From positions 2,929,303-2,993,302 of the forward strand of contig NZ_OY761553.1 of the NCBI RefSeq assembly GCF_963664735.1: a stretch of DNA of 64,000 nucleotides, written 5' to 3'. Origin of the DNA: an uncultured Cohaesibacter sp. (GTDB taxonomy: Bacteria; Pseudomonadota; Alphaproteobacteria; Rhizobiales; Cohaesibacteraceae). Position 1 is the first letter of the stretch. Every line of letters begins with the position of its first letter. Shown here piece by piece: positions 1-64,000 of the stretch. The notes under the pieces were generated by a model, which had not been told where the DNA came from, ran no database searches, and saw nothing but the letters and a program-made list of their open reading frames with translations. The translations under genes were made by a program, and so were the position numbers.

Positions 1-117
1 GTATTTGTCGTGCGCAAGCTGCTCGATTTCGTCTCCCAGCACGGTTTCATGCCCTTTGCGATCTGGCGCATTGTGGTGGGTGCTGCGGGGTTGATCGGGC
101 TTTATCTGGTCGGCTGA
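1..117 (+). CDS. uppP: Undecaprenyl-diphosphatase, C-terminal fragment
   Basis: Open from the window edge, ending at TGA 115-117. Only 38 residues are visible. They end in a hydrophobic helix preceded by RKLLDFVSQHGFMPFAIWRI, which resembles the last helix of UppP (BacA), where an F-x-x-(Y/W)-R-I segment is typical. The family is an integral membrane phosphatase that recycles undecaprenyl pyrophosphate to the carrier lipid for peptidoglycan synthesis. The catalytic motifs lie outside the window, so the call rests on this C-terminal resemblance alone. It converges with the TrmH-family gene. Confidence 0.7.
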   Translation, partial: VFVVRKLLDFVSQHGFMPFAIWRIVVGAAGLIGLYLVG

Positions 118-164
118 ATAATGCCCCAAACAGGGATACATTCTTGTTAAGCTGACGCCGTCAG

Positions 165-190
165 AGCTTGGGCGCGTTATAGCCCAAGCT
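165..190 (+). terminator. Hairpin between convergent genes, TrmH stop codon in its loop
   Basis: Perfect 9-bp inverted repeat, AGCTTGGGC and GCCCAAGCT, with an 8-nt loop followed on the plus strand by TTTCCTTCC. It fits a terminator for uppP. The TAA stop of the opposing methyltransferase gene (177-179) lies inside the loop. Confidence 0.65.
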
Positions 191-1028
191 TTCCTTCCCG
201 CAACCGAAACAGGGTGATTCCTGTCGAGACAGCAAGATTAAGGCTCTCGGCCCTGCCTGCCATGGGAATCTTAACCAGATGGTCGCAACTATCGGCAAAC
301 TCGTCGGGCAAGCCTGACTGTTCATTGCCCATCATGACCATCACAGGTTCCTTGGGTTTGACGGAGCGATAATCAACAGCACCCTTCAGGTGGGTTCCGA
401 CAATTTCACCGGGCCAGCTTTTGCGCCAATTGAGAAATTCTTCGCGCGTTGCCCGATAGAGAGACACGTGGAAGATAGAGCCCATGGTGGCGCGAACAGC
501 TTCAAGACTGAAGGGATCCGTCGTCTCGCCGATCAGCAACAGCGCAGTGGCACCCACAGCATCCGTGGTGCGAATGATCGTGCCCAGATTGCCGGGGTCT
601 TTCACCCCTTCGAGGGCAACAGCCATATCGCTACCGGATGCGGTTACATCCTTTATCAGCTCGTCGAGCGTGCCGATCCGCTGGCGAAAAACACCAATCA
701 CATGCTGAGGATTGTCGCGGTGGGTCAGCTTGGAAAGAACCTGCTCGGAGACTTCAAGAATAAGCCCGCCCTTGGCATAGACCTTGGCGGCCACCTGCTG
801 CACCAGTTCATGACTTTTGATATTCTTGGCATAGACCAGAATATCTGCATCCCAACCCGCTTCGAGCGCGAAGGCAACAAGCTGCAAGCCCTCGGCCATA
901 AACTGGCCGGTTTCATTGCGTATCTTGCGGCGCTCTAGCGCTCTGATATCCTTGATATGCTGGTTGGAGACAGCGGTGATTTCCTTGATCAGCCCCTTCT
1001 TTGTGGCCCGGCTTTCCGTTTCCATCAT
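177..1028 (-). CDS. TrmH-family (SpoU) RNA 2'-O-methyltransferase
   Basis: 283 residues. SPOUT-fold methyltransferases of this family 2'-O-methylate tRNA or rRNA using SAM bound in a trefoil knot. The three signature motifs are visible: DPGNLGTIIRTTDAVG near residues 144-159, MMGNEQSGL near 233, and IPMAGRAESLNLAVS near 255. An N-terminal substrate-binding region (about 20-115) contains the usual family features around residues 40-50. The start codon overlaps the stop of the upstream methyltransferase by ATGA (1025-1028), so the two genes are probably translationally coupled. The exact target nucleotide (RlmB-like or TrmH-like) cannot be read from sequence alone. Confidence 0.88.
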   Translation of the reverse strand: MMETESRATKKGLIKEITAVSNQHIKDIRALERRKIRNETGQFMAEGLQLVAFALEAGWDADILVYAKNIKSHELVQQVAAKVYAKGGLILEVSEQVLSKLTHRDNPQHVIGVFRQRIGTLDELIKDVTASGSDMAVALEGVKDPGNLGTIIRTTDAVGATALLLIGETTDPFSLEAVRATMGSIFHVSLYRATREEFLNWRKSWPGEIVGTHLKGAVDYRSVKPKEPVMVMMGNEQSGLPDEFADSCDHLVKIPMAGRAESLNLAVSTGITLFRLREGKLGL

Positions 1029-2206
1029 TGCTCCGCTTCCTCTTCTTTTGTCAGAGGACGCCAGCGCGTATAAAGCGATGTGTTAAGACAGCGCTCGCCC
1101 TGTTCCTCCGAAATCATCAATTCGCCCGATTCCACAATGCCGCCCTGCCCGGTCATGATTTCAAGCATCAACTCATCAAAGGCTGCATATGAGGCCCGCA
1201 TGGCGTAGCAGGTCAGGGTATAAAACAGGGCTTCCTTTGAAAGGATCTGTCGACAGGCATCAAGCATTTCGGGCAGCATTTCAAACAACTGCCAGACCTC
1301 TCCCTTGGGGCCACGACCAAATTTCGGCGGATCAAGCAAAATGCCGTCATAGACATTGCCACGGCGGATCTCGCGCTGCACGAATTTCATGGCGTCGTCG
1401 ACGATCCAGCGGATCGGTTTGTCATCAAGGTCTGCCAACATCTGGTTTTCCTTGCCATAGCCAACAGCCTTCTTGGAGGCGTCCACATGGGTTACCTCTG
1501 CGCCAGCGCGGGCGGCGACCAGCGAGGCCACACCGGAATAGCCAAACAGATTGAGCACGCGGGGTGGCCGGCCCAGATAGGCTGATCGTATCTGCTTGTC
1601 CATCCAGGCCCAATGAGCTGCCTGCTCGGGGAAGAAACCGACATGGCGAAAGGCGGTGAACCGACCATAAAAGCGAATGCCGTCCCACTGGGTTTCCCAT
1701 GTTTCACCCAGAGGCTTGGGATATCGCCAGCGTCCGGGGCCTTCTTCTTCCAGATCGCCGGTAAAAAACGCATCGGCAGCTTCCCACACCTGAGCACCCA
1801 GACGAGGGCTGCCCATGGCCTGAGGTTCAGGACGCACGATGGTATAGGGACCATAGCGCTCCAGCTTGCGCCCGTGGCCCATGTCGATGAGCGCATAATC
1901 CTCCCACGGGCCGGTTACCATCAGATCAAACGGCGCCCGATGCGGTTTCGGCCCTTCTGGCCGTGGAGGCAAAATGAAGGGCTCGCGCGGTTCTTGCTGC
2001 GGCTTGGACGTTGAGCGCTCGGCGTCCCCATGTTTGACAATACGACCGGGCTTGAAAGCAGGTTTGTGTCCTGCAGACTTATGCCTTGCCTTCAGATCGT
2101 CCCTTCCGTGCGGCGATCCTGATGCAGATTTGCCGCCGGACCCTGAGCGATCCCCACTTCTGGAATTTCCCTGTCGAGTTGATTTTCCGCCGCGCCTTTG
2201 TGCCAT
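1025..2206 (-). CDS. Class I SAM-dependent rRNA methyltransferase (RlmI/RlmK-like)
   Basis: 393 residues from ATG 2206. This start is preferred because AAGGA lies 5-9 nt upstream. The frame stays open to 2419, but that extension has no family character. The first 90 residues are basic, Gly/Ser-rich and probably disordered. A Rossmann methyltransferase domain follows, with NLFGYSGVASLVAARAGAEVTHVDASKKAV as motif I and the acidic SAM residue, here split as NLFGYSGVASL and VTHVDASKKAV. The catalytic-type motif DPPKFGRGPKGEVW follows. Related proteins methylate 23S rRNA cytosines. Its last bases overlap the TrmH-family gene, suggesting a two-gene RNA-modification operon. Confidence 0.85.
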   Translation of the reverse strand: MAQRRGGKSTRQGNSRSGDRSGSGGKSASGSPHGRDDLKARHKSAGHKPAFKPGRIVKHGDAERSTSKPQQEPREPFILPPRPEGPKPHRAPFDLMVTGPWEDYALIDMGHGRKLERYGPYTIVRPEPQAMGSPRLGAQVWEAADAFFTGDLEEEGPGRWRYPKPLGETWETQWDGIRFYGRFTAFRHVGFFPEQAAHWAWMDKQIRSAYLGRPPRVLNLFGYSGVASLVAARAGAEVTHVDASKKAVGYGKENQMLADLDDKPIRWIVDDAMKFVQREIRRGNVYDGILLDPPKFGRGPKGEVWQLFEMLPEMLDACRQILSKEALFYTLTCYAMRASYAAFDELMLEIMTGQGGIVESGELMISEEQGERCLNTSLYTRWRPLTKEEEAEQ

Positions 2207-2289
2207 AACATTCCTTGAACAGCAGTGACTGATAGTCCGGATCGATTGCCGAACCGGGTCTCTTCTATAGCGGGTCACTGGTTGGCACG

Positions 2290-2317
2290 CAAGAAAAAGG
2301 GCGGAATATCCGCCCTC
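2290..2317 (-). terminator. Rho-independent terminator of the chemoreceptor gene
   Basis: On the minus strand GGGCGGA, a 3-nt loop and TCCGCCC are followed by TTTTTCTTG. It lies about 45 bp beyond the chemoreceptor stop codon and before the methyltransferase gene. Confidence 0.85.
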
Positions 2318-2358
2318 TCTTGTCACTCTCTGGCTATAGCCAATGTCGCACTGAATGC

Positions 2359-4035
2359 CTAGGCATTGGCCACCTTGTTGAGGAATTGATCCACGGTACT
2401 GGCCAGCCCGGCAGCGCATTTGTTAACGTCAGTGGAGACGGAACTGACTTCGTCGACCGCTTTGTTCGTTTCGCTAACAGCACCAGAGACAACGCCGATA
2501 TCACGGCTCAGGTCAGTTGTGCCACGAGCTGCTTCCTGAATGGAGTTTGCAATCTCGTTGGTTGCCTGATTTTGCTGCTGAACAGCCTCGGAAATGGAAG
2601 CCGTGAAGCTGTTGACCTGCTCGATGGTCGTTCCAATTTCCTCGATAGAATGAACAGCTTCCTGAGTTTCGCTCTGAATTGTGTTGATCTGCGAAGAAAT
2701 CTGCTCGGTTGCCTTGGAGGTCTGATTGGCCAGCTCCTTAACTTCAGCTGCCACAACGGCAAAGCCCTTACCCATTTCACCGGCGCGAGCCGCTTCAATG
2801 GTTGCGTTAAGGGCCAGCAGGTTGGTCTGTTCGGCGATATCCTGAATAAGGCTCACCACATCACCGATTTGCTGGGCAGCGGCGGCCAGACTACCAACGC
2901 GATCATTGGCGGCACCGGTGGTAATCATCGCCGTATTGACGGCGTGTGTCGCCTGATCAACCTGTCGGGCTATTTCCCCGATGGACGCCGAAAATTCCTC
3001 ACTGGCGGCAGCAACCGTCTGCACGTTGGAAGAGGCAAGGGTCGCAGAATCCTGGGCCTGAGTAGAACGCGTCGCTGTGGAGCTTGAGAGCGAGGAGAGA
3101 TTGTTTGCCGTAGCGCGCAGACGTTCCATCTGTTCAGAGACCACATGCAGCTCGCTCGTTGCTTCGGTGCGGAATTCGGCAATCATGTCATCAATCTGCT
3201 TCTGACGTTCAGCGCGGGCAGCCTGATCCTTTTCCTGCTGGGCGGAAAGCTGTCGGCGCTCGGCTCCCATATCGCGGAAAATCTTCACGGCTCCAGCCAT
3301 TTCGCCCAACTCATCTCTGCGCTGTTCTGCTGGAATAGCCTCTACAGCCTTGTCTGCGGCGAGGTCCAGCATGGTCTGTTTCAGTTCGCTCATCGGTCTG
3401 GTGATGGAACGAATGGTAAGCCAGGCAGCGATTACGCTAACCAACAAAACGAGGCCGCCAATGATCAGCATGATCTGGGTATTGGTCCAAAGAATCGCCT
3501 GAAGATCATCCATATAGACGCCAGTGCCAATCACCCAACCCCATGGCGCAAATCCCTTGACGTAGGAGAGCTTGTCTACCGCGTTATCAGAACCAGCCTT
3601 GGGCCACATGTAGCCAACAAATCCCCCGCCCTGTGCTTGCACGGTTTTCACAAAGGTCGGGAAAATTGTTACGCCATTGGCATCCTTCAAGCCGCTGAGG
3701 TCTTTGCCATTCAGATCTGGCTTGGCCGCATGCATCACGATGACACTATTCATGTCATTGATCCAGAAATATTCCTGGCCACGATAGCGCATGGCCTCAA
3801 TCGCTTTGGCCGCGGCTTGCTGGGCTTCCTCCTCAGTCATTCCACCAGACTGATAGATGTCATATTTTGATTTGGCAACATTGACAGCCACATCGACAAG
3901 ACTCTGCAGTTCCGCAGCTTTCTGATCGGAGAGCTCACCTCTGAAACTTGTATCCATTGTAATCGTTAAAACGGAAAGGCCCGCAAAAAAGAGGCCGACC
4001 AACAGATAGAGGCGTTTTGAAATTGTAAAGCGCAT
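2359..4035 (-). CDS. Methyl-accepting chemotaxis protein with single Cache domain
   Basis: 558 residues. TM1 lies near 8-27, then a periplasmic single-Cache (sCache_2) domain about 30-182 with the typical YFWINDMN and [17 protein letters not shown]-type segments (here [17 protein letters not shown]). TM2 is about 186-207, HAMP about 208-262, and the cytoplasmic signalling helices run to the end. The conserved hairpin tip that contacts CheA and CheW is at 402-436 ([19 protein letters not shown]). sCache_2 domains often bind small carboxylates, but the ligand here is unknown. GGGAA lies 7-11 nt before the ATG. The gene stands alone with its own terminator. Confidence 0.93.
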
Positions 4036-4321
4036 GATGTTTCCCGTTCCGTCGCAAAAGCAGGTTTCATTCTCAATTAGTCACAAGCCCGAATTCACCA
4101 GCTAGTTGCTTAGCCATTTGGCCTAGTAGAATTACAGAGCAATTTTTTACAAGTTACGGGAACATCGTGGACGCTTCGTTAAGAAGAACGCGCAATGTAT
4201 AAGATAATTGATAGTTTGTTACACAAATAAATCAGTTCTATTCAACAAAAGTTGATAAGCAGAATATATACCAATTAAATCTCGTTGTTTTTCAAGTATA
4301 GACTCAAGCTTAGATTGCAAT

Positions 4322-4356
4322 ATAAAACCCGGCGAACCATGTGGCGCACCGGGCTT
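4322..4356 (-). terminator. Probable terminator downstream of malonyl-CoA decarboxylase
   Basis: GCCCGG and CCGGGT arms enclose a roughly 16-nt partly paired loop and are followed by TTTTATATT on the minus strand. An A/T run on the other side could let it work for both strands. The rest of the 345-bp gap (4036-4380) is AT-rich and presumably holds the chemoreceptor promoter. I see no gene in it. Confidence 0.6.
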
Positions 4357-4380
4357 CTATTTTTTAAATTGTATTTGAGG

Positions 4381-5715
4381 TTAGGCAGTCTCTGCTTTTG
4401 CAGCAACAGGAGCTGCGGCCTTGAACTTGGCGTTGGCCAGAGATTTGACCTCCGAAGATGCGGCTATTGTGCACTTCGTTGCATAGGCCTCATGGTGCTC
4501 TTCGATTTTGTTCTCGTCATATAGATAGTTGACCATCACGCCCCAGCTGATGCTTCTGCCCCGTTCGGAATGATCGGCGTTTGGATGAACCTTGTGCAAC
4601 AGTGCACCATTGCCAAGATGGAAATGGGCAACCGGATCATATGCCGTGCCTTTGGGGCTGCGGGCATTGATGAAATAGCGCGCGGCGAGACGTGCGACAA
4701 AATCATCGGCAGGTACTTCATCTTCTCCCAGCTGTTCAAGCACAGCGCGTTCCTCTGGCTTGATAAGAGGATCGTCATTTTCAAGCGCACTGTTGACCCA
4801 CCGGCGGAAACCTGGAACCGGCGAAAGCGTAACGAAGGTGTGAAGCGATGGAAATTCCTTCTGCAATTCTGCGACGACTTGCTTGATAAGAAAGTTGCCA
4901 AAGGAAATCCCCCTCAGACCAAACTGACAGTTCGAAATGGAATAGAAAATCGCAGCGTTTGCAGTTCCTGGCTCAATGCGCTCCCTCTCCTGCTCAAGAA
5001 TAGACGCAATGGATTTCGGAATTTCACGGGTCAAAGCCACTTCGACAAAGATCAGCGGATCGGTTGGCATGGCAGGATGGAAAAATGCAAACAGGCGGCG
5101 ATCCGGATCAGCAACACGCTGGCGCAGATCATCCCAACCATGAATACGGTGAACGGCTTCATAGGCAATGATTTTCTCCAGGATTTCAGCCGACGTAGAC
5201 CAGTCGATGCGTTCAATCTCAAGAAAACCACGGTTGAACCAAGCCGAGAAAAGATGCTGGAAGTCCAGATCGAGCCCCTTCAAATCTGGCTCTTTCTTGA
5301 CGTAGCCGAGCAGATCGGCACGCATATTCACAAGGCGCGCGGTCGAACCAGGCACCCGATTCAAGCGGCGGATAAGTTCCTGGCTCTTTGGTTCAGCAGC
5401 AAAATAAAGCTGACGGGCAGCAGAATTGTTGCCCGGTTCCCAGTCAGCAACAGCCTTGGACAGCGCTTCATGGTTGACCCCGAATTCTTCGGCCAATTTG
5501 ATGAAGAATGTGTGGCGCTCTTCAGGCGTTGCAGCTTCGTAGATCTCCAGGATCTTGAGAGCATTCTTGAGGCCGGATGCCTCGCCCTTGTCTCCAACAA
5601 GCTCCTTGCAAAGCGGAATCAAATGATCCGCTGTCATTGCTGACTTGGAGGACAGGAAGGGGCCTGCTTTTGCAATGCGTTGAAGCATGTCGCTTAGAAA
5701 ACTCTTGGCTGCCAT
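4381..5715 (-). CDS. Malonyl-CoA decarboxylase
   Basis: 444 residues, close to the usual length of the bacterial MatA/MCD family. It converts malonyl-CoA to acetyl-CoA and CO2, either for malonate use or to remove malonyl-CoA. The N-terminal half is the helical dimerisation domain. The C-terminal half is the GNAT-like catalytic domain, with FVTLSPVPGFRRW, the GISFGNFLIKQV segment and HFHLGNGALLHKVHPNAD followed by the conserved NYLY. AAGGGG precedes the ATG. No matB (malonyl-CoA synthetase) or malonate transporter lies beside it, so it may act in general malonyl-CoA control. The next gene upstream is a sugar-nucleotide epimerase. Confidence 0.93.
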   Translation of the reverse strand: MAAKSFLSDMLQRIAKAGPFLSSKSAMTADHLIPLCKELVGDKGEASGLKNALKILEIYEAATPEERHTFFIKLAEEFGVNHEALSKAVADWEPGNNSAARQLYFAAEPKSQELIRRLNRVPGSTARLVNMRADLLGYVKKEPDLKGLDLDFQHLFSAWFNRGFLEIERIDWSTSAEILEKIIAYEAVHRIHGWDDLRQRVADPDRRLFAFFHPAMPTDPLIFVEVALTREIPKSIASILEQERERIEPGTANAAIFYSISNCQFGLRGISFGNFLIKQVVAELQKEFPSLHTFVTLSPVPGFRRWVNSALENDDPLIKPEERAVLEQLGEDEVPADDFVARLAARYFINARSPKGTAYDPVAHFHLGNGALLHKVHPNADHSERGRSISWGVMVNYLYDENKIEEHHEAYATKCTIAASSEVKSLANAKFKAAAPVAAKAETA

Positions 5716-5867
5716 ATCATAACCCCTTTGGTCTTTTTAATCTTGAAAGCAAAATGTCACCGCTAAAGATGTCACTAATTTGAATTTCACATGATTAAAA
5801 ATATGGGGTCCACAACACTTCAAACAAGTTATCTCTTTGCCGCAGTTACCAGATTTCTTCGAAAATT

Positions 5868-6878
5868 TTATTTTTCATAATAGTCGCGGAACCAATCAAC
5901 GAACTTGCCAACCCCAGCCCGGATATCAGTTCGCGGTGCGTACCCCGTCAAAGACTTGAGCAAATCACAATTGGCGTAGGTTTCATAAACATCGCCCTTT
6001 TGCATCGGCAGATAGTTACGCTTTGCCTCTATGCCGATCTCAACTTCAATCGCATCGACGAAATCGAGCAGCCGTACCTTGTTGGAATTGCCGATATTGA
6101 CCACACGGAATGGTGCAACAGGGGAGAGGCTGTCACCTTCTGACACCTCGCCATTTTCCGGACGCTCGGGAATGGCATCAATCAGCAACCGAATGGCACG
6201 AACCAGATCATCGACATAGGTGAAATCCCGATAGAGCTCGCCATTGTTATAGATGTCGATCGGGCGGCCATCCAGAATCGCATCCGTGAATTTGAAGAGA
6301 GCCATATCCGGGCGTCCCCACGGGCCGTAAACTGTGAAAAAGCGGAACATGGTCGTCGGCAGATTCCAGAGATGAGCATAGGAATGGGCCATGTTTTCGT
6401 TGGCCTTTTTGGTCGCAGCATAGAATGACATCTGCAGATCAACCTTGTCCGTTTCCCGGAAGGGCTGCTCTTCATTGGCGCCATAGACCGAGGAGGAAGA
6501 GGCCATCAGAAGATGCTCCACTTTCATTTCGTGGGCAGCTTCCAGAATGTTGAAGCTGCCAACAATATTGGAGTCCAGATAGGATCTGGGATTCTCCATG
6601 CTGTAGCGCACGCCGGCCTGCCCTGCCAGATGCACGATAATGTCCGGTTTGAAAGTGGTTATAACGCGATTGACCAGATCGGCATCTTCAAGATTGCCAA
6701 CCGTTGCATCAAAACGCTCATGCTGGAACAGCATCGCATGACGGCGCTCTTTGAGCCGCACATCATAATAGTCGGTTATGGCATCGAAACCGTGAACAGC
6801 AAAGCCTTCAGCCAGAAGCAGTTTGGCAAGGTGAAAACCGATAAAGCCGGCGGTGCCCGTTATGAATACGCGTTTCAA
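5868..6878 (-). CDS. UDP-glucuronate 4-epimerase-like NAD-dependent epimerase
   Basis: 336 residues from TTG 6878. I prefer this start because AAGGAAG lies just upstream and the family normally begins a few residues before the nucleotide-binding motif. The frame stays open to 6947, with ATG at 6905 and 6917 as alternatives but no clear ribosome site. Extended SDR fold: GTAGFIG Rossmann glycines, [14 protein letters not shown], catalytic Y-x-x-x-K (YAATKKANE), and [20 protein letters not shown], which is typical of UDP-glucuronate/galacturonate epimerases. The product would feed capsule, LPS or exopolysaccharide synthesis. UDP-glucose dehydrogenase, which makes the substrate, lies 4 kb away at 10956-12125 in the same orientation. 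Confidence 0.85.
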
Positions 6879-7028
6879 CTTTTCATTCTTCCTTATTACG
6901 GACATGGATCGGCGCATCTGATATGCGCTTGACTGCCCTTTGCTCAAGCCAAGTGCTTATCCCATCCGTTCGGGTGCGTGCAACCGTTTATCAATAAGCT
7001 TTGGCAATAGAGCTCAGTCTGGCCATAG

Positions 7029-7062
7029 AAAAACCGGCTTCAGACGAGCTAAAGCCGGTTTT
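7029..7062 (-). terminator. Bidirectional terminator after ackA
   Basis: AAAACCGGCTT and AAGCCGGTTTT arms enclose a short loop and are flanked by A and T runs, so it can function on both strands. It follows the ackA stop by about 25 bp. Confidence 0.85.
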
Positions 7063-7086
7063 ACTCATAAATACGTGCGGTCTGGC

Positions 7087-8289
7087 TTAGGCAGACAGAA
7101 TGTTCACGGAATGCTGCGCGATCATGAATTCTTCGTCCGTAGGAATAACCATAACAGGAACGGAGCCCTCAGCAGAAATCAGCTCAACGCCGCGGGTGTC
7201 ATTTTTGGCAGCATCGAGTTTGATGCCCATGAAGGCAAGATCGGCACAGACTTTATCGCGAATGATCGGGCCGTTTTCGCCAATACCAGCAGTGAAGACA
7301 AGCGCATCAATTCCGCCGAGAGCAACGGCAAGAGACGCAATCTGCTTAGCCGTACGCTGACAGAAGATATCCAGAGCAAGAACTGCGCCCGGAGCTTCGT
7401 TTTCTTCGATTTCGCGCATGTCGTTTGCGATGTCGGAAATGCCCAGAAGACCACATTTGTAGTAGAGCATCTTTTCAAGATCATCGACGCTCATGTTGTA
7501 TTCGCGCATCAGATAGATGAGAACGCCCGGATCCATGCTGCCCGGACGAGTACCCATCGGAATACCGTCAAGTGCAGAGAAGCCCATGGAGGTGTCAATG
7601 CTGACGCCATCCTGCAAGGCTGCCAAGCTGGCGCCGCTGCCAAGGTGAGCAACCACGACTTTGCCTTTTGCAAGGTCAGGTTTGTTCTGGCGCAGATTGT
7701 AGGCGATATATTCGTAAGAAAGACCGTGGAAGCCATAGCGGGTTACGCCAGCGTCGGTATATTCTTTCGGAATCGCAAAGGTGGCATTGACGGCAGGAAT
7801 GGTGCGGTGGAATGCCGTGTCAAAGCAAGCAATCTGTGGCAGATCCGGACGGCTGGTAGCAAGCGTCTTGATAGCTGCAACATTCTGTGGCTGATGCAAA
7901 GGAGCAAGAGGAGCCAGGCTTGCGAGCTTTTCAATGATTTCAGCATTAATGAGCACTGGCTTGTCAAAGTCTTCGCCACCATGCACAACGCGGTGACCAG
8001 CTCCGATCAATGGCAGATCTGCTGGCAATTTGCTTTCAATCCACTCTAGCAGATGTGGCAAAATCGCAGGAACAGTGCCCTGATCCAGATGTTCCCATGA
8101 ATCATCGGCCAGCAACTCCTTGGTTGCCGTTTTCACTTTCAGATGAGCCGCCGTTCCGATGCCGTCAAGCTGGCCACCGAAAAACAGAGCAATCTTGTTG
8201 TCTGCGTCGCCTACCTGAAATACCGTGAATTTCACGCTTGAAGATCCACTATTGAGGACCAGCAATGCGCCTTTTTTAATATCTGTCAT
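7087..8289 (-). CDS. ackA: Acetate kinase
   Basis: 400 residues, the standard length. It interconverts acetyl phosphate + ADP with acetate + ATP. The ASKHA-fold motifs are present: LNSGSSSVKF near residues 12-21, GHRVVHGGEDF with the substrate-binding arginine and histidine, HLGSGASLAA (phosphate 2 loop), and FTAGIGENGP near the C-terminus. It lies 36 bp after the MaoC-phosphotransacetylase gene and is clearly co-transcribed with it, giving a complete acetyl-CoA to acetate route for substrate-level ATP formation or for acetate and acetyl-phosphate handling. Confidence 0.97.
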   Translation of the reverse strand: MTDIKKGALLVLNSGSSSVKFTVFQVGDADNKIALFFGGQLDGIGTAAHLKVKTATKELLADDSWEHLDQGTVPAILPHLLEWIESKLPADLPLIGAGHRVVHGGEDFDKPVLINAEIIEKLASLAPLAPLHQPQNVAAIKTLATSRPDLPQIACFDTAFHRTIPAVNATFAIPKEYTDAGVTRYGFHGLSYEYIAYNLRQNKPDLAKGKVVVAHLGSGASLAALQDGVSIDTSMGFSALDGIPMGTRPGSMDPGVLIYLMREYNMSVDDLEKMLYYKCGLLGISDIANDMREIEENEAPGAVLALDIFCQRTAKQIASLAVALGGIDALVFTAGIGENGPIIRDKVCADLAFMGIKLDAAKNDTRGVELISAEGSVPVMVIPTDEEFMIAQHSVNILSA

Positions 8290-8325
8290 TGTTTCTTTTC
8301 TTTCTATTCAAACTAATTTGCCCGA

Positions 8326-9738
8326 CTAATTGTTTGCCAACAAAACAGCCAGAGCGCATGAAGCAAGGCGCGCTGACAAACTGTCAGCACGACTGGTCAG
8401 AATAACCGGGACAGCAGCGCCCAACACGATGCCTGCGGCATCGGCATGAGCAAGAAATGATAACTGCTTGACCAGCATATTGGCGGATGCAAGATCCGGA
8501 GCAAGAAGAATGTCCGGATCACCAGCAACCTCGGATTTGATGCCCTTGGTCAATGCAGCTTCCTTGGAAATTGCATTGTCGAAAGCCAAAGGACCGTCAA
8601 CGATAGCACCCTTGATTTGACCGCGCTCAGCCATTTTGCAAAGAACGGCAGCATCAACGGTGGAAATGATTTTGGGATTGATTGTCTCAACAGCGGACAA
8701 AATACCGACTTTCGGTCTCGCAACCCCAAGAATATTGGCAAGACCGACCGCGTTTTGAATGATATGGGCTTTGTCATCAACATTGGGAAATATATTCACC
8801 ACCCCGTCCGTGATGAGCAACGGCTTGGGATAGGTTGGAACGCTCATGACAAACACATGGCTAACGCGCCGATTGGTGCGCAATCCGCCATCCCGTCTGA
8901 CCACCGCACCCATCAGAGCATCTGTATGAAGGGAACCTTTCATCACGGCCCCCACTTCACCTGCTTTGGCCAAGGCCACTCCCTTGGCTGCAGCGTCGCT
9001 TTCATGACGCGCATTGACAAGGCGGAAAGATGAAATGTCCAAACCGTGCTCACTGGCCAATGCACTGATCGTGTCCTGAGGCCCCACCAAAACCGGATCA
9101 ATCAGACCGAGGCGCGCTCCCTCGCAGGCGCATTCCAACGCGGTTTTATCACACGGAAAAATGATTGCCGTCGGCAGAACGTCCAGATTCTTGCATTTTT
9201 CGATCAGCATATTCAGCTGCTCATGCGCAATGACTTGCAACTCAGGAAGATTGTGCCCTTGCTGATCACAGCGGACTTTGGGCGGAATAACGGTCGCCAT
9301 CCCTTCAACGAGCGGCTTTCCTTGTCCATCGACCAGAGAACAAGCAAACAGAACGAGCTTCTTGCCACTTCTGGATAGCTTTTTGGATGCAACGGTTACG
9401 GTCGCCGTAACGCTCTCCCCGAGTGGAATCGGAGACAAGAATTTGAGATTCTGCTTGCGATAGATGGTCCCGGGCCCGGGCAGTCGCGTGCCAAGCAAAC
9501 CGGAGAACAGCGCTCCAGCCCACATGCCATAGCCCATGGGTTGGTTGGCTCCTCCATTGTCAGAAGTCGCGGGAAAATGAAGTGGATCAACGTTGCCAGA
9601 TACCGTTGCAAACAGATTGATATCTGTAAGCGACAGATTCCGGGTTACGCTGGCACACTGGCCGATCACCAAATCCTCATAAGTGAGGCTGGTAAGCTTT
9701 GTGATCGGTTTATGGAGTGCAGAGGGGAGGACGGTCAT
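8326..9738 (-). CDS. pta: Bifunctional MaoC-like hydratase / phosphate acetyltransferase
   Basis: 470 residues with two parts. Residues 1-150 are a MaoC-like hot-dog domain (YGMWAGALFSGLLGTRLPGPG segment, here YGMWAGALFSGLLGT; FLSPIPLGESVTATVTV). Residues 160-470 are a phosphate acetyl/butyryl-transferase domain (SAVETINPKIISTVDAAVLC and VLLAPDLASANMLVKQL segments). The enzyme would transfer an acyl group between CoA and phosphate. The role of the MaoC part in this fusion is not settled; annotation pipelines call the fusion enoyl-CoA hydratase/phosphate acetyltransferase. GAGAG precedes the ATG. It is the first gene of the pta-ackA pair. Confidence 0.93.
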   Translation of the reverse strand: MTVLPSALHKPITKLTSLTYEDLVIGQCASVTRNLSLTDINLFATVSGNVDPLHFPATSDNGGANQPMGYGMWAGALFSGLLGTRLPGPGTIYRKQNLKFLSPIPLGESVTATVTVASKKLSRSGKKLVLFACSLVDGQGKPLVEGMATVIPPKVRCDQQGHNLPELQVIAHEQLNMLIEKCKNLDVLPTAIIFPCDKTALECACEGARLGLIDPVLVGPQDTISALASEHGLDISSFRLVNARHESDAAAKGVALAKAGEVGAVMKGSLHTDALMGAVVRRDGGLRTNRRVSHVFVMSVPTYPKPLLITDGVVNIFPNVDDKAHIIQNAVGLANILGVARPKVGILSAVETINPKIISTVDAAVLCKMAERGQIKGAIVDGPLAFDNAISKEAALTKGIKSEVAGDPDILLAPDLASANMLVKQLSFLAHADAAGIVLGAAVPVILTSRADSLSARLASCALAVLLANN

Positions 9739-10149
9739 GAACTCTCTACATCACTTCATTTACAAAAATTAGACATTGGTATAGCATCTGCGTGGAATGC
9801 ACGTCCAGATCACGACCTATTCCTATAGTGCAGAGCTGATAAACAGATTAGCATTATTGAGCGTCGCGATCAAAATTAGAACAATTCCAATATATGCTGT
9901 AAATAACTGGATTCGTAATTGCGAATGAATTTGCATGACTGGCATGTGTAATTGTCATGGCAAAAACTAGATTGAAAATAATTTCAAAGATTTCCCAATA
10001 GGTACTACCACCTATTTTAACAAAAATTCGAAGATATCGTTCCCTATGGGCATGACGTTATGCACCTACAGAAGCTCTTTCGCACGGCCCAATCGGACGC
10101 CTTTACTGCATCCAAGAAGCGAATTTGAAGCCTTCTGACCGTGAAACTT
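9739..10149. other. Intergenic region with presumed pta-ackA promoter
   Basis: About 410 bp, AT-rich, with no convincing coding sequence on either strand. It must hold the promoter of the minus-strand pta-ackA operon. I found no FNR-type TTGAT-N4-ATCAA box in it. Confidence 0.4.
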
Positions 10150-10185
10150 AAAAGCCGACCGCCTCCTACTGAAGCGATCGGCTCT
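10150..10185 (-). terminator. Terminator of the BA14K-family gene
   Basis: AGCCGA and TCGGCT arms, with further inner pairing through GCGA and CCGC-like bases, are followed on the minus strand by CTTTTAAGTTTC. It lies about 80 bp past the BA14K-family stop. Confidence 0.6.
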
Positions 10186-10263
10186 CTATCAAGCTCTCAA
10201 AGGATCAGTTCGTAAATATGCTGCATTCACCCGACGCAGGATGAATGATCAAGCCCAACCAGA

Positions 10264-10656
10264 CTACATCCGGCAATATCTGCGTGGGCCGTTGTATGGT
10301 TGGTAGGTGCAGTCGTATGCGCGGAAGCTTCTGTAGCGACTAGCGCAAGCACGCACGTTGCACCAATCCGGTGCACGATAAGCTGGCGCGCGATTTTTGC
10401 GAGCGATATCCGCGGCAATCGCGCCGGCAGCCAAACCGATGATAGCACCGGCAACACCAGCGCCCACATTGTTATTGCTCCTGCTCCTGCGAACCGGGCG
10501 GCGCGGTGGAGGTCTGCGCCATCTTGGGGCTGGCTGAGCCTGAGCTTCTGAAACACCAATCATGCCAAGGGTCGTGCCTACACTACCGAATGGCAAACCT
10601 GTTACACCCATGCATATCGCAATGGCTGACGCTACAATAGTCTGTTTAAGTTTCAT
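10264..10656 (-). CDS. BA14K-family secreted protein
   Basis: 130 residues from ATG 10656, chosen because GGGGAC lies just upstream. An in-frame upstream start at 10689 exists but lacks a site. A signal peptide runs to about residue 40 (cleavage near SEAQA-QPAP). A Pro/Arg-rich linker follows, then a Gly/Ala helix ([18 protein letters not shown]). The C-terminus has [21 protein letters not shown], the Cys/aromatic BA14K signature seen in Brucella and other Rhizobiales, where members are surface or periplasmic proteins with lectin-like activity. Four cysteines could form two disulfides. Confidence 0.8.
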
Positions 10657-10955
10657 GATCTTGTCCCCACTATCTAGTTGTCTTGTCACACTTGAAATGC
10701 CCCCACGAGCATTGCATCGACTTGTGACAAACCTAAAGTTTTACCAACAATAATTACAAATAACCAAAACCGTAACGGCCAACCTAGGGGGTATCGTAAC
10801 CTGATCCTTTGCCGCTAGAGGTTATTATGCCACAAAACGAGCAGATTTTCCAGTTGTTACCGAATATTGCTACATATGCGCATCGATCACCTGAATGGAA
10901 TATCAGGCAAAAGATCGAAAGAAACAGCAACCAAATTGGCCACTCGGTCAATGAC

Positions 10956-12125
10956 TTAATCGTTCATGAAAAGGTCACGGGTAAACACTTTATCGGCCAC
11001 ATCGCGGATCTGATCCGTCCACCGGTTGGAGACAATAAGGTCAGCCTCCTGTTTGAAGCGCGCCAGATCCCGCTCCACACGAGATCCGAAGAATTCTTCA
11101 TCCTTCAAGGCCGGTTCATAGACAATCACTTCTATCCCTTTGGCCTTGATCCGCTTCATGACTCCCTGAATGGACGAGCTGCGGAAATTATCGGAACCCT
11201 GTTTCATGACAAGGCGATATATGCCGACCTTCTGGGGTTTCTTTGCCAGAATGGCGTCTGCAATTACATCCTTGCGCGTTCCATTGGCGTCAACAATGGC
11301 ATTGATGAGGCTTTGCGGAATATCGGCATAGTTGGCCAGCATCTGCTTTGTATCCTTGGGCAGACAGTAACCACCATAACCAAAGGACGGATTGTTATAG
11401 CCATCGCGAATACGCGGATCCAGACAAACCCCTCTGACGATCTGCTCGGGATTGAGCCCCTTAATCATGGCAAAAGAGTCCAGCTCATTGAAGAAAGACA
11501 CTCGCATGGCCAAATAGGTATTGGCGAAAAGCTTGATCGCTTCGGCTTCGGTGGATTCGGTCAACAATAAAGGGCAATCTTCTATTGCAGCTGCGGATTT
11601 CAAAAGCTCTGCTATCGCATGACCGTTAGGCCCGGTGTCTCCAACAATGATGCGAGATGGATAGAGATTGTCATATATCGCCCGGCCTTCACGCAGGAAT
11701 TCTGGAGAAAAGAGTATCTTGTCCGTGCCTAACTCTTCTCGCATTCTCTGGGTATAGCCAACGGGAATGGTCGATTTGATCACGACAATGGCATCAGGAC
11801 AAAGCCTGCGCGCGGTGGCGATGGAGCTATCAACGGAACTGGTATCAAAGTAGTTTTGCTGCGGATCATAATTGGTCGGCGTTGCGACAATCACAACATC
11901 CGCTCCGATCAACGCGTCCTCCGGATCAAGCGTTGCTTCAAGATTGAGTTGCTCACTGTTCAGAATCTCGGACGCTTCATTGTCTTGAATGGGAGCCTTT
12001 CGGTCTTTTACAGCTTGGATTTTGCCCGGATCTATATCCAGAACGCGCACGCTATTGCGCCGCGCCAGCAGCAATGCCATTGCCAATCCAACATATCCCA
12101 GACCAACTACAGTGATTTTCTTCAT
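10956..12125 (-). CDS. ugd: UDP-glucose 6-dehydrogenase
   Basis: 389 residues, near the length of the short E. coli-type Ugd. It oxidises UDP-glucose to UDP-glucuronate using two NAD+. Visible are the N-terminal Rossmann motif [30 protein letters not shown], and the catalytic cysteine in [14 protein letters not shown]-terminal UDP-binding domain starts near residue 290. No strong ribosome site is seen before the ATG. With the epimerase at 5868-6878 it would provide UDP-glucuronate and UDP-galacturonate for surface polysaccharide. About 300 bp separate it from the BA14K gene. Confidence 0.95.
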
Positions 12126-12685
12126 CTATCGTACCATTCACGTTCAATAATTAGGTGCAGCTCTGCTAGTCCCGAGGACATCCGGCTGATTTCGAGGAAA
12201 GCTGCCAGAGGGTCACTTAAACACCTGCGTCATGACATTTTTTTGTCGCGTGTTCAATTTCATATTACTGACTTGCCATAGCAAACCCGCTCGCTAGTGG
12301 CTTTCGCGCACTTGTGCGCTGGATGAAAGCCCTTCTGCCAGCTTGCGGACAATGAGTTCCTAGAAGGGAAATTAGTCCACAAAATGGTAGGGGTCTCCCT
12401 TTTTCTACCATTTCATTTCGTGCCTTTCCCTTCGGTGCACAGCTTTGTAGTCTGCGACCTCATTGCAAAAAAACTCGATTGCTTGACGCACAGCCGTCTA
12501 TTTCAACATGTTAGCAGACTGAAACTTATTATTTTTTTGATTGGCTCACTTTCTTTTGACACACATGTTAGTTAGATGTTAATCAAATATTTTTCGTAAG
12601 CAGTTGAATTACACACCAACAACAAGCTACGGTAGAAAAAGCCATTGGACCGGCTGGCAACATGGCCTAACCTACAGGGAAAACA
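12126..12685. other. Divergent promoter region between ugd and the GntR gene
   Basis: About 560 bp between divergent genes, without a convincing gene. The part before the GntR gene (12520-12670) is AT-rich and probably holds its promoter. No operator was recognised with confidence. Confidence 0.4.
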
Positions 12686-13327
12686 ATGCTAAAACGTGCC
12701 GCCTATGAACGTATTGTAGAGTTTCTTGACCAGGGAGCTCTTGCTCCAGGGCAAATGGTTTCACAACGAGAGCTCGTTGAAATGACAGGCTCAACGCTTG
12801 GCTCGATACGCGAAGCCATTCCGCGCTTGGAGGCGGATGGATTGCTGCAAACCTTGCCAAAGCGAGGACTAATGGTTCCTGCGCTTGATGTTTCTTTTGT
12901 GCGGGATGCTTATGAATTGCGCCGAATTCTGGAGTTAAGTGCCGTCAGCTCGGCCATAGAGCGCGTCCCCAATGAAACCATATGCAATTGGATCAAACAG
13001 CACGAAAGCTTTCTTGCTCTGATTCAGGATAATTCCGATCCCGACGCCGCCAATGAAATGCAGAAACTGGACTGGGAGCTTCACGCGGCCTTTATTGGAA
13101 GTATGCAGAATGCCCTGATTTCCAATGTCTACCGCGTCAACTCGGTCAAAATCCACATGGTCGTGCAATCCAGACTACAGGTCACGCCGTTTAATGCCGA
13201 GCGTATCGTCGGCGAACATCTGGCCTTTTTGCTTCCAATGCGAGATGGCGATACGAAAGCCGCAGAAAAAGGATTGGCGCAGCATATCAATAATTCGCTG
13301 CGTTTGGCCCTTGGGGAACAGCTCTAG
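12686..13327 (+). CDS. GntR-family regulator, FCD subfamily
   Basis: 213 residues with AGGGA just before the ATG. A winged helix-turn-helix lies about residues 5-70 (VSQRELVEMTGSTLGSIREAIPRL, with the recognition helix at TGSTLGSIREA). A C-terminal all-helical FCD ligand domain is about 75-205; its conserved D and H positions (LDWELHAAF, GEHLAFL) usually bind a metal and a carboxylic ligand. The gene is followed by an XRE-cupin regulator in the same direction, and both converge on the GRE-activase operon, so they are candidates for its control. Confidence 0.88.
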   Translation: MLKRAAYERIVEFLDQGALAPGQMVSQRELVEMTGSTLGSIREAIPRLEADGLLQTLPKRGLMVPALDVSFVRDAYELRRILELSAVSSAIERVPNETICNWIKQHESFLALIQDNSDPDAANEMQKLDWELHAAFIGSMQNALISNVYRVNSVKIHMVVQSRLQVTPFNAERIVGEHLAFLLPMRDGDTKAAEKGLAQHINNSLRLALGEQL

Positions 13328-13412
13328 GCGGGGGCTTCGCCTCAATTCCTGTGGCGCATGGTCTTTCTTTGCGATATTGGATGGGCTGAAGTCGAGAGAT
13401 CAGGTTTTAAGC

Positions 13413-13943
13413 GTGACTGAAAACAATTTCAAGCAAACCGTTGCTGCCCATCTCAAAGCCATTAGAAGCCAACGCAAGCTTAGCCTCGACGACGTGGCCA
13501 AGCTTACAGGCGTCTCGAAGGCTATGCTTGGTCAGATCGAAAGGGAAGAATCGAGCCCAACCATTGCCAAGCTCTGGCAAATTGCGACGGGACTGGAAAC
13601 CTCCTTCTCGGCTTTTCTTGATCAGACATCGGATCCACAAGCCAGCCCGGCCTTTCCCAATGACCCGAACATGTCAATGCGGCCTATCTTTGCTTACAGC
13701 AAGGCAGTGAATTTCGAGATCCACGAAATCACTTTAACCAATCATCATTGCCAGCTTTCCGAGCCACATGCCCACGGGGTCATCGAAAGCGTAATCGTTC
13801 TTGAGGGAGAGCTTGAGATCCTGTCTGACGGACATTGGCAAGCGATTTCCAAAGGCGAGGCGTTCCGCTTTTTTGCCGACCAACCCCATGGCTATCGCGC
13901 CGCCAGCGAACGGGCCGTGTTCCAGAATATAGTCAGCTACTGA
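13413..13943 (+). CDS. XRE-family regulator with C-terminal cupin domain
   Basis: 176 residues from GTG 13413. The open frame extends to 13125 inside the GntR gene, but residues before this GTG have no domain character. A lambda-type HTH lies about residues 8-62 (LSLDDVAKLTGVSKAMLGQIE). A small cupin barrel follows about 100-170 (EPHAHGVIESVIVLEGELEI-type motif, seen as SEPHAHGVIESVIVLEGE). Such proteins sense a small ligand through the cupin. The gene lies 85 bp after the GntR gene and ends 14 bp from the opposing activase gene. Confidence 0.85.
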   Translation: MTENNFKQTVAAHLKAIRSQRKLSLDDVAKLTGVSKAMLGQIEREESSPTIAKLWQIATGLETSFSAFLDQTSDPQASPAFPNDPNMSMRPIFAYSKAVNFEIHEITLTNHHCQLSEPHAHGVIESVIVLEGELEILSDGHWQAISKGEAFRFFADQPHGYRAASERAVFQNIVSY

Positions 13944-13957
13944 TTACCCACGACAGA

Positions 13958-14881
13958 TTATCCGGTTGGCGTGATCGGTATGCCATGATTTTTGAAAATG
14001 CGATAGGCCGCCTCCACTTGTGCTCCGGTCGGAGTAGAGAAGGAGCGGAAACGCTCTGTCATGCGAAAGGCACTATATTTGGCCTTGCCCAACTCATGAT
14101 AGGGCAGAAGTTCGATCCCGCTACCGGGGAGATGTTCGCGCATGAACCCAGCGGTTGCCTCAAGGTTGCTATCGGCCAGATTGACTTCCACGATCAGCGG
14201 GATTCGCACAGTCATAGGCACGCCCGCAGCATGAATCCGTTTGGCATTTTGAAGAATGACTTCATTGCCCTGACCGGTAAACTGCCGGTGGGTTTCGCTA
14301 TCCATATGCTTGATGTCAAAGAAGATATGATCAATGCCTGCCATCAGGTCCTGACAGTGGTCCCATTTGAAAAAACCGCAGCTTTCCACCCAGACTGAAA
14401 CACCGAGTTTTTCGCATCCATCCATCAGGCGGCGCAGGAACTGATGTTGCACAAAAGGTTCGCCACCTGAAAAGGTCACCCCGCCACCGGAATGACGAAA
14501 GAAGATCTCGTCTCGCCGGATCTGGTCCATGATGGTGTCGGCATCCATCTCCTCACAGGCAAGCTGCAAAGCCTTTTCAGGACAGGCGGTAACGCACTCG
14601 CCACAGAAGGTGCAAAGGGCGGGGTCGAAATCCCCTGCAGCCGGGTCCAGTCCCTCGGGGCAGATGGATAGGCACGTACGGCAGCCTTTGCACTTATGGG
14701 CATGATAGGCAAGCTTTTTGTGCTGCGTCCAACTCTCGGGATTAGCGCACCATTGGCATCTGAGGCCGCAGCCTGCCAGAAAGATCGTTGTGCGCACCCC
14801 GTCGCCGTCATGAATGGAATAGTCCTGCATTTGCAGGACCGTACCCGTTGTGCGGTCATTAGCCTTGTCAGTAGCTGCCAT
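13958..14881 (-). CDS. Glycyl radical enzyme activase (radical SAM)
   Basis: 307 residues from ATG 14881, which overlaps the end of the GRE gene by 14 bp. The frame is open further upstream, but only as a shadow of that gene. The radical SAM cluster C-x3-C-x2-C is at residues 38, 42 and 45 (GCGLRCQWCANPE). A ferredoxin-like insert has two CxxCxxxC sets (64-74, CKGCRTCLSICP; 90-100, CTFCGECVTACP), as in activases of eliminase or decarboxylase GREs but not in classical PflA. FSGGEPFVQ and FFDIKHMD motifs follow. It would abstract a hydrogen from the GRE glycine to form the stable radical. It works only without oxygen. Confidence 0.93.
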   Translation of the reverse strand: MAATDKANDRTTGTVLQMQDYSIHDGDGVRTTIFLAGCGLRCQWCANPESWTQHKKLAYHAHKCKGCRTCLSICPEGLDPAAGDFDPALCTFCGECVTACPEKALQLACEEMDADTIMDQIRRDEIFFRHSGGGVTFSGGEPFVQHQFLRRLMDGCEKLGVSVWVESCGFFKWDHCQDLMAGIDHIFFDIKHMDSETHRQFTGQGNEVILQNAKRIHAAGVPMTVRIPLIVEVNLADSNLEATAGFMREHLPGSGIELLPYHELGKAKYSAFRMTERFRSFSTPTGAQVEAAYRIFKNHGIPITPTG

Positions 14882-17255
14882 GGGCCGAACGCGCGATGAT
14901 CGCCTCCTGCATTTCCGGAGAGAGATTGACAAACTGGGTGCTGTAGCCAGCCACCCGCACCAGAAGATCCTTGTAATCTTCGGGGTTCTTCTGGGCTTTG
15001 CGCAAGGTTTCCGTCGACAGGGTGTTGAACTGCACATGGAACGCACCCAAAGAGAAATAGGCGCGGATAATGCTGCCCAGATCACGCTTGCCCTTTGGCG
15101 TGCTGACCAGATCTTCGCTTAAGCGCAGATTGAGCAAAGTTCCTCCGGTGTGCACATCGTGGTTCATCTTGGCGCTGGAACGCATCGCCGCCAGCGGGCT
15201 CTTCACATCACTGCCAGCAAAGGGCGAAACACCTTCGGTGATCGGCTTTGTCGCCTTGCGCCCGCACGGAGTGGCGCCAACGATGCGACCAGTCGGGATA
15301 TAGTTGGAAATGCCCATGAAGGCGGAGTTGAAGGGCGAACCGAAATTATCCTTATAGCTGCGGGTCTTGCGATAGTAATAGTTGGCGAGATCCCGCGCGA
15401 TGCCATCGACATAATCGTCGTCATTGCCATATTTAACCACAGCCAACGCCTTGGTACGCAGGGCATCATAGCCTTCCCAGTCGGCATTCATTGCCGCATC
15501 AAGCTCGGCGAGCGTCGCCACCTTGTCCTCAAAAACCAGCTTCTTGATAACAGCCAGCGAATTGGCGACCACGGCAAGGCCGATACCGGTCAGCACTGGA
15601 CCAACATTGTATTTTGCCCCACCCTGAGACAGATCCCTGCCCTCTTCCAGACAATGACCAATGCAGGTGGACAGGAACGGGCGCGGCACCATTTCCGAAT
15701 GGAGCTTCTGGGCAATAACGGTGGAGACCACTGAATGATGAATGAGATTACCCACCTGCTCGAAGGTGGCGTCCTCTATTTCCTGATAGCTGGCATAATC
15801 GGTCAGTGGCTTGGCATCCAGTCCCATCTTCTCACCCGTCAGGCGGCTATTGCCTTCGTTGAGGGCATATTCCATGGCGGCGGCAAAATTGACATTGACC
15901 GCGCTGGTCCACTGGCCCGTCTGGCGGAAATGAGGCACGACACAGCCGCAGTTGTTCCAGTCGCGGGCATCTTCCGGCTCATAGCCAGCCTGCAGCAGCA
16001 TCTGGGTTCCTGCCTGATCGTTATGGATCGCCGGAAAGCCCGTTCCCTTGCTGACAAGGTCGGTTACCGCATAGAGAAATTCGTTCGGGCAATCCGAATG
16101 CACCCGTACACTGAGACCCGGCTGGTGGGTGCGCACTTCGTCGGTTGCTTCAAGGCAGAGATAGGTCAGTTCATTTGTAGCGTCGCTGCCATCGCGCTTC
16201 TTGCCGCCCACGGTCATGTTCTGAAACTGGTTATAGCCGGCGAAATAGCCCGTGGTGTTTTCCGATATGGTCCAGACCCATTCGGAATATTTCAACCAGA
16301 GGGCATGGATCAGCTCCTTGGCTCCAGCCTTATCGAGGCTGCCCTTTTTCATGTCATCGGCATAATAGGGATACATGAACTGGTCAAAACGGCCCGGATT
16401 GAGCGCCAGCGGGTTTTCGGTAATGATGCCGCCCAACTGGACAAACCAGATAAATTGCATCGCTTCATGGAAGCTTTGCGGCGGGAATTCCGGCACGCGG
16501 CGGCAAACTCGGGCAATTTCCATAAGCTCGGTCTTACGAGCGGCTTCCCCTTCTTCATGCGCCATAACCTCGGCAAGATCGGCATAACGGTTTGCGAGTA
16601 AAATGATGGCTTTGGCACTGAGGATCGTCGCCTGATAGAAATGGATGCGGTCAATATCTTCGGCATTGAGATAGTCCAGCGCCGCCAGCTTTTTCTCGGC
16701 ATCTTCAAGGATACCGCGATAGCCTTTTAAAAACAGATGGCCTTCATAGTCCGGCGTGATTTCACCCACGGCCTGACGCCATTTGGAATCATTGTCGATG
16801 ATGCCTGTATCAACGGCAATTTTCGCTGTCGGCTCAGGCAGCTCGGCCAGGAAATGCTCTTCAAGCGACTTGCCGTGCCAATAGGGAAAAATTTCAGAGC
16901 GGACAAAACTGCATTGTTCAGCGGTCATCAGATAGGGGTCTTGCGGGCGGGTCGGGAAAGTGTCCATTTCCTTCTCAACCCATTTCCATGAATATTCCGG
17001 CGTCAGAATGCCGGTGCGGCGAAACTTACCAGCGGTGCCGACGATCAGTTCGTCTTCAAATATGCGCACTTCGAATTGGGAACAGAAATCATAAAAGGCC
17101 TGAGCCCGGCGCAGAATGGTCGGCTTGCCTTCCGTCTTCTTGTGAGACTCCGTGTAGATCTTGGCCCGCTCATAGCAAATCGATGGCCTAGTATTCACAT
17201 AGTTTTGCCGCAAGCGTTCAATGCGGCTCGACACAGCCTTTGCAGTCTCACTCAT
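14868..17255 (-). CDS. Glycyl radical enzyme of unassigned function (PFL-like)
   Basis: 795 residues from ATG 17255. An upstream GTG at 17372 is open in frame but lacks family similarity. The fold is a 10-stranded GRE barrel with a C-terminal glycyl loop, RVAGYSTQFV, in which Gly770 would carry the radical. The active-site cysteine loop is NNCGCVVPHFRQTGQ, with Cys436 and Cys438. Eliminase and decarboxylase GREs normally read GCVE, with the glutamate as base; here that position is valine. PFL has two adjacent cysteines; here they are split by one glycine. It is therefore neither a standard PFL nor a standard CutC/glycerol dehydratase/HypD/IslA type. Substrate unknown. The neighbours (2-hydroxyacid dehydrogenase, sugar transporter, Gfo/Idh) hint at a sugar-derived substrate. 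Confidence 0.9.
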   Translation of the reverse strand: MSETAKAVSSRIERLRQNYVNTRPSICYERAKIYTESHKKTEGKPTILRRAQAFYDFCSQFEVRIFEDELIVGTAGKFRRTGILTPEYSWKWVEKEMDTFPTRPQDPYLMTAEQCSFVRSEIFPYWHGKSLEEHFLAELPEPTAKIAVDTGIIDNDSKWRQAVGEITPDYEGHLFLKGYRGILEDAEKKLAALDYLNAEDIDRIHFYQATILSAKAIILLANRYADLAEVMAHEEGEAARKTELMEIARVCRRVPEFPPQSFHEAMQFIWFVQLGGIITENPLALNPGRFDQFMYPYYADDMKKGSLDKAGAKELIHALWLKYSEWVWTISENTTGYFAGYNQFQNMTVGGKKRDGSDATNELTYLCLEATDEVRTHQPGLSVRVHSDCPNEFLYAVTDLVSKGTGFPAIHNDQAGTQMLLQAGYEPEDARDWNNCGCVVPHFRQTGQWTSAVNVNFAAAMEYALNEGNSRLTGEKMGLDAKPLTDYASYQEIEDATFEQVGNLIHHSVVSTVIAQKLHSEMVPRPFLSTCIGHCLEEGRDLSQGGAKYNVGPVLTGIGLAVVANSLAVIKKLVFEDKVATLAELDAAMNADWEGYDALRTKALAVVKYGNDDDYVDGIARDLANYYYRKTRSYKDNFGSPFNSAFMGISNYIPTGRIVGATPCGRKATKPITEGVSPFAGSDVKSPLAAMRSSAKMNHDVHTGGTLLNLRLSEDLVSTPKGKRDLGSIIRAYFSLGAFHVQFNTLSTETLRKAQKNPEDYKDLLVRVAGYSTQFVNLSPEMQEAIIARSAHGSY

Positions 17256-17377
17256 CCTCAAATCCAATTCTGGCCAGCATCCTTTTCGACAGATCCGACT
17301 TTGGCCATTCGCAGGGTAAAAGCCGCTATTCAAGCCCGGTTCAAACCCCGGTAATTTAGAAACAATCACCACTCGTG

Positions 17378-17387
17378 CGTTATAACG
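17378..17387. promoter_or_regulatory. Palindrome CGTTATAACG upstream of the GRE gene
   Basis: A perfect 10-bp palindrome, extending to GTGCGTTATAACGTAC with one mismatched pair. It lies 123 bp upstream of the GRE start in the divergent promoter region. It resembles a dimeric repressor site and differs from the nearby LacI-type palindrome, so it could be the target of the GntR or XRE-cupin protein. Binding is inference. Confidence 0.35.
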
Positions 17388-17586
17388 TACAGAATTTCTA
17401 CTAAGCCAATTTGCTCAAGTCAACGAATAGAAAGCCCCTAAGCATTCGTACCTAATCCGCGCCAATGATGGCATTTGGGGAAGGCCAAGAACCTTCTTTG
17501 TCACCCTCACAAGGCTGGCTGGCACTTAGCGGCACGCCGTACAACTATGGTCTAATGAGGGCGAGAAATTCAAAAGGCGTGTTGCA

Positions 17587-17600
17587 GAAAAACGTTTTTC
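17587..17600. promoter_or_regulatory. Probable LacI-family operator 1
   Basis: GAAAAACGTTTTTC, a perfect 14-bp palindrome with the central CG typical of LacI/GalR-family operators. It lies 42 bp before the 2-hydroxyacid dehydrogenase start. The same 14 bp recur at 18704-18717 before the sugar-binding protein gene, and a LacI-family gene lies in the same cluster at 22368. Confidence 0.7.
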
Positions 17601-17642
17601 TTGATAATGAGATTTGTGAGGAATTCAAAATTGGGAGGCATC

Positions 17643-18668
17643 ATGAGCCGGAATATCGTTCTGGTCGATCCGCTACCGCGGACACTCGACCTCATTATGG
17701 AACCCGGAGTTCGGGAACGTCTGGAGAAGCTCGGCGAAGTCGTCATTTCCGAAGACAGGCAGATGCCAGCCGAGCAAGTCGACGCACTGCTACCCGACAC
17801 CGTGTTGATTTTTGGCCAAACCGACATGCCAAAAGAACGGCTCGATCGGGCTCCGAAACTCAAAGCAATCATCAATGTCGAAACCAATTTTCAACCCAAT
17901 GTCGACTATCAGGCATGTGTTGAACGCGGCATTTGGGTGATCACACCTGCATCCGCTTTTGCGGGGCCCGTTGCCGAAGCATCTTTGGGCATTGCGCTCG
18001 ATCTTGCGCGCGGCATAACCAAGGCTGACCGGGATTTTCGCGTTGGGCAAGAGACCTATGAACTGGCAGGAAATTCTGAGACTTTCCGCTTCATGGGTGC
18101 CCCGGTGGGCCTTATTGGTTTTGGCGATCTTGGCAAGCAATTACGCGAACTTATCCGCCCGTTCAAGAATGAGGTTCGGGTCTTTGACCCTTGGCTGCCT
18201 TCTGAGATTATCACTCGGCTGGACTGCACCCCAAGCAGCCTGGACGATGTGCTGAAATTGAGCCGCGTGGTGTTTGTCTTTGCCAGTGTTACCAGCGAAA
18301 ATCAGGGCTTCATCGGCGCTCGTGAGTTTGGCCTCATGCAGCCCGGCTCGGCCTTCCTGCTGATGAGCCGGGCGGCGGTTGTCGATTTCCCTGCCATGAT
18401 AGAGGCTGCAAAATCCGGCCATATCAAGGTAGCTACGGACGTTTTCCCGGATGAGCCGGTTGCCGCAGATGATCCTGTTCGACAGGTGCCGAACATGTTG
18501 CTTTCGTCTCACCGGACTGGCGGCACAAGAGATGCCTTCTATCAGATCGGTGCGATGGCTGTTGCCGATGCGGAATTGATCATGAAAGGCCTGCCCCCCC
18601 AGCTATGCCGTCGCGCAGACCCGGCTACGGCGAGCAAGATGCGCTCCAAGCCCGTCTCAGCGGCCTGA
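17643..18668 (+). CDS. D-isomer-specific 2-hydroxyacid dehydrogenase family protein
   Basis: 341 residues from ATG 17643, with GGGAGG four bases upstream. The open frame begins at 17601, but without such a site. The NAD-binding domain about residues 105-290 has the motif LIGFGDLGKQLRELI. The usual catalytic arginine, glutamate and histidine positions appear as LMSRAAVVD, DVFPDEPV and SSHRTGG. The last normally reads PHxxG, and here the histidine is retained. It would reduce a 2-keto acid or oxidise a 2-hydroxyacid. It is the first gene of the plus-strand cluster under a LacI-type palindrome, divergent from the GRE. Confidence 0.85.
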   Translation: MSRNIVLVDPLPRTLDLIMEPGVRERLEKLGEVVISEDRQMPAEQVDALLPDTVLIFGQTDMPKERLDRAPKLKAIINVETNFQPNVDYQACVERGIWVITPASAFAGPVAEASLGIALDLARGITKADRDFRVGQETYELAGNSETFRFMGAPVGLIGFGDLGKQLRELIRPFKNEVRVFDPWLPSEIITRLDCTPSSLDDVLKLSRVVFVFASVTSENQGFIGAREFGLMQPGSAFLLMSRAAVVDFPAMIEAAKSGHIKVATDVFPDEPVAADDPVRQVPNMLLSSHRTGGTRDAFYQIGAMAVADAELIMKGLPPQLCRRADPATASKMRSKPVSAA

Positions 18669-18703
18669 ACAGGAAGGAAGTCTTTGCAGATTTCGCACGC
18701 TTA

Positions 18704-18717
18704 GAAAAACGTTTTTC
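18704..18717. promoter_or_regulatory. Probable LacI-family operator 2
   Basis: A second exact copy of GAAAAACGTTTTTC, 79 bp before the sugar-binding protein ATG and 36 bp after the previous stop codon. It suggests a second regulated promoter inside the cluster or cooperative looping with the copy at 17587-17600. Confidence 0.7.
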
Positions 18718-18795
18718 AAATTTGAGGATCATGTCCTCGAAGTCGCCTGACCGGCGAGGAGGCCGGTCAATCAGTTCATGTGGAGGAATATGAAT

Positions 18796-19737
18796 ATGAA
18801 ATTGAGGAAGGCTCTATTAACTGCGGCTGCATTTGCAGTCACAGCTGCACTTGGCAGTTTCCAGGCTCAAGCTGCCGATTATGCTGTTATTCTGAAAACA
18901 CTGGCCAATCCATTCTGGCAAGGTGTCGAAAAGGGCGTCGAAGCCAAAGCCGCAGAGCTTGGTGTTGAAGTCGACGTTTTTGCCTCTCCTTCGGAAGGGG
19001 AAACCCAAGCACAGCTTCAGCTTTTTGAAGACGTGCTGAACCGTGGCTATAAGGGCGTTGGCTTTGCTCCAATCTCTCCGGTAAACCTCGTCCAGCCAGC
19101 AGCCCGCGCTTACAAGGCTGGCATTGCTCTGGTCAATATTGACGAACAGATCGATGTCAAGGCCCTCAAACAGGCTGGCGGCAATATCGAAGCCTTTATT
19201 ACCACAGATAACGTCGCTGTTGGTAAAAAGGGCGCTGGCTTCATCATCGACAAGCTCGGCGCAGAAGGCGGTGAAGTTGCGATTATCGAAGGTCAGGCAG
19301 GTGCAGCTTCAGGCGAAGCACGCAAAGCCGGTGCAACCGCCGCCTTTAAAGCCGCGCCAAACATCAAGATTGTCGCAAGTCAGCCTGCTGACTGGGACCG
19401 GCTGAAGGCCCTTGATGTAGCAACCAACATCATTCAGTCGACGCCAGACCTCAAAGGCTTCTATTGCGCAAACGACACCATGGCACTGGGTGTCCAGCAA
19501 GCCGTCCAGAACGCTGGCAAAGCAGGAAAAATCCTGGTTGTCGGCACCGACGGACAACCTGAAGCAATCAAGTCCGTTGAGGCTGGTCGCCTTTCTGCAA
19601 CCGTTGCTCAGGATCCGGAAAAGCTCGGCTCTGATGGCTTCGGCCTGTTGGTGGACGCCGTCAAGAGCGGCAAGCTGATTGCCAAGGATGCTGATGCAAA
19701 ACAGGTAGCGGTGGATTCTGTCCTGATTACCAAATGA
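18796..19737 (+). CDS. alsB: Sugar ABC transporter substrate-binding protein, D-allose-binding (AlsB)-like
   Basis: 313 residues from ATG 18796, nine bases after GGAGG; in-frame ATGs at 18778 and 18790 are possible. A signal peptide ends near AQA-ADYAV. The mature protein is a periplasmic type I binding fold. Long stretches match my memory of E. coli AlsB, such as YAVILKTLANPFW, VDVFASPSEGETQAQLQLFE, AFITTDNVAVGKKGA and ASQPADWDRLKALDVATN, so a D-allose or D-ribose-like ligand is likely. E. coli partners AlsE and AlsK are not in the window, so the downstream pathway differs. It is the first gene of the transporter alsBAC. Confidence 0.85.
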   Translation: MKLRKALLTAAAFAVTAALGSFQAQAADYAVILKTLANPFWQGVEKGVEAKAAELGVEVDVFASPSEGETQAQLQLFEDVLNRGYKGVGFAPISPVNLVQPAARAYKAGIALVNIDEQIDVKALKQAGGNIEAFITTDNVAVGKKGAGFIIDKLGAEGGEVAIIEGQAGAASGEARKAGATAAFKAAPNIKIVASQPADWDRLKALDVATNIIQSTPDLKGFYCANDTMALGVQQAVQNAGKAGKILVVGTDGQPEAIKSVEAGRLSATVAQDPEKLGSDGFGLLVDAVKSGKLIAKDADAKQVAVDSVLITK

Positions 19738-19747
19738 TCTGTGGTTG

Positions 19748-19771
19748 GCGGGGACCTTCCGGGCTCCCCGC
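19748..19771 (+). terminator. Intra-operon hairpin between alsB and alsA
   Basis: GCGGGGA and TCCCCGC arms with a 10-nt loop follow the alsB stop by about 10 bp, with only a weak T run after. Such hairpins after binding-protein genes commonly stabilise that part of the mRNA or cut back transcription of the ATPase and permease genes. Confidence 0.65.
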
Positions 19772-19804
19772 TCCCAATTTCTCAATCTGGAAAGACCACC
19801 TACC

Positions 19805-21355
19805 ATGACAATCGAAGAAAGATCGGATGCTGCGCCTATCGTCCAGATGCGCGGTATCGAAAAACACTTTGGTGGGATTCGCGCGCTCAAGGGCGTGGAT
19901 CTTGATATTCGCCCCGGCGAAGTCCATGTCATTTTGGGAGAAAACGGCGCTGGCAAATCCACTTTGATGAAAGTGTTATCCGGCATTCACGCTCCAACCA
20001 AGGGTGAAATTATCATCGATGGCGAAAGCCATGAGCATCTTACGCCGATTCAAGCTGCGTCTGCAGGCATATCCATTATTTATCAAGAACTTAGCGTCAT
20101 CAATGAACTCTCTGCCCTAGAGAATCTTTTTGTCGGGCGCATTCCCGTACGCAAGAGCTTTCTGCTGCCGTCCATTGATTGGCCACTGATGAAAAAGCAG
20201 GCCGCAGAGATTCTCGACAAGCTCGGGCTTGATATTGACATCAGCAGACCGGTCGCTCAGCTCCCTATCGCTCACCGCCAGCTTCTGGAAATTGCGAAAT
20301 CGCTGATGGGGCAAGTGCGTGTGCTGGTCATGGATGAGCCGACATCTTCGTTGACCAAGGTCGAAGTGGACAGGCTCTTTACCCTTGTGCGTCAGCTCAA
20401 AGACGAAGGCATGGCGATCCTCTTCATTTCGCACAAGCTTGATGAAGTGCGCATTATCGGGGATCGCTTTACAGTTCTGAAGGATGGCAGCTCCAATGGA
20501 TCTGGCTATATCGCAGACCATACGAATGAAGACCTGATCAAAATGATGGTCGGCCGTGTGGTCAGCCAGAAATTCCTTTCTGAAACGCCAATCGATCGCA
20601 GTGGCGAGCCTGTTCTTTCGGTCAATCATGTTACCTCATCGGACCGCAAGCATGTGCGCGATGTTTCGTTCGAGGTGCATAACGGCGAAGTGTTCGGATT
20701 TGCTGGCCTGATCGGCTCTGGGCGAACCGAGTTGATGAACTGCCTGTTTGGTGCTGATCGGCGCGCAGATGGCTCGATTATCCTCAACGGTAAAGACATC
20801 ACACCCAAATCTCCCCTGCATGCGCTCAAAAGCGGCATGGCCTATATCACTGAAAGCCGTCGACAAACAGGCTTCATGTCGAACTTCACAATTCAGGACA
20901 ATACGGTGATATCGGCGCGCATCAAAGAGACGCCATTCTTCGGCATGATGGGCATCATCAATTCCAAGGCGGACCGCAAGCTGGCCGAAGAGGAGGGCAA
21001 GCGCCTGTCAGTGAAGGCCAGCTCGGTTGATCAACTTGTCTCGGAGCTATCCGGAGGAAACCAGCAGAAAGTCCTGATTGGCAAATGGATGGCAACGCAT
21101 CCTGAGCTGTTTATTTTTGACGAGCCGACACGCGGCATTGATGTGGGTGCCAAGGCCGAAATGTACGCAATCATTCGCCAGTTGGCTCAAGCAGGTAAAG
21201 CAGTCATCGTCGTTTCTTCCGAACTTCCTGAAATTCTCTCGGTTTGCGACCGGATAGCGGTCTTTAGAGAAGGCAGCATTGTCGGGCTGGTCGATGGAGC
21301 GACAGCCAATGAAGAGACGCTTCTACAATATGCAATTGGAGGAATTGCCCAATGA
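19805..21355 (+). CDS. alsA: Sugar ABC transporter ATPase, AlsA-like (two NBDs)
   Basis: 516 residues from ATG 19805; E. coli AlsA has 510. The N-terminal nucleotide-binding domain has GENGAGKSTLMKVLSG (Walker A) and VLVMDEPTSSL (Walker B). The C-terminal domain has the family's usual degenerate P-loop GLIGSGRTELMNCLFG, ELSGGNQQK and FIFDEPTRGIDVGAK. The segment GMAYITESRR between the halves is AlsA-like. It would energise sugar uptake with AlsB and AlsC. The permease start overlaps its stop by ATGA. Confidence 0.9.
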   Translation: MTIEERSDAAPIVQMRGIEKHFGGIRALKGVDLDIRPGEVHVILGENGAGKSTLMKVLSGIHAPTKGEIIIDGESHEHLTPIQAASAGISIIYQELSVINELSALENLFVGRIPVRKSFLLPSIDWPLMKKQAAEILDKLGLDIDISRPVAQLPIAHRQLLEIAKSLMGQVRVLVMDEPTSSLTKVEVDRLFTLVRQLKDEGMAILFISHKLDEVRIIGDRFTVLKDGSSNGSGYIADHTNEDLIKMMVGRVVSQKFLSETPIDRSGEPVLSVNHVTSSDRKHVRDVSFEVHNGEVFGFAGLIGSGRTELMNCLFGADRRADGSIILNGKDITPKSPLHALKSGMAYITESRRQTGFMSNFTIQDNTVISARIKETPFFGMMGIINSKADRKLAEEEGKRLSVKASSVDQLVSELSGGNQQKVLIGKWMATHPELFIFDEPTRGIDVGAKAEMYAIIRQLAQAGKAVIVVSSELPEILSVCDRIAVFREGSIVGLVDGATANEETLLQYAIGGIAQ

Positions 21356-22293
21356 GTCGTATAGAAAAATACTGGGAAAATTACGGCACTCTATGCATTC
21401 TGATCGTTATTCTCGTGCTCTTCAGCTCGCTATCGCCTGAGTATTTTTTGCGAGGAGAAAACTTTGTCCAGATCATTCTGCAAAGTTCCATCACCATTCT
21501 TCAGGCCATTGGCGAATTCTTCCCGATCCTGATTGCTGGTATTGACCTTTCGGTCGGGTCCATATTGGCCTTGACGGGCATCGTGACCGGCAAATTGCTG
21601 GTTGCCGGTGTAGATCCTTTTCTTGCCGTTCTCATCGGCGGTGTTTTGGTGGGGCTGGTTTTGGGAGCCATCAACGGTACGCTGGTCAACTTTACCGGCC
21701 TACATCCCTTCATCATTACCTTGGGCACAAACGCCATTTTCCGTGGTGTCACCCTGATCATCTCCGGTGCCAGCCCTGTATTCGGCTTCCCATACAGCTT
21801 TACCGATACGGTTGCCGGTTCGGTGTTCTTTGTGCCGGTCCCCATTCTCGTGGCTTTGTCCATGGCTCTGATCTTGTGGTGGATGACGAGGCAGACCAGA
21901 TTGGGTCGCAACATCTATGCGGTTGGCGGCAACAAGGAAGCAGCCTTCTTCTCCGGGATCAATGTGAAATTCCATACTCTGGTTGTTTTCATGATTTCAG
22001 GCGTCTGCTCCGGGCTTGCCGGAGTCTTGAGTACGGCCCGTCTTGGCGCGGCAGAACCGGCAGCAGGGACCGGATTTGAAACCTTTGCTATTGCATCGGC
22101 GATTATTGGCGGTACAAGCTTCTTCGGCGGTAAAGGCCGGGTGCCTTCCGTTGTTATCGGAGGCCTCATCATCGGCACGATCAACAACGGCCTGAACCTC
22201 TTGCGCGTACCGACTTTCTACCAGTTGGTTGTTATGGGCGGATTGATCATTGTAGCGGTATCGCTTGATCGACTGATTGGGTCACATCGATAA
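21352..22293 (+). CDS. alsC: Sugar ABC transporter permease, AlsC/RbsC-like
   Basis: 313 residues, nearly all hydrophobic, with about eight to ten membrane helices. BPD_transp_2-type motifs are visible: GIDLSVGSILALTG, HPFIITLGTNAIFRG and GRNIYAVGGNKEAAFFSGI, the last being the coupling region that meets the ATPase. The start overlaps the alsA stop (21352-21355). It forms the channel of the transporter. A LacI regulator follows after 74 bp. Confidence 0.92.
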   Translation: MSRIEKYWENYGTLCILIVILVLFSSLSPEYFLRGENFVQIILQSSITILQAIGEFFPILIAGIDLSVGSILALTGIVTGKLLVAGVDPFLAVLIGGVLVGLVLGAINGTLVNFTGLHPFIITLGTNAIFRGVTLIISGASPVFGFPYSFTDTVAGSVFFVPVPILVALSMALILWWMTRQTRLGRNIYAVGGNKEAAFFSGINVKFHTLVVFMISGVCSGLAGVLSTARLGAAEPAAGTGFETFAIASAIIGGTSFFGGKGRVPSVVIGGLIIGTINNGLNLLRVPTFYQLVVMGGLIIVAVSLDRLIGSHR

Positions 22294-22367
22294 TTGATTG
22301 CGCCATCAAATCAAGTGTAATACCGGTTGCAAATACTTCGAACAAAGAAAAATGAAAGACCAAAAGA

Positions 22368-23405
22368 GTGACAAAGAAGAAAGGTATCATCTCAACAAAG
22401 AAGGTTCCAACCATACGCGACGTCGCGGCCTTGGCCGGCGTTGCTCCTGGTACGGTTTCCAACGTTCTGACGGGCAAGAAAGCCGTTGCCGAACCTTTGA
22501 AGAAATCCGTCTTGGATGCCATTGCCACTCTTGACTACCGTCCAAACCATCTCGCTTCAAGCCTGCGGTTTGGCAGAACGAAGTCGATCGGGGTGGTCGT
22601 GCCAGACATGACCAACCCGTTCTTTTCCGGCCTCGTTCGGGAATTGGAAAATCAGGCCGCGGCAGATGACTTTCAAATCCTTCTGATGAGCAGCCGGGAA
22701 AAGTCTACCGAAGAAACAGAAATGATCAAAGCTCTCGTCGCTCGCCAGGTTGATGGCTTGATCATCTCCCCCAGCAAGGATGCGGTTTCAGAGTCATCGA
22801 ATTCGACGATCAGCGGCATTCCAACAGTGCTCATTGACCGCGCCTTCATGGTTGAAGGCTTTGACACGGTTTCTGCAGACAATGAGGCGGCGACCTTTAC
22901 GGGGGCTCAGCATCTGATAGACCTTGGCCACAAAAATATCGCCTTCCTTGCGACAGAGCGGGGCTTGGCCAACATCGAAGAACGTATCGCGGGCTATCGA
23001 AAAGCCATGGCAAAAGCCAATCTGGAAAAATCGATCAATGTTGTCTTTGGGGGGCTTTCCATTGAGAGCTGCCGAGGAGCGATCGAGCAGGAACTACGAC
23101 GGGCCGAGCGTCCGACGGCTATTTTCGCCTCCGCTTATATTGCAACGCTCGGTGCGGCAAAGGCCATTCGTGCCGTTGACCTGGCCTTTCCGGACGACGT
23201 CTCGCTTCTTGGTTTTGACGATTCTGACTGGATGACGGTTCTACGGCCCTATGTGAGCACAATCGAGCAGCCGCTTAGCGAGCTTGGCGAGGCTTGCTGG
23301 TCTCTTCTCATGAGGCGGATGCAGAAAAGGGACGCCCAGCCAGAGAACAAACGCGTCAAATGCACATTGAGAGCGCGAGAGTCGACGTGCCGACTGAAAG
23401 TATAG
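22368..23405 (+). CDS. LacI-family transcriptional regulator
   Basis: 345 residues from GTG 22368. The HTH and hinge helix are at about 14-70 (TIRDVAALAGVAPGTVSNVL, then NHLASSLR). A periplasmic-binding-protein-like effector domain follows (IGVVVPDMTNPFFSGLV, DGLIISPS, LLGFDDSDWM). It is the natural candidate to bind the two GAAAAACGTTTTTC palindromes and to sense the sugar taken up by the adjacent transporter. The C-terminal 20 residues are short of the usual end and rich in basic residues. Confidence 0.93.
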   Translation: MTKKKGIISTKKVPTIRDVAALAGVAPGTVSNVLTGKKAVAEPLKKSVLDAIATLDYRPNHLASSLRFGRTKSIGVVVPDMTNPFFSGLVRELENQAAADDFQILLMSSREKSTEETEMIKALVARQVDGLIISPSKDAVSESSNSTISGIPTVLIDRAFMVEGFDTVSADNEAATFTGAQHLIDLGHKNIAFLATERGLANIEERIAGYRKAMAKANLEKSINVVFGGLSIESCRGAIEQELRRAERPTAIFASAYIATLGAAKAIRAVDLAFPDDVSLLGFDDSDWMTVLRPYVSTIEQPLSELGEACWSLLMRRMQKRDAQPENKRVKCTLRARESTCRLKV

Positions 23406-23527
23406 CAAGGATTCAAGGAAAACTGACGCCCTTTCTCTTTGGCCCATCCCATCAGGATACCCAATCAAATTGAGGAGGCTCGCTACCTTATTGAGACGGT
23501 AGTCAGCCTCACTATGGAGGAAACAAT

Positions 23528-24655
23528 ATGGAACGTATCAAGCTAGGAATGGTCGGTGGAGGCCAAGGGTCTTTTATCGGCGGCGTTCATCGTATCGCAT
23601 CTCGCATTGACGGGCTGTTTGACGTGGTCGCAGGGGTTTTCTCATCCGATCATGACAGGAACGTCTCGTCCGCCAAAGAAATCGGCGTGGAACCAGATCG
23701 GGTTTACGACAGCGTCGAGGCCATGGTCGAAGCAGAGAGCAAGCGACCGGACCCAATTCAGGCAGTTGTCATTGCGACCCCGAACTATCTGCACTTCGCA
23801 GCGGCCAAAGCAGCCCTTGAGGCCGGATTCCACGTAATCAGCGACAAGCCGGCGACTTCTACCTTTGAAGATGCCATCGCGCTGAAAGAGATCGTCGAGA
23901 AAACCGGCAAGCTCTTTATCCTGACCCACAATTACACGGGATATCCGATGGTTCGCCAGATGCGAGACATGATCCTTTCCGGCGAAATTGGTGAGCTGCG
24001 CGTTCTTCATGCGGAATATGCTCAGGATTGGCTGACAGAGCCTGTTGAGCATCAAGGGGCAAAAGGCGCGGAATGGCGAACGGATCCTGCCCGTTCAGGC
24101 GCAGGGGGGTCAATTGGAGACATCGGCACGCATGCCTACAACCTTTTGTCTTTTGTGCTGGGCCAATATCCAAAGCAATTGCTTGCGGACCTCTCCTCAT
24201 TCGTTCCCGGCCGTACACTGGATGACAATGCTTCCATCCTGCTCAAATTCGACAAGGGAGCAAAAGGTATCCTCTGGGCCAGCCAGGTAGCCGTCGGCAA
24301 TGAAAACCACTTCACGATGCGTGTCTATGGCTCCAAGGGCGGGCTAGAATGGGAACAGGAGGCACCCAACAAGCTTTGGTTCACGCGCTATGGTGAACCA
24401 AAGCAGCTTTTGACCCGAGGTGGCGCGAAAGCAACAGCAGGTAATCTCGGTTCAATCAGAATACCGGCCGGGCATCCGGAAGGCTTTCTGGAAGCCTTCG
24501 CCAACATCTACAAAGCTGCAGCTCAGGCAATAAACAACAGCGACAAGATTTCTGTACCTTATCCAACCGTCACCGACGGGCTCAGAGGACTTGAATTTAT
24601 CGATGCCTGCGTTCGTTCGAATAAAGCCGGAGGAATCTGGACGGATCTAAGCTGA
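23528..24655 (+). CDS. Gfo/Idh/MocA-family oxidoreductase
   Basis: 375 residues with GGAGG ahead of the ATG. The N-terminal Rossmann domain begins IKLGMVGGGQGSFIG. The family motif that reads EKP in most members is DKP here (VISDKPATST). The catalytic-type D-x3-H is GDIGTHAYNLL. The C-terminal alpha/beta substrate domain ends near 370. Members oxidise or reduce sugars, inositols or sugar acids with NAD(P). As the last gene of the LacI-type cluster it probably acts on the imported sugar or a derivative. Confidence 0.9.
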   Translation: MERIKLGMVGGGQGSFIGGVHRIASRIDGLFDVVAGVFSSDHDRNVSSAKEIGVEPDRVYDSVEAMVEAESKRPDPIQAVVIATPNYLHFAAAKAALEAGFHVISDKPATSTFEDAIALKEIVEKTGKLFILTHNYTGYPMVRQMRDMILSGEIGELRVLHAEYAQDWLTEPVEHQGAKGAEWRTDPARSGAGGSIGDIGTHAYNLLSFVLGQYPKQLLADLSSFVPGRTLDDNASILLKFDKGAKGILWASQVAVGNENHFTMRVYGSKGGLEWEQEAPNKLWFTRYGEPKQLLTRGGAKATAGNLGSIRIPAGHPEGFLEAFANIYKAAAQAINNSDKISVPYPTVTDGLRGLEFIDACVRSNKAGGIWTDLS

Positions 24656-24708
24656 TCACTCGCGGCTATCTGAAACCACGCTCCGGAGCAAGTCTCCGCT
24701 TGTCTTAC

Positions 24709-24748
24709 CCGCCTCCTTTCAGCGATCTGGAATGGAGGCGGACTTTTA
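24709..24748 (+). terminator. Terminator of the sugar cluster
   Basis: CCGCCTCC and GGAGGCGG arms are separated by 17 nt and followed by ACTTTTAT. It ends the plus-strand cluster that begins at 17643 (54 bp after the last stop). Confidence 0.75.
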
Positions 24749-24900
24749 TGGACGACCGTTTCTCTTGCAAACGCAAGCATCCATATAAATTTAAAATTGA
24801 TAGAGGAAATGCCTATCTATCCTTGATTTCAGTTATGCATTCATAACATCTATTTCAAGGGCTTCAACCCCAAAAAATCGTTATTTTTCCTTCACTTAAT

Positions 24901-24966
24901 ATTTCGAAATTTCGCGAAAATGTGAAAGAAAACCTTCTTGAACCTCGCTGGACATCATCCTATTTA
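24901..24966 (+). promoter_or_regulatory. Promoter with two adjacent palindromes before a small secreted protein gene
   Basis: TTGAAC (24938-24943) and TATTTA (24961-24966) are 17 bp apart, a good sigma-70-type match. Just upstream are two overlapping perfect palindromes, ATTTCGAAAT (24901-24910) and TTTCGCGAAA (24910-24919), which could be operator half sites. The remainder of the 370-bp gap before the gene is AT-rich and shows nothing else. Confidence 0.45.
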
Positions 24967-25025
24967 AATCACGTAGCGACGAGATAGAAAACAAGTCGCG
25001 TAAAAAAACGATAAGGAAAAATACG

Positions 25026-25328
25026 ATGAAAAAACTAGCTACCGCTCTTTCTGTATTCGCAATTAGTGCTTTTGTTGCTGGCGCATCTGCCTCCGCAGCA
25101 CAGCGTGTTGATACGCAGGATCTGACAACAACTCAGGTTAAACAGCTCATTCAGGAACACGGCAGTGCCGTTCTGTCCACGGGCGCAGGAGTCTTTGACC
25201 GTTATGTAGCAAATGGCTCATATTGCTACACTGGTGACGAAGCTAAACCTGCTTACGTTCCTACATCCGACGCCAGCTCTTCCTTCGTTGGATATACCTG
25301 CGCACCAATCAACGGTGACAATAGCTAA
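25026..25328 (+). CDS. Small secreted protein, unknown function
   Basis: 100 residues with AAGGAAAAATACG before the ATG. A clear Sec signal peptide (MKKLATALSVFAISAFVAGA, cleavage near ASA-SAAQ) leaves about 75 mature residues. There are two cysteines (NGSYCYTGDEA and GYTCAP), a likely disulfide, and Ser/Thr- and Asp-rich surroundings. I do not recognise a family. It has its own promoter and terminator and so is probably a single-gene unit. A periplasmic or secreted role is likely. Confidence 0.75.
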   Translation: MKKLATALSVFAISAFVAGASASAAQRVDTQDLTTTQVKQLIQEHGSAVLSTGAGVFDRYVANGSYCYTGDEAKPAYVPTSDASSSFVGYTCAPINGDNS

Positions 25329-25375
25329 GCCAAAGCTATTCGCAAATTCCCGCTTCGGGTCGCTATAGGCCCGTA

Positions 25376-25432
25376 TTATTCCGCCACCGCACAGCCTTCT
25401 TGGAATGTTGTTGCAGTGGCGGAATTACTTTA
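25376..25432. terminator. Terminator between convergent small gene and PfkB gene
   Basis: Perfect 10-bp arms ATTCCGCCAC (25378-25387) and GTGGCGGAAT (25416-25425) with a roughly 28-nt loop, followed by TACTTTAT on the plus strand. It sits between the convergent secreted-protein and sugar-kinase genes and may serve both. Confidence 0.65.
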
Positions 25433-25531
25433 TGCATAGAGCAGACACACGCCGCCCAGTGGCGCGGTCGCTTTTCGGGCCTGAATGCACATTCCCGCGC
25501 GCCTCAGCCCCGGATTTGTTTTCTTGAACGA

Positions 25532-26440
25532 TTATGACATGCTTGCCAGAAGCGTGTTGATCTGATCTGCCGTTCCAAGCTCGGTTCCGGGCAAGCTGGC
25601 TGTCGCAGCTCCGCATGCGGCACCAAAACGGACCGCATCGGCAAGACCATCCCCCTTGTTAAGACTGAAAACCAGACCTGCGACAAGAGAATCTCCCGCC
25701 CCGGTTGGATTTTGCTCAACAATGGTTGGACTGGAAACAACCTCCGCGCCATCGCTGGACGAAAAGGCAACGCCGTCTTTTCCCAAAGATATGACAACCT
25801 GCTCAGGCCCCAACTCCCTGATTTTATCGATGCAATCAGAATGGGAAAGGGTCTTGTCTCCCAAAAGCTCCTGAGCTTCTTCCAGATTGGGCTTTACAAG
25901 CGATGGCTTGGCCGCACAGGCAAGCCGCAAAGCCTCACCGCTTGTATCAAGCAGCACATGAGCTCCCGCGCCTTGAATTATTTCGGTGAGGCTGGCGTAG
26001 ATGTCCTTGCCGACCCCTTGCGGCAAACTACCAGCCAGAACCCACCAGTCCCCCTTCGTCGCTTTGGCTTTGACTTGTTCCAAAAGCGTTTGCAACTCGC
26101 TTTGGGCAATAACAGGCCCCGGATCATTGACCTTTATGTGACTGGCGTGGTCCTCGGTCATCAAGCTGACATTGGTTCGGGTTTCCCCGACGACCGTTGT
26201 AAAGTCGACGGCGATTCCGAGCGTTTTCATTTGCTCCTCGATCCACTCGCCACTTTTGCCGCCGGTGAACCCCATCGCGGTGCTGATGAATCCGAGATTC
26301 ATCAGCATGCGCGATACGTTGAGGCCCTTGCCACCGCTGTCCTTGCGACTGCTTGATGCACGATTGACCTCATTGAACTGCAACCCCGGCGCAGTCAGTT
26401 CCAAATCCACAGCAGGATTGAGGGTCAGCGTATAGATCAT
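25532..26440 (-). CDS. PfkB-family hexose-phosphate kinase (1-phosphofructokinase / tagatose-6-phosphate kinase type)
   Basis: 302 residues. PfkB fold: TLTLNPAVDLELT at the start, SGGKGLNVSRML (signature 1), SLGKDGVAF, and NPTGAGDSLVAGLV with the catalytic aspartate (signature 2). It would phosphorylate a ketohexose phosphate to the bisphosphate. FruK and LacC cannot be told apart by eye. It is the last gene of the PTS operon, and its start overlaps the stop of the dehydrogenase gene by one base (TAATG). Confidence 0.9.
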   Translation of the reverse strand: MIYTLTLNPAVDLELTAPGLQFNEVNRASSSRKDSGGKGLNVSRMLMNLGFISTAMGFTGGKSGEWIEEQMKTLGIAVDFTTVVGETRTNVSLMTEDHASHIKVNDPGPVIAQSELQTLLEQVKAKATKGDWWVLAGSLPQGVGKDIYASLTEIIQGAGAHVLLDTSGEALRLACAAKPSLVKPNLEEAQELLGDKTLSHSDCIDKIRELGPEQVVISLGKDGVAFSSSDGAEVVSSPTIVEQNPTGAGDSLVAGLVFSLNKGDGLADAVRFGAACGAATASLPGTELGTADQINTLLASMS

Positions 26441-28134
26441 TATTTCGCCTCGAAATGCGCAAGCAAGGCCTTTTCAGCGTCTTTTGTCCAGACGTTACCC
26501 TCGCCAAGATGTTCGGCGACATCTGGCAATGTCTCGTGCAATTCGTCAAGGCCAGTCAATGGCAAGTCAAGGATCTGCGGGAAGATAACAATCTTTCCGG
26601 GATATTTGCTAGCCATCATGGCTTCCATACCGTCGCGAGCAACATTCATGCCCCCGATGGCAGCAACACAAACAGCCGGTGCCAAATTGCCCGCAACGGT
26701 GTTTTCCATCACCATGATCTGGTCGTGAATGGTCAGGCCTGAAGTGCCGGTATATTGCATGTTATTGAGATAGACCGGGCTGAGATCAACCTTGGCCAAA
26801 GTGCCATTCGGCACGCCGGCAAACAGCACCAGCATTCCGTCAGGTGACATCAATTTTGCAGCCTCTTCCATAAGCGCTGCACTTGGGACGCAAACCACAA
26901 CGTCGTCAGCCCCCTTATTGCCGGAGTGTTGCATGACGCAATCGAGAAGGGATTGGCTGGAATTTGACGGGTTGATGGCAATCAGCTCGCAGCCATTGGC
27001 TTCAGTCAGAGACTTGAGGCGCGAGGTAATTTCGTTCAGCCGCTGATCATTGATGTCGGTTACGATGACTGTTGCAGGGCCATCTACCATTTCAATGGCG
27101 CGTTGGACATGCATCTGGCCCATTGGTCCGCCAGCACCGATAAAGACTGCCGTGCCCCCTTTTCGCAAATCGCAGCGATTGCGAGCTTCGCCATAGGATG
27201 CGGCGATATCTGTACCATTGGTGCCGATGAAGGCAATATAGTCATAGTGAAGGCGGCCAACATCCGCATCGACAAGACCATCAAGCTTGGCTGTACCAAC
27301 CATATTCATGGTGCCGCGACGGGCGATCAGACGCGCTACCTCGGTTGCCTGTTCGGCAGATTTCGGCTCCAGAAGAACAATGTCGTCAAAGCCTTTGCCC
27401 TCGGTAAATTCTTTTGACAAAGCATCATAATCAGCAACACCAAGACCGTTTCTTTCAACGACCTTGCTGCCGGTCTTCTCGGCAAGCGCTTTGATTTCCG
27501 CAGGTGCGTCGGTCAGAATAATCGTGCCTGCGGCATCAAGCCCTTTGGAGAATTCATAGGTGCGCTCGTGGCTCCCCTGCCCCAGAATCCAAAGGATACC
27601 ATCCTCTTTCGGCTCCAGACGGCGGCGCTGGGTATAAGATGCCCAGACACAGCCCCAAGGTTCCAAAAGCGCAGATTCAACCGTCCCCATGGAATCAGGC
27701 AGTTTGAGCAGGCAGACGCCGTGGTCGGTTTCCATCATCTCCTTGCCGATCAGATGGTACTGAATGAGGCCGCCCGGAATGGTATAGCCATAGGCCGTGC
27801 TCATGCCATTCTGGTAAATATCCGGCTGGACCGCATAGCGCTCGCCAACCTTGAACTGATTCTTGAGCTCGTCGCCAACTTCCAGAACGGTTAAAGCTGC
27901 CTCATGACCAAGACGCCCCGGCTCCTTGGTAAGATCCCGATTGTAAAGCTTGGGGTGTTTGCCGCCCTGCTTGATCAGTTTTACGTCCGAGAAACACAGG
28001 CTGACGGCATCCACACGCACCAAAAGCTGGTCGCTGTTCGGCTGCGGAATTTCAATGCTCTCTGGATGTCCATCTTTGCCGATATTTTCCAAACCGGCAC
28101 CATACATGTTCCAAGTCCAATTGGCTGAGGTCAT
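26440..28134 (-). CDS. Zinc-type medium-chain dehydrogenase, L-sorbose-1-phosphate reductase (SorE)-like, extended
   Basis: 564 residues, about 150 more than typical SorE or galactitol-1-phosphate dehydrogenase. The N-terminal GroES-like domain has likely zinc ligands Cys47, His77 and Glu78 (SLCFSDVKL, GRLGHEAA). Two Rossmann-like segments then follow: about 180-325, with a weak nucleotide loop ILGQGSHE, and about 330-510, with a canonical FIGAGGPMGQMH. The extra segment appears to be a duplicated or inserted nucleotide-binding domain. Context suggests it oxidises the hexitol phosphate delivered by the MtlA-like PTS to a ketose phosphate. The assignment to sorbose or mannitol is open. Confidence 0.75.
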   Translation of the reverse strand: MTSANWTWNMYGAGLENIGKDGHPESIEIPQPNSDQLLVRVDAVSLCFSDVKLIKQGGKHPKLYNRDLTKEPGRLGHEAALTVLEVGDELKNQFKVGERYAVQPDIYQNGMSTAYGYTIPGGLIQYHLIGKEMMETDHGVCLLKLPDSMGTVESALLEPWGCVWASYTQRRRLEPKEDGILWILGQGSHERTYEFSKGLDAAGTIILTDAPAEIKALAEKTGSKVVERNGLGVADYDALSKEFTEGKGFDDIVLLEPKSAEQATEVARLIARRGTMNMVGTAKLDGLVDADVGRLHYDYIAFIGTNGTDIAASYGEARNRCDLRKGGTAVFIGAGGPMGQMHVQRAIEMVDGPATVIVTDINDQRLNEITSRLKSLTEANGCELIAINPSNSSQSLLDCVMQHSGNKGADDVVVCVPSAALMEEAAKLMSPDGMLVLFAGVPNGTLAKVDLSPVYLNNMQYTGTSGLTIHDQIMVMENTVAGNLAPAVCVAAIGGMNVARDGMEAMMASKYPGKIVIFPQILDLPLTGLDELHETLPDVAEHLGEGNVWTKDAEKALLAHFEAK

Positions 28135-28187
28135 TTCATTACTCCGTTTTTGACTTTTAAGGTCAAATCTCTTTAGGACGATTGCGG

Positions 28188-30830
28188 CTAGAGGCTATTG
28201 TCGCGAATGATTTGTTTGACTTCTTCGGGGGTCGCGACGCCCAAAGCCTTTCGTACGACTTCTTCCAGATCGCTGCGGTCGATTGATCGAACAAGTTCCT
28301 TAACCGCAGGGACATTGACCGGACTGACAGAAAGCTCTGTCACGCCAAGGCCAATCAGAATTTTTGCAAAGTCCGGCTCTGCAACGAGGTTGCCGCAAAC
28401 TCCGACCCATTTTCCGGCCGATTTGGCCGCATTGGTCGTCATGGCAAGCATTTGCAAAAGCGCGGGACTGTAATTGTCTTTTGGTTCAAGCAAGACCGGA
28501 TTCATGCGGTCCATCGCCAGGGTATATTGGGTCAGGTCATTGGTCCCCACGGAAAAGAAGTCGGCTTCTTTAGCGAAATGGGTCGCCAGCAGAGCCGCAG
28601 AGGGGACTTCAATCATCATGCCCAGAGGAACCTTTGGCGCATCAAGCGCAAGCCGAACCTCGTCGGCAAGGCCTTTGGCCTGATGCCATTCGGCAAGGGA
28701 ACTGATCATCGGGAACATGATATGGATGCCGGTCTTGCCCAGTGTTTCCATTTGTCCTTTGGCGACAAGATAAATGGCTTCCAATTGCCGCTTGAAAATC
28801 TCAGGATGGCGCAAAGACAGGCGAATGCCGCGCACACCGAGAAACGGATTGTCTTCCTTGGATTGGCGCAGCCAACTGACAGGCTTGTCTCCGCCGATAT
28901 CGGAGGTCCGGACAATGAGGGTGTGGGCGCCAAGCAGATCGGCAATCGCACTCAGCTTTTCAACCTGATCTCCAACAGAGGGTTCTTCTTTGGCTGTTTC
29001 GAAAAGGAATTCTGTGCGCAACAGGCCCACACCCGCCCCACCGTTTTGCAGCACCTTTTTGGCATCTTCTACGGAGGCAATATTGCAAACCACTTCAATT
29101 GAGACACCATCTCTGGTGATGGAAGGTTCATCCTTGCTGGCGAATTCTCTTTCCTGCACCTGCAGCCAATGCGCAATGCAATCCTCAACCTTGGTGGTCG
29201 TTTGCTGATCCGGGCTCAGAATGAGCTGTTCAGCCTGCGGATTCACCGCGACCGGCTCTCCGCTCTTTACTGTTGCAAGTAGGGTGTTTCCCACGCCGAC
29301 CAATGCCGGAAGGCCAAGGGCTCTGGCCAGAATAGCCATGTGGCTGGTGGCGCCGCCAAGCTCGGTGCAGATGGCGCGAACCGGTTTGTTGCTCAGTTCC
29401 GCAGTTTGTGACGGCGTCAATTCCTTGGCGATCAAAACGAAGGGGTGATCCGGCCAAGACGGCTCGATAGCCCCTCCTTGAAGGATGCAAACGACACGGC
29501 GCGCCACATCGCGCAAATCAGCGGCGCGGGCACGGATGCGTTCTGCGGCGCAGTCTTCCAATGCGATGGCCTGCCCATCGACAACCTGTTGCCACGCCCA
29601 GGCGGCGCTGTCACCAGTTGCGATCTTGGCATGGACATCGGAAAGAATATCCTTGTCCTTGAGAAGCTCTGCCTGCGCCAGAAAGATTGCGGCTTCCTGT
29701 GGCGATGAGGTCGTCATGTCATCGTGCAAAGCGCGAAGCTGTTTACTGGCAGTAACGAGAGCTTCGTCCAGTAAAGCGCGCTCCTCTTGGGTACCCGAGC
29801 CAGCTTTCTCGATATGATATTCGCTTGCGCTGTCGAGTACGAATGCATTTGCCAAGGCGATGCCCGGTGAGGCAGGAATGCCTTTGAGAATGGCGCGCCC
29901 TTTTGGGTCGGTCACCTCGATGAGATCTTCGAGCGGTTTATAATCGCTATTTGATTGGGCGCCTTCATCAACCGGATCAAGCCCCTGATTGATCGCATGT
30001 GCGATTTGGTCGACCGCTTCCTGCGCCTGCGGACCGCTGGCTGAAACCTTGATCGCATCGCCACAAACACCACCGAGGGAAAGAAGTCTGGTCATGGAAT
30101 CCAGTTTGACCTGAGTCTCTCCCTTGGTGATCCAAAGGTCTGTCCCGGCGAATGTGTCTGCCATTTGAACCAATATGGTGGCAGGCCTCGCATGAAGACC
30201 AGACGCATCGACAATCGTGCATGATGCACTTGCATCAAAATCTTCACGAACCGCTTCAGTTGGTGATGAAGGCAAGGATTGGCCCAAGGCTGCAACGATA
30301 GTTTCTGCGTCGGCGATGGTTCCAAGGTCTCTGGCCCGGTCCTTGTCCATGACAACGCCGGTCAGTTTCTGGAGTAATTCGATATGCTCGTTACCACTGG
30401 CTGCAATGCCCACGGCCAAATGAACCATGTCACCATTGTCGTTCCAAACCACGCCTTTAGGCAGCTGGACGATGACGATACCGGTTTTGATAACGAGGGA
30501 TTTTGCCTCATTGACACCATGAGGGATAGCGATGCCGTTAGTAAGATATGTGCTGACAGAGGCTTCCCGCGCTTCAAGCGCCTCGGCATAGCTGGCAGAC
30601 ACATAGCCAAGCTCAAGCATCTTTTGGGCAATCAGGTTAAGCACATCTTTGCGCTGAGCGATCTTCTGCTTCACCAGAACCGCTTCACGCTGGATGGAGA
30701 ATTCTTCTGGCTGAGATTCTGCGAGAGAAACTGCTTCCCTTGATAGATCGTCCTGTCCATTAATCGGCAGAGACGCAGATACGTCTTTTGGAGCGCGATT
30801 GGAGAGTTTTTTCGTGAATCTGGAAAACAT
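28188..30830 (-). CDS. Multiphosphoryl transfer protein, EIIA-HPr-Enzyme I fusion
   Basis: 880 residues. Domains in order: fructose/mannitol-type EIIA about 45-185 (active His104 in GIAIPHGVN), HPr about 200-285 (His213 in DASGLHARPAT), and Enzyme I about 310-880. The EI phosphohistidine is His497 in GGATSHMAILAR, and the PEP-binding TIM barrel has PVSWL, NPFLGVRGIRL and a conserved VGTNDLTQY. It carries phosphate from PEP through EI and HPr to its own EIIA, so this operon has a private phosphorelay. Alphaproteobacteria commonly keep PTSNtr instead for regulation. Confidence 0.95.
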   Translation of the reverse strand: MFSRFTKKLSNRAPKDVSASLPINGQDDLSREAVSLAESQPEEFSIQREAVLVKQKIAQRKDVLNLIAQKMLELGYVSASYAEALEAREASVSTYLTNGIAIPHGVNEAKSLVIKTGIVIVQLPKGVVWNDNGDMVHLAVGIAASGNEHIELLQKLTGVVMDKDRARDLGTIADAETIVAALGQSLPSSPTEAVREDFDASASCTIVDASGLHARPATILVQMADTFAGTDLWITKGETQVKLDSMTRLLSLGGVCGDAIKVSASGPQAQEAVDQIAHAINQGLDPVDEGAQSNSDYKPLEDLIEVTDPKGRAILKGIPASPGIALANAFVLDSASEYHIEKAGSGTQEERALLDEALVTASKQLRALHDDMTTSSPQEAAIFLAQAELLKDKDILSDVHAKIATGDSAAWAWQQVVDGQAIALEDCAAERIRARAADLRDVARRVVCILQGGAIEPSWPDHPFVLIAKELTPSQTAELSNKPVRAICTELGGATSHMAILARALGLPALVGVGNTLLATVKSGEPVAVNPQAEQLILSPDQQTTTKVEDCIAHWLQVQEREFASKDEPSITRDGVSIEVVCNIASVEDAKKVLQNGGAGVGLLRTEFLFETAKEEPSVGDQVEKLSAIADLLGAHTLIVRTSDIGGDKPVSWLRQSKEDNPFLGVRGIRLSLRHPEIFKRQLEAIYLVAKGQMETLGKTGIHIMFPMISSLAEWHQAKGLADEVRLALDAPKVPLGMMIEVPSAALLATHFAKEADFFSVGTNDLTQYTLAMDRMNPVLLEPKDNYSPALLQMLAMTTNAAKSAGKWVGVCGNLVAEPDFAKILIGLGVTELSVSPVNVPAVKELVRSIDRSDLEEVVRKALGVATPEEVKQIIRDNSL

Positions 30831-30859
30831 TGGTTTCCCTCGCAGTTCGTCTTGAGTGA

Positions 30860-32251
30860 TTAAGAAAGCTTCTCGACCAAATTATCGTAGAAATCGCCGT
30901 CCATGAAGTTTCCAATGCTCATGTGAAGTGCATTCGGCAACTTCTTCTGGGCTCTGGCGGTCAGCTCTTTCTGGGTGATAACGATGTCAGCGTCCTCAAG
31001 ATCATTGATCGCCTGATTTCTGACATCAATGGCAAGATTTGCCTTCTTGACCTTGTCGCGCAGCACCGAAGCCCCCATTGCGGATGACCCCATACCGGCA
31101 TCGCAAGCAACAACGATGCTTTTGACACTGCTGAAGGAGAAGTCCTTTGCGGCAGCTGCCATCATGCCTTTTGATTCTGCTTTGTTTGCAGCAACCTGAG
31201 CTTTGGCAGCTTCCAGATCTTCATCGCTATCTTGGCTTCCGCGAATGATTATTGCACTGATTGCAAAGGAAACGGCAGCAGCAACAGCTATGGATGCCAA
31301 TGTCAAGACCACTCCCATGCCTTTGGTAGACATCAGAATTTCTGCAAAAACAGAACCCGGAGAAGGAGGACCGACAAGGCCGTTGCCCATGATCATGTTA
31401 AAGGCAAGACCAGCCATACCACCACCGATAACAGCAATGACAAGGCGGGGTTTCATCAGGATATATGGGAAATAGATCTCATGAATGCCACCAAAGAAGT
31501 GAATGATGGAAGCACCATAAGCGGATTTTTGAGAACTGCCCTTACCAACCAGCATATAGGCGAGCAAAACACCAAGACCTGGACCAGGGTTGGTTTCAAT
31601 CAAATAATAGATCGACTTTCCGACTTCAGCTGATTGTTGCGCGCCAAGTGGCGTGAAGACACCATGGTTGATCGCATTGTTCAGGAACAGGATCTTGGCT
31701 GGCTCCACAATAATCGAGACCAATGGCAACAGGCCTAAATTAACGATCCATGCAACACCGGCTCCAAGCGCGGTAGTCAAAGCAGAAACCACTGGCCCCA
31801 TGAAAAGATAGGCGATGATTGCGGTTATCATGCTTATGATGCCAAGGGAGAAGTTATTGACCAGCATTTCAAAGCCGGGCTTAATGCGGTGATGAACGCG
31901 CTTGTCAAACTCCATAACTGCATAGGCGCCGAGAGGCCCAACAATCATGGCACCCAGAAACATCGGAATGTCGGCACTGATGATCACACCCATGGTCGTG
32001 ATTGCACCTGCGACAGCGCCCCGATCTTTCCCAACCATCTTACCGCCCGTGTAGCCAATCAGCAGTGGCAATAGGTAGGTAAGCATCGGGCCAACAAATT
32101 TGGCCAAATGTTCATTGGGTATCCAACCTGTTGGAATGAAAAGCGCGGTGATAAGGCCCCAGGCCAAAAAGGCCCCGATATTGGGCATAACCATCCCGCT
32201 GAGGGTTCGTCCTAATGACTGGACCCCCACCTTAAGATTGTTCTCTAGCAT
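30860..32251 (-). CDS. mtlA: PTS EIICB, mannitol (MtlA)-like
   Basis: 463 residues. The membrane EIIC domain is about 1-330 (NIGAFLAWGLITALFIPTGW, GGIHEIYFPYILMKPRL, the latter carrying the conserved GGIHE loop). A linker and a cytoplasmic EIIB domain follow, with phospho-cysteine Cys383 in VACDAGMGSSAMGASV, close to E. coli Cys384. The C-terminal EIIA of E. coli MtlA is absent and is replaced by the separate 154-residue EIIA upstream. It transports and phosphorylates a hexitol, mannitol being the most likely. Confidence 0.93.
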   Translation of the reverse strand: MLENNLKVGVQSLGRTLSGMVMPNIGAFLAWGLITALFIPTGWIPNEHLAKFVGPMLTYLLPLLIGYTGGKMVGKDRGAVAGAITTMGVIISADIPMFLGAMIVGPLGAYAVMEFDKRVHHRIKPGFEMLVNNFSLGIISMITAIIAYLFMGPVVSALTTALGAGVAWIVNLGLLPLVSIIVEPAKILFLNNAINHGVFTPLGAQQSAEVGKSIYYLIETNPGPGLGVLLAYMLVGKGSSQKSAYGASIIHFFGGIHEIYFPYILMKPRLVIAVIGGGMAGLAFNMIMGNGLVGPPSPGSVFAEILMSTKGMGVVLTLASIAVAAAVSFAISAIIIRGSQDSDEDLEAAKAQVAANKAESKGMMAAAAKDFSFSSVKSIVVACDAGMGSSAMGASVLRDKVKKANLAIDVRNQAINDLEDADIVITQKELTARAQKKLPNALHMSIGNFMDGDFYDNLVEKLS

Positions 32252-32281
32252 TAATTCCTCCCTTGAGAAGCTTTGAACAAT

Positions 32282-32746
32282 TTAATTGAGTGCTTGATTT
32301 AGATCCTCTTGGATTACCGCCGCATCAGCTGTTGCCCGCCACCTGTCTGTTACGTCTGGAGTTCGGATCAATTGCGCAAGAGCACTGAAGATCTGGCTTT
32401 GGTCTGCTCTTATTGCTGAAGTGCCTTCATTTTCAGGCACTGCACAAAAAGCAACAAAAACAACGCTTTCGCTGCTTCCATGCCAGACAAGGTCCGGATC
32501 GGCAGCTCTTGCAAAACACAAAACCGGACCAAAAATGTGCTTGGTAACGACATGAGGGATAGCGGTGCCATGCCCTGCAAAGGTACTCACCAATTCCTCC
32601 CGGCGCATTACGTCGTCCAGAAGCGCGGTAGAATTGGTGGTTTTACCGAGTTCGCTTAATTTGAGGCATATGCCTTTGATAATCTCCTCGCGCGAGGCGC
32701 CAGGAAAATCTAACCAGATGGCCTCCCGATCCACCTTAATTGTCAC
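32282..32746 (-). CDS. PTS EIIA, fructose/mannitol type (PTS_EIIA_2)
   Basis: 154 residues. The phospho-histidine is His65 in AGHGTAIPHVVTK. Family residues are clear from 15 to 140. It is the promoter-proximal gene of the PTS operon, 30 bp ahead of the EIICB gene. A second EIIA domain is fused in the EI protein, so the operon encodes two EIIA modules for one EIICB. Confidence 0.9.
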   Translation of the reverse strand: MTIKVDREAIWLDFPGASREEIIKGICLKLSELGKTTNSTALLDDVMRREELVSTFAGHGTAIPHVVTKHIFGPVLCFARAADPDLVWHGSSESVVFVAFCAVPENEGTSAIRADQSQIFSALAQLIRTPDVTDRWRATADAAVIQEDLNQALN

Positions 32747-32863
32747 AGTATACTCTCCTCTCGCAGGCCCTCACCTTACCATTGGAAAGCAACTTCAGCG
32801 GCTTGCAAACAAGACATGCCATGTCGATTCCCTCCCTCTGCGATCAAATATGGCACACAAAAA

Positions 32864-32934
32864 AATCATAAGCAATCATAAATAATCAATTTAATCATGA
32901 AAAATTGACCTTCTTGCGTATATATTGTAATCAT
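32864..32934. promoter_or_regulatory. Helically phased AATCAT array between EIIA and DeoR genes
   Basis: AATCAT occurs at 32864, 32874, 32893 and 32929, with AATCAA at 32884, giving four copies spaced 9-10 bp. It lies in the divergent promoter of the PTS operon and the DeoR gene. Such phased repeats are typical of DeoR-family operators. Binding is inferred. Confidence 0.5.
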
Positions 32935-32969
32935 TGTGATGAGAACTATTTGAAAAATCAGGAACGATC

Positions 32970-33737
32970 ATGCTCGCGCAGGTCAGACAAAAAAAATTGC
33001 TGGAACATCTCGGAGAAGTAGAGGTTGCTACGGTTAAACAGCTTGTTGAAGCCCTAGATAGTTCCCCTGCCACGATTCGGCGCGATATTAATCAGCTTAA
33101 CAACCTTGGAAAATTGAGGAAAATCCGTAATGGTGCAGAGCGGATTTCTGACGATCAAAAAATCATATCTAATCACTCAAGCAATCAAATTTCGATCAAT
33201 TTTGACTATTTTGACTATCAGGAAGCCCAAAGAATCGCGGAGCAGGCCGTCGCCCTGTGTAAAACCAAAGACAGCATTTATGTCGGAACCGGCCCGATAG
33301 CCTTTCTCATGCATGATTATCTTTTGAAGACCAGCATTCAGGTTTATTCCAATGCGGTCCCTCTGATTATCAAGCTGCTGAGCACCTCTTACCCTCATCT
33401 GGTGGTGCTCGGTGGTCAGCATATCGAGAGTCAGGGGATTCTCGTCTCGCCACCATCCAAGCTGAATTTTCAGGGACGCTATCTTTTTGTCGATGCCGAT
33501 GGTTTAAGCGAAGCGGGTTTAACCAAGACAGCAATGTTGGCCTATATGGAAGAAAAGCGGATGCACCGCCACGTCGAAAAGGTCGTTGCGCTTGTCGGAT
33601 CTGACAAAATGGGAAATGATAGCGGCATCCCCGTGTTCGGTCTGGAAGAAATCGATATCGTCATCACCGGTAATGACGCAGATCCCAAAATGCGCAAGGT
33701 GCTTGAGGCAAAAGGCATCGAAGTCATTACTGTCTGA
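32970..33737 (+). CDS. DeoR-family transcriptional regulator
   Basis: 255 residues. The winged HTH is about 1-55 (LEHLGEVEVATVKQLVEAL, then SSPATIRRDINQL, the recognition helix). The DeoRC sugar-phosphate-sensing domain about 70-250 has the conserved IYVGTGPIAFLMHDY and ALVGSDKMGNDSG segments. It is divergent from the hexitol PTS operon and is the likely repressor, relieved by a sugar phosphate made by the operon. Confidence 0.92.
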   Translation: MLAQVRQKKLLEHLGEVEVATVKQLVEALDSSPATIRRDINQLNNLGKLRKIRNGAERISDDQKIISNHSSNQISINFDYFDYQEAQRIAEQAVALCKTKDSIYVGTGPIAFLMHDYLLKTSIQVYSNAVPLIIKLLSTSYPHLVVLGGQHIESQGILVSPPSKLNFQGRYLFVDADGLSEAGLTKTAMLAYMEEKRMHRHVEKVVALVGSDKMGNDSGIPVFGLEEIDIVITGNDADPKMRKVLEAKGIEVITV

Positions 33738-33810
33738 GATGCCTTGGCAACCAGCCTTCAATCCAAAGTTATTCCCCTTCATAGCAGAAATGCCAATGCT
33801 CCACCCTTAT

Positions 33811-33852
33811 CTGAGGTCTGAGGTCTGAGGTCTGGGTTCTGGGTTCTGGGCG
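33811..33852 (+). repeat. Heptamer tandem repeat
   Basis: Six consecutive 7-bp units: three CTGAGGT, two CTGGGTT and one CTGGGCG. It is a small simple-sequence repeat in the 370-bp gap between the DeoR gene and the TRAP transporter genes, which otherwise shows no gene. Confidence 0.85.
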
Positions 33853-34106
33853 TTTGAAAGCATTCGGCACTAGCCCCTTCCCCCCCAAAAACTCCCGATT
33901 GCCCCAATCGCGGATTAGGCGAAACCGTATCGCCTGATCGACCGCGCCCCTTTCTTTCTCATTGCTACTGCCTTAATTTTAAGCACCCCACGATTTGCCC
34001 ACATAATATACATGGCTAAAACTGCAAAGTGTAATCGCGGACTAGAGATTGCAATTTCCTTGAGGTAGCTTTTTCTAATCACGGCTGTCGAGGATAGGAG
34101 ATACTT

Positions 34107-35111
34107 ATGAAGCACTTTAAGATTTTTACTGGAGTCGCATTTGCGCTCAGCTTGGCTGCTACGGCCGCCATGGCTCAAGATATGGCATTTTTCCGTATTG
34201 GCACAGGTGGCACTGCTGGCACCTACTACCCTATTGGAGGCCTCCTTGCCAATGCTATTTCAAACCCTCCGGGGTCGCGTCCATGTGACAAAGGCGGCTC
34301 ATGTGGTGTTCCGGGCCTGATTGCTTCAGCCCTTTCGGCAAACGGCTCTGTTGCCAACATCAACGCCATTGCTGGTGGAACTCTTGAATCTGGCTTTTCC
34401 CAGTCTGACGTTGCAACCTGGGCCTATACTGGAACCGGCATCTGGGAAGGCAAACCTGCTGTTGAAAAACTGCGCGCCATCGCCAACCTCTACCCTGAAA
34501 GCATTCACTTGGTGGTGAGCGCTGATTCCGGCATCGCCAGCGTTTCCGATCTGAAGGGCAAGCGCGTTTCCATGGACGAGCCCGGCTCAGGCACCCTTGT
34601 TGATGCAAAAATCATCCTCAACGGCTACGGGCTGACCGAAGACGATATCAAGCCGGAATATCTCAAACCTGATCAGGCTGCCGACCGGATGCGCGACGGT
34701 GCGATGGATGCCTTCTTCTTCGTTGGTGGCTATCCTGCGGGTGCCATTTCCGAACTGGCCAGCCAGCACGATGTCAAACTCATCCCGATCACTTGTGATG
34801 AAGCTCCGAAAATCTGCGAAGACTTCAAATTCTTCGGTCCAGACACCATCCCTGGCGGGACTTATGAAGGCAATGCAGACAGCGTAAAAACGCTCTCCGT
34901 CGGTGCCCAGTGGGTGACGAGCGCTGACCAGCCAGAAGAATTGGTCTACAACATCACCAAGGCTCTTTGGAACAAGAATACCCGGAAGCTTCTGGATGCG
35001 GGTCATGCCAAAGGCAAGATGATCACCGAAGACACTGCCCTGAATGGCGTCGGCATTCCGCTGCATCCGGGTGCTGAGAAATTCTACAAAGAAGCAGGCT
35101 TGCTCAAATAA
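34107..35111 (+). CDS. TAXI-family TRAP transporter solute-binding protein
   Basis: 334 residues with a signal peptide ending near AMA-QDMAF. TAXI family marks: FFRIGTGGTAGTYYPIGGLLANAIS, shown here as RIGTGGTAGTYYPIGGLL, then SGFSQSDVATWAYTG and RVSMDEPGSGTLVDAKIIL-like (RVSMDEPGSGTLVDA). It captures a periplasmic anion, commonly a dicarboxylate or amino acid, and hands it to the fused TRAP permease 100 bp downstream. The ligand is not known. Confidence 0.92.
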   Translation: MKHFKIFTGVAFALSLAATAAMAQDMAFFRIGTGGTAGTYYPIGGLLANAISNPPGSRPCDKGGSCGVPGLIASALSANGSVANINAIAGGTLESGFSQSDVATWAYTGTGIWEGKPAVEKLRAIANLYPESIHLVVSADSGIASVSDLKGKRVSMDEPGSGTLVDAKIILNGYGLTEDDIKPEYLKPDQAADRMRDGAMDAFFFVGGYPAGAISELASQHDVKLIPITCDEAPKICEDFKFFGPDTIPGGTYEGNADSVKTLSVGAQWVTSADQPEELVYNITKALWNKNTRKLLDAGHAKGKMITEDTALNGVGIPLHPGAEKFYKEAGLLK

Positions 35112-35157
35112 GCCCTATCGGCTCGGGTCAGATCTCGAGTCGTAGACAGTTTCCGAG

Positions 35158-35186
35158 GGGGGCGAGGCAGATCTCGTCCCCCTTTT
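35158..35186 (+). terminator. Intra-operon terminator between TRAP genes
   Basis: GGGGGCGAG and CTCGTCCCCC arms with a short loop and one bulge, then TTTT. It could reduce read-through from the abundant binding-protein message into the permease gene. Confidence 0.7.
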
Positions 35187-35211
35187 CCACTATCCGACAG
35201 GAGCGCATGGG

Positions 35212-37296
35212 ATGACCGAGGACCGCAGCAAACAGGACGATGGCGAGGAAATCCATCATCTTTCAGCCGAAGAACTTCAGGCTATCGAGGAAGAATTCGA
35301 TCCGGAACTCCGCTTCCGGACACTGGCCTGGCCCTTGACGCTGATCACGGCAACGATCCTGTTTCTCCTCTCGTGCTATCACTATTATACAGCTGGCTTC
35401 GGCATCCCTCAGGCAACCGTTCATCGGGGTCTGCATCTGGGCGTAACATTGCTGGTTGTCTTTCTCAGTTTCTCCGCATTCGGCAACCGGGTTGTCACGC
35501 CAAATTGGAAAGCGCCCTTTGGATTGCCCATTATCGACTGGATCTTTGCCATTGCCGGGGTTCTCAGTGCGCTTTATGTTCCGTGGATCTATAGCGAGCT
35601 GGCCTTCCGCGTCGGCAATCCTTTGCCTATCGATATTTTCATGGGAACGATTATGATCGTGGTGCTGCTCGAAGCGGTGCGCCGTTCCATGGGATGGCCG
35701 TTGCCGGTGATCGCAATCCTGTTCATTGCCTATGCCTATTTCGGAAAATCCATGCCGGGCATTCTCATTCATCCGGGGGCGAGTTGGGCCAACATCGTCA
35801 ACCATCTCTATCTTACCTCGCAGGGGATCTATGGCACGGCGCTCGGCGTGATTGCTACTTATGTATTCCACTTTGTGCTGTTCGGTGTCATGGCCACGCG
35901 TATCGGGCTGGGACAGCTGTTTATCGATGTCGCTTCGGCCCTCGCCGGGCGCTATGCCGGAGGACCGGCGAAAGTGTCCGTATTGTCCTCGGCCATGCTC
36001 GGCTCGATCTCGGGCTCTTCCATCGCCAACACGGTGACCACCGGAGCGTTGACCATTCCGGCCATGATCCGCATCGGCTATCCTCGCCATTTCGCAGCCG
36101 CAGTTGAAGCTGCTGCCTCCACCGGTGGGCAGATCACGCCACCCGTCATGGGCGCGGTCGCCTTCCTGATGATCGAATATCTCAATGTGCCGCTCACAAC
36201 GATCCTGACCGCAGCGCTTGTTCCGGCTTTCATGCATTTCTTTGGTGTTCTGGTTCAGGTCCATCTTGAAGCCCGTCGTCTAGGCCTTAGGGGCATGTCG
36301 GCCTCTGAATTGCCGAATGCATGGAAAGTCCTGAAAGAAGGCTGGTTGTCGGTCCTGCCATTGGCCATTCTGGTCGCCGTTCTATTGTCCGGGCGCACGC
36401 CCTTTGCCGCGGCCTTCTATTCCATCTCGGCATGCATCGTCGTTCTGGCCATCCAGCAAATTCAGAAGTCAGGCCTCATCGGAGGCATCAAGGGAACGGC
36501 ACAGGAAGTTTTCGAAGGCTTCATTCTGGGTGCCAAACAGTCCCTATCGGTAACAGCCGCAGCAGCTCTGGTGGGGGTCGTCATCGGGGTGGTCACGCTC
36601 ACCGGTGTTGGCTTCAAGATCGCCTATATGGTCACCAGCATCGCGCAGGGCTGGGCAGTATCTCTGCACGACATGATCGCCTTCCTGCCATTTGAGCTGA
36701 TGACGGTTCCTTCTCTCACGCTTCTGTTCACCCTCATGCTCACCGCTGTGGTTTGCATTCTGATGGGCTGCGGCATTCCTACGACCGCCAACTATATCAT
36801 TATGGTCGCTGTCGCCGCTCCGATTTTGGGCATGTTGGGCGTGCAGCAGATGGTGGCCCACTATTTCGTTTTCTATTACGGAGTGCTTGCTGATGTGACA
36901 CCGCCGGTGGCCATGGCAGCCTATGCCGGCGCCGGGATCGCGGGTGCGAACGCCTTCAGGGCAGGAAACACAGCCTTCCGCCTGAGTATGGGCAAGGCGC
37001 TCGTCCCCTTCGTCTTTGCCTTCCAGCCAGCGCTTCTGATCGTGACTGATGGCTTCACCTGGGAAGCATTCGCATTGGCTTTTGGCGGTGCCGTGCTCGG
37101 AATCTGGGTTTTGGCATCGGCTGTTTCCAACTGGCTGTTTGCCCCGCTTTACTGGTTCGAGCGCCTGATACTGGTTGTCGCCGCGCTGCTTCTGGTGGCG
37201 CCGAACCTGATCGCAACAGCAGTGGGGCTTGTTATCATCTCACCGATAATTCTGCGCCAGCTGTTGCCCCGTATTCGGCAGGCTTCAAGCACATGA
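35212..37296 (+). CDS. TRAP transporter fused permease (DctQ-DctM type)
   Basis: 694 residues with about 16-18 membrane helices. The N-terminal 4-helix DctQ-like part is about 40-180. The DctM-like part has SVLSSAMLGSISGSSIANTVTTG and STGGQITPPVMGAVAFLM-type signatures (seen as SGSSIANTVTTGAL and GQITPPVMGAVAF). A TAXI-type permease is commonly one fused chain. It imports the solute bound by the upstream protein using a sodium gradient. The ATG is 12 bp from a nearby out-of-frame ATG-TGA. Confidence 0.92.
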   Translation: MTEDRSKQDDGEEIHHLSAEELQAIEEEFDPELRFRTLAWPLTLITATILFLLSCYHYYTAGFGIPQATVHRGLHLGVTLLVVFLSFSAFGNRVVTPNWKAPFGLPIIDWIFAIAGVLSALYVPWIYSELAFRVGNPLPIDIFMGTIMIVVLLEAVRRSMGWPLPVIAILFIAYAYFGKSMPGILIHPGASWANIVNHLYLTSQGIYGTALGVIATYVFHFVLFGVMATRIGLGQLFIDVASALAGRYAGGPAKVSVLSSAMLGSISGSSIANTVTTGALTIPAMIRIGYPRHFAAAVEAAASTGGQITPPVMGAVAFLMIEYLNVPLTTILTAALVPAFMHFFGVLVQVHLEARRLGLRGMSASELPNAWKVLKEGWLSVLPLAILVAVLLSGRTPFAAAFYSISACIVVLAIQQIQKSGLIGGIKGTAQEVFEGFILGAKQSLSVTAAAALVGVVIGVVTLTGVGFKIAYMVTSIAQGWAVSLHDMIAFLPFELMTVPSLTLLFTLMLTAVVCILMGCGIPTTANYIIMVAVAAPILGMLGVQQMVAHYFVFYYGVLADVTPPVAMAAYAGAGIAGANAFRAGNTAFRLSMGKALVPFVFAFQPALLIVTDGFTWEAFALAFGGAVLGIWVLASAVSNWLFAPLYWFERLILVVAALLLVAPNLIATAVGLVIISPIILRQLLPRIRQASST

Positions 37297-37317
37297 GAAG
37301 GTGAAGAGGCTCAGCAA

Positions 37318-37348
37318 TTCAGTCCTTAGCCTAAGGCGAAGGACTGAA
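37318..37348 (+). terminator. Hairpin after the TRAP permease gene
   Basis: Arms TTCAGTCCTT and AAGGACTGAA are perfect over 10 bp, with an inner GCC-TAA-GGC. It lies 22 bp past the permease stop. No T run follows, so termination is only probable. Confidence 0.5.
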
Positions 37349-37377
37349 CCGTTCCGGGCTCATCGCCTTTGTATGAT

Positions 37378-37902
37378 CTAGTGGCTATGGCGCGGTATTG
37401 TGGTGTTGCCTATATCAAGATACTGGTCACAGCCGATATTGAGCACCACGCCATCAATCGGATAGCCATGCGGGGCCTCAACGAGCCCGAGATAAGCCAG
37501 ATTGCGGTCCAGCATGGCTGTTGGCCGCTTACCCGTCTCCTGAATGGGATGGACCGGTATTTCCATCGGGATCCCGCCTGCCGAGCGAATACCGTCACGT
37601 ACGCGTTTGGTCAGTTCCAGATGGTGACGATTGCAGGGAGACAGGTCAGAGCCGGTCTGAGCGATACCAATGATCGGCTTACCAGCCTGAAGCTCCTCAA
37701 GAGTCAGACCATAGTTGGGATAATGTTCGAGATAGATCGCGGTCATCTCTGGATTGGAGAGATCATTGAACCACATTTCCGAAGGGAGCGGACGGCGTTT
37801 CTTGGTGCTGGACAGGGTGATTTCCTGACAGGCATCTGTTTGGCCCCGAGAATCTGAGAGCCTTGCCAAGAGGCAGCGGGAACGCTCTCTAGCAGGAGAC
37901 AA
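37378..37902 (-). pseudogene. IlvD/Edd-family dehydratase, N-terminal remnant
   Basis: 174 residues resembling only the start of IlvD/Edd dehydratases (sugar-acid or dihydroxy-acid dehydratases of about 570-600 residues). Visible are [20 protein letters not shown] with the first iron-sulfur cysteine, [20 protein letters not shown], and then [14 protein letters not shown]. After that GCD the usual KTTPA-type sequence is replaced by unrelated residues ending at a stop. The remaining two thirds are absent, as the TRAP permease gene begins just beyond. A deletion or broken end is inferred. It may once have shared an operon with the TRAP genes for sugar-acid use. Confidence 0.75.
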
Positions 37903-38386
37903 ACAAATGGGAAGGTATCTGATTTATTGTTTCCAACATAAATATCCCCTGAGCTGAGAAATTACAAACATATTGCAGATAGGGGGCGAGTAGTTCAGAC
38001 CGAGACACCGCCATTCGAAGGGCCGGTTCAACATCAGAGCTTTTTGACTAGTACCTGATCTCAGGGCTCAATGCTGCAATGCTGCATACCACCATATGCA
38101 TGCAGGCTGATTAGCGAAAATCTTCGGCAGGAAAATCTTGCGGAAGATCTTCTGCTATAGCATTGGCTGTTCGACGCATGATTGAAGGCTGCCCACATAT
38201 ATTTGTATGGCTGTAGAGCTGTCTCTCAAGCCGGAACGCCAATCTTGTTGCAGTTACCCCGAAAGTTACCCCTGTTTGGGTTGGATATAGCTGGATATGA
38301 CAAAACGCCCGTGGATTGAATGGCGTTAAAAATACCAGACAATTCAAGGCTTTTCAAACTTACTCGGATTTTATGGGAAGATTAAA
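37903..38386. other. Gene-free region beside tRNA-Leu
   Basis: About 480 bp with no convincing gene. It lies at the 3' side of the tRNA-Leu gene, where integrated elements often attach, but I found no integrase, tRNA 3'-end duplication or insertion sequence. A near-repeat GAAAATCTT (about 38116 and 38131) lies inside a region of short palindromes. Confidence 0.35.
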
Positions 38387-38473
38387 TGGTGCCCAGGAGA
38401 GGACTCGAACCTCCACTTCCATACAGAAACTAGCACCTGAAGCTAGCGCGTCTACCAGTTCCGCCACCTGGGC
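38387..38473 (-). tRNA. tRNA-Leu (anticodon CAG)
   Basis: 87 nt with encoded CCA. Acceptor GCCCAGG pairs with CCTGGGC. Anticodon stem CTAGC/GCTAG with 7-nt loop TTCAGGT gives CAG. A variable arm of the type seen in tRNA-Leu and a TTCGAGTC T loop are present. Transcribed on the minus strand. Confidence 0.95.
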
Positions 38474-38778
38474 ACTTAAGGTGTGAGGGGGTATTTACGG
38501 CTACCGCATGCCATTGTCAACGCATAGATTTTGAAAAAACGCACTATTCACACCATTCGTCTAATTTTTTGTTCCCAACTAGAAAAAGCAACGAGGGCTG
38601 AAGGGGCTAAATCGATTTTCCCTGACTTTCACTTTAGGCTCATGTGCATGGAAGCAAAATTGCGTATAAAGGGTTCGGCCGAATCTTGTTGGATGACGCA
38701 AGAAGCGATCTGAACTCTCGGCAGCTTCGTATAGTCAAGATAATGTCAGCCACAAAACCGGGATACAGGAAACATATC

Positions 38779-39780
38779 ATGGTCAGAACAGCAGGTGAAA
38801 TCGTCACAGTTTTTGGTGGGTCAGGCTTCCTTGGGCGCCATGTTGTTCGCGCTCTGGCAAAAGAGGGATACCGTGTTCGCGTTGCCGTGCGACGACCTGA
38901 TCTTGCCGGCTTTTTGCAGCCTCTTGGTTCTGTTGGACAGATCATACCGGTGCAAGCCAATTTGCGTGATCGAGCCTCCATCGCCAATGCTGTCGCAGGC
39001 AGTGATGCGGTCGTCAATCTTGTTGGTATCCTGTTTGAAAAGGGAAAGGCCAGCTTTGATATGGTCCACCATATCGGTGCCAGAACGATTGCGGAGGAAG
39101 CAGCCAAGGCTGGCATCTCTCGTTTTGTTCAGGTGTCAGCCATTGGTGCGAATACTGGCTCACAGTCCAGTTATGCCCGCAGCAAAGCAAAAGGGGAGTT
39201 GGCTGTTTTGCAAGCGATCCCGCAGGCTGTTATTTTGCGGCCCTCCTTGCTGATCGGTGTTGAAGACGACTTTTTTAACAAATTTGCCTCCATGGCGCAA
39301 CAATCCCCATTTTTACCGCTGGTTGGCGGTGGCAGAACGCTTTTTCAGCCCGCGTTTGTGGGTGATGTAGCAAAAGTGGTTGCCCTTGGTATCAATGGCT
39401 CACTCAAACCCGGAGAAACCTATGAGCTGGGTGGTCCAGACAAAAAGAGCTTCCAACAGCTTCTGGAGCTGACGCTTAAGGAGACCCATCTGAAGCGCCT
39501 CCTTATGCCTTTGCCTTTCTGGGCAGCGTCATCCATGGGCTGGATTTTTGAAAAGCTGCCCATGCGGCCGGTTTTAACGCGCGATCAGGTGACGCTTCTG
39601 AAAAGCGACAATGTGGTTTCTGAAGAAGCCATCGCCGCTGGCCGGACCTTTGAGGGGATTGGCATCTCCCCCGTTGCAGTCGAGGCGATTATTCCAACCT
39701 ATTTGTGGTCATACAGGCCGAGCGGACAATATGAGGCCAATCAACCGCGCAAAAGAGGAAGCTTTGGCATAAGACGCTGA
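38779..39780 (+). CDS. Complex I NDUFA9-subunit-family NAD-dependent epimerase-like protein
   Basis: 333 residues from ATG 38779, preceded by AGGA about nine bases upstream. The open frame extends to 38644 but with no such site. Atypical SDR: FGGSGFLGRHVVRALAKEGY Rossmann loop, and later ARSKAKGE replacing a classical YxxxK. In alphaproteobacteria this family is related to the mitochondrial NDUFA9 accessory subunit and has been tied to complex I assembly. The final 40 bp overlap the 3' end of the opposing hexosaminidase gene. Confidence 0.85.
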   Translation: MVRTAGEIVTVFGGSGFLGRHVVRALAKEGYRVRVAVRRPDLAGFLQPLGSVGQIIPVQANLRDRASIANAVAGSDAVVNLVGILFEKGKASFDMVHHIGARTIAEEAAKAGISRFVQVSAIGANTGSQSSYARSKAKGELAVLQAIPQAVILRPSLLIGVEDDFFNKFASMAQQSPFLPLVGGGRTLFQPAFVGDVAKVVALGINGSLKPGETYELGGPDKKSFQQLLELTLKETHLKRLLMPLPFWAASSMGWIFEKLPMRPVLTRDQVTLLKSDNVVSEEAIAAGRTFEGIGISPVAVEAIIPTYLWSYRPSGQYEANQPRKRGSFGIRR

Positions 39781-41723
39781 CGGGCTGCAAAGCCCTGCCA
39801 ATTCTTGCGGGGCGCTTCTGTCCATGCGGTTTCCGCTATCGCCGAGAGGCGCGGAAAAACCATATGATTGAATCGCTCGCGGCTGGTCAGGGTTTCGCTC
39901 CAGACACAGCCCTGAATGCCCAATAGCTTGTCGGCATTCTCCGCCAACTGGCTGATTGGTTCAAAGTGATAGGTCTTCTCTGCGTTTGACGTGCCGGCCC
40001 AACTCAACCCCGGCTCTTGCCATTGATCAGACTGGGCCATATCCAGATAGCATATCTCGCCCGGACACATGATGACACGATATCCCATGCTGGCCAGTTC
40101 ATTGGCGCGTTGCGCTTTGGTCCAGGCAAACAGAATGGCTTTCTCAGGGTCAAGCCCTCCACCCCTGGCTGCTTCTTCCCACGCAAGCGGAGTTTTGCCC
40201 GCAGCAACAAGATGGTTTGCAACAAATCGCAGGATGGCCGCTTGCATTTTCATGGTATCGGCCTTGCCCTCTTCGTTCAGATAACCTTTTGCCCGCGCCC
40301 AACTGTTGGCTGAGCGAGAAGCTGACCAAGCGGCTTCGGCCACTTCATCCCCGCCAATATGTACATAGCGCCCGGGAAACAGATCCGCGACCTCTCCGAA
40401 GACGGTTTCCAGAAACAACCATGTAGAGCCAAGGCCCGGATTGAGAGCATTGTTGACATAGCCCTGCACAGAAGCCCCACCCTGCATTGCGCTCGGGTCA
40501 AGCAACTCTGGCATGGCCATCATCGCAGCATGGCAGTGCCCCGGCACGTCGATCTCTGGCACGACTTCGATTTGCAGACTTTCAGCATGGGCCAATATGC
40601 CTTGCACGTCCTGACGGGAGTAGAAGCCGCCATAACGGGCCGCGCCAGAGCCATGTTGCGGCAACAGGACCAGCCCATGACCTCGCCAGGCACCCAAGTC
40701 CGTCAGGCGAGGATAGGCGTGGCTCTCGAGACGCCAGCCCTCATCATCTGACAAATGCCAGTGAAAGCGGTTAAACCTATGCCACGCGAGGCAGTCAAGG
40801 TAAGCCTTCACCGCATTGACCTCATAGAATTGACGGGACACATCCAGATGCATGCCGCGCCAATCATGGGCAGGCCAATCAGACACCATTCCCCTTGCGG
40901 GAAAAGCAAACTGTGATGGGTTATGTTGTGCTGCCCGCCAGATTTGCGCCAGAGCGATCAGTGCGGCCTGTACCCCGTGCCCTTCTGCATGAATAGCAAT
41001 GTGGCTGGATGCAAATTCGAGCTTATAGCTTCCTTCGACAGAAGCCTTATCCAGATCAGCCGCAGGAAAAAGCTTTACGGGCAATGCCTTTGCATCTGCG
41101 GCGAAAGGAGGTTGCTCTGCAAAAAGCCTTTCATAAAGATCATTGACGGTTTTGCCCGCAGGCAAGAGTTGCTCTGGCAAAGTCAAGGCTGTGGGAACCT
41201 CGATAAACCATTCGGAAATGCGAGCTTCATTGGCGAGTGGCAGCAAGCCGAGCTGGGGGCCTTGCGTTTCTATTGTGAGGTCTGGTTCGCTACTCACGGA
41301 CACATCAACTTTGACAGCCGCTTCAGAGCCAGACTTTCGGGCGGTAAATGGCGTACAAAAGATATCTTCGGTGCTCTTATCCGCCAGAATGAGAAAAGCA
41401 GACGAGGGGCCATCGGTAAAGTGACCGGGGCGGTGTGACAATGCAGGGATCGTAATTTGCCACAAGAGCCCATCAGCATCAGCGGACAACGCCTGAAGCG
41501 GTCCCAGTTCGTGATAATTGGCCGTTCGCGAAAGATAGCGAGCCCCTTCCATCTCCGTATTGGGCGGAATGCGCGTCAGCGCGGTGTAGGCCAGACGAAC
41601 AGAAGCAGGATAAGTGGCGTGAGGGGCAGCCATAAGGCTCAACCGCATCTTACCCGTTGGGGTGCCATCATCTATCCACTCGCTGTTGAGGATCAATTGA
41701 GAGTTATTATTATTGTGTGTCAT
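39741..41723 (-). CDS. GH20 beta-N-acetylhexosaminidase
   Basis: 660 residues from ATG 41723, chosen because GAGG lies upstream; ATG 41735 is in frame. GH20 marks: the domain opening with GMHLDVSRQFYEVNAVKAYL, HWHLSDDEGWR, PEIDVPGHCHAAM, and the catalytic Asp-Glu pair in HIGGDEVAEAAW. It cleaves terminal N-acetylglucosamine or N-acetylgalactosamine through a substrate-assisted mechanism, using chitin or glycan fragments. I see no signal peptide, so it is probably cytoplasmic. An N-terminal domain of about 250 residues precedes the barrel. Confidence 0.93.
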   Translation of the reverse strand: MTHNNNNSQLILNSEWIDDGTPTGKMRLSLMAAPHATYPASVRLAYTALTRIPPNTEMEGARYLSRTANYHELGPLQALSADADGLLWQITIPALSHRPGHFTDGPSSAFLILADKSTEDIFCTPFTARKSGSEAAVKVDVSVSSEPDLTIETQGPQLGLLPLANEARISEWFIEVPTALTLPEQLLPAGKTVNDLYERLFAEQPPFAADAKALPVKLFPAADLDKASVEGSYKLEFASSHIAIHAEGHGVQAALIALAQIWRAAQHNPSQFAFPARGMVSDWPAHDWRGMHLDVSRQFYEVNAVKAYLDCLAWHRFNRFHWHLSDDEGWRLESHAYPRLTDLGAWRGHGLVLLPQHGSGAARYGGFYSRQDVQGILAHAESLQIEVVPEIDVPGHCHAAMMAMPELLDPSAMQGGASVQGYVNNALNPGLGSTWLFLETVFGEVADLFPGRYVHIGGDEVAEAAWSASRSANSWARAKGYLNEEGKADTMKMQAAILRFVANHLVAAGKTPLAWEEAARGGGLDPEKAILFAWTKAQRANELASMGYRVIMCPGEICYLDMAQSDQWQEPGLSWAGTSNAEKTYHFEPISQLAENADKLLGIQGCVWSETLTSRERFNHMVFPRLSAIAETAWTEAPRKNWQGFAARQRLMPKLPLLRG

Positions 41724-41875
41724 TTCATGCCTCATGGACTCACCGAGTATCTATCGGATTTTTAAGCAAATTTGCGGCAAAGAAAAGACTATCCTCGCCT
41801 CATCAACCGGCAACTGAGCAACCGCTGGCAGGCATCGGCACGATCTGGTTCATATGAATAAGGGAACAAAGGCGC

Positions 41876-41912
41876 ATAAAAACCCTGCCACGCGCATGTG
41901 ACAGGGTTCAGA
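41876..41912 (-). terminator. Terminator of the ribN gene
   Basis: AACCCTG and CAGGGTT arms with a 14-nt loop, then TTTTTATG on the minus strand. It lies about 155 bp past the transporter stop. Confidence 0.75.
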
Positions 41913-42065
41913 CATCATCAATAGAAGTCTTCAGACTGCTTCACCATCCTTGAAGGCGGAGCCTATCACGCCATGATGGGGATTAGCCCGATACTATACC
42001 TCTTGGCGCAACTTCTGGATTGATCAGCGACAGGAAGACTTCCCTAACTAATTCGCTCAAAAACT

Positions 42066-42974
42066 TTACTGGTGCTTGGCTTCTCGCCGCAAGATATAGA
42101 ATGAGGCAGCGACAATGAGCAGGGCACCAATCCAGAATTGCCCAACCGGCGCAAAGCCGAACACGACCCAGCCGAACAATACGTTAAAAGCAAGCTTCAG
42201 GTGGTCAAACGGCTGCACATAGGCCGCATCGGCCACCGAGTAGGCGCGAGCACACAGCAGCTGGGCCAGATAGACGAACAATCCCGAAATAAGGATCACA
42301 GCCAGCGCCAGCATCGATGGCATGACCAGATCACTGCCAAGCAGCATGAAGGCATTGACCGGGCTCATCAGCAAAAGCAGATAGATGGTCACGGTTTCCG
42401 GCGCTTCTTCTCCCGTCAAGGTCTTGGTCATGACCGAGGTCGCGGCCCAAAAGGCCGCAGCAACGACAGGCCAGAGCGCATGCCAGGTGAAAGCGTCTGA
42501 CCAAGGCGCCAGAATGATCATGCCACCAACAAAACCGACGAATGTGGCCGCGAGCCTATGGGGGCCTATTTTTTCATGCAAAAACAGATAAGCGCCCAAC
42601 GTGACGAAAAACGGAGATGTCATGATGAGAGCAATTGCCTGCCAAATGGGAACATAGGCGAGACCGGCGGTCCAAGCCTGCGTGCCAAGCACGGCGAAGA
42701 CGACACGCACCACATGCTTTCCCACCTGATTTGTGCGCGCGGCCCCAAGGCCGACCTTCAAAAGCCATGGCAAACTGAAGAAAAAAGCTACGAAATACTG
42801 TCCGAAAGCGACGATCAGGGAGCTGATCCCCAATTTCATGGTCAGATATTGCGTTGACAGATTGACCAGAGCAAAAGCAAGCCCGGCCAAGATCATATAG
42901 ATCGCGCCCCATACGGCACCGGATCGCATGACCGGCAGGGAAGACGCATTGGAAGATTGGGAAATCTGATTCAT
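42066..42974 (-). CDS. ribN: EamA/DMT-family riboflavin transporter
   Basis: 302 residues, ten hydrophobic helices in two EamA repeats. AAGG precedes the ATG. The FMN riboswitch directly upstream (43110-43291) marks it as RibN-like, a riboflavin/flavin importer found in alphaproteobacteria such as Rhizobium and Ochrobactrum. High FMN would switch the gene off. The sequence alone would only say drug/metabolite transporter, so the riboflavin role rests on the riboswitch. Confidence 0.85.
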   Translation of the reverse strand: MNQISQSSNASSLPVMRSGAVWGAIYMILAGLAFALVNLSTQYLTMKLGISSLIVAFGQYFVAFFFSLPWLLKVGLGAARTNQVGKHVVRVVFAVLGTQAWTAGLAYVPIWQAIALIMTSPFFVTLGAYLFLHEKIGPHRLAATFVGFVGGMIILAPWSDAFTWHALWPVVAAAFWAATSVMTKTLTGEEAPETVTIYLLLLMSPVNAFMLLGSDLVMPSMLALAVILISGLFVYLAQLLCARAYSVADAAYVQPFDHLKLAFNVLFGWVVFGFAPVGQFWIGALLIVAASFYILRREAKHQ

Positions 42975-43109
42975 TTCGCATACCTTAGAGTGCTTCTGTC
43001 ACGCATGCAGAGCATTCCGTTCAGAAACAAAGCCAAAAGAATCAGGACGCACGGACAGCGCGCACGCACTCCACCGGAGAGAGGCTCCAAATGGACCGCA
43101 CACTGTCTC

Positions 43110-43291
43110 GTTCTCTTTTATCCGGACTTTAACCGTCGGCTCTGGAATTACACCAGATCTGCTGACCATTCACACCATAGCGAACAACCGGGCTCGCCAG
43201 ATGGTAAATGCGCTCGCGGGCTCTCTGGCCATGGCAGACCAAGGTCTGGGCCAGTTACCGCCGGTGGGGACTTTCACCCCGCCCCGAGAAC
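43110..43291 (-). ncRNA. FMN riboswitch (RFN element)
   Basis: Conserved RFN landmarks on the minus strand: outer stem GTTCTC...GAGAAC, GGGGTGAAAGTCCCCACCGG, GCGGTAA, AGCCCGCGAGC, GTCAGCAGATCTGGTG, AATTCCAGAGCCGACGG and TTAAAGTCCGGATAAAAG. It ends 135 bp before the ribN start, leaving room for an expression platform. Confidence 0.96.
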
Positions 43292-43406
43292 AAAGCCTAC
43301 CCAAGTTAATTGGGCAAAGCTGAGCTAAAATGGGGTAAACAGTAGAAAAATGCAAGTGTCGTTTTGATAATAGCATCAATGACAAATTTCGATTGCTTAT
43401 ACCAAA

Positions 43407-43431
43407 CAAAAAAGCGGGAACAATGTCCCGC
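43407..43431 (-). terminator. Terminator of the DUF2852 gene
   Basis: GCGGGA and TCCCGC arms with a 6-nt loop, followed by six T on the minus strand. It also separates this gene from the riboswitch region. Confidence 0.9.
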
Positions 43432-43482
43432 CCCGTTTGCTTTTGAGAAAAGCACTCCGGATATCGATGATCGGAGTTTGCT

Positions 43483-43929
43483 TTAGCCCTGATAATGACC
43501 TTCAGAGGACTGGTCTGGGGAAGAAGATGTCGGACGATGATTATGGCGGGCGGCCATAAAGCGATCGAACTCTTCCTTGTCCTTGGCCCGATGCAGCTCG
43601 GCAAGGAATTCTTCAAACTCCTCTCTTTGCGCATCCAGCTTGCGGCGCTCTTCTTCCAGACGTTCCAGCTCTGCCTTGCGGTATTCATCGAAAGCCACAT
43701 TGCCGGTTCTCTCGAAACCGTGCGACCGACGGCGATGGCCACAACCGGAGCCCTTGAATTCGCGGTCTATTCTCGTTTTGAAATCCTTGAACATTTCACG
43801 CATCTCATCACCCCAGATTATATAGGCCAACATAGCAAGACCAAGCGGCCAGAAGAGAATAAAGCCAAGTATCATCAGAGCTACATGAGAACCCTTCCAA
43901 GATGATTTGGCTGTTGCACTATGTGACAT
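43483..43929 (-). CDS. DUF2852-domain membrane protein
   Basis: 148 residues. One or two N-terminal helices (about 13-42, HVALMILGFILFWPLGLAML) are followed by a soluble, highly charged region about 90-130 that looks like a coiled coil (AELERLEEERRKLDAQREE). It matches the DUF2852 family common in Rhizobiales, whose role is unknown to me. GGGAG before the ATG. Confidence 0.85.
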   Translation of the reverse strand: MSHSATAKSSWKGSHVALMILGFILFWPLGLAMLAYIIWGDEMREMFKDFKTRIDREFKGSGCGHRRRSHGFERTGNVAFDEYRKAELERLEEERRKLDAQREEFEEFLAELHRAKDKEEFDRFMAARHNHRPTSSSPDQSSEGHYQG

Positions 43930-44250
43930 TGTCTCCCTTTCGTTCGGTTACGTCTCATTGTTGCATTGAACTTGAAGTATTCAGTCAAGAATATTTCTTC
44001 TCTGTTCAACACGCTCTCACAACAATGGAAATGGGAAAGTAAAACTACGAGTTCAAGATATTTTTCTTTAAATATATTTTTGATCTCAGGCCTTGAAATG
44101 GCGAAAACATTACCATTTGACTGTCAAGAGGGACTTTGTCGGTTTTTGTCTGAGAAAGCCCCAAAATCTGCGATATTTATCAACAAACAGTTAGGGCTCC
44201 TCTATTCCCGACCAAAGTGAATTGGTCTAAAACACCTAAGTGTCCTTCTT

Positions 44251-44277
44251 TTTTGAGCAATCATGGATTGCTCAAAA
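44251..44277. repeat. Perfect 27-bp palindrome upstream of regB
   Basis: Two 12-nt arms (TTTTGAGCAATC and its exact complement) around a central ATG. It lies 88 bp before the preferred regB start. No T run follows on either strand, so it is not a standard terminator. It may be an operator or an mRNA hairpin. The ATG at its centre begins an in-frame upstream extension of the RegB frame. Confidence 0.85.
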
Positions 44278-44364
44278 CTCAACGAATTATGGTTTCTTAT
44301 CGGGAGAGTAATCGTAATTTGGCCTCCGAGGTCGCCGCTGCGGCCACTTAAAGCGCGGTATATA

Positions 44365-45753
44365 ATGCTTTTTGCTTCCTTATCTGATCCGATATTTGCC
44401 CATCGTCAAATAAAACTGGACACTCTTGTCCGGTTACGTTGGCTGGCCATAATCGGCCAGTGCATTGCTGTCGTTTTTGTCTGGGTTGGACTGAAATACC
44501 ATTTCAATGCCTATCTGTGCTTTCTGCTTATCGGCTGTTCGGCCATTCTCAATCTTTTCCTGCAACTGCAATTCCGCAAGCCCGTTCGTCTGGCTCCCTT
44601 TCCTGCCACGGGCCTACTCGCCTATGATTCTGCACAACTTGGCGGGCTTTTATGTCTGACCGGGGGATTGCAAAACCCCTTTGCCTTTTTGCTTTTGGTG
44701 CCTGCGGTGGTATCGGCCACCATGCAGCCTTCCCGCTTCACCGCTTTTCTCTCTCTTTTGATCGCGACAATTGCAACGGTGCTGATATTTATCCATCAGC
44801 CCCTGCCATGGGCGGATTCCACACCTCCCAGTTTTCCCAAGCTCTATGTTTTCGGTATATGGGTGGCAATCCTCATCACCATGCTCTTCCTGAGTATTTA
44901 CACGGCACGTATCGCACAGGAAGGACACCAGCTGGCCAATGCGCTGTCTGCAACCGAACTGATCCTTGCCAATGAGCAACATCTGACCAGCATTGATGGA
45001 CTGGCAACCGCTGCGGCGCACGAATTGGGCACTCCTCTGGCAACCATCCAGCTTGTTGCCAAAGAGCTGGAGCATGAACTGCTGCAAGATGATCCGATAT
45101 ATGAAGACATTACGCTCATCCGGTCCCAAGCCGAACGCTGTCGGGATATCCTTGGAAAACTGACTTCCTTATCCGGCGATGACCATAACAACTTCAGAAA
45201 GATGAAATTCGAAGCGCTCATTTCCGAAATTGTTGAGCCTTTCGATAATCTGTCGATCGAGATCGATCGTATATTTCCAGAGGATCGCAAAGACCAACCA
45301 GTTTTGTTGAGAAATCCCGGCTTACTGTTCGGCTTGGGAAATCTGGTCGAAAATGCACTGGATTTTGCCCGTAGCAGAGTCATAATCGTGTCGGAATGGA
45401 ACGACAGTTTCGTCAGACTCATCATCGCAGATGACGGCCCCGGTTTTTCTGATGCCATCATCAATCGACTTGGGGATCCGTTTGTATCGACAAGGATGAA
45501 CAAAGCACAATCGGTTCAAGATGCAACCTCCGGGCCAGATCTTGCAGCTCAGCAGACAGCAAACATAAGTGGAGGCGGTTTGGGGTTAGGCTTCTTTATT
45601 GCGAAGACACTATTGGAACGTAGTGGTGCAAAAGTATCGATACGTAAAAATAGAAATATTCAAAGCGAAATCTTTCCCGAAAAGATAAATGAAATCAGTG
45701 GAGCAGTAATTGAAATTACTTGGCCCCGGCCTTTGCTTGAGGCAGATCAATAA
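44365..45753 (+). CDS. regB: Redox-sensing histidine kinase RegB/PrrB/ActS
   Basis: 462 residues from ATG 44365; the frame is open to 44263. The family normally starts near a QIKLDTLVRLRWLA segment, as here. Six transmembrane helices follow to about 185. The quinone-binding motif GGLQNPF is at 100-106. The H-box is ATAAAHELGTPL with His219, and the redox cysteine Cys259 lies in ERCRDIL. HATPase motifs are NLVENALDFAR and GGLGLGFFIAK. It senses quinone and redox state and phosphorylates RegA, controlling respiratory and anaerobic metabolism. The GRE, Pta-AckA and similar operons are possible targets. Confidence 0.93.
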   Translation: MLFASLSDPIFAHRQIKLDTLVRLRWLAIIGQCIAVVFVWVGLKYHFNAYLCFLLIGCSAILNLFLQLQFRKPVRLAPFPATGLLAYDSAQLGGLLCLTGGLQNPFAFLLLVPAVVSATMQPSRFTAFLSLLIATIATVLIFIHQPLPWADSTPPSFPKLYVFGIWVAILITMLFLSIYTARIAQEGHQLANALSATELILANEQHLTSIDGLATAAAHELGTPLATIQLVAKELEHELLQDDPIYEDITLIRSQAERCRDILGKLTSLSGDDHNNFRKMKFEALISEIVEPFDNLSIEIDRIFPEDRKDQPVLLRNPGLLFGLGNLVENALDFARSRVIIVSEWNDSFVRLIIADDGPGFSDAIINRLGDPFVSTRMNKAQSVQDATSGPDLAAQQTANISGGGLGLGFFIAKTLLERSGAKVSIRKNRNIQSEIFPEKINEISGAVIEITWPRPLLEADQ

Positions 45754-45861
45754 AAGCGGTAAATTTGATGCTACATTAAAAACGAGACCGATTGCCACAC
45801 CCCCTTTGATATCGTACTTTGAGACATGGACATCGTGCAATCATGATACAGGACGAACCCA

Positions 45862-46416
45862 ATGACAGCAATTGAACAAGAAGTAAGCACTCAGCCAGGC
45901 TATCTCTTGCTGGTAGATGATGATCGCCCTTTTTTGATTCGTCTTGCACGAGCAATGGAAAGCAGAGGGTTTTGCGTGCAATCTGCCGACAATATCGCCG
46001 ATGCCTTGTCCGCAGTTAAACTGGATCCACCTCAATATGCGGTGGTTGATATGCGCCTTGGCGATGGCAATGGCCTTGACGTGGTGCAAGCGATCAAGGA
46101 TGCCAATCCAGACGCTCGCACGATCATGCTCACCGGCTATGGCAACATCACAACGGCCGTTACCGCGGTTAAGTTGGGAGCCCTGGATTATCTGGCCAAG
46201 CCTGCGGATGCGGATGACATATTCTCAGCCTTGATGAGTGATGGCGAAGCAAAGATTGAACCGCCAGAGAACCCAATGTCCGCAGACCGCGTTCGTTGGG
46301 AGCATATTCAGAGAGTCTATGAATTGTGTGATCGCAACGTCTCTGAAACGGCACGACGCCTCAACATGCATCGCCGTACGCTGCAACGCATCTTGGCCAA
46401 ACGCGCTCCACGCTAA
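45862..46416 (+). CDS. regA: Response regulator RegA/PrrA/ActR
   Basis: 184 residues. The receiver domain about 12-125 has phosphoacceptor Asp63 (VVDMRLGDGNG). The C-terminal Fis-type HTH (VYELCDRNVSETARRLNMHR, RTLQRILAKRAP) is the nearly invariant RegA recognition region. A proline-containing linker at about 135 is typical. It is the partner of RegB, 108 bp downstream, and the two form the global redox two-component system. Confidence 0.95.
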   Translation: MTAIEQEVSTQPGYLLLVDDDRPFLIRLARAMESRGFCVQSADNIADALSAVKLDPPQYAVVDMRLGDGNGLDVVQAIKDANPDARTIMLTGYGNITTAVTAVKLGALDYLAKPADADDIFSALMSDGEAKIEPPENPMSADRVRWEHIQRVYELCDRNVSETARRLNMHRRTLQRILAKRAPR

Positions 46417-46445
46417 GCCTTGTTGCCCTCGCGGGAATCGATGGC

Positions 46446-46943
46446 TCACAATTTCGTTGGCTCAATAAGCGCAGGCACGCCGGGATCATGAATGGCGTGC
46501 AGGCGCGAGGCTGCGATCTGGGCAAAGCGCAATGTCAGCGCCTTGCGTCTGGCTGCAGCCAGCTTCCTCGCCTCAACGTGCCTTATGATCTCTGCGCCAT
46601 GCGCGTCGGCAATAATCAATCCAGCCTCTGAAGGGAAGATTTCTTCCGGGGTTTCCTGATTGGTCGCAAAAAACAGGCGATCGCAGAAGTCCCAATAATC
46701 AGGCCACTTCTTGTCGGCGCGAAAATCCGCCAGCGAAGACTTGATCTCGACAATCCAGATCTCCCCTTTGGAATTGATAGCCAGCAAATCGGCTCTCCGG
46801 CCCGACTTCAGGGTTACCTCCGGTATGCAGACAAAATCGTGCCTGCGCAGAAGACGTCCTGTGCCGCGCTGGATCTCAAGCGCTCGCTCTGACTGTCGAC
46901 CGTCCACGGGAGCGGAGAGGTCAGGTTTGATCATCTTGCTCAT
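46446..46943 (-). CDS. mmcB: MmcB-family DNA repair protein
   Basis: 165 residues. A PD-(D/E)xK nuclease-like core shows RRADLLAINSKGEIWIVEIKSS with D and E-x-K positions. MmcB was described as a DNA repair factor in Caulobacter, acting in damage response with imuBC-type genes. It overlaps no neighbour and ends 30 bp from regA in convergent orientation. Confidence 0.85.
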   Translation of the reverse strand: MSKMIKPDLSAPVDGRQSERALEIQRGTGRLLRRHDFVCIPEVTLKSGRRADLLAINSKGEIWIVEIKSSLADFRADKKWPDYWDFCDRLFFATNQETPEEIFPSEAGLIIADAHGAEIIRHVEARKLAAARRKALTLRFAQIAASRLHAIHDPGVPALIEPTKL

Positions 46944-47018
46944 GTTTCTCTTGGCTCAAATTCTTGCGGCAGGTCTGCTTCTTGACCCTTGAAACCCTAA
47001 GCCAATGAACAGCTACAG

Positions 47019-48287
47019 TCAAAGCGTCCGGCCAGCGGCATGACCAGAAGCCCAAGCCCATTGGAAATTATACCCTCCAAGCTGGCCAGTCACATCAACG
47101 GCTTCGCCAATGAAGAACAGCCCCGGCACATCATTGGCCTGCATGGTCTTTGAGGAAAGGGCCCTGGTGTCAACGCCACCAAGGGTGACTTCAGCCGTGC
47201 GATACCCTTCCGTGCCAACCGGCAGAACCTGCCAGCGATGCACTGCTTCATCCAGCTTGCGAATGGTCTTGTCACCCAACTCGGCAACATGGCCTTTGCC
47301 CCCTTCCCGCTCGGCAATCGCTTTGGCAAGGCGCTTGGGCAGCAACAGAGACAAACAGGTCGCAACGTCCTGCTTTGGATTGCTCTTTCGGGCCTCCATC
47401 AGCCGTTCATCGCAATTGTCTTCAGGAGCCAGATTGACGATGATCGGCTTGCCCTCCTGCCAATAGGATGAAATCTGCAGGATGGAAGGTCCAGAGAGCC
47501 CGCGGTGCGTAAAGAGCAGACCTTCGCGAAAGCGCGTCTTTGCAAAACTCACCTCGGCATCCACCGACAACCCGGCCAGCCCTGCTGCAAAAGCCTTTTG
47601 GCTATCGGAGAATGTCAGCGGCACAAGCCCTGCTCTGGTTGGAAGCACCTCAAGTCCGAACTGTTTGGCGATGTCATAAGCAAGGCCGGTTGCTCCCATC
47701 TTGGGAATCGACTTGCCACCCGTTGCCACGACCAAAGCGCGGGCGCTTTCACTGCCACGGCTGGTGGCAACAATAAATTGCTCGCCCCTTCTCTCGATTG
47801 ACTTGATTTCTGTTGCAAGCTGCAGCACACCGCCGGCGCTATCCAGCTCAGACAGAAGCATGGTAACGATGTCCTTGGCGCTGTCATTGCAAAACAGCTG
47901 GCCGAGCGTCTTTTCGTGCCATTCGATGCCATGGCTGGTGAGCAGTTTGATAAAATCCGCTGGCGTAAAGGATTTCAGCGCAGAAATGCAAAAGCGCGGA
48001 TTTTGCGACAGGTAGTTTTTCGCGCTGACATCCCGATTGGTAAAGTTGCAGCGTCCACCGCCAGAGATGCGGATTTTTTCGCCTGCCTTACGGGCATGGT
48101 CGAGGATCAGAACCCGTTTGCCTCGCCGTGCAGCGACAATGCCTGCCATGAGGCCTGCAGCACCGGCCCCAAGGATGATCGCATCCCAGCATTTTGGCCC
48201 GGAGGCATCTGGTGTATCCATTCCAGCGACCCTCGGACTGATTTCTGATGCAGCCAGTTCTCGTTTGGCGAACTTGTTTTCAGACAT
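47019..48287 (-). CDS. BaiN/HI0933-family NAD(P)/FAD-dependent oxidoreductase
   Basis: 422 residues. The FAD-binding Rossmann loop is AIILGAGAAGLMAGIVAARRG near residue 36, shown as ILGAGAAGLMAG. The family motif ISGGGRCNFTNRD follows. Later ALVVATGGKSIPKMG and the C-terminal GLFFIGEAVDVTGQLGGYNFQWAW segment, typical of HI0933 flavoproteins, are present. The substrate is unknown; relatives include steroid 4-ene reductases (BaiN). A leading stretch of about 30 residues may be a non-conserved extension. Confidence 0.9.
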   Translation of the reverse strand: MSENKFAKRELAASEISPRVAGMDTPDASGPKCWDAIILGAGAAGLMAGIVAARRGKRVLILDHARKAGEKIRISGGGRCNFTNRDVSAKNYLSQNPRFCISALKSFTPADFIKLLTSHGIEWHEKTLGQLFCNDSAKDIVTMLLSELDSAGGVLQLATEIKSIERRGEQFIVATSRGSESARALVVATGGKSIPKMGATGLAYDIAKQFGLEVLPTRAGLVPLTFSDSQKAFAAGLAGLSVDAEVSFAKTRFREGLLFTHRGLSGPSILQISSYWQEGKPIIVNLAPEDNCDERLMEARKSNPKQDVATCLSLLLPKRLAKAIAEREGGKGHVAELGDKTIRKLDEAVHRWQVLPVGTEGYRTAEVTLGGVDTRALSSKTMQANDVPGLFFIGEAVDVTGQLGGYNFQWAWASGHAAGRTL

Positions 48288-48386
48288 AGCTTCCTCGCCC
48301 CCTATCGAACCGATGAGCCTTTTAGCCTTCAGCCAATAGGGGAGAGAGAACCTCAGGTCAAGGTATAACCCGAAAGGCCTTAGCCT

Positions 48387-50990
48387 TTAATGCCGAACCT
48401 GATTGGCCATCAGCGGCATGTCTTCATAGTCCAGATCGGGCTTGGGCAGTGTCACAGCAAGAATATGCTCAAGATCTTCAATCGCTTCGGACAGATTTTC
48501 TGCCAAATGCAGCATGTGCCCGACGCCTTCCTGATCAAGCTCGGCAGCAGTCATATTGCGCCAGGAAAGGCACAAGTCGAAGACGGACCGCGCCCCAATA
48601 TTGGCTGCGGCAGACCGCAGGGCATGGGCACCATTTCGGAATTCCTCATCGTCGCGATCTTCCACCGCCCTGTTCAGGCGTTTCAGTGCGAGAATTCCAT
48701 CTTCGCTAAACTGATGTGCAAGATCGACAACAAAACGATCCCCACCAAGATCTCTCAGGTCTTCAATAATCTGAGTTGTAAACATTTCTTCTAACCCCCA
48801 ATTGTCAGAAATATCTTTTTCATGAGTAGTTTTAATATTCACTTTTCTTGCTTCGATAACTTGATCGAGCAATTCCTTGAGCCGTTCTCTTTCGATTGGC
48901 TTGAGCAGGCAGTCTTCCATGCCTGCCTTACGGCATCTTTGCTCCATTTCGGCGCTAGGGTCCGCTGTTAGAGCAAAGATCTGCGTCTTGTACGCAACGC
49001 GACTATTGCATTGCTCCTGCCTCCAGCGAGAGGCAGCCTCCACGCCATCCAGAACAGGCATGCGAATGTCAAAAAAGGCCAAATCGAAGTGGTTGGCTTT
49101 CAATGCCGCCAGCGCTTCAACTCCATTTTCAGCCAAGGCTACATGATGGCCAAGACTGCCAAGCATTTTCTCAATAACCATCTGGTTGGTGCGGTTGTCA
49201 TCTGCGACCAGAATCTTGAGGCGATCCTCTTGCCTGCAAACGGAAATTTCCTCTTTTGCCCTGATGTGGCCAACCGGGTGATGAAAATGCCCGGCGAGGC
49301 GGAGCAGTTTGCCAATACGATGCGGCAGATCGCTGCGACTGACATAGGCCAAGCCATGCTGCGGGTTGACAATGGCAAGGTTCGAGGGCTTTTCGTCTTC
49401 GCGGCAGATCCAGAGAATGAGCGGCAAATTACTCTGCGTGGCCGAAGCAATATATTTATGTGTGATGGCTATATCAAAATCATCAGCCTGACGATCAATA
49501 AGCAGAAGCGATGGCAAGGTTTCATTTCTGCTGGATGCCAGTTTTTGCAGTGCTGTTTTCAGATCAGCATAGCGATCACATCGTATCTTGTTTTGAGGAA
49601 GCTGCGCCTGCAAAGAAGGGTCTTGCGAAATCAGCATGGCACGCGGCCGTTTGTCAGTTCCTGTTTCCCCAATTGCAGCATCTGCATGACCATCGCGCAG
49701 TTTCAAATCAAATGGGGCAACAAAGGAAAAGGTGCTTCCTTCTCCCAGTGCAGAGCAAACCCAGATCTGCCCGCCCATAATGTCGGCATATTGGCTACAA
49801 AGTGCCAACCCCAGGCCTGAGCCACCAAACTTGGTGATCACTTCGTCGCTCGATTGGGTAAACCTGTCGAATATGTGTTGCTGCGCTTCCTCGTCAATAC
49901 CTGCGCCAGTATCGATCACATCAAAGCTCACTCTGTGCTTGCCGTAGCTCTCCTGTAAGAGTCGAACACGCAGTGTAATCTGGCCCGCATGGGTAAACTT
50001 GATGGCATTGCTGAGAAAATTCGTCAGTATATCTTCCAGAAAACGCTGATTGCCGTGATAAAGACGCCGCAGAGCAGGATCGAAGTGAATATTCAACTGC
50101 AGCGATTTCTGATGTGCCTGCACGGAGAAAAGCCGGTACAAGCGTCCGGACATTTCAAACAGGTCGAAATCAGTCTCATTGACCGGCATCTTGCCATTTT
50201 CAGTTCGGGCATAATCCAGAAGATAGTTGATGAGAACAAGCAGGGTGCTGCCGGATTCAGAGATCGTGCCCACCATGCGGCGCTGTTCCGGATCCAGCCT
50301 GGTATCTTCCAAAAGATCACTCAACCCCTTGATGGCCTGCAAGGGCGTGCGCACTTCATGACTGATCTCAGCCAGAAACGCTGATTTGGCCGAGCTTGCA
50401 TTCCGGGCCGTGTCAATGGCAGCTCTTATGGTCTTCAAGAAGGACAGCATCGTCAGAGCAAGAACAATCACGAAAGCAATCTGGACAAGGCCAACGAGCG
50501 GCGCGGACTGCATCAAGCCGAAATGATGATAGTGGCTCCATAGCGCACTCACTGTGATGATTGCTGAAATCAACAGATAGGTCGCCCCATAGCGAAAAGC
50601 AGTCGCCAGCATCAACCACACATACAAGGGATAAAGCGCGCCACCTGAAGGGCCAAGCAAGAAAGTAAAATGCGTTAACAGCGCCTGATCCGCAGCGATT
50701 GCAATCAGGCGGCGCCCAGCTGAGACCGCCGGAGAAAAGGCCAGATGTGTCGCCTCTAGCGCCAGAACAAGGCCATAGACCCCGGTAGCCGCAACAATGG
50801 CCTCATAAGCTCCCGATGCCAACCCATGTTGGAAATAATAGTCAAACCCGAGATATAGCCATAGAGCACAAATAGCGGCAAAGCGCAGGAAAATTGCCAT
50901 ATGCTCGCTATCCGGCCTTGCCTGCATAAATGTCCGCAAGCGGCCGAACTGTTTAACAAGGGACCGGTATAGTGGAAGCCGTCGTTTCAT
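48387..50990 (-). CDS. RpfC-like hybrid sensor histidine kinase (HK-REC-HPt)
   Basis: 867 residues. The N-terminus has ARPDSEHMAIF just before the first helix, strongly like Xanthomonas RpfC, where I recall Asp17-Ser18-Glu19 being critical for DSF binding. Here they are Asp27-Ser28-Glu29. About six membrane helices follow to residue 190 (SALWSHYHH). HisKA has His211 (FLAEISHEVRTPL). HATPase has NAIKFTH and GLGLALCSQYA. A degenerate receiver about 455-575 lacks the acidic pair. A second receiver (ILVADDNRTNQ, FFDIRMPVLDG) and a C-terminal HPt (His789 in HALRSAAANIGA) complete it. The order matches RpfC plus one pseudo-receiver. The receiver partner is the REC-GGDEF-EAL gene 21 bp upstream. Confidence 0.87.
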   Translation of the reverse strand: MKRRLPLYRSLVKQFGRLRTFMQARPDSEHMAIFLRFAAICALWLYLGFDYYFQHGLASGAYEAIVAATGVYGLVLALEATHLAFSPAVSAGRRLIAIAADQALLTHFTFLLGPSGGALYPLYVWLMLATAFRYGATYLLISAIITVSALWSHYHHFGLMQSAPLVGLVQIAFVIVLALTMLSFLKTIRAAIDTARNASSAKSAFLAEISHEVRTPLQAIKGLSDLLEDTRLDPEQRRMVGTISESGSTLLVLINYLLDYARTENGKMPVNETDFDLFEMSGRLYRLFSVQAHQKSLQLNIHFDPALRRLYHGNQRFLEDILTNFLSNAIKFTHAGQITLRVRLLQESYGKHRVSFDVIDTGAGIDEEAQQHIFDRFTQSSDEVITKFGGSGLGLALCSQYADIMGGQIWVCSALGEGSTFSFVAPFDLKLRDGHADAAIGETGTDKRPRAMLISQDPSLQAQLPQNKIRCDRYADLKTALQKLASSRNETLPSLLLIDRQADDFDIAITHKYIASATQSNLPLILWICREDEKPSNLAIVNPQHGLAYVSRSDLPHRIGKLLRLAGHFHHPVGHIRAKEEISVCRQEDRLKILVADDNRTNQMVIEKMLGSLGHHVALAENGVEALAALKANHFDLAFFDIRMPVLDGVEAASRWRQEQCNSRVAYKTQIFALTADPSAEMEQRCRKAGMEDCLLKPIERERLKELLDQVIEARKVNIKTTHEKDISDNWGLEEMFTTQIIEDLRDLGGDRFVVDLAHQFSEDGILALKRLNRAVEDRDDEEFRNGAHALRSAAANIGARSVFDLCLSWRNMTAAELDQEGVGHMLHLAENLSEAIEDLEHILAVTLPKPDLDYEDMPLMANQVRH

Positions 50991-51011
50991 ATAGGACCAC
51001 TCAAATCAGGA

Positions 51012-53162
51012 TCAACCATTGCAAACCGCTTTGCGGTCGGTCTGTGACTGGATGGCCATTTGCAGTTTTTCTGCTGATTGCGGCTTACCGAAATAATAGC
51101 CTTGCGCCTTGTCACAATGCTCAAGTTCCAGATGCTGAACGACGTCTTCTGTTTCCACGCCCTCTGCGATCACTTCCAGGCCCAGAGAATGCCCCAGATT
51201 GATCGTTGCCCGCACGATGGCGGCATCAGACGGGTTATCGACCAGATCACGCACAAATGACTGATCGATCTTGAGTCGGTCCACAGGGAAGTGCTTCACG
51301 TATGATAGAGAAGAACAGCCTGTACCAAAGTCATCGATTGAAATCTTGACCCCCAGATCCCTCAACTGCTGCAATTGCAGCGCCACTTGCTTTCGATCAT
51401 GAAGGACAATGCTTTCCGTCAGTTCCAAATCGAGAAGATGCGGCGGCATACCCGTTTCGGACAGAATGCGGGCGACAAGCAGAGGCACCGATTGCCGCTG
51501 GAATTGAACGGGAGACAGGTTCACCCCGATGGTGAATTCCGGAAGACCCATTTCACGCCAGTAGGCGCCCTGTCGGCAGGCCTCGCGGATCACCCATTCA
51601 TTGATGGGCATAATGAGGCCGTTGCGTTCGGCTCGCGCCAGAAATTCGCTTGGAGAGACCAGACCACCATGTCCGTCATTCATCCTCAAAAGGGCTTCAC
51701 AACCAATGATGTAGCCGGTTTTAATATCCACCTGCCGCTGATAGAGCAGCTCGAAGCGATTATTCTCCAGAGCTTCGCGCAAGGTATTGTCCAACCGACG
51801 TTCTTCCCTTGCACGGGCGTCCATATTGGAGACAAAGAAACTGAAGCCGTTGCCATTGGCTGCCTTGGTTCGATACATAGCCAGATCAGCATTGCGCATC
51901 AAATTTTCATAGCTATTGCCATCTTCGGGATGCACAGAAATTCCGACCGATGCCGTGACCGGCGTAGACAGCTTGATGCCCGCAATTGCGCCCGGCATGG
52001 CGTGCATCATCGCTTTGCACATATCCTCAATCTGGGTATCGGACGTGATGTTTGACTGCAAAATGGCGAACTCATCTCCGCCCAGACGCGCAACGACATC
52101 ATCTTCTGAGGCAATCCGTTTCAAGCCATCAGCGACGCGCGTGAGCAGTTCATCACCGATCGCATGTCCATGCACGTCATTGACTTGCTTGAAACCATCC
52201 AGATCGAGCAGATGCAGCGCAAAACGCCCGTCACCACGGCGACATCTGCCTATTTCCCGCTCCACGCGATCACGCAGCAGCGCCCTGTTGGCAAGGCCTG
52301 TGAGCGTGTCATGATGGGCCAAATGATGCAGGTGTGTTTCTGCGGCTTTTCGATCTGTTATGTCTTGGGATGAGGTGACAACACCAACAACCTTTTCGCC
52401 CTCGACGAGCGGTGATTTGGTGGTCAGAAAGACGCGTTTATTGCCGTCTGCACCGGCGATTTCTTCTTCAAAAGATCGAATACCGTGATTGGAGGCGATG
52501 ACGAGCTGGTCGATTGAATCATACCGGTCAGCTATCTGGGAGCCAAAGATTTCTGCTCTATAGCGGCCGACAACCTGCTCCACCTTGAGACCGAGATAGT
52601 TGGCCTGATTGACATTCATGAACAGATAGCAGCCGTCAAGATCCGTGGCACTCACCATGACAGGCAGCGTGTTGATCACATTAACGAGGCGGGATTCACT
52701 CTCCCGCTGCGTCCAGGCCAGAATGCTTTCGCTCTTTTTGAGGGACTCCAAAAGCGAATTGGCCCTATTTGACAGGACCTTGCTCTGCCTGTGCATTTTC
52801 AGCAAGTTTCGCGCACGCGCTATGAATTCGCGATGATCAACCGGGCTGATGAGCAAATCTGTTGCACCAGCATCCAGTGCTCTGAGACGCAACCGGCGAT
52901 CCTCAAAGACAGTTACAACGATGATCGGAACATCTGCCAGCTTTCGATCGGACCGGATCTGGCCGATAAAGTCATCTCCCTGCATTCCGGGCATGCTGAA
53001 GTCCGTCAGGATCAAATCCGGACTGTTGGCTTCCAGCCAGCTGAGCGCTTCTGCTGGCCCTTCGCAAGTGACTACCTCAATATCGGCTTCAATACGCCGA
53101 GCAATCTGAGCATAAATCTGTCTATTAGTATTCTGATCATCAACGATCAATATAAGTGCCAT
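51012..53162 (-). CDS. Response regulator with PAS, GGDEF and EAL domains
   Basis: 716 residues. REC about 1-125, with phosphoacceptor Asp54 (ILTDFSMPGMQG). A coiled linker leads to PAS about 155-280. GGDEF about 285-450 keeps RLGGDEF, but the I-site arginine is absent (SEDD instead of RxxD). EAL about 465-705 is complete: EALLR, NLSPVQFQ, ELTES, DDFGTG, KIDQSF, AEGVET and QGYYFG. It likely degrades c-di-GMP, with synthesis also possible. Its REC is the probable target of the RpfC-like HPt encoded 21 bp downstream, replacing the REC-HD-GYP protein RpfG. Confidence 0.92.
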   Translation of the reverse strand: MALILIVDDQNTNRQIYAQIARRIEADIEVVTCEGPAEALSWLEANSPDLILTDFSMPGMQGDDFIGQIRSDRKLADVPIIVVTVFEDRRLRLRALDAGATDLLISPVDHREFIARARNLLKMHRQSKVLSNRANSLLESLKKSESILAWTQRESESRLVNVINTLPVMVSATDLDGCYLFMNVNQANYLGLKVEQVVGRYRAEIFGSQIADRYDSIDQLVIASNHGIRSFEEEIAGADGNKRVFLTTKSPLVEGEKVVGVVTSSQDITDRKAAETHLHHLAHHDTLTGLANRALLRDRVEREIGRCRRGDGRFALHLLDLDGFKQVNDVHGHAIGDELLTRVADGLKRIASEDDVVARLGGDEFAILQSNITSDTQIEDMCKAMMHAMPGAIAGIKLSTPVTASVGISVHPEDGNSYENLMRNADLAMYRTKAANGNGFSFFVSNMDARAREERRLDNTLREALENNRFELLYQRQVDIKTGYIIGCEALLRMNDGHGGLVSPSEFLARAERNGLIMPINEWVIREACRQGAYWREMGLPEFTIGVNLSPVQFQRQSVPLLVARILSETGMPPHLLDLELTESIVLHDRKQVALQLQQLRDLGVKISIDDFGTGCSSLSYVKHFPVDRLKIDQSFVRDLVDNPSDAAIVRATINLGHSLGLEVIAEGVETEDVVQHLELEHCDKAQGYYFGKPQSAEKLQMAIQSQTDRKAVCNG

Positions 53163-53381
53163 TTCGAGCCCCGCGTGTCCCCTATGCGTAATTCGCTCTT
53201 CCCCAAGAGCGAAGGCTTTGACGATAATGGCGCTAGACTAGGGCAAAGATGTTAATGGCACAGGCCAAAAATTCTGATTGCAGAGCTTAGAGCGCTAAAA
53301 GCTGGCGGTAACGTAAATAATCCATTGATATGCGCGCTGGATTAACAAGCTTTTCACGAATGGCTGTGGCTTGAGGCGGGA

Positions 53382-54863
53382 TCAGCGCAAACCACTCCAC
53401 GGATCATCAGATCGCACCTTGCCCACTTTTTTAGCGGATTGCTTTTCGAGTGCAGCGATCTGGCGAGCCTTGGCGACCACGGCAGCGGCTTGTGGATCGT
53501 GGGCAACATATTCCTTGCGACTGCCGGAAACGGTCAATTGTCCCGTTGCTGCAAGATAGCTGTAAATGGCGATAACGCTGTCAGCCTGCGAATAGATTTT
53601 CAATTCCTTGGCATCCAGCAGCGAGACTTCGGCGTCCAGAATATCAAGATAAGAGCGTTGTCCGGCCTTCTCTTCCATTTTTATGCCGCGCAAAAGATTG
53701 ATTGCAGCATTAACTTCCGAGGAAGCTTGCTTGACGGAGGCAACCGCAGCCTTGTAGCGCAGGAACTGCTCGCGAGCGCCAGCCTTTATTCTGGCTGCCA
53801 GCGCGTTGGTCTGATGAACCTGCTGGCTTCTGGCAGCCCGAGCCCTTTGCACCTCTGCAAGCCGTGCGCCGCCATCAAACAGTGGCAGACTCAAACGCAA
53901 GGACAGGCTTCGGTCCGACTTGTTGGTTTCCGCGGCGCTTGATGCGACATTCTGGGAGAATTCGCCCGTCAGATCCAGCGTGGGCAGAAATGCGCCCTGC
54001 GCAGATTTCACGGCATAGTCGGCAGCCTTGTCAGTAGCTCTGGACGCTCTCAGATCCGGATGCATGCGGACGGCCTTCTGTTCGGCCTCTTCCGGTGTCT
54101 GGGGCAAGAAGTTCACCGGCATTTGCGGATAGATCAACTCGCCGGGCTTGTAACCAACCAAAGCTTCATAGCGCCCTGACGCGCCGCCAAGGTCTGCATG
54201 AGCCCCTTCCAGAGAGGCTCGGGCACGGAAAAGAAGTGCTTCGGTTTTGGAAAGATCGGTTTTTGTCAACTCGCCAGCACGGATACGGGCTTTCGTTGCT
54301 CTTCTCTGTTTTTCGAGATTGGCCACATGCTGTTGCCGCAAAACGATCATCTGGCGGGCGGCATAGACATCCATATAAGCCTTTACCGCTTCAAGAAGGA
54401 TTTCCCTCTCCCGATTGCGCATCTGATAATAGCCCGATTTCTCTTCATATTTGGCCTTGATCAGATTGTTTCGGGTTTGAAAGCCATTGAAGAGCCGCTG
54501 ACTGGCCTTGATGCCATACTGGCTGGTTCTCGTGCGCTCGGTGTATCCGACTTTGAGCTTTTCTTCGACCATTGACTGGGCGGCGTAAGCGCTGACCTGC
54601 GGCATAAAGGCTGAATTGGCCTTTTGCGTCAGAGCTTTCTTCACTTCCAGCCCGGCTTCTTCGGCCTGAATATCGGGGTTGTTGTCATAAACGTCATAGA
54701 GCATCTGTGCCAGATTATCCGCCCGGACAGGTGCCGCCACAAAAGAAACACTGGCCAGAAGCATTGCCCCGGCAAGCAAATTGCATGCCCGCATCGTCAT
54801 CGAAGGCGCACTTGCGCCATCATTGACTTCTTCTGCCCGTACCCGGTTGCTTCTGCTACACAT
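53382..54863 (-). CDS. TolC-family type I secretion outer-membrane protein
   Basis: 493 residues from ATG 54863. The start is uncertain: ATGs at 54800 and 54794 would give a cleaner signal peptide (MRACNLLAGAMLLASVSFVA). The mature chain has alternating coiled coils and amphipathic strands with two OEP repeats. It would form the outer-membrane channel for substrate passed by the HlyD-type adaptor. The tail has a short positively charged C-terminus. Gene order tolC-hlyD-ABC-ABC reads outward on the minus strand. Confidence 0.9.
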   Translation of the reverse strand: MCSRSNRVRAEEVNDGASAPSMTMRACNLLAGAMLLASVSFVAAPVRADNLAQMLYDVYDNNPDIQAEEAGLEVKKALTQKANSAFMPQVSAYAAQSMVEEKLKVGYTERTRTSQYGIKASQRLFNGFQTRNNLIKAKYEEKSGYYQMRNREREILLEAVKAYMDVYAARQMIVLRQQHVANLEKQRRATKARIRAGELTKTDLSKTEALLFRARASLEGAHADLGGASGRYEALVGYKPGELIYPQMPVNFLPQTPEEAEQKAVRMHPDLRASRATDKAADYAVKSAQGAFLPTLDLTGEFSQNVASSAAETNKSDRSLSLRLSLPLFDGGARLAEVQRARAARSQQVHQTNALAARIKAGAREQFLRYKAAVASVKQASSEVNAAINLLRGIKMEEKAGQRSYLDILDAEVSLLDAKELKIYSQADSVIAIYSYLAATGQLTVSGSRKEYVAHDPQAAAVVAKARQIAALEKQSAKKVGKVRSDDPWSGLR

Positions 54864-55061
54864 AACTGTTTATTCCAGCCTAGAGGACGGAATCGTCCAA
54901 TTCGCTTTCACGATCTACCTCGTTACAGTTTTAGAAAATTATGGTTAACAAAGGGAAAATTCCCGAGTACCTATATAGCTTATCGGTAAAAATAACTATT
55001 CCGCTGGAGTGGTGCAGATGAAACAGGGGCCGATATTAGGATTTTTGCTGATTGTATCGCT

Positions 55062-56396
55062 TTACCGTTCAGAGAAAGCGACATCCATGGACCGATAAAC
55101 CGGTTTAAGCAAATAGCGTGCGAGGGATTTTGATCCTGTGACGATATCAGCCGTCACAACCATACCCGGCAGCACCGGATAAGCCATGCCTTTTCGCTTG
55201 AACTCATTCTGATCGAGCGCAATTTGCACTTTGAAATATGGCTGACCGTTTTCATCCTCGAATGAGCTGGCCGAGACGTTTTTTACATTGCCTTGTAATG
55301 AACCAAACACATAGGGATCAAAGGAAGAAACCGTAACCTTGGCTTCGGCATTCAGTGCGATATGTCCGATATCCTTGGGATTAACGCGCACTTCTGCAAC
55401 AATTTTGCGATCATCCGGCACAATGCGTGCGACGACCTCTCCAGACCGGACAACAGCACCCACCGTATTGATTGGCAGTTCCTGAACGATCCCGTCGGTT
55501 GGCGCAGTCAAGTCCAGGCTGGACACTCGGTCCTGCTGTTTGGTCAGAAGACGGTTGACCTCAGCAAGCTCGCTGGCATTCTTGGTTTTTTCCTTGGCCA
55601 GATCGCTGAATATTTTGGCGCGCGCCTCGTCGAGCTGGATTTGGGCTTCTCTGGCCTGTTCCTTTGTCGTGGAGACCTTGCCATCAAGGGTATAGAGACG
55701 CGAATGCGCTTCTTCCAGTGTCGCTTCCGCCTCAAGCAGTGAGCGCCTGGAGGCATATTGCTGCTTGAACAAGCCACTGAGCATCTCATATTGCTCTTGG
55801 GCAATTTCGGAGCGCTTCACTGCGCTTTTATGTTCGGACAAGGCTGCGCGATATTCGGCTTCCCGTCGCGCCAATTGCGAGGCATATTTGGCAAGTTCAC
55901 GGTTGATGCGCTCTTTTTCGGATGTAAAGAAACGCATCTGGGCATTGGCTACGTCGCTATCAAAGTGCGCATCCGCCGCCAGAGAAAGGGTTGGTTCTTC
56001 TTGCAGGAGAGCGTCAAGCGCTGCCACGGACATGCGCAGGGACGCAGACCGAATGGCGAGTTGATCGCGTTCACTTTCCGTAGCCGTTGGACGCAACCGG
56101 ACCAACGGTTGCCCGGCCTTGACCCGATCGCCTTCGCGAACGAGAATCTGATCGATATATCCGCCTTCCAGATGCTGAACCGTCTGCACGGAACCAATGG
56201 GTTGAATCTGCCCGCCAGCATGGGTCACTTCAAGCACGGAAGTGACGAATGCCCACACGATGAACACACCCAGAAACACCAAACAGCCCGTTACCACATA
56301 GGCAAACAGCTGCGGAGGCTGCTCAGCCTCCAGCGCCAGCGGCAGTGTCAATGTCTTGGAATCAAGACCGGTGTTTTTAGACACAAACAACTTCAC
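55062..56396 (-). CDS. HlyD-family type I secretion membrane fusion protein
   Basis: 444 residues. The single membrane anchor is about 33-55 (VTGCLVFLGVFIVWAFVTSV). A lipoyl-like region follows at about 75-110, then long coiled coils about 115-290, and a C-terminal barrel (LPINTVGAVVRSGEVVARIV, VLPGMVVTADIVTGSKSLARYLLKPV) typical of HlyD/LapC adaptors. It joins the inner ABC subunits to TolC. It lies between the tolC and ABC genes, with about 195 bp before the latter. Confidence 0.93.
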   Translation of the reverse strand: MKLFVSKNTGLDSKTLTLPLALEAEQPPQLFAYVVTGCLVFLGVFIVWAFVTSVLEVTHAGGQIQPIGSVQTVQHLEGGYIDQILVREGDRVKAGQPLVRLRPTATESERDQLAIRSASLRMSVAALDALLQEEPTLSLAADAHFDSDVANAQMRFFTSEKERINRELAKYASQLARREAEYRAALSEHKSAVKRSEIAQEQYEMLSGLFKQQYASRRSLLEAEATLEEAHSRLYTLDGKVSTTKEQAREAQIQLDEARAKIFSDLAKEKTKNASELAEVNRLLTKQQDRVSSLDLTAPTDGIVQELPINTVGAVVRSGEVVARIVPDDRKIVAEVRVNPKDIGHIALNAEAKVTVSSFDPYVFGSLQGNVKNVSASSFEDENGQPYFKVQIALDQNEFKRKGMAYPVLPGMVVTADIVTGSKSLARYLLKPVYRSMDVAFSER

Positions 56397-56589
56397 AGAT
56401 TTAAACCCTGAAAAAGCCTTCCCTCGCGAATGAACGATGGATGCAAGGCTCTTTTCATATCACGCTTACCCAGATGAGAGTGATCCCGCGCACTTGCAAC
56501 AAGCGCACGCCACCACACCCGTCTCTACAATAGCTCTTCTAGGGTTAATACATTCTTGCCCAAAAACAGCAACAAATCCGGAATCTTCG

Positions 56590-59142
56590 TCAGGCTACGG
56601 ATTTATTGAAAGAATCCAGCTGTGGCAGGACTTTATCGGGAGGGCCGTTCATGATTATCTGCCCTTCATGCAACACCAGAATACGGTCTGCCATCTTCAT
56701 GTGGCTTGGGCGTTGGGTCGTAAAGAGTATTGTCGCGCTGCCTCGCAGGCGGTCCAGATGCGCCATAAATTTCTTGTCTGTTTCAAAGTCCAGATAGTTG
56801 GCAGGCTCGTCCAGGAAATAATAGGTCGCCGATTTACTGAAACTGCGGCAAAGCAACAGCTTTTGCATGAGCATATCCGACATCTGATGGACAACCTCTG
56901 CCTTGAGGCGTGTGTTCAGGCCCTCGGGCAAATCCGGATGATCGGCCGGAACGTTAAACGTCTCCATCAGATCTTTCATCTTGGCAAGATCTGTTTGCGG
57001 ATCGTTCAGATGGAAATTCTGCTCCACCGTGCCATAGAAGAAAGTCGCGTTATCCGGTTGGTAGCTGATTTCAAACCTCAGCTCGCCCAGATCGATCTGC
57101 CGAATATCCAGATGGTCAAACCCAACAGCACCAGCAACCGGACGATATAGGCCGGCCAACAGCTTGAGGAGTGTGGTTTTTCCGCCGCCGCTTGGCCCGG
57201 TTATGGCGACGATCTCTCCGGGGTTGATCACGATGTTGGCGCTCTTGATCGCGGCATCGGCAGCCTGAGGATATCGGAAAGCAAGATTCTTGGTTGATAT
57301 GAACCCCTTGAATTGCCGTGAAATACTCGGCACCACGCCCGGCACCCGCTCGGGCTGCGTGCGCATCAGGTTGTTCACCATGCGCACCGCTTCGATCAGT
57401 TTTCCAATACGGGACAAACTGAGAAATGCGTTCTGAAGAGGAGCCAGGACACGCCAGATCAGAGCCATGATGGCAATCAGACCGCCAACACCAAGATCCC
57501 CTTCCATGACCATGATGGTACCCGTTCCCAGCGTGGTGATACCGGCTGCCATGGAAAGAGCCTGGCTGATGGTTTGCACCTGTCGCGAAAAATGCAGGGC
57601 TCTGAAATCTAATGCGGCAAAGCTGGCCGATGCATCTTCATAGCGTTTTTGCCAGATTTCCTCTCCCCCGACATTCTTGATTTCGCGGTGCATCAGAAAC
57701 AGTTCCATCATGATGTTCTGTTTCTTCGACTTGGCATCACCCGATTGCATGGTCTGGCGTTTGGCGATGGGCACGGTAACCAGGGCAAGGATCGCATACA
57801 GGACCACCAGCATGGACGGAATAGCCGCGATCCAGCCGCCAATCAGCGCGATGGCCGTAATGAAAACCAGAACGAAGGGCAGATCCAGAACTGCGGTTCC
57901 GAACGAGCCTAAAAAGATTTCCCGCAGTTTTTCAAACTGCCTCAGGCGTGCCAGCTGCGACCCCATGGAGGCGTTTTGAACCATGGTGTAAGGCAGATAG
58001 AGCAATCTTTGAAAGACTTCGACCGAAAGCGCGGTATCAAATCTTGCTCCGATATAGGCAAGGATACGGGTTCTCAGCGCCCTTAAGGCATAGTCTGCGG
58101 CGACAATCATGCCGACGCCAAAGACGAACATCATCAAGCTGGTAGGAGCTTTTGACGGGATCGCATAGCCATAAACAGTCATGATGAAAATCGGCACGGC
58201 CATCGCCGCCAGGTTGATTCCGAAGTTGATCACGAACAAAGAGAAGAACAGCTTGCGGAACGATGCTGCCGCATGGGTGACCCAGCCGAAGGACTGAATG
58301 AAGCGCGTGCGATTGGAAACATCAAGCGGTTTTACATGATAGATGACTTCTGGCTGGGATGGACAGGCAATGGTCTCTTCCTCACCCGTCAGCCCGTTGA
58401 AGCAAACCGCAGTTTCTGCGCCATAGTCAACCGAGAGAATGATGCGGACAATACCGGTTTCATCTTTGTAGAGGCACGGAAGCTTTTCTTCCGACAACCG
58501 GTTAAGGCGCACTTCATCTGCAATGGCAACATAGTTCAGCCGCGTGAAAACCGCCCTGAGACCGGTGATGTCATGCACTGTGTTGAAATGCGGAAGCACC
58601 TGCGCCAGATGTCTGCCGCTGCCACCCCATCCAACCAAAGCAAGCAGGACCTGAACACAGCGCCCCGCAGAGCTTTGATAATCTATGCCCGACCATCGTT
58701 CGGAAATGCCCAGCCGCTGTTCGAAATCCGAAAATGGCACCTGCTGAGCATATTGATCGTCATAATCGGGGCGCTCGATTGCGTCATCCCCTTGGTCAAA
58801 TATCAGGCCTTGCTCGCTTGTTTGCGTAACATCATCATGATGAAGCACGGCGGCACGAGGCTCGCCAGTCTCCAGATCCTCAGACAGATGATGATCGGCG
58901 GAATAGTCCGCCAGCTCCGACAGGCTTATGTCGCCTTCCCCAAGCCTATGGGCAACATCAGATAAGGACGCTCCCTCAAGGTCATTCTTTGAAGGCTGCT
59001 TGAGCAATAGCGGTTTGCCGCGCTTTTTGCTCTTGTTGCTGCGTTTGGCAGGAACAATCGGCTTGATATCTATTTTGGGAGTGACGTCGTTTAAAGACTG
59101 GTTCCCCGTAGCCTCGTCGATCCTTGTCCTATCCTCGCTCAT
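56590..59142 (-). CDS. Type I secretion ABC transporter with C39-like domain, degenerate NBD
   Basis: 850 residues. An acidic and basic disordered extension about 1-145 precedes a C39-peptidase-like domain about 150-275. This keeps Q-x5-C (QSSAGRC) but lacks the catalytic histidine seen in NHFVVL of proteases. Six-helix ABC exporter domain about 290-560. The NBD has an intact Walker A (ITGPSGGGKTTLLKLLAG) and YYFLDEP Walker B. The signature normally LSGGQ is MSDMLMQ, and the H-loop histidine is Q (TTQRPSH). ATPase chemistry must rely on a partner. It overlaps the partner gene upstream by ATGA. It would pair with the second ABC subunit. Confidence 0.88.
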   Translation of the reverse strand: MSEDRTRIDEATGNQSLNDVTPKIDIKPIVPAKRSNKSKKRGKPLLLKQPSKNDLEGASLSDVAHRLGEGDISLSELADYSADHHLSEDLETGEPRAAVLHHDDVTQTSEQGLIFDQGDDAIERPDYDDQYAQQVPFSDFEQRLGISERWSGIDYQSSAGRCVQVLLALVGWGGSGRHLAQVLPHFNTVHDITGLRAVFTRLNYVAIADEVRLNRLSEEKLPCLYKDETGIVRIILSVDYGAETAVCFNGLTGEEETIACPSQPEVIYHVKPLDVSNRTRFIQSFGWVTHAAASFRKLFFSLFVINFGINLAAMAVPIFIMTVYGYAIPSKAPTSLMMFVFGVGMIVAADYALRALRTRILAYIGARFDTALSVEVFQRLLYLPYTMVQNASMGSQLARLRQFEKLREIFLGSFGTAVLDLPFVLVFITAIALIGGWIAAIPSMLVVLYAILALVTVPIAKRQTMQSGDAKSKKQNIMMELFLMHREIKNVGGEEIWQKRYEDASASFAALDFRALHFSRQVQTISQALSMAAGITTLGTGTIMVMEGDLGVGGLIAIMALIWRVLAPLQNAFLSLSRIGKLIEAVRMVNNLMRTQPERVPGVVPSISRQFKGFISTKNLAFRYPQAADAAIKSANIVINPGEIVAITGPSGGGKTTLLKLLAGLYRPVAGAVGFDHLDIRQIDLGELRFEISYQPDNATFFYGTVEQNFHLNDPQTDLAKMKDLMETFNVPADHPDLPEGLNTRLKAEVVHQMSDMLMQKLLLCRSFSKSATYYFLDEPANYLDFETDKKFMAHLDRLRGSATILFTTQRPSHMKMADRILVLHEGQIIMNGPPDKVLPQLDSFNKSVA

Positions 59143-60950
59143 GCGGCACCTCCAAGCGCAGACTTGGCCGCTTCGGCAGGGCTCTGAGCCTGTGCTTTTG
59201 CAGGCAGTGAGGCGGTATCAAGGATCTGTAAACCTCCGTCCTTGAGAATATATTTCTCATCAGCCAGCGACAGGAAGGACGGTCTGTTTGACAGGAAGAC
59301 AATCGTCATACTGCCACGCAACTCTTCCAGCCCCTTGCGCAACAGGGCGTCCGAGCGTTGGTCCAGCAGTCCATTTGCCTCTTCCAAAATGAGAACCTGC
59401 GGTTTTTGGGCAATGGCACGGGCAATGCAGATTCTCTGGCGGAAACTGGGCGGTAAAGCCTCGTTGCCCCCCATACCCAGCGTCATGTCATAGCCATAGG
59501 GCAGCAACTGGATATCATTTTCCAAACCGATCAACTGAGCTGCATATCGCGCTTGCTGCAGCCCTTCCCTCGGATTGAACAGAGTGAGATTTTCAAGAAT
59601 TGTACCGCTGAAGATCGCCGGGCTATTGGGCACATAGGCAATCTCTCTTGCTGTATTTGCAGCGACCAGCGCGTCAAGCGGCTGGCCTCCGATGGTCACA
59701 TGGCCCGCATCCGGCATGACCTTGGCACGTAACATGCGAAGAAAATGATGGTCGTCGCTCACCTCATTGCCCCGAATGCCGATAATGGCTCCGTGGGGAA
59801 TGGTCATCGAAATGTGATAATCAGCAAGTTCATCACCCATACGGGATTTGATGACCACATCCTTCAGCTCGATATCCCCGCTGGACAATTCAATTTTTGG
59901 ATTGATCTTGTTTGGCTCCGGATTGATCGACAGCAATTCATCGACATTCTGTTTGACCAGATCAAAGTTGCTCAGCTCGCTCCAGGAACGAATGGACCGG
60001 ACCAACACTTCCACAGCACGGCCGCCAAGCAAAAGGCAGCAGGCCAGCGAACCGATGGATTGCGTTCCTTCGATCACGAGCAGGGCCCCGCTTGACACGA
60101 TCGTTATCATGGTGATGGAAGCGAAGGATGCGCTGAGCGACTGTGTCGCTCCGTCCAGCTTGACCGAGCGGTGAAACGCAACAGCAATCGACTCTTGCAG
60201 CCTTTCATAACGGCGCATCATTTGGGGCTCGCAGGCCATCGTCTTGATGGCTTCTATGCCGGACAGCGCCTCGATGACAAAGTCATATTTTCTGCGATCC
60301 AGTTGCTGGCGCTCATCCTGCAAATCCTGAATTGCCCTTGCCCGCACAAGCAAGCGCCATGCAAATAGCGAGAAGACGCAGACAAGCAGCCCCGCGATCA
60401 GCGGGCTGACAATCGCCATGACGCCAAGAAAGATGAAAATGAAGGGCAGATCCACCAAGCCCATGCGCGCTGGACCGGCAAACATTCTGGCTGTTACCGA
60501 AAGGGCATTCATACGGTCAATATGGGTACTGGCTGGATTCTTTTCCAAAGCTTCCGGGGTCGCGTTCAAGACGCGCTGGATCGCCTCGACGCCGGAAATA
60601 TAGTCGATATAGGAAGAAGACCATCCTGAAATGTGAGACCGAACGACCTTGAGCAGGGTGTCCACGACCAGCACGACAACCAGACCTGATATCAAATAGA
60701 ACAAAGTGGAGTAGGAATGATTCGGAATGATGCGGTCGTAAATCTGAAGAATGACCAACGGCATCCCAAGACCAAGCATGTTGATGACAAAGGAGGCTGC
60801 CATGATCCGCTTAGGAACACGCACCTGTTCAGCAAACCAGGTGCTTTTCAGGGATTTTGGCGGCTGAAATACGTCATGAAAGCGCAAAACGCCTGCTTTG
60901 AAAGCAGCGATTGGGCCTTTCGATCTTTCAGCCTCGGAACCAGTCGTCAT
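59139..60950 (-). CDS. Type I secretion ABC transporter with non-canonical NBD
   Basis: 603 residues. Six membrane helices about 50-320 (WFAEQVRVPKRIMAASFVINM). The NBD has no P-loop lysine: the Walker A position reads GIRGNEVSDDHHFLRML. The signature is LPPSFRQR instead of LSGGQRQR. Walker B is VLILEEANGLLD, and the H-loop histidine is N (LSNRPSF). The stop overlaps the start of the other ABC gene by ATGA (59139-59142). It is the first gene of the secretion operon and divergent from the giant adhesin. It is expected to form a heterodimer with the 850-residue protein. Confidence 0.87.
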   Translation of the reverse strand: MTTGSEAERSKGPIAAFKAGVLRFHDVFQPPKSLKSTWFAEQVRVPKRIMAASFVINMLGLGMPLVILQIYDRIIPNHSYSTLFYLISGLVVVLVVDTLLKVVRSHISGWSSSYIDYISGVEAIQRVLNATPEALEKNPASTHIDRMNALSVTARMFAGPARMGLVDLPFIFIFLGVMAIVSPLIAGLLVCVFSLFAWRLLVRARAIQDLQDERQQLDRRKYDFVIEALSGIEAIKTMACEPQMMRRYERLQESIAVAFHRSVKLDGATQSLSASFASITMITIVSSGALLVIEGTQSIGSLACCLLLGGRAVEVLVRSIRSWSELSNFDLVKQNVDELLSINPEPNKINPKIELSSGDIELKDVVIKSRMGDELADYHISMTIPHGAIIGIRGNEVSDDHHFLRMLRAKVMPDAGHVTIGGQPLDALVAANTAREIAYVPNSPAIFSGTILENLTLFNPREGLQQARYAAQLIGLENDIQLLPYGYDMTLGMGGNEALPPSFRQRICIARAIAQKPQVLILEEANGLLDQRSDALLRKGLEELRGSMTIVFLSNRPSFLSLADEKYILKDGGLQILDTASLPAKAQAQSPAEAAKSALGGAA

Positions 60951-61227
60951 TCAAGCGCTCATGCAATTTTTCGCTGCTGATTTTGGTTTCAAGCAGGGCG
61001 GTGTGTTAACAGTAGTTTCCAAACTCCTTCTATAAGAAGCCAACTCTCTTGATCTTTTCTTAACCAACTTTGCATTTTTTTAGACATTTCAGAAGTAAAC
61101 GCACCTCAAATCCCCCCTTAACCCAATTCTAACCAACTTCCGAAACAGCCGATTAAGCACGACCACTATAGGTTCAAAGCCATATGCCTTGTGATCGAAG
61201 GCGGAATTCTGTTAAGGAAAACTGGCA

Positions 61228-64000
61228 ATGGCTGACACCGGAACCCATGACGCAAAAACCGAAGCGACCTTACAAAAATTTGAGTCGAACCGAGTTCAAC
61301 AAAATCTGCAGAAAGCAGAAGTAAGCAAAGCGAGTGATTACGATACCGGTGATCGTATTGCCTTACGTCAGGATATCCTGAATCCAAACCTTCATTACGG
61401 ACTTCTCAATGAAGACGAAGTTCTGTTACCAGATTCCCAATCCGGTTCGGCAGAGACCGGGGCTGCAAACACCTCATCCAGCCCGATTTCTTCGGGTGAC
61501 ACATTAACTGCATTACACTCGAACGCGGTTGCCTCCACTGCACCATCGTCACTTTCCGGATTGTCAGCCCTGGATAGTGCGATCGCAGATGAGCCGCAAA
61601 GCCCGATTCTATCGATCAACAACGCTTCCCTGAACGAACCCATATCCGATGTGGATTTGTCAGATGGTGCCGGGGTTGTCCTGCCGACCATGCAAAGCGG
61701 TCGAAGCGATACCGGTTCGGCGTCTGGTGGGTCAATCGCGCCTGTCGCGGAAAGTGATGAAGCAGATGCTGCGAACAACCCCGTTGTTGCCCAGGACGAT
61801 AGTGAAAGCACCACCGAGAATGCGACCCTTTCGAGCACGGTGACGGCCACGGACCTTGACGGGGACAGCATTACCTACAGCCTTGATGGCCAGCCAGCCG
61901 AGGGCTCGGTCAGCTTCAACGCCGATGGCTCCTACAGCTTTGAGCCGGGCACCGACTTTGATGATCTGGCCGCTGACGAGACACGGGAAGTCTCCTTCTC
62001 CTTTACCGCCAGTGATGGCAATGGCTCAACCGATCAGGGCACCGTCACCATTGTGGTCACCGGCACCAATGATGCCCCCACGGCGGTGGATCTTTCCGCC
62101 TCCAGCGTGGATGAGAATAGTGCGGGCGCCGTCATCGGCACCCTCTCCACCACCGATGTGGACACCAATGACACCCACAGCTACACGGTTGATGATGCCC
62201 GTTTCGAGGTTGTCGAGCAGGATGGCGACTATGTGCTCAAGCTCAAGGATGGCGTTTCCCTTGACCATGAGACCGAGGCATCCGTCACCGTAACCGTTAC
62301 CTCGACAGACAATAATGGAGCTTCAACATCCGAAGCCTTTGATATCTCTGTTGCCGACCTTAATGAAGCGGTCACCGCTGATAACAGCACCGAGGGCACC
62401 ACCGAGAATGCGACCCTTTCAAGCACGGTGACGGCCACGGACCTTGACGGGGACAGCATTACCTACAGCCTTGATGGCCAGCCAGCCGAGGGCTCGGTCA
62501 GCTTCAACGCCGATGGCTCCTACAGCTTTGAGCCGGGCACCGACTTTGATGATCTGGCCGCTGACGAGACACGGGAAGTCTCCTTCTCCTTTACCGCCAG
62601 TGATGGCAATGGCTCAACCGATCAGGGCACCGTCACCATTGTGGTCACCGGCACCAATGATGCCCCCACGGCGGTGGATCTTTCCGCCTCCAGCGTGGAT
62701 GAGAATAGTGCGGGCGCCGTCATCGGCACCCTCTCCACCACCGATGTGGACACCAATGACACCCACAGCTACACGGTTGATGATGCCCGTTTCGAGGTTG
62801 TCGAGCAGGATGGCGACTATGTGCTCAAGCTCAAGGATGGCGTTTCCCTTGACCATGAGACAGAGGCATCCGTCACCGTAACCGTTACCTCGACAGACAA
62901 TAACGGGGCTTCAACATCCGAAGCCTTTGATATCTCTGTTGCCGACCTTAATGAAGCGGTCACCGCTGATAACAGCACCGAGGGCACCACCGAGAATGCG
63001 ACCCTTTCGAGCACGGTGACGGCCACGGACCTTGACGGGGACAGCATTACCTACAGCCTTGATGGCCAGCCAGCCGAGAGCTCGGTCAGCTTCAACGCCG
63101 ATGGCTCCTACAGCTTTGAGCCGGGCACCGACTTTGATGATCTGGCCGCTGACGAGACACGGGAAGTCTCCTTCTCCTTTACCGCCAGTGATGGCAATGG
63201 CTCAACCGATCAGGGCACCGTAACCATTGTGGTCACCGGCACCAATGATGCCCCCACGGCGGTGGATCTTTCCGCCTCCAGCGTGGATGAGAATAGTGCG
63301 GGCGCCGTCATCGGCACCCTCTCCACCACCGATGTGGACACCAATGACACCCACAGCTACACGGTTGATGATGCCCGTTTCGAGGTTGTCGAGCAGGATG
63401 GCGACTATGTGCTCAAGCTCAAGGATGGCGTTTCCCTTGACCATGAGACCGAGGCATCCGTCACCGTAACCGTTACCTCGACAGACAATAATGGAGCTTC
63501 AACATCCGAAGCCTTTGATATCTCTGTCGCCGACCTTAATGAAGCGGTCACCGCTGATAACAGCACCGAGGGCACCACCGAGAATGCGACACTTTCGAGC
63601 ACGGTGACGGCCACGGACCTTGACGGGGACAGCATTACCTACAGCCTTGATGGCCAGCCTGCCGAGGGCTCGGTCAGCTTCAACGCCGATGGCTCCTACA
63701 GCTTTGCGCCGGGCACCGACTTTGATGATCTGGCCGCTGACGAGACACGGGAAGTCTCCTTCTCCTTTACCGCCAGTGATGGCAATGGCTCAACCGATCA
63801 GGGCACCGTAACCATTGTGGTCACCGGCACCAATGATGCCCCCACGGCGGTGGATCTTTCCGCCTCCAGCGTGGATGAGAATAGTGCGGGCGCCGTCATC
63901 GGCACCCTCTCCACCACCGATGTGGACACCAATGACACCCACAGCTACACGGTTGATGATGCCCGTTTCGAGGTTGTCGAGCAGGATGGCGACTATGTGC
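61228..64000 (+). CDS. Giant VCBS/cadherin-like repeat adhesin, N-terminal part
   Basis: Starts at ATG 61228 with AAGGA 8-12 nt upstream and stays open to the window end, at least 924 residues. The first ~190 residues are Ser/Asp-rich, low in hydrophobicity and have no signal peptide, as for type I secretion substrates. From about residue 196 come near-identical 196-residue units. Each holds a VCBS/tandem-95-like Ig domain (ATDLDGDSITYSLDG, FSFTASDGNGSTDQG, VTGTNDAPTAVDL) and a cadherin-like domain (VDENSAGAVIGTLS, DDARFEVVEQDGDYVLKL). It is presumably the substrate of the divergent type I system and would act in adhesion. The C-terminal secretion signal lies beyond the window. Confidence 0.88.
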   Translation, partial: MADTGTHDAKTEATLQKFESNRVQQNLQKAEVSKASDYDTGDRIALRQDILNPNLHYGLLNEDEVLLPDSQSGSAETGAANTSSSPISSGDTLTALHSNAVASTAPSSLSGLSALDSAIADEPQSPILSINNASLNEPISDVDLSDGAGVVLPTMQSGRSDTGSASGGSIAPVAESDEADAANNPVVAQDDSESTTENATLSSTVTATDLDGDSITYSLDGQPAEGSVSFNADGSYSFEPGTDFDDLAADETREVSFSFTASDGNGSTDQGTVTIVVTGTNDAPTAVDLSASSVDENSAGAVIGTLSTTDVDTNDTHSYTVDDARFEVVEQDGDYVLKLKDGVSLDHETEASVTVTVTSTDNNGASTSEAFDISVADLNEAVTADNSTEGTTENATLSSTVTATDLDGDSITYSLDGQPAEGSVSFNADGSYSFEPGTDFDDLAADETREVSFSFTASDGNGSTDQGTVTIVVTGTNDAPTAVDLSASSVDENSAGAVIGTLSTTDVDTNDTHSYTVDDARFEVVEQDGDYVLKLKDGVSLDHETEASVTVTVTSTDNNGASTSEAFDISVADLNEAVTADNSTEGTTENATLSSTVTATDLDGDSITYSLDGQPAESSVSFNADGSYSFEPGTDFDDLAADETREVSFSFTASDGNGSTDQGTVTIVVTGTNDAPTAVDLSASSVDENSAGAVIGTLSTTDVDTNDTHSYTVDDARFEVVEQDGDYVLKLKDGVSLDHETEASVTVTVTSTDNNGASTSEAFDISVADLNEAVTADNSTEGTTENATLSSTVTATDLDGDSITYSLDGQPAEGSVSFNADGSYSFAPGTDFDDLAADETREVSFSFTASDGNGSTDQGTVTIVVTGTNDAPTAVDLSASSVDENSAGAVIGTLSTTDVDTNDTHSYTVDDARFEVVEQDGDYV
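61813..64000 (+). repeat. 588-bp tandem repeats within the adhesin gene
   Basis: Units start at 61813, 62401, 62989 and 63577, the last cut by the window edge after 424 bp. Units 1-3 and the visible part of 4 differ at only a few bases, for example Glu to Ala (FEPGT to FAPGT) in unit 4 and Gly to Ser (PAEG to PAES) in unit 3. High identity over 588 bp implies recent duplication or gene conversion. Minus-strand frames inside the array are shadows. Confidence 0.95.

Follow-up and report, generated by a model that had tools for sequence, protein, structure and literature searches.

The window, a 64,000-nucleotide stretch of DNA from an uncultured Cohaesibacter sp. (contig NZ_OY761553.1), encodes a glycyl radical enzyme (GRE) of 795 amino acids on the reverse strand (14868..17255). 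The ORF is complete, running from an ATG at 17255 to a TGA at 14868-14870 (codons checked), and its product scores above the cut-offs of the Pfam PFL-like (714.6 bits) and Gly_radical (111.3 bits) models and of TIGR01774 (679.1 bits, cut-off 678.2). An AF2 model (pLDDT 83.3, pTM 0.89) superimposes on CutC, choline trimethylamine-lyase, with a TM score of 0.94; it is weak near residues 151-160 and 338-343. The Cys loop (residues 432-444, DWNNCGCVVPHFR; 15924..15962, reverse strand, codons checked) includes DWNNCGCVVPH, i.e., N434-N435-C436-G437-C438-V439-V440-P441-H442. C438 aligns with the catalytic cysteines of CutC (C489) and HypD (C434), and V440 with the CxE glutamates of the same enzymes (E491 and E436, respectively). 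The expected glycyl radical site, G770 (RVAGY; 14946..14948, reverse strand, codon checked), is invariant in a 34-row alignment, and the radical loop RVAGYSTQF is intact. With barrel, radical domain, catalytic cysteine and an adjoining activase all present, the protein is a member of the GRE superfamily.

The activase is a radical SAM protein of 307 amino acids with a ferredoxin-like insert (13958..14881, reverse strand; codons checked). Its ATG at 14881 overlaps the end of the GRE gene by 14 bases, and it scores 309.5 bits against TIGR02494 (cut-off 174.35; run from 14878). The insert follows a CX3CX2C motif, holds 9 Cys within 91 residues and matches Fer4, in agreement with the first-pass annotation, which had assigned the activase to the ferredoxin-insert type. 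The insert fails as a clue to enzyme class: among 82 loci of the family it is present in 40 activases and absent from 33, and CutD is also described as ferredoxin-domain containing in the accessible text of PMC11528403. The same text says that auxiliary clusters occur in most GRE activases and describes their role as unknown; since a single GRE family has activases with and without the insert, that role is directly testable here. Two regulator genes on the forward strand complete the cassette, one of the XRE-cupin type (13413..13943; HTH_3 and Cupin_2, GTG start), convergent with the activase gene, and one of the GntR/FCD type (12686..13327; GntR and FCD). The four-gene cassette aligns at 71-82% DNA identity in all seven Cohaesibacter relatives compared (12674..17236, the outer ends of the alignments), and between 4001 and 28000 of the window nothing outside it aligns with those seven. 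Among 18 genomes compared, 8 carry the cassette and 10 lack it. An allose-type ABC cluster and a 2-hydroxyacid dehydrogenase that lie beside the GRE gene in the window were dropped as partners, being absent beside the cassette in 7/7 relatives; the ABC/LacI exception there consists of weak hits (25-30% identity).

Across loci, the activase and a regulator are mainly what recurs beside the GRE. Within ~10 kb at 81 loci, the largest gene clusters are the GRE (75), the activase (75) and the XRE-cupin protein (46), followed by generic ATPases of ABC transporters (20) and by response regulators (13), neither of which adjoins the cassette as a rule; at six loci (L003, L004, L048, L053, L056, L074) greedy gene calls put the GRE in another frame and gave no neighbour rows. 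XRE-cupin homologues lie within 4.5 kb of the GRE at 49 of 82 loci and GntR/FCD homologues at 6, and in Peptoclostridium an annotated GntR gene is immediately upstream of the GRE gene. The nearest other neighbours numbered 131, of which 114 were scanned with Pfam (counts below come from the 25 commonest of 109 families) and ten plus eight were additionally scanned one by one. Among the 114, the counts were GntR/FCD 6, HD 5, metallophosphoesterase 5, MatE 4 and aldo/keto reductase 4. Neither the clustering nor the Pfam scans revealed a catabolic enzyme that is frequent beside the GRE, and no methylamine, betaine or C1 gene recurred among these neighbours (MTHFR, 2/114). Single loci have a diaminopropionate ammonia-lyase, a CoA-transferase III, an M20 peptidase, an MTHFR or an FAD oxidoreductase nearby. 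Gene context was dropped as a guide to substrate, as neighbours besides the activase and regulator are too seldom repeated.

The first-pass annotation had pointed to a Glu-to-Val change in the Cys loop and to a cysteine two residues before the active one, and both features extend to the whole family. All 79 aligned full-length members have D-W-[NS]-N-C-G-C-V (62 DWNN, 17 DWSN) followed by V440; two further members with interrupted frames (L023, L046) are excluded from this count, and their loop-spanning parts also read CGCVV. The scan that gathered the loci used six peptide patterns, DWNNCGCV among them; the 17 DWSN members deviate from this peptide. The scan loci are the best 80 of 178, a selection that partly accounts for their 60% identity floor. 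When 299 genomes were searched with the full-length protein and no motif, four members were recovered at 60-67% identity, all CGCVV, with the remaining matches at or below 40% among the matches listed; this search, which scored some but not all first-look candidates, is the basis for the empty interval between 60% and 40%. The invariance of the loop is not chance; the family looks sharply bounded in the sampled sets and is probably isofunctional. C436, H442 and E165 (79/79; codon at 16761..16763, reverse strand, checked) are likewise invariant, and the first barrel strand carries conserved D156, K158 and R160. The hosts of the scan loci include many amino-acid fermenters.

Residue 440 is Glu in 96 of 98 other GREs, Asp in one, Ser in one (a PFL-like row) and Val in none; the set (100 aligned, wrong-frame reads L150 and L207 removed) has one PFL-type row and zero X-succinate synthases. 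PFL-type GREs and X-succinate synthases likewise lack the CxE glutamate. V440, H442 and R444 each occur in 0/98. Position 165 is Glu in 5 rows, all of them relatives of the solved structures 8id1 and 8iof, Asp in the 10 CutC rows and His in 70; the acid is thus confined to 8id1-like and CutC rows, with 0/83 in the remainder. E165 stands at the site of CutC D216, which the accessible part of PMC8473560 gives, with IslA Q193 and HypD H160, as a common substrate-contacting site. The C-G-C element, earlier regarded as distinctive of the window enzyme, also appears in 8id1 and 8iof (PCGCVE); because C-G-C (L212) and C-A-C (L165, L182) additionally occur outside the branch formed by these enzymes, CutC and the CGCVV family, the second cysteine is no marker of that branch.

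The CGCVV family is monophyletic with full support in all three trees. In the tree of 36 chosen rows it forms one branch with CutC and the 8id1-like (CGCVE) group (99/98), and this three-family branch has an SH-aLRT of 97 in the 73-row tree; HypD falls outside it in both. When PFL-like and HPAD-like rows were included (45 rows), the 8id1-like group was unplaced. The trees contain 8id1-like rows, not the PDB chains 8id1 and 8iof themselves. Order within the branch is poorly supported (82/65; AU p = 0.33 for a rival pairing), and the CGCVV family as sister of the 8id1-like group alone is unsupported, though not rejected at that p value. In the 36- and 73-row trees, then, the family falls with the CutC/N-methylhydroxyproline-dehydratase branch, and the first-pass description of the enzyme as like neither known group was overstated.

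A new reaction, as had been proposed, stays plausible for the family, although two of the arguments offered for it (the C-G-C element and the activase insert) fail. The glutamate is invariantly gone, the window GRE reaches the cut-off of no NCBIfam equivalog among the CutC, HypD and PFL models, no solved structure in our comparison exceeds ~40% identity to it, and we found no report on the family in the literature searched, which mostly excluded subscription papers; on these grounds novelty is plausible. For BSS alpha the sequence score against the window GRE is 288.5 bits.

We tentatively favor a CutC-branch GRE that acts on an ammonium-type, probably N-methylated, substrate without a hydroxyl held by a CxE glutamate, and that cleaves a C-N or other C-X bond, a reading to which we give somewhat less than an even chance. 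The activase would generate a radical on G770 that passes to C438, and the resulting thiyl would remove a hydrogen from a carbon of a betaine- or N-methyl-amino-acid-like substrate, whose nitrogen would be gripped by E165. The substrate radical would be stabilised via the nitrogen and would then collapse by breaking a C-N (or other C-X) bond while E165 and/or H442 move the proton, giving a product that would require no dedicated cassette enzyme. In the compared eliminase structures, HypD included, the CxE glutamate contacts the substrate hydroxyl (accessible part of PMC7077986); because V440 replaces this residue, we infer that no substrate hydroxyl lies there. In favor of this reading stand the branch shared with CutC and the 8id1-like group, the acid at 165, the retained F338, F344 and T450, the amino-acid-fermenting hosts and the lack of a catabolic enzyme that is frequent nearby. 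Set against it are the changed choline-cage residues, the unplaced 8id1-like group in the 45-row tree, the second cysteine outside the branch, the register-dependent carboxylate anchor, the lack of a recurrent methylamine, betaine or C1 gene nearby, and the many hydroxyl-free N-methylated compounds that have no obvious redox-neutral radical fragmentation. A stricter version, in which the substrate is a betaine or N-methyl amino acid with no hydroxyl and its C-N bond breaks via an alpha-amino radical with no Cys-loop acid, is unlikely in that exact form.

An eliminase, dehydratase-like and acting on a hydroxylated amine with E165 or H442 replacing the glutamate as base, is somewhat unlikely. 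The nearest relatives of known function are eliminases, T450 (CutC T502) is kept, and the refuting evidence named in the first-pass annotation, another acid in the base position, has a partial match in E165, an invariant acid at a substrate-contacting site. H442 is an invariant base candidate absent from the other GREs; the base role of either residue is putative. E165 is not simply a relocated base, however, because 8id1 and 8iof hold Glu165 and the CxE glutamate together, and that glutamate is essential in HypD (E436Q inactive; PMC7077986) and IslA (E470Q inactive; PMC8473560), as far as the accessible text of each goes.

Distinctly unlikely is a decarboxylase or an isomerase that acts on an organic acid or a small amino acid. 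With V440 the residue that pairs with a hydroxyl is gone, the conserved D156, K158 and R160 would fit, and GntR/FCD regulators often sense organic acids; against this, the putative HPAD row (L098, so taken from length and loop only) retains Glu (GCLE) and lies far off in the tree, and R160 may point away from the pocket. R160 was downgraded as a carboxylate anchor: HypD R156, the same site as IslA R189 according to the accessible part of PMC8473560, falls on column 161 (Q/S/N) or on R160 depending on which of two alignments is used, and because of this shift in register a carboxylate is not established.

We regard as highly unlikely a PFL-like C-C lyase or acyl transferase that uses a 2-oxo acid and CoA, with C436 as nucleophile and C438 as thiyl. 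Two cysteines and no glutamate recall the PFL-like rows (ACCVS), and amino-acid fermenters presumably produce many 2-oxo acids, but the window GRE scores 125.2 bits against TIGR01255 (cut-off 994.2), the two Arg of the PFL-like row in the E165 and N454 columns are not Arg in it, and the titled N-methylhydroxyproline dehydratases also carry C-G-C. A reversible C436-G-C438 disulfide, serving as electron donor in a reductive GRE or as redox switch in a regulated one, seems very unlikely: C436 is invariant and C-G-C peptides readily form disulfides, but the equivalent of C436 is present in titled dehydratases with a redox-neutral reaction, and none of the 25 most frequent neighbour families is thioredoxin.

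The reaction of a family so near CutC, in which the CxE glutamate is invariantly Val, would reveal how such an enzyme manages without this residue and would put a name to an unassigned step in many anaerobes. If the stricter version of the ammonium-substrate reading is true, it would be a new class of GRE reaction, by which anaerobes in gut, sediment and sea could enter osmolytes or methylated amino acids with a single enzyme.

Among known systems, PFL shares with the window GRE a Cys loop without Glu and a second cysteine close to the thiyl cysteine; its cysteines are adjacent rather than C-G-C, and its activase, unlike that of the window, lacks the ferredoxin insert. HypD resembles it in having the fold of a GRE and an activase of the radical SAM type, whereas HypD E436, D278, S334 and Y450 are not conserved and the HypD model NF043068 gives 562.4 bits (cut-off 1100). 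The structures 8id1 and 8iof (37% and 34% identity), by title N-methyl-cis-4-hydroxy-L- and -D-proline dehydratases, share the C-G-C loop, W433, Lys158 and Glu165 (G-E at that position); C-G-C plus Glu165, our own marker for this pair rather than a published definition, is present in the window GRE. They differ in the loop (PCGCVE vs. NCGCVV), where they keep the CxE glutamate, and 8id1-like rows differ at residues 157, 161, 283, 338 and 454. CutC is the best solved match (39% identity). The window GRE scores 728.6 bits against its equivalog TIGR04394, below the cut-off of 1050, and has Cys at 436 where the 10 CutC rows have Met; in contrast to CutC, neither a microcompartment nor an aldehyde dehydrogenase family features among its 25 most frequent (of 109) neighbour families. 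CutC Y208, Y506 and T334 are replaced by S157, N454 and L283, which means that the choline cage has not been retained; of a choline-contact set that we in part assume (Y208, D216, E491, T502, Y506, corresponding to S157, E165, V440, T450, N454), only T502 is identical. CutC F389, F395 and T502 nevertheless correspond to F338, F344 and T450, and both enzymes place an acid at the D216 site.

The window encodes a complete 795-aa glycyl radical enzyme (GRE; 14868-17255, minus strand) with both Pfam domains and the radical loop RVAGY. On re-reading, its Cys loop is D432-W-N-N-C436-G-C438-V-V440-P-H442-F-R444, the same C-G-C with Val in place of Glu that the first-pass annotation had described. The ATG of the radical SAM activase gene (13958-14881, minus strand) lies 14 bases inside the GRE 3' end, giving a 14-base overlap, and genes for XRE-cupin and GntR/FCD regulators stand convergent to the activase. 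An AlphaFold2 model of the GRE (mean pLDDT 83.3, pTM 0.89) is weak at residues 338-343 and around 151-160; its top Foldseek matches are CutC (TM 0.94, 39% identity), which bears on fold, not mechanism.

The window GRE belongs to a real, discrete, uncharacterised GRE family of the CutC/N-methylhydroxyproline-dehydratase kind. The best 80 of 178 loci from a genome-contig scan are 60-93% identical to it, the 60% floor partly reflecting selection of the best 80; the family alignment comprises 78 of these plus the window (79 rows), with L023 and L046 left out for interrupted frames. Identical in 79/79 members are D156, S157, R160, E165, L283, F338, F344, G437, C438, V440, T450, M647 and I649, and C436 is found in all 79 family loops. 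One scan pattern included the Cys loop itself; 17 of the 79 members differ from that pattern in having DWSN instead of DWNN. A motif-free search of 299 genomes gave four members at 60-67% identity, all four with CGCVV, and all other listed matches were at or below 40%. No function is assigned to the family in NCBIfam 2026, the PDB copy or the literature searched.

For comparison, 100 GREs outside the family were aligned and 98 used, two wrong-frame reads being dropped. Residue 440 is E in 96, D in one, S in one and V in none of these 98 rows, which are sequences rather than independent families, most picked for resemblance to the query; PFL, with a single row, and X-succinate synthases, with none, are under-represented. 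The CxE glutamate reported as missing is indeed replaced, by V440 in 79/79 family rows. Forty-three positions combine ≥97% conservation among family members with occurrence in ≤10% of the 98; V440, H442, R444, W159, M647 and T773 are among those seen in none. C436 occurs in 8 of the 98.

A tree of 36 chosen rows places the window family in one branch with CutC and the 8id1-like group (GREs with a CGCVE loop resembling PDB 8id1; support 99/98); the order inside it is weakly supported (82/65) and the alternative is not rejected (AU p = 0.33). The same branch is recovered (SH-aLRT 97) in a tree of 73 rows, 53 of them other GREs, from which PFL-like and HPAD-like rows were left out. A 45-row tree that contained long PFL-like and HPAD-like rows makes CutC the family's neighbour (83/87), with the 8id1-like group unplaced. 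Cys at 436 also occurs outside the three-family branch, in GREs at L212 (DWAPCGCVD, Asp for Glu) and at L165 and L182 (DYTPCACTE).

The ferredoxin-insert type of the activase had also been taken as a sign that the enzyme resembles neither the CxE GREs nor PFL. The Cys-rich insert is present in 40, absent in 33 and unreadable in 9 of 82 family loci, and parsimony on a 70-GRE tree requires at least six changes, at least three of them forced by well-supported branches. Passages of PMC11528403 describe auxiliary clusters of unknown function in most GRE activases and term CutD ferredoxin-domain containing. With auxiliary clusters described in most GRE activases and the insert variable inside one family, the activase argument fails. 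The co-occurrence of insert-bearing and insert-less activases in one GRE family (loci L001-L080, L216 and L217) instead offers a natural experiment on the insert.

The main recurring set beside the family is GRE, activase and XRE-cupin regulator, with the XRE-cupin cluster in 46/81 loci by neighbour clustering. Regulator homologues lie within 4.5 kb of the GRE in 53/82 loci (XRE-cupin, 49; GntR, 6). The fetched flanks contain generic ABC ATPases (20/81 loci) and response regulators (13/81), and the commonest family in the 114 nearest other neighbours scanned is GntR/FCD regulators, in 6. Among the neighbours scanned, no dedicated product-processing enzyme stands out. In a Dethiosulfatibacter locus (L034, 8790-10001), the called GRE start and a CoA-transferase III gene share ~4 bases, and the two may be translationally coupled. 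At L153 (2247-11329), an 8id1-like CGCVE GRE is in line with ORFs resembling, by eye, a nucleoside-type ABC transporter, deoxyribose-phosphate aldolase and PfkB/ribokinase, a context absent from the other three loci viewed.

Elsewhere in the window, an acetate kinase-like ORF (by eye) is in tandem with a MaoC-phosphotransacetylase fusion (7087-9738, minus strand; PRK08190, 638.9 bits over 282), ~3 kb from the cassette; this pair is not beside the cassette in 7 relatives. A D-allose-type ABC transporter, accompanied by LacI and Gfo/Idh-like genes, occupies 18778-22293 (plus strand); its binding protein (473.5 bits, cut-off 335) and permease (513.4, cut-off 396) score above threshold, whereas the ATPase (722.5, cut-off 772) falls short. 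Near the window end, two 145-codon ORFs (61856-62293 and 62444-62881), 588 bases apart and identical in their first 70 residues, point to a long repetitive gene; the adjoining ORFs (53382-60950) have, by eye, a type I secretion look. The genome, a single contig of 4.94 Mb, encodes two further GREs: L082 (1408-4017; C1:602651), with loop GCVEPQ and, as best equivalog, (2S)-3-sulfopropanediol dehydratase (681.9 of 1000 bits, below the cut-off), and L096, PFL-like by its ACCVS loop.

In a sample of 385 genomes from the class to which the window belongs, no genome other than its own gave a match at E 1e-100, and 8 of 18 genomes within the genus are carriers. Within window 4001-28000, none of 7 Cohaesibacter relatives aligns at the DNA level to the cassette's flanks; the seven themselves have a common GntR-side flank and a GRE-side flank of two kinds. 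The nearest named relatives in the genome-contig scan are Cohaesibacter; outside that genus, the best 80 of its 178 loci include Oleispirillum (87%, the closest species-named relative), an alphaproteobacterial MAG copy (89%) and Anaerotignum copies (76-78%). This pattern fits a transferred accessory cassette. Two large replicons of clostridia, recorded as plasmids, also carry family copies.

The CxE Glu is proposed (PMC7077986) to deprotonate the substrate hydroxyl in CutC, diol dehydratases and IslA; its role in HypD is to hold the hydroxyl that leaves (E436Q is dead). PMC8473560 reports that IslA E470Q is dead and names CutC D216, IslA Q193 and HypD H160 as one common contact site. At this site (position 165) the 98 other GREs have H in 70, D in 10 and E in 5; the D rows are exactly the CutC rows, the E rows exactly the 8id1-like rows, and none of the rest has an acid. 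The window family has Glu, as in the N-methylhydroxyproline enzymes. This acid, and the use of N-methylated amines in both known functions of the branch, suggest that the substrate would be an ammonium compound, probably N-methylated, without a hydroxyl presented to the Cys loop; a radical stabilised by the nitrogen might then lead to cleavage of a C-N or similar bond. Besides E165, H442 is a candidate base. The choline cage of CutC is not preserved: S stands for Y208, N for Y506 and L for T334, and any carboxylate anchor would be tentative. C-G-C, put forward earlier as a distinguishing mark, is shared by 8id1 (NPCGCVE) and 8iof (TPCGCVE), titled in Foldseek N-methyl-cis-4-hydroxy-L- and -D-proline dehydratases, respectively; both also resemble the window family in having G-E at position 165, but differ in keeping the CxE Glu (CGCVE vs. 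CGCVV).
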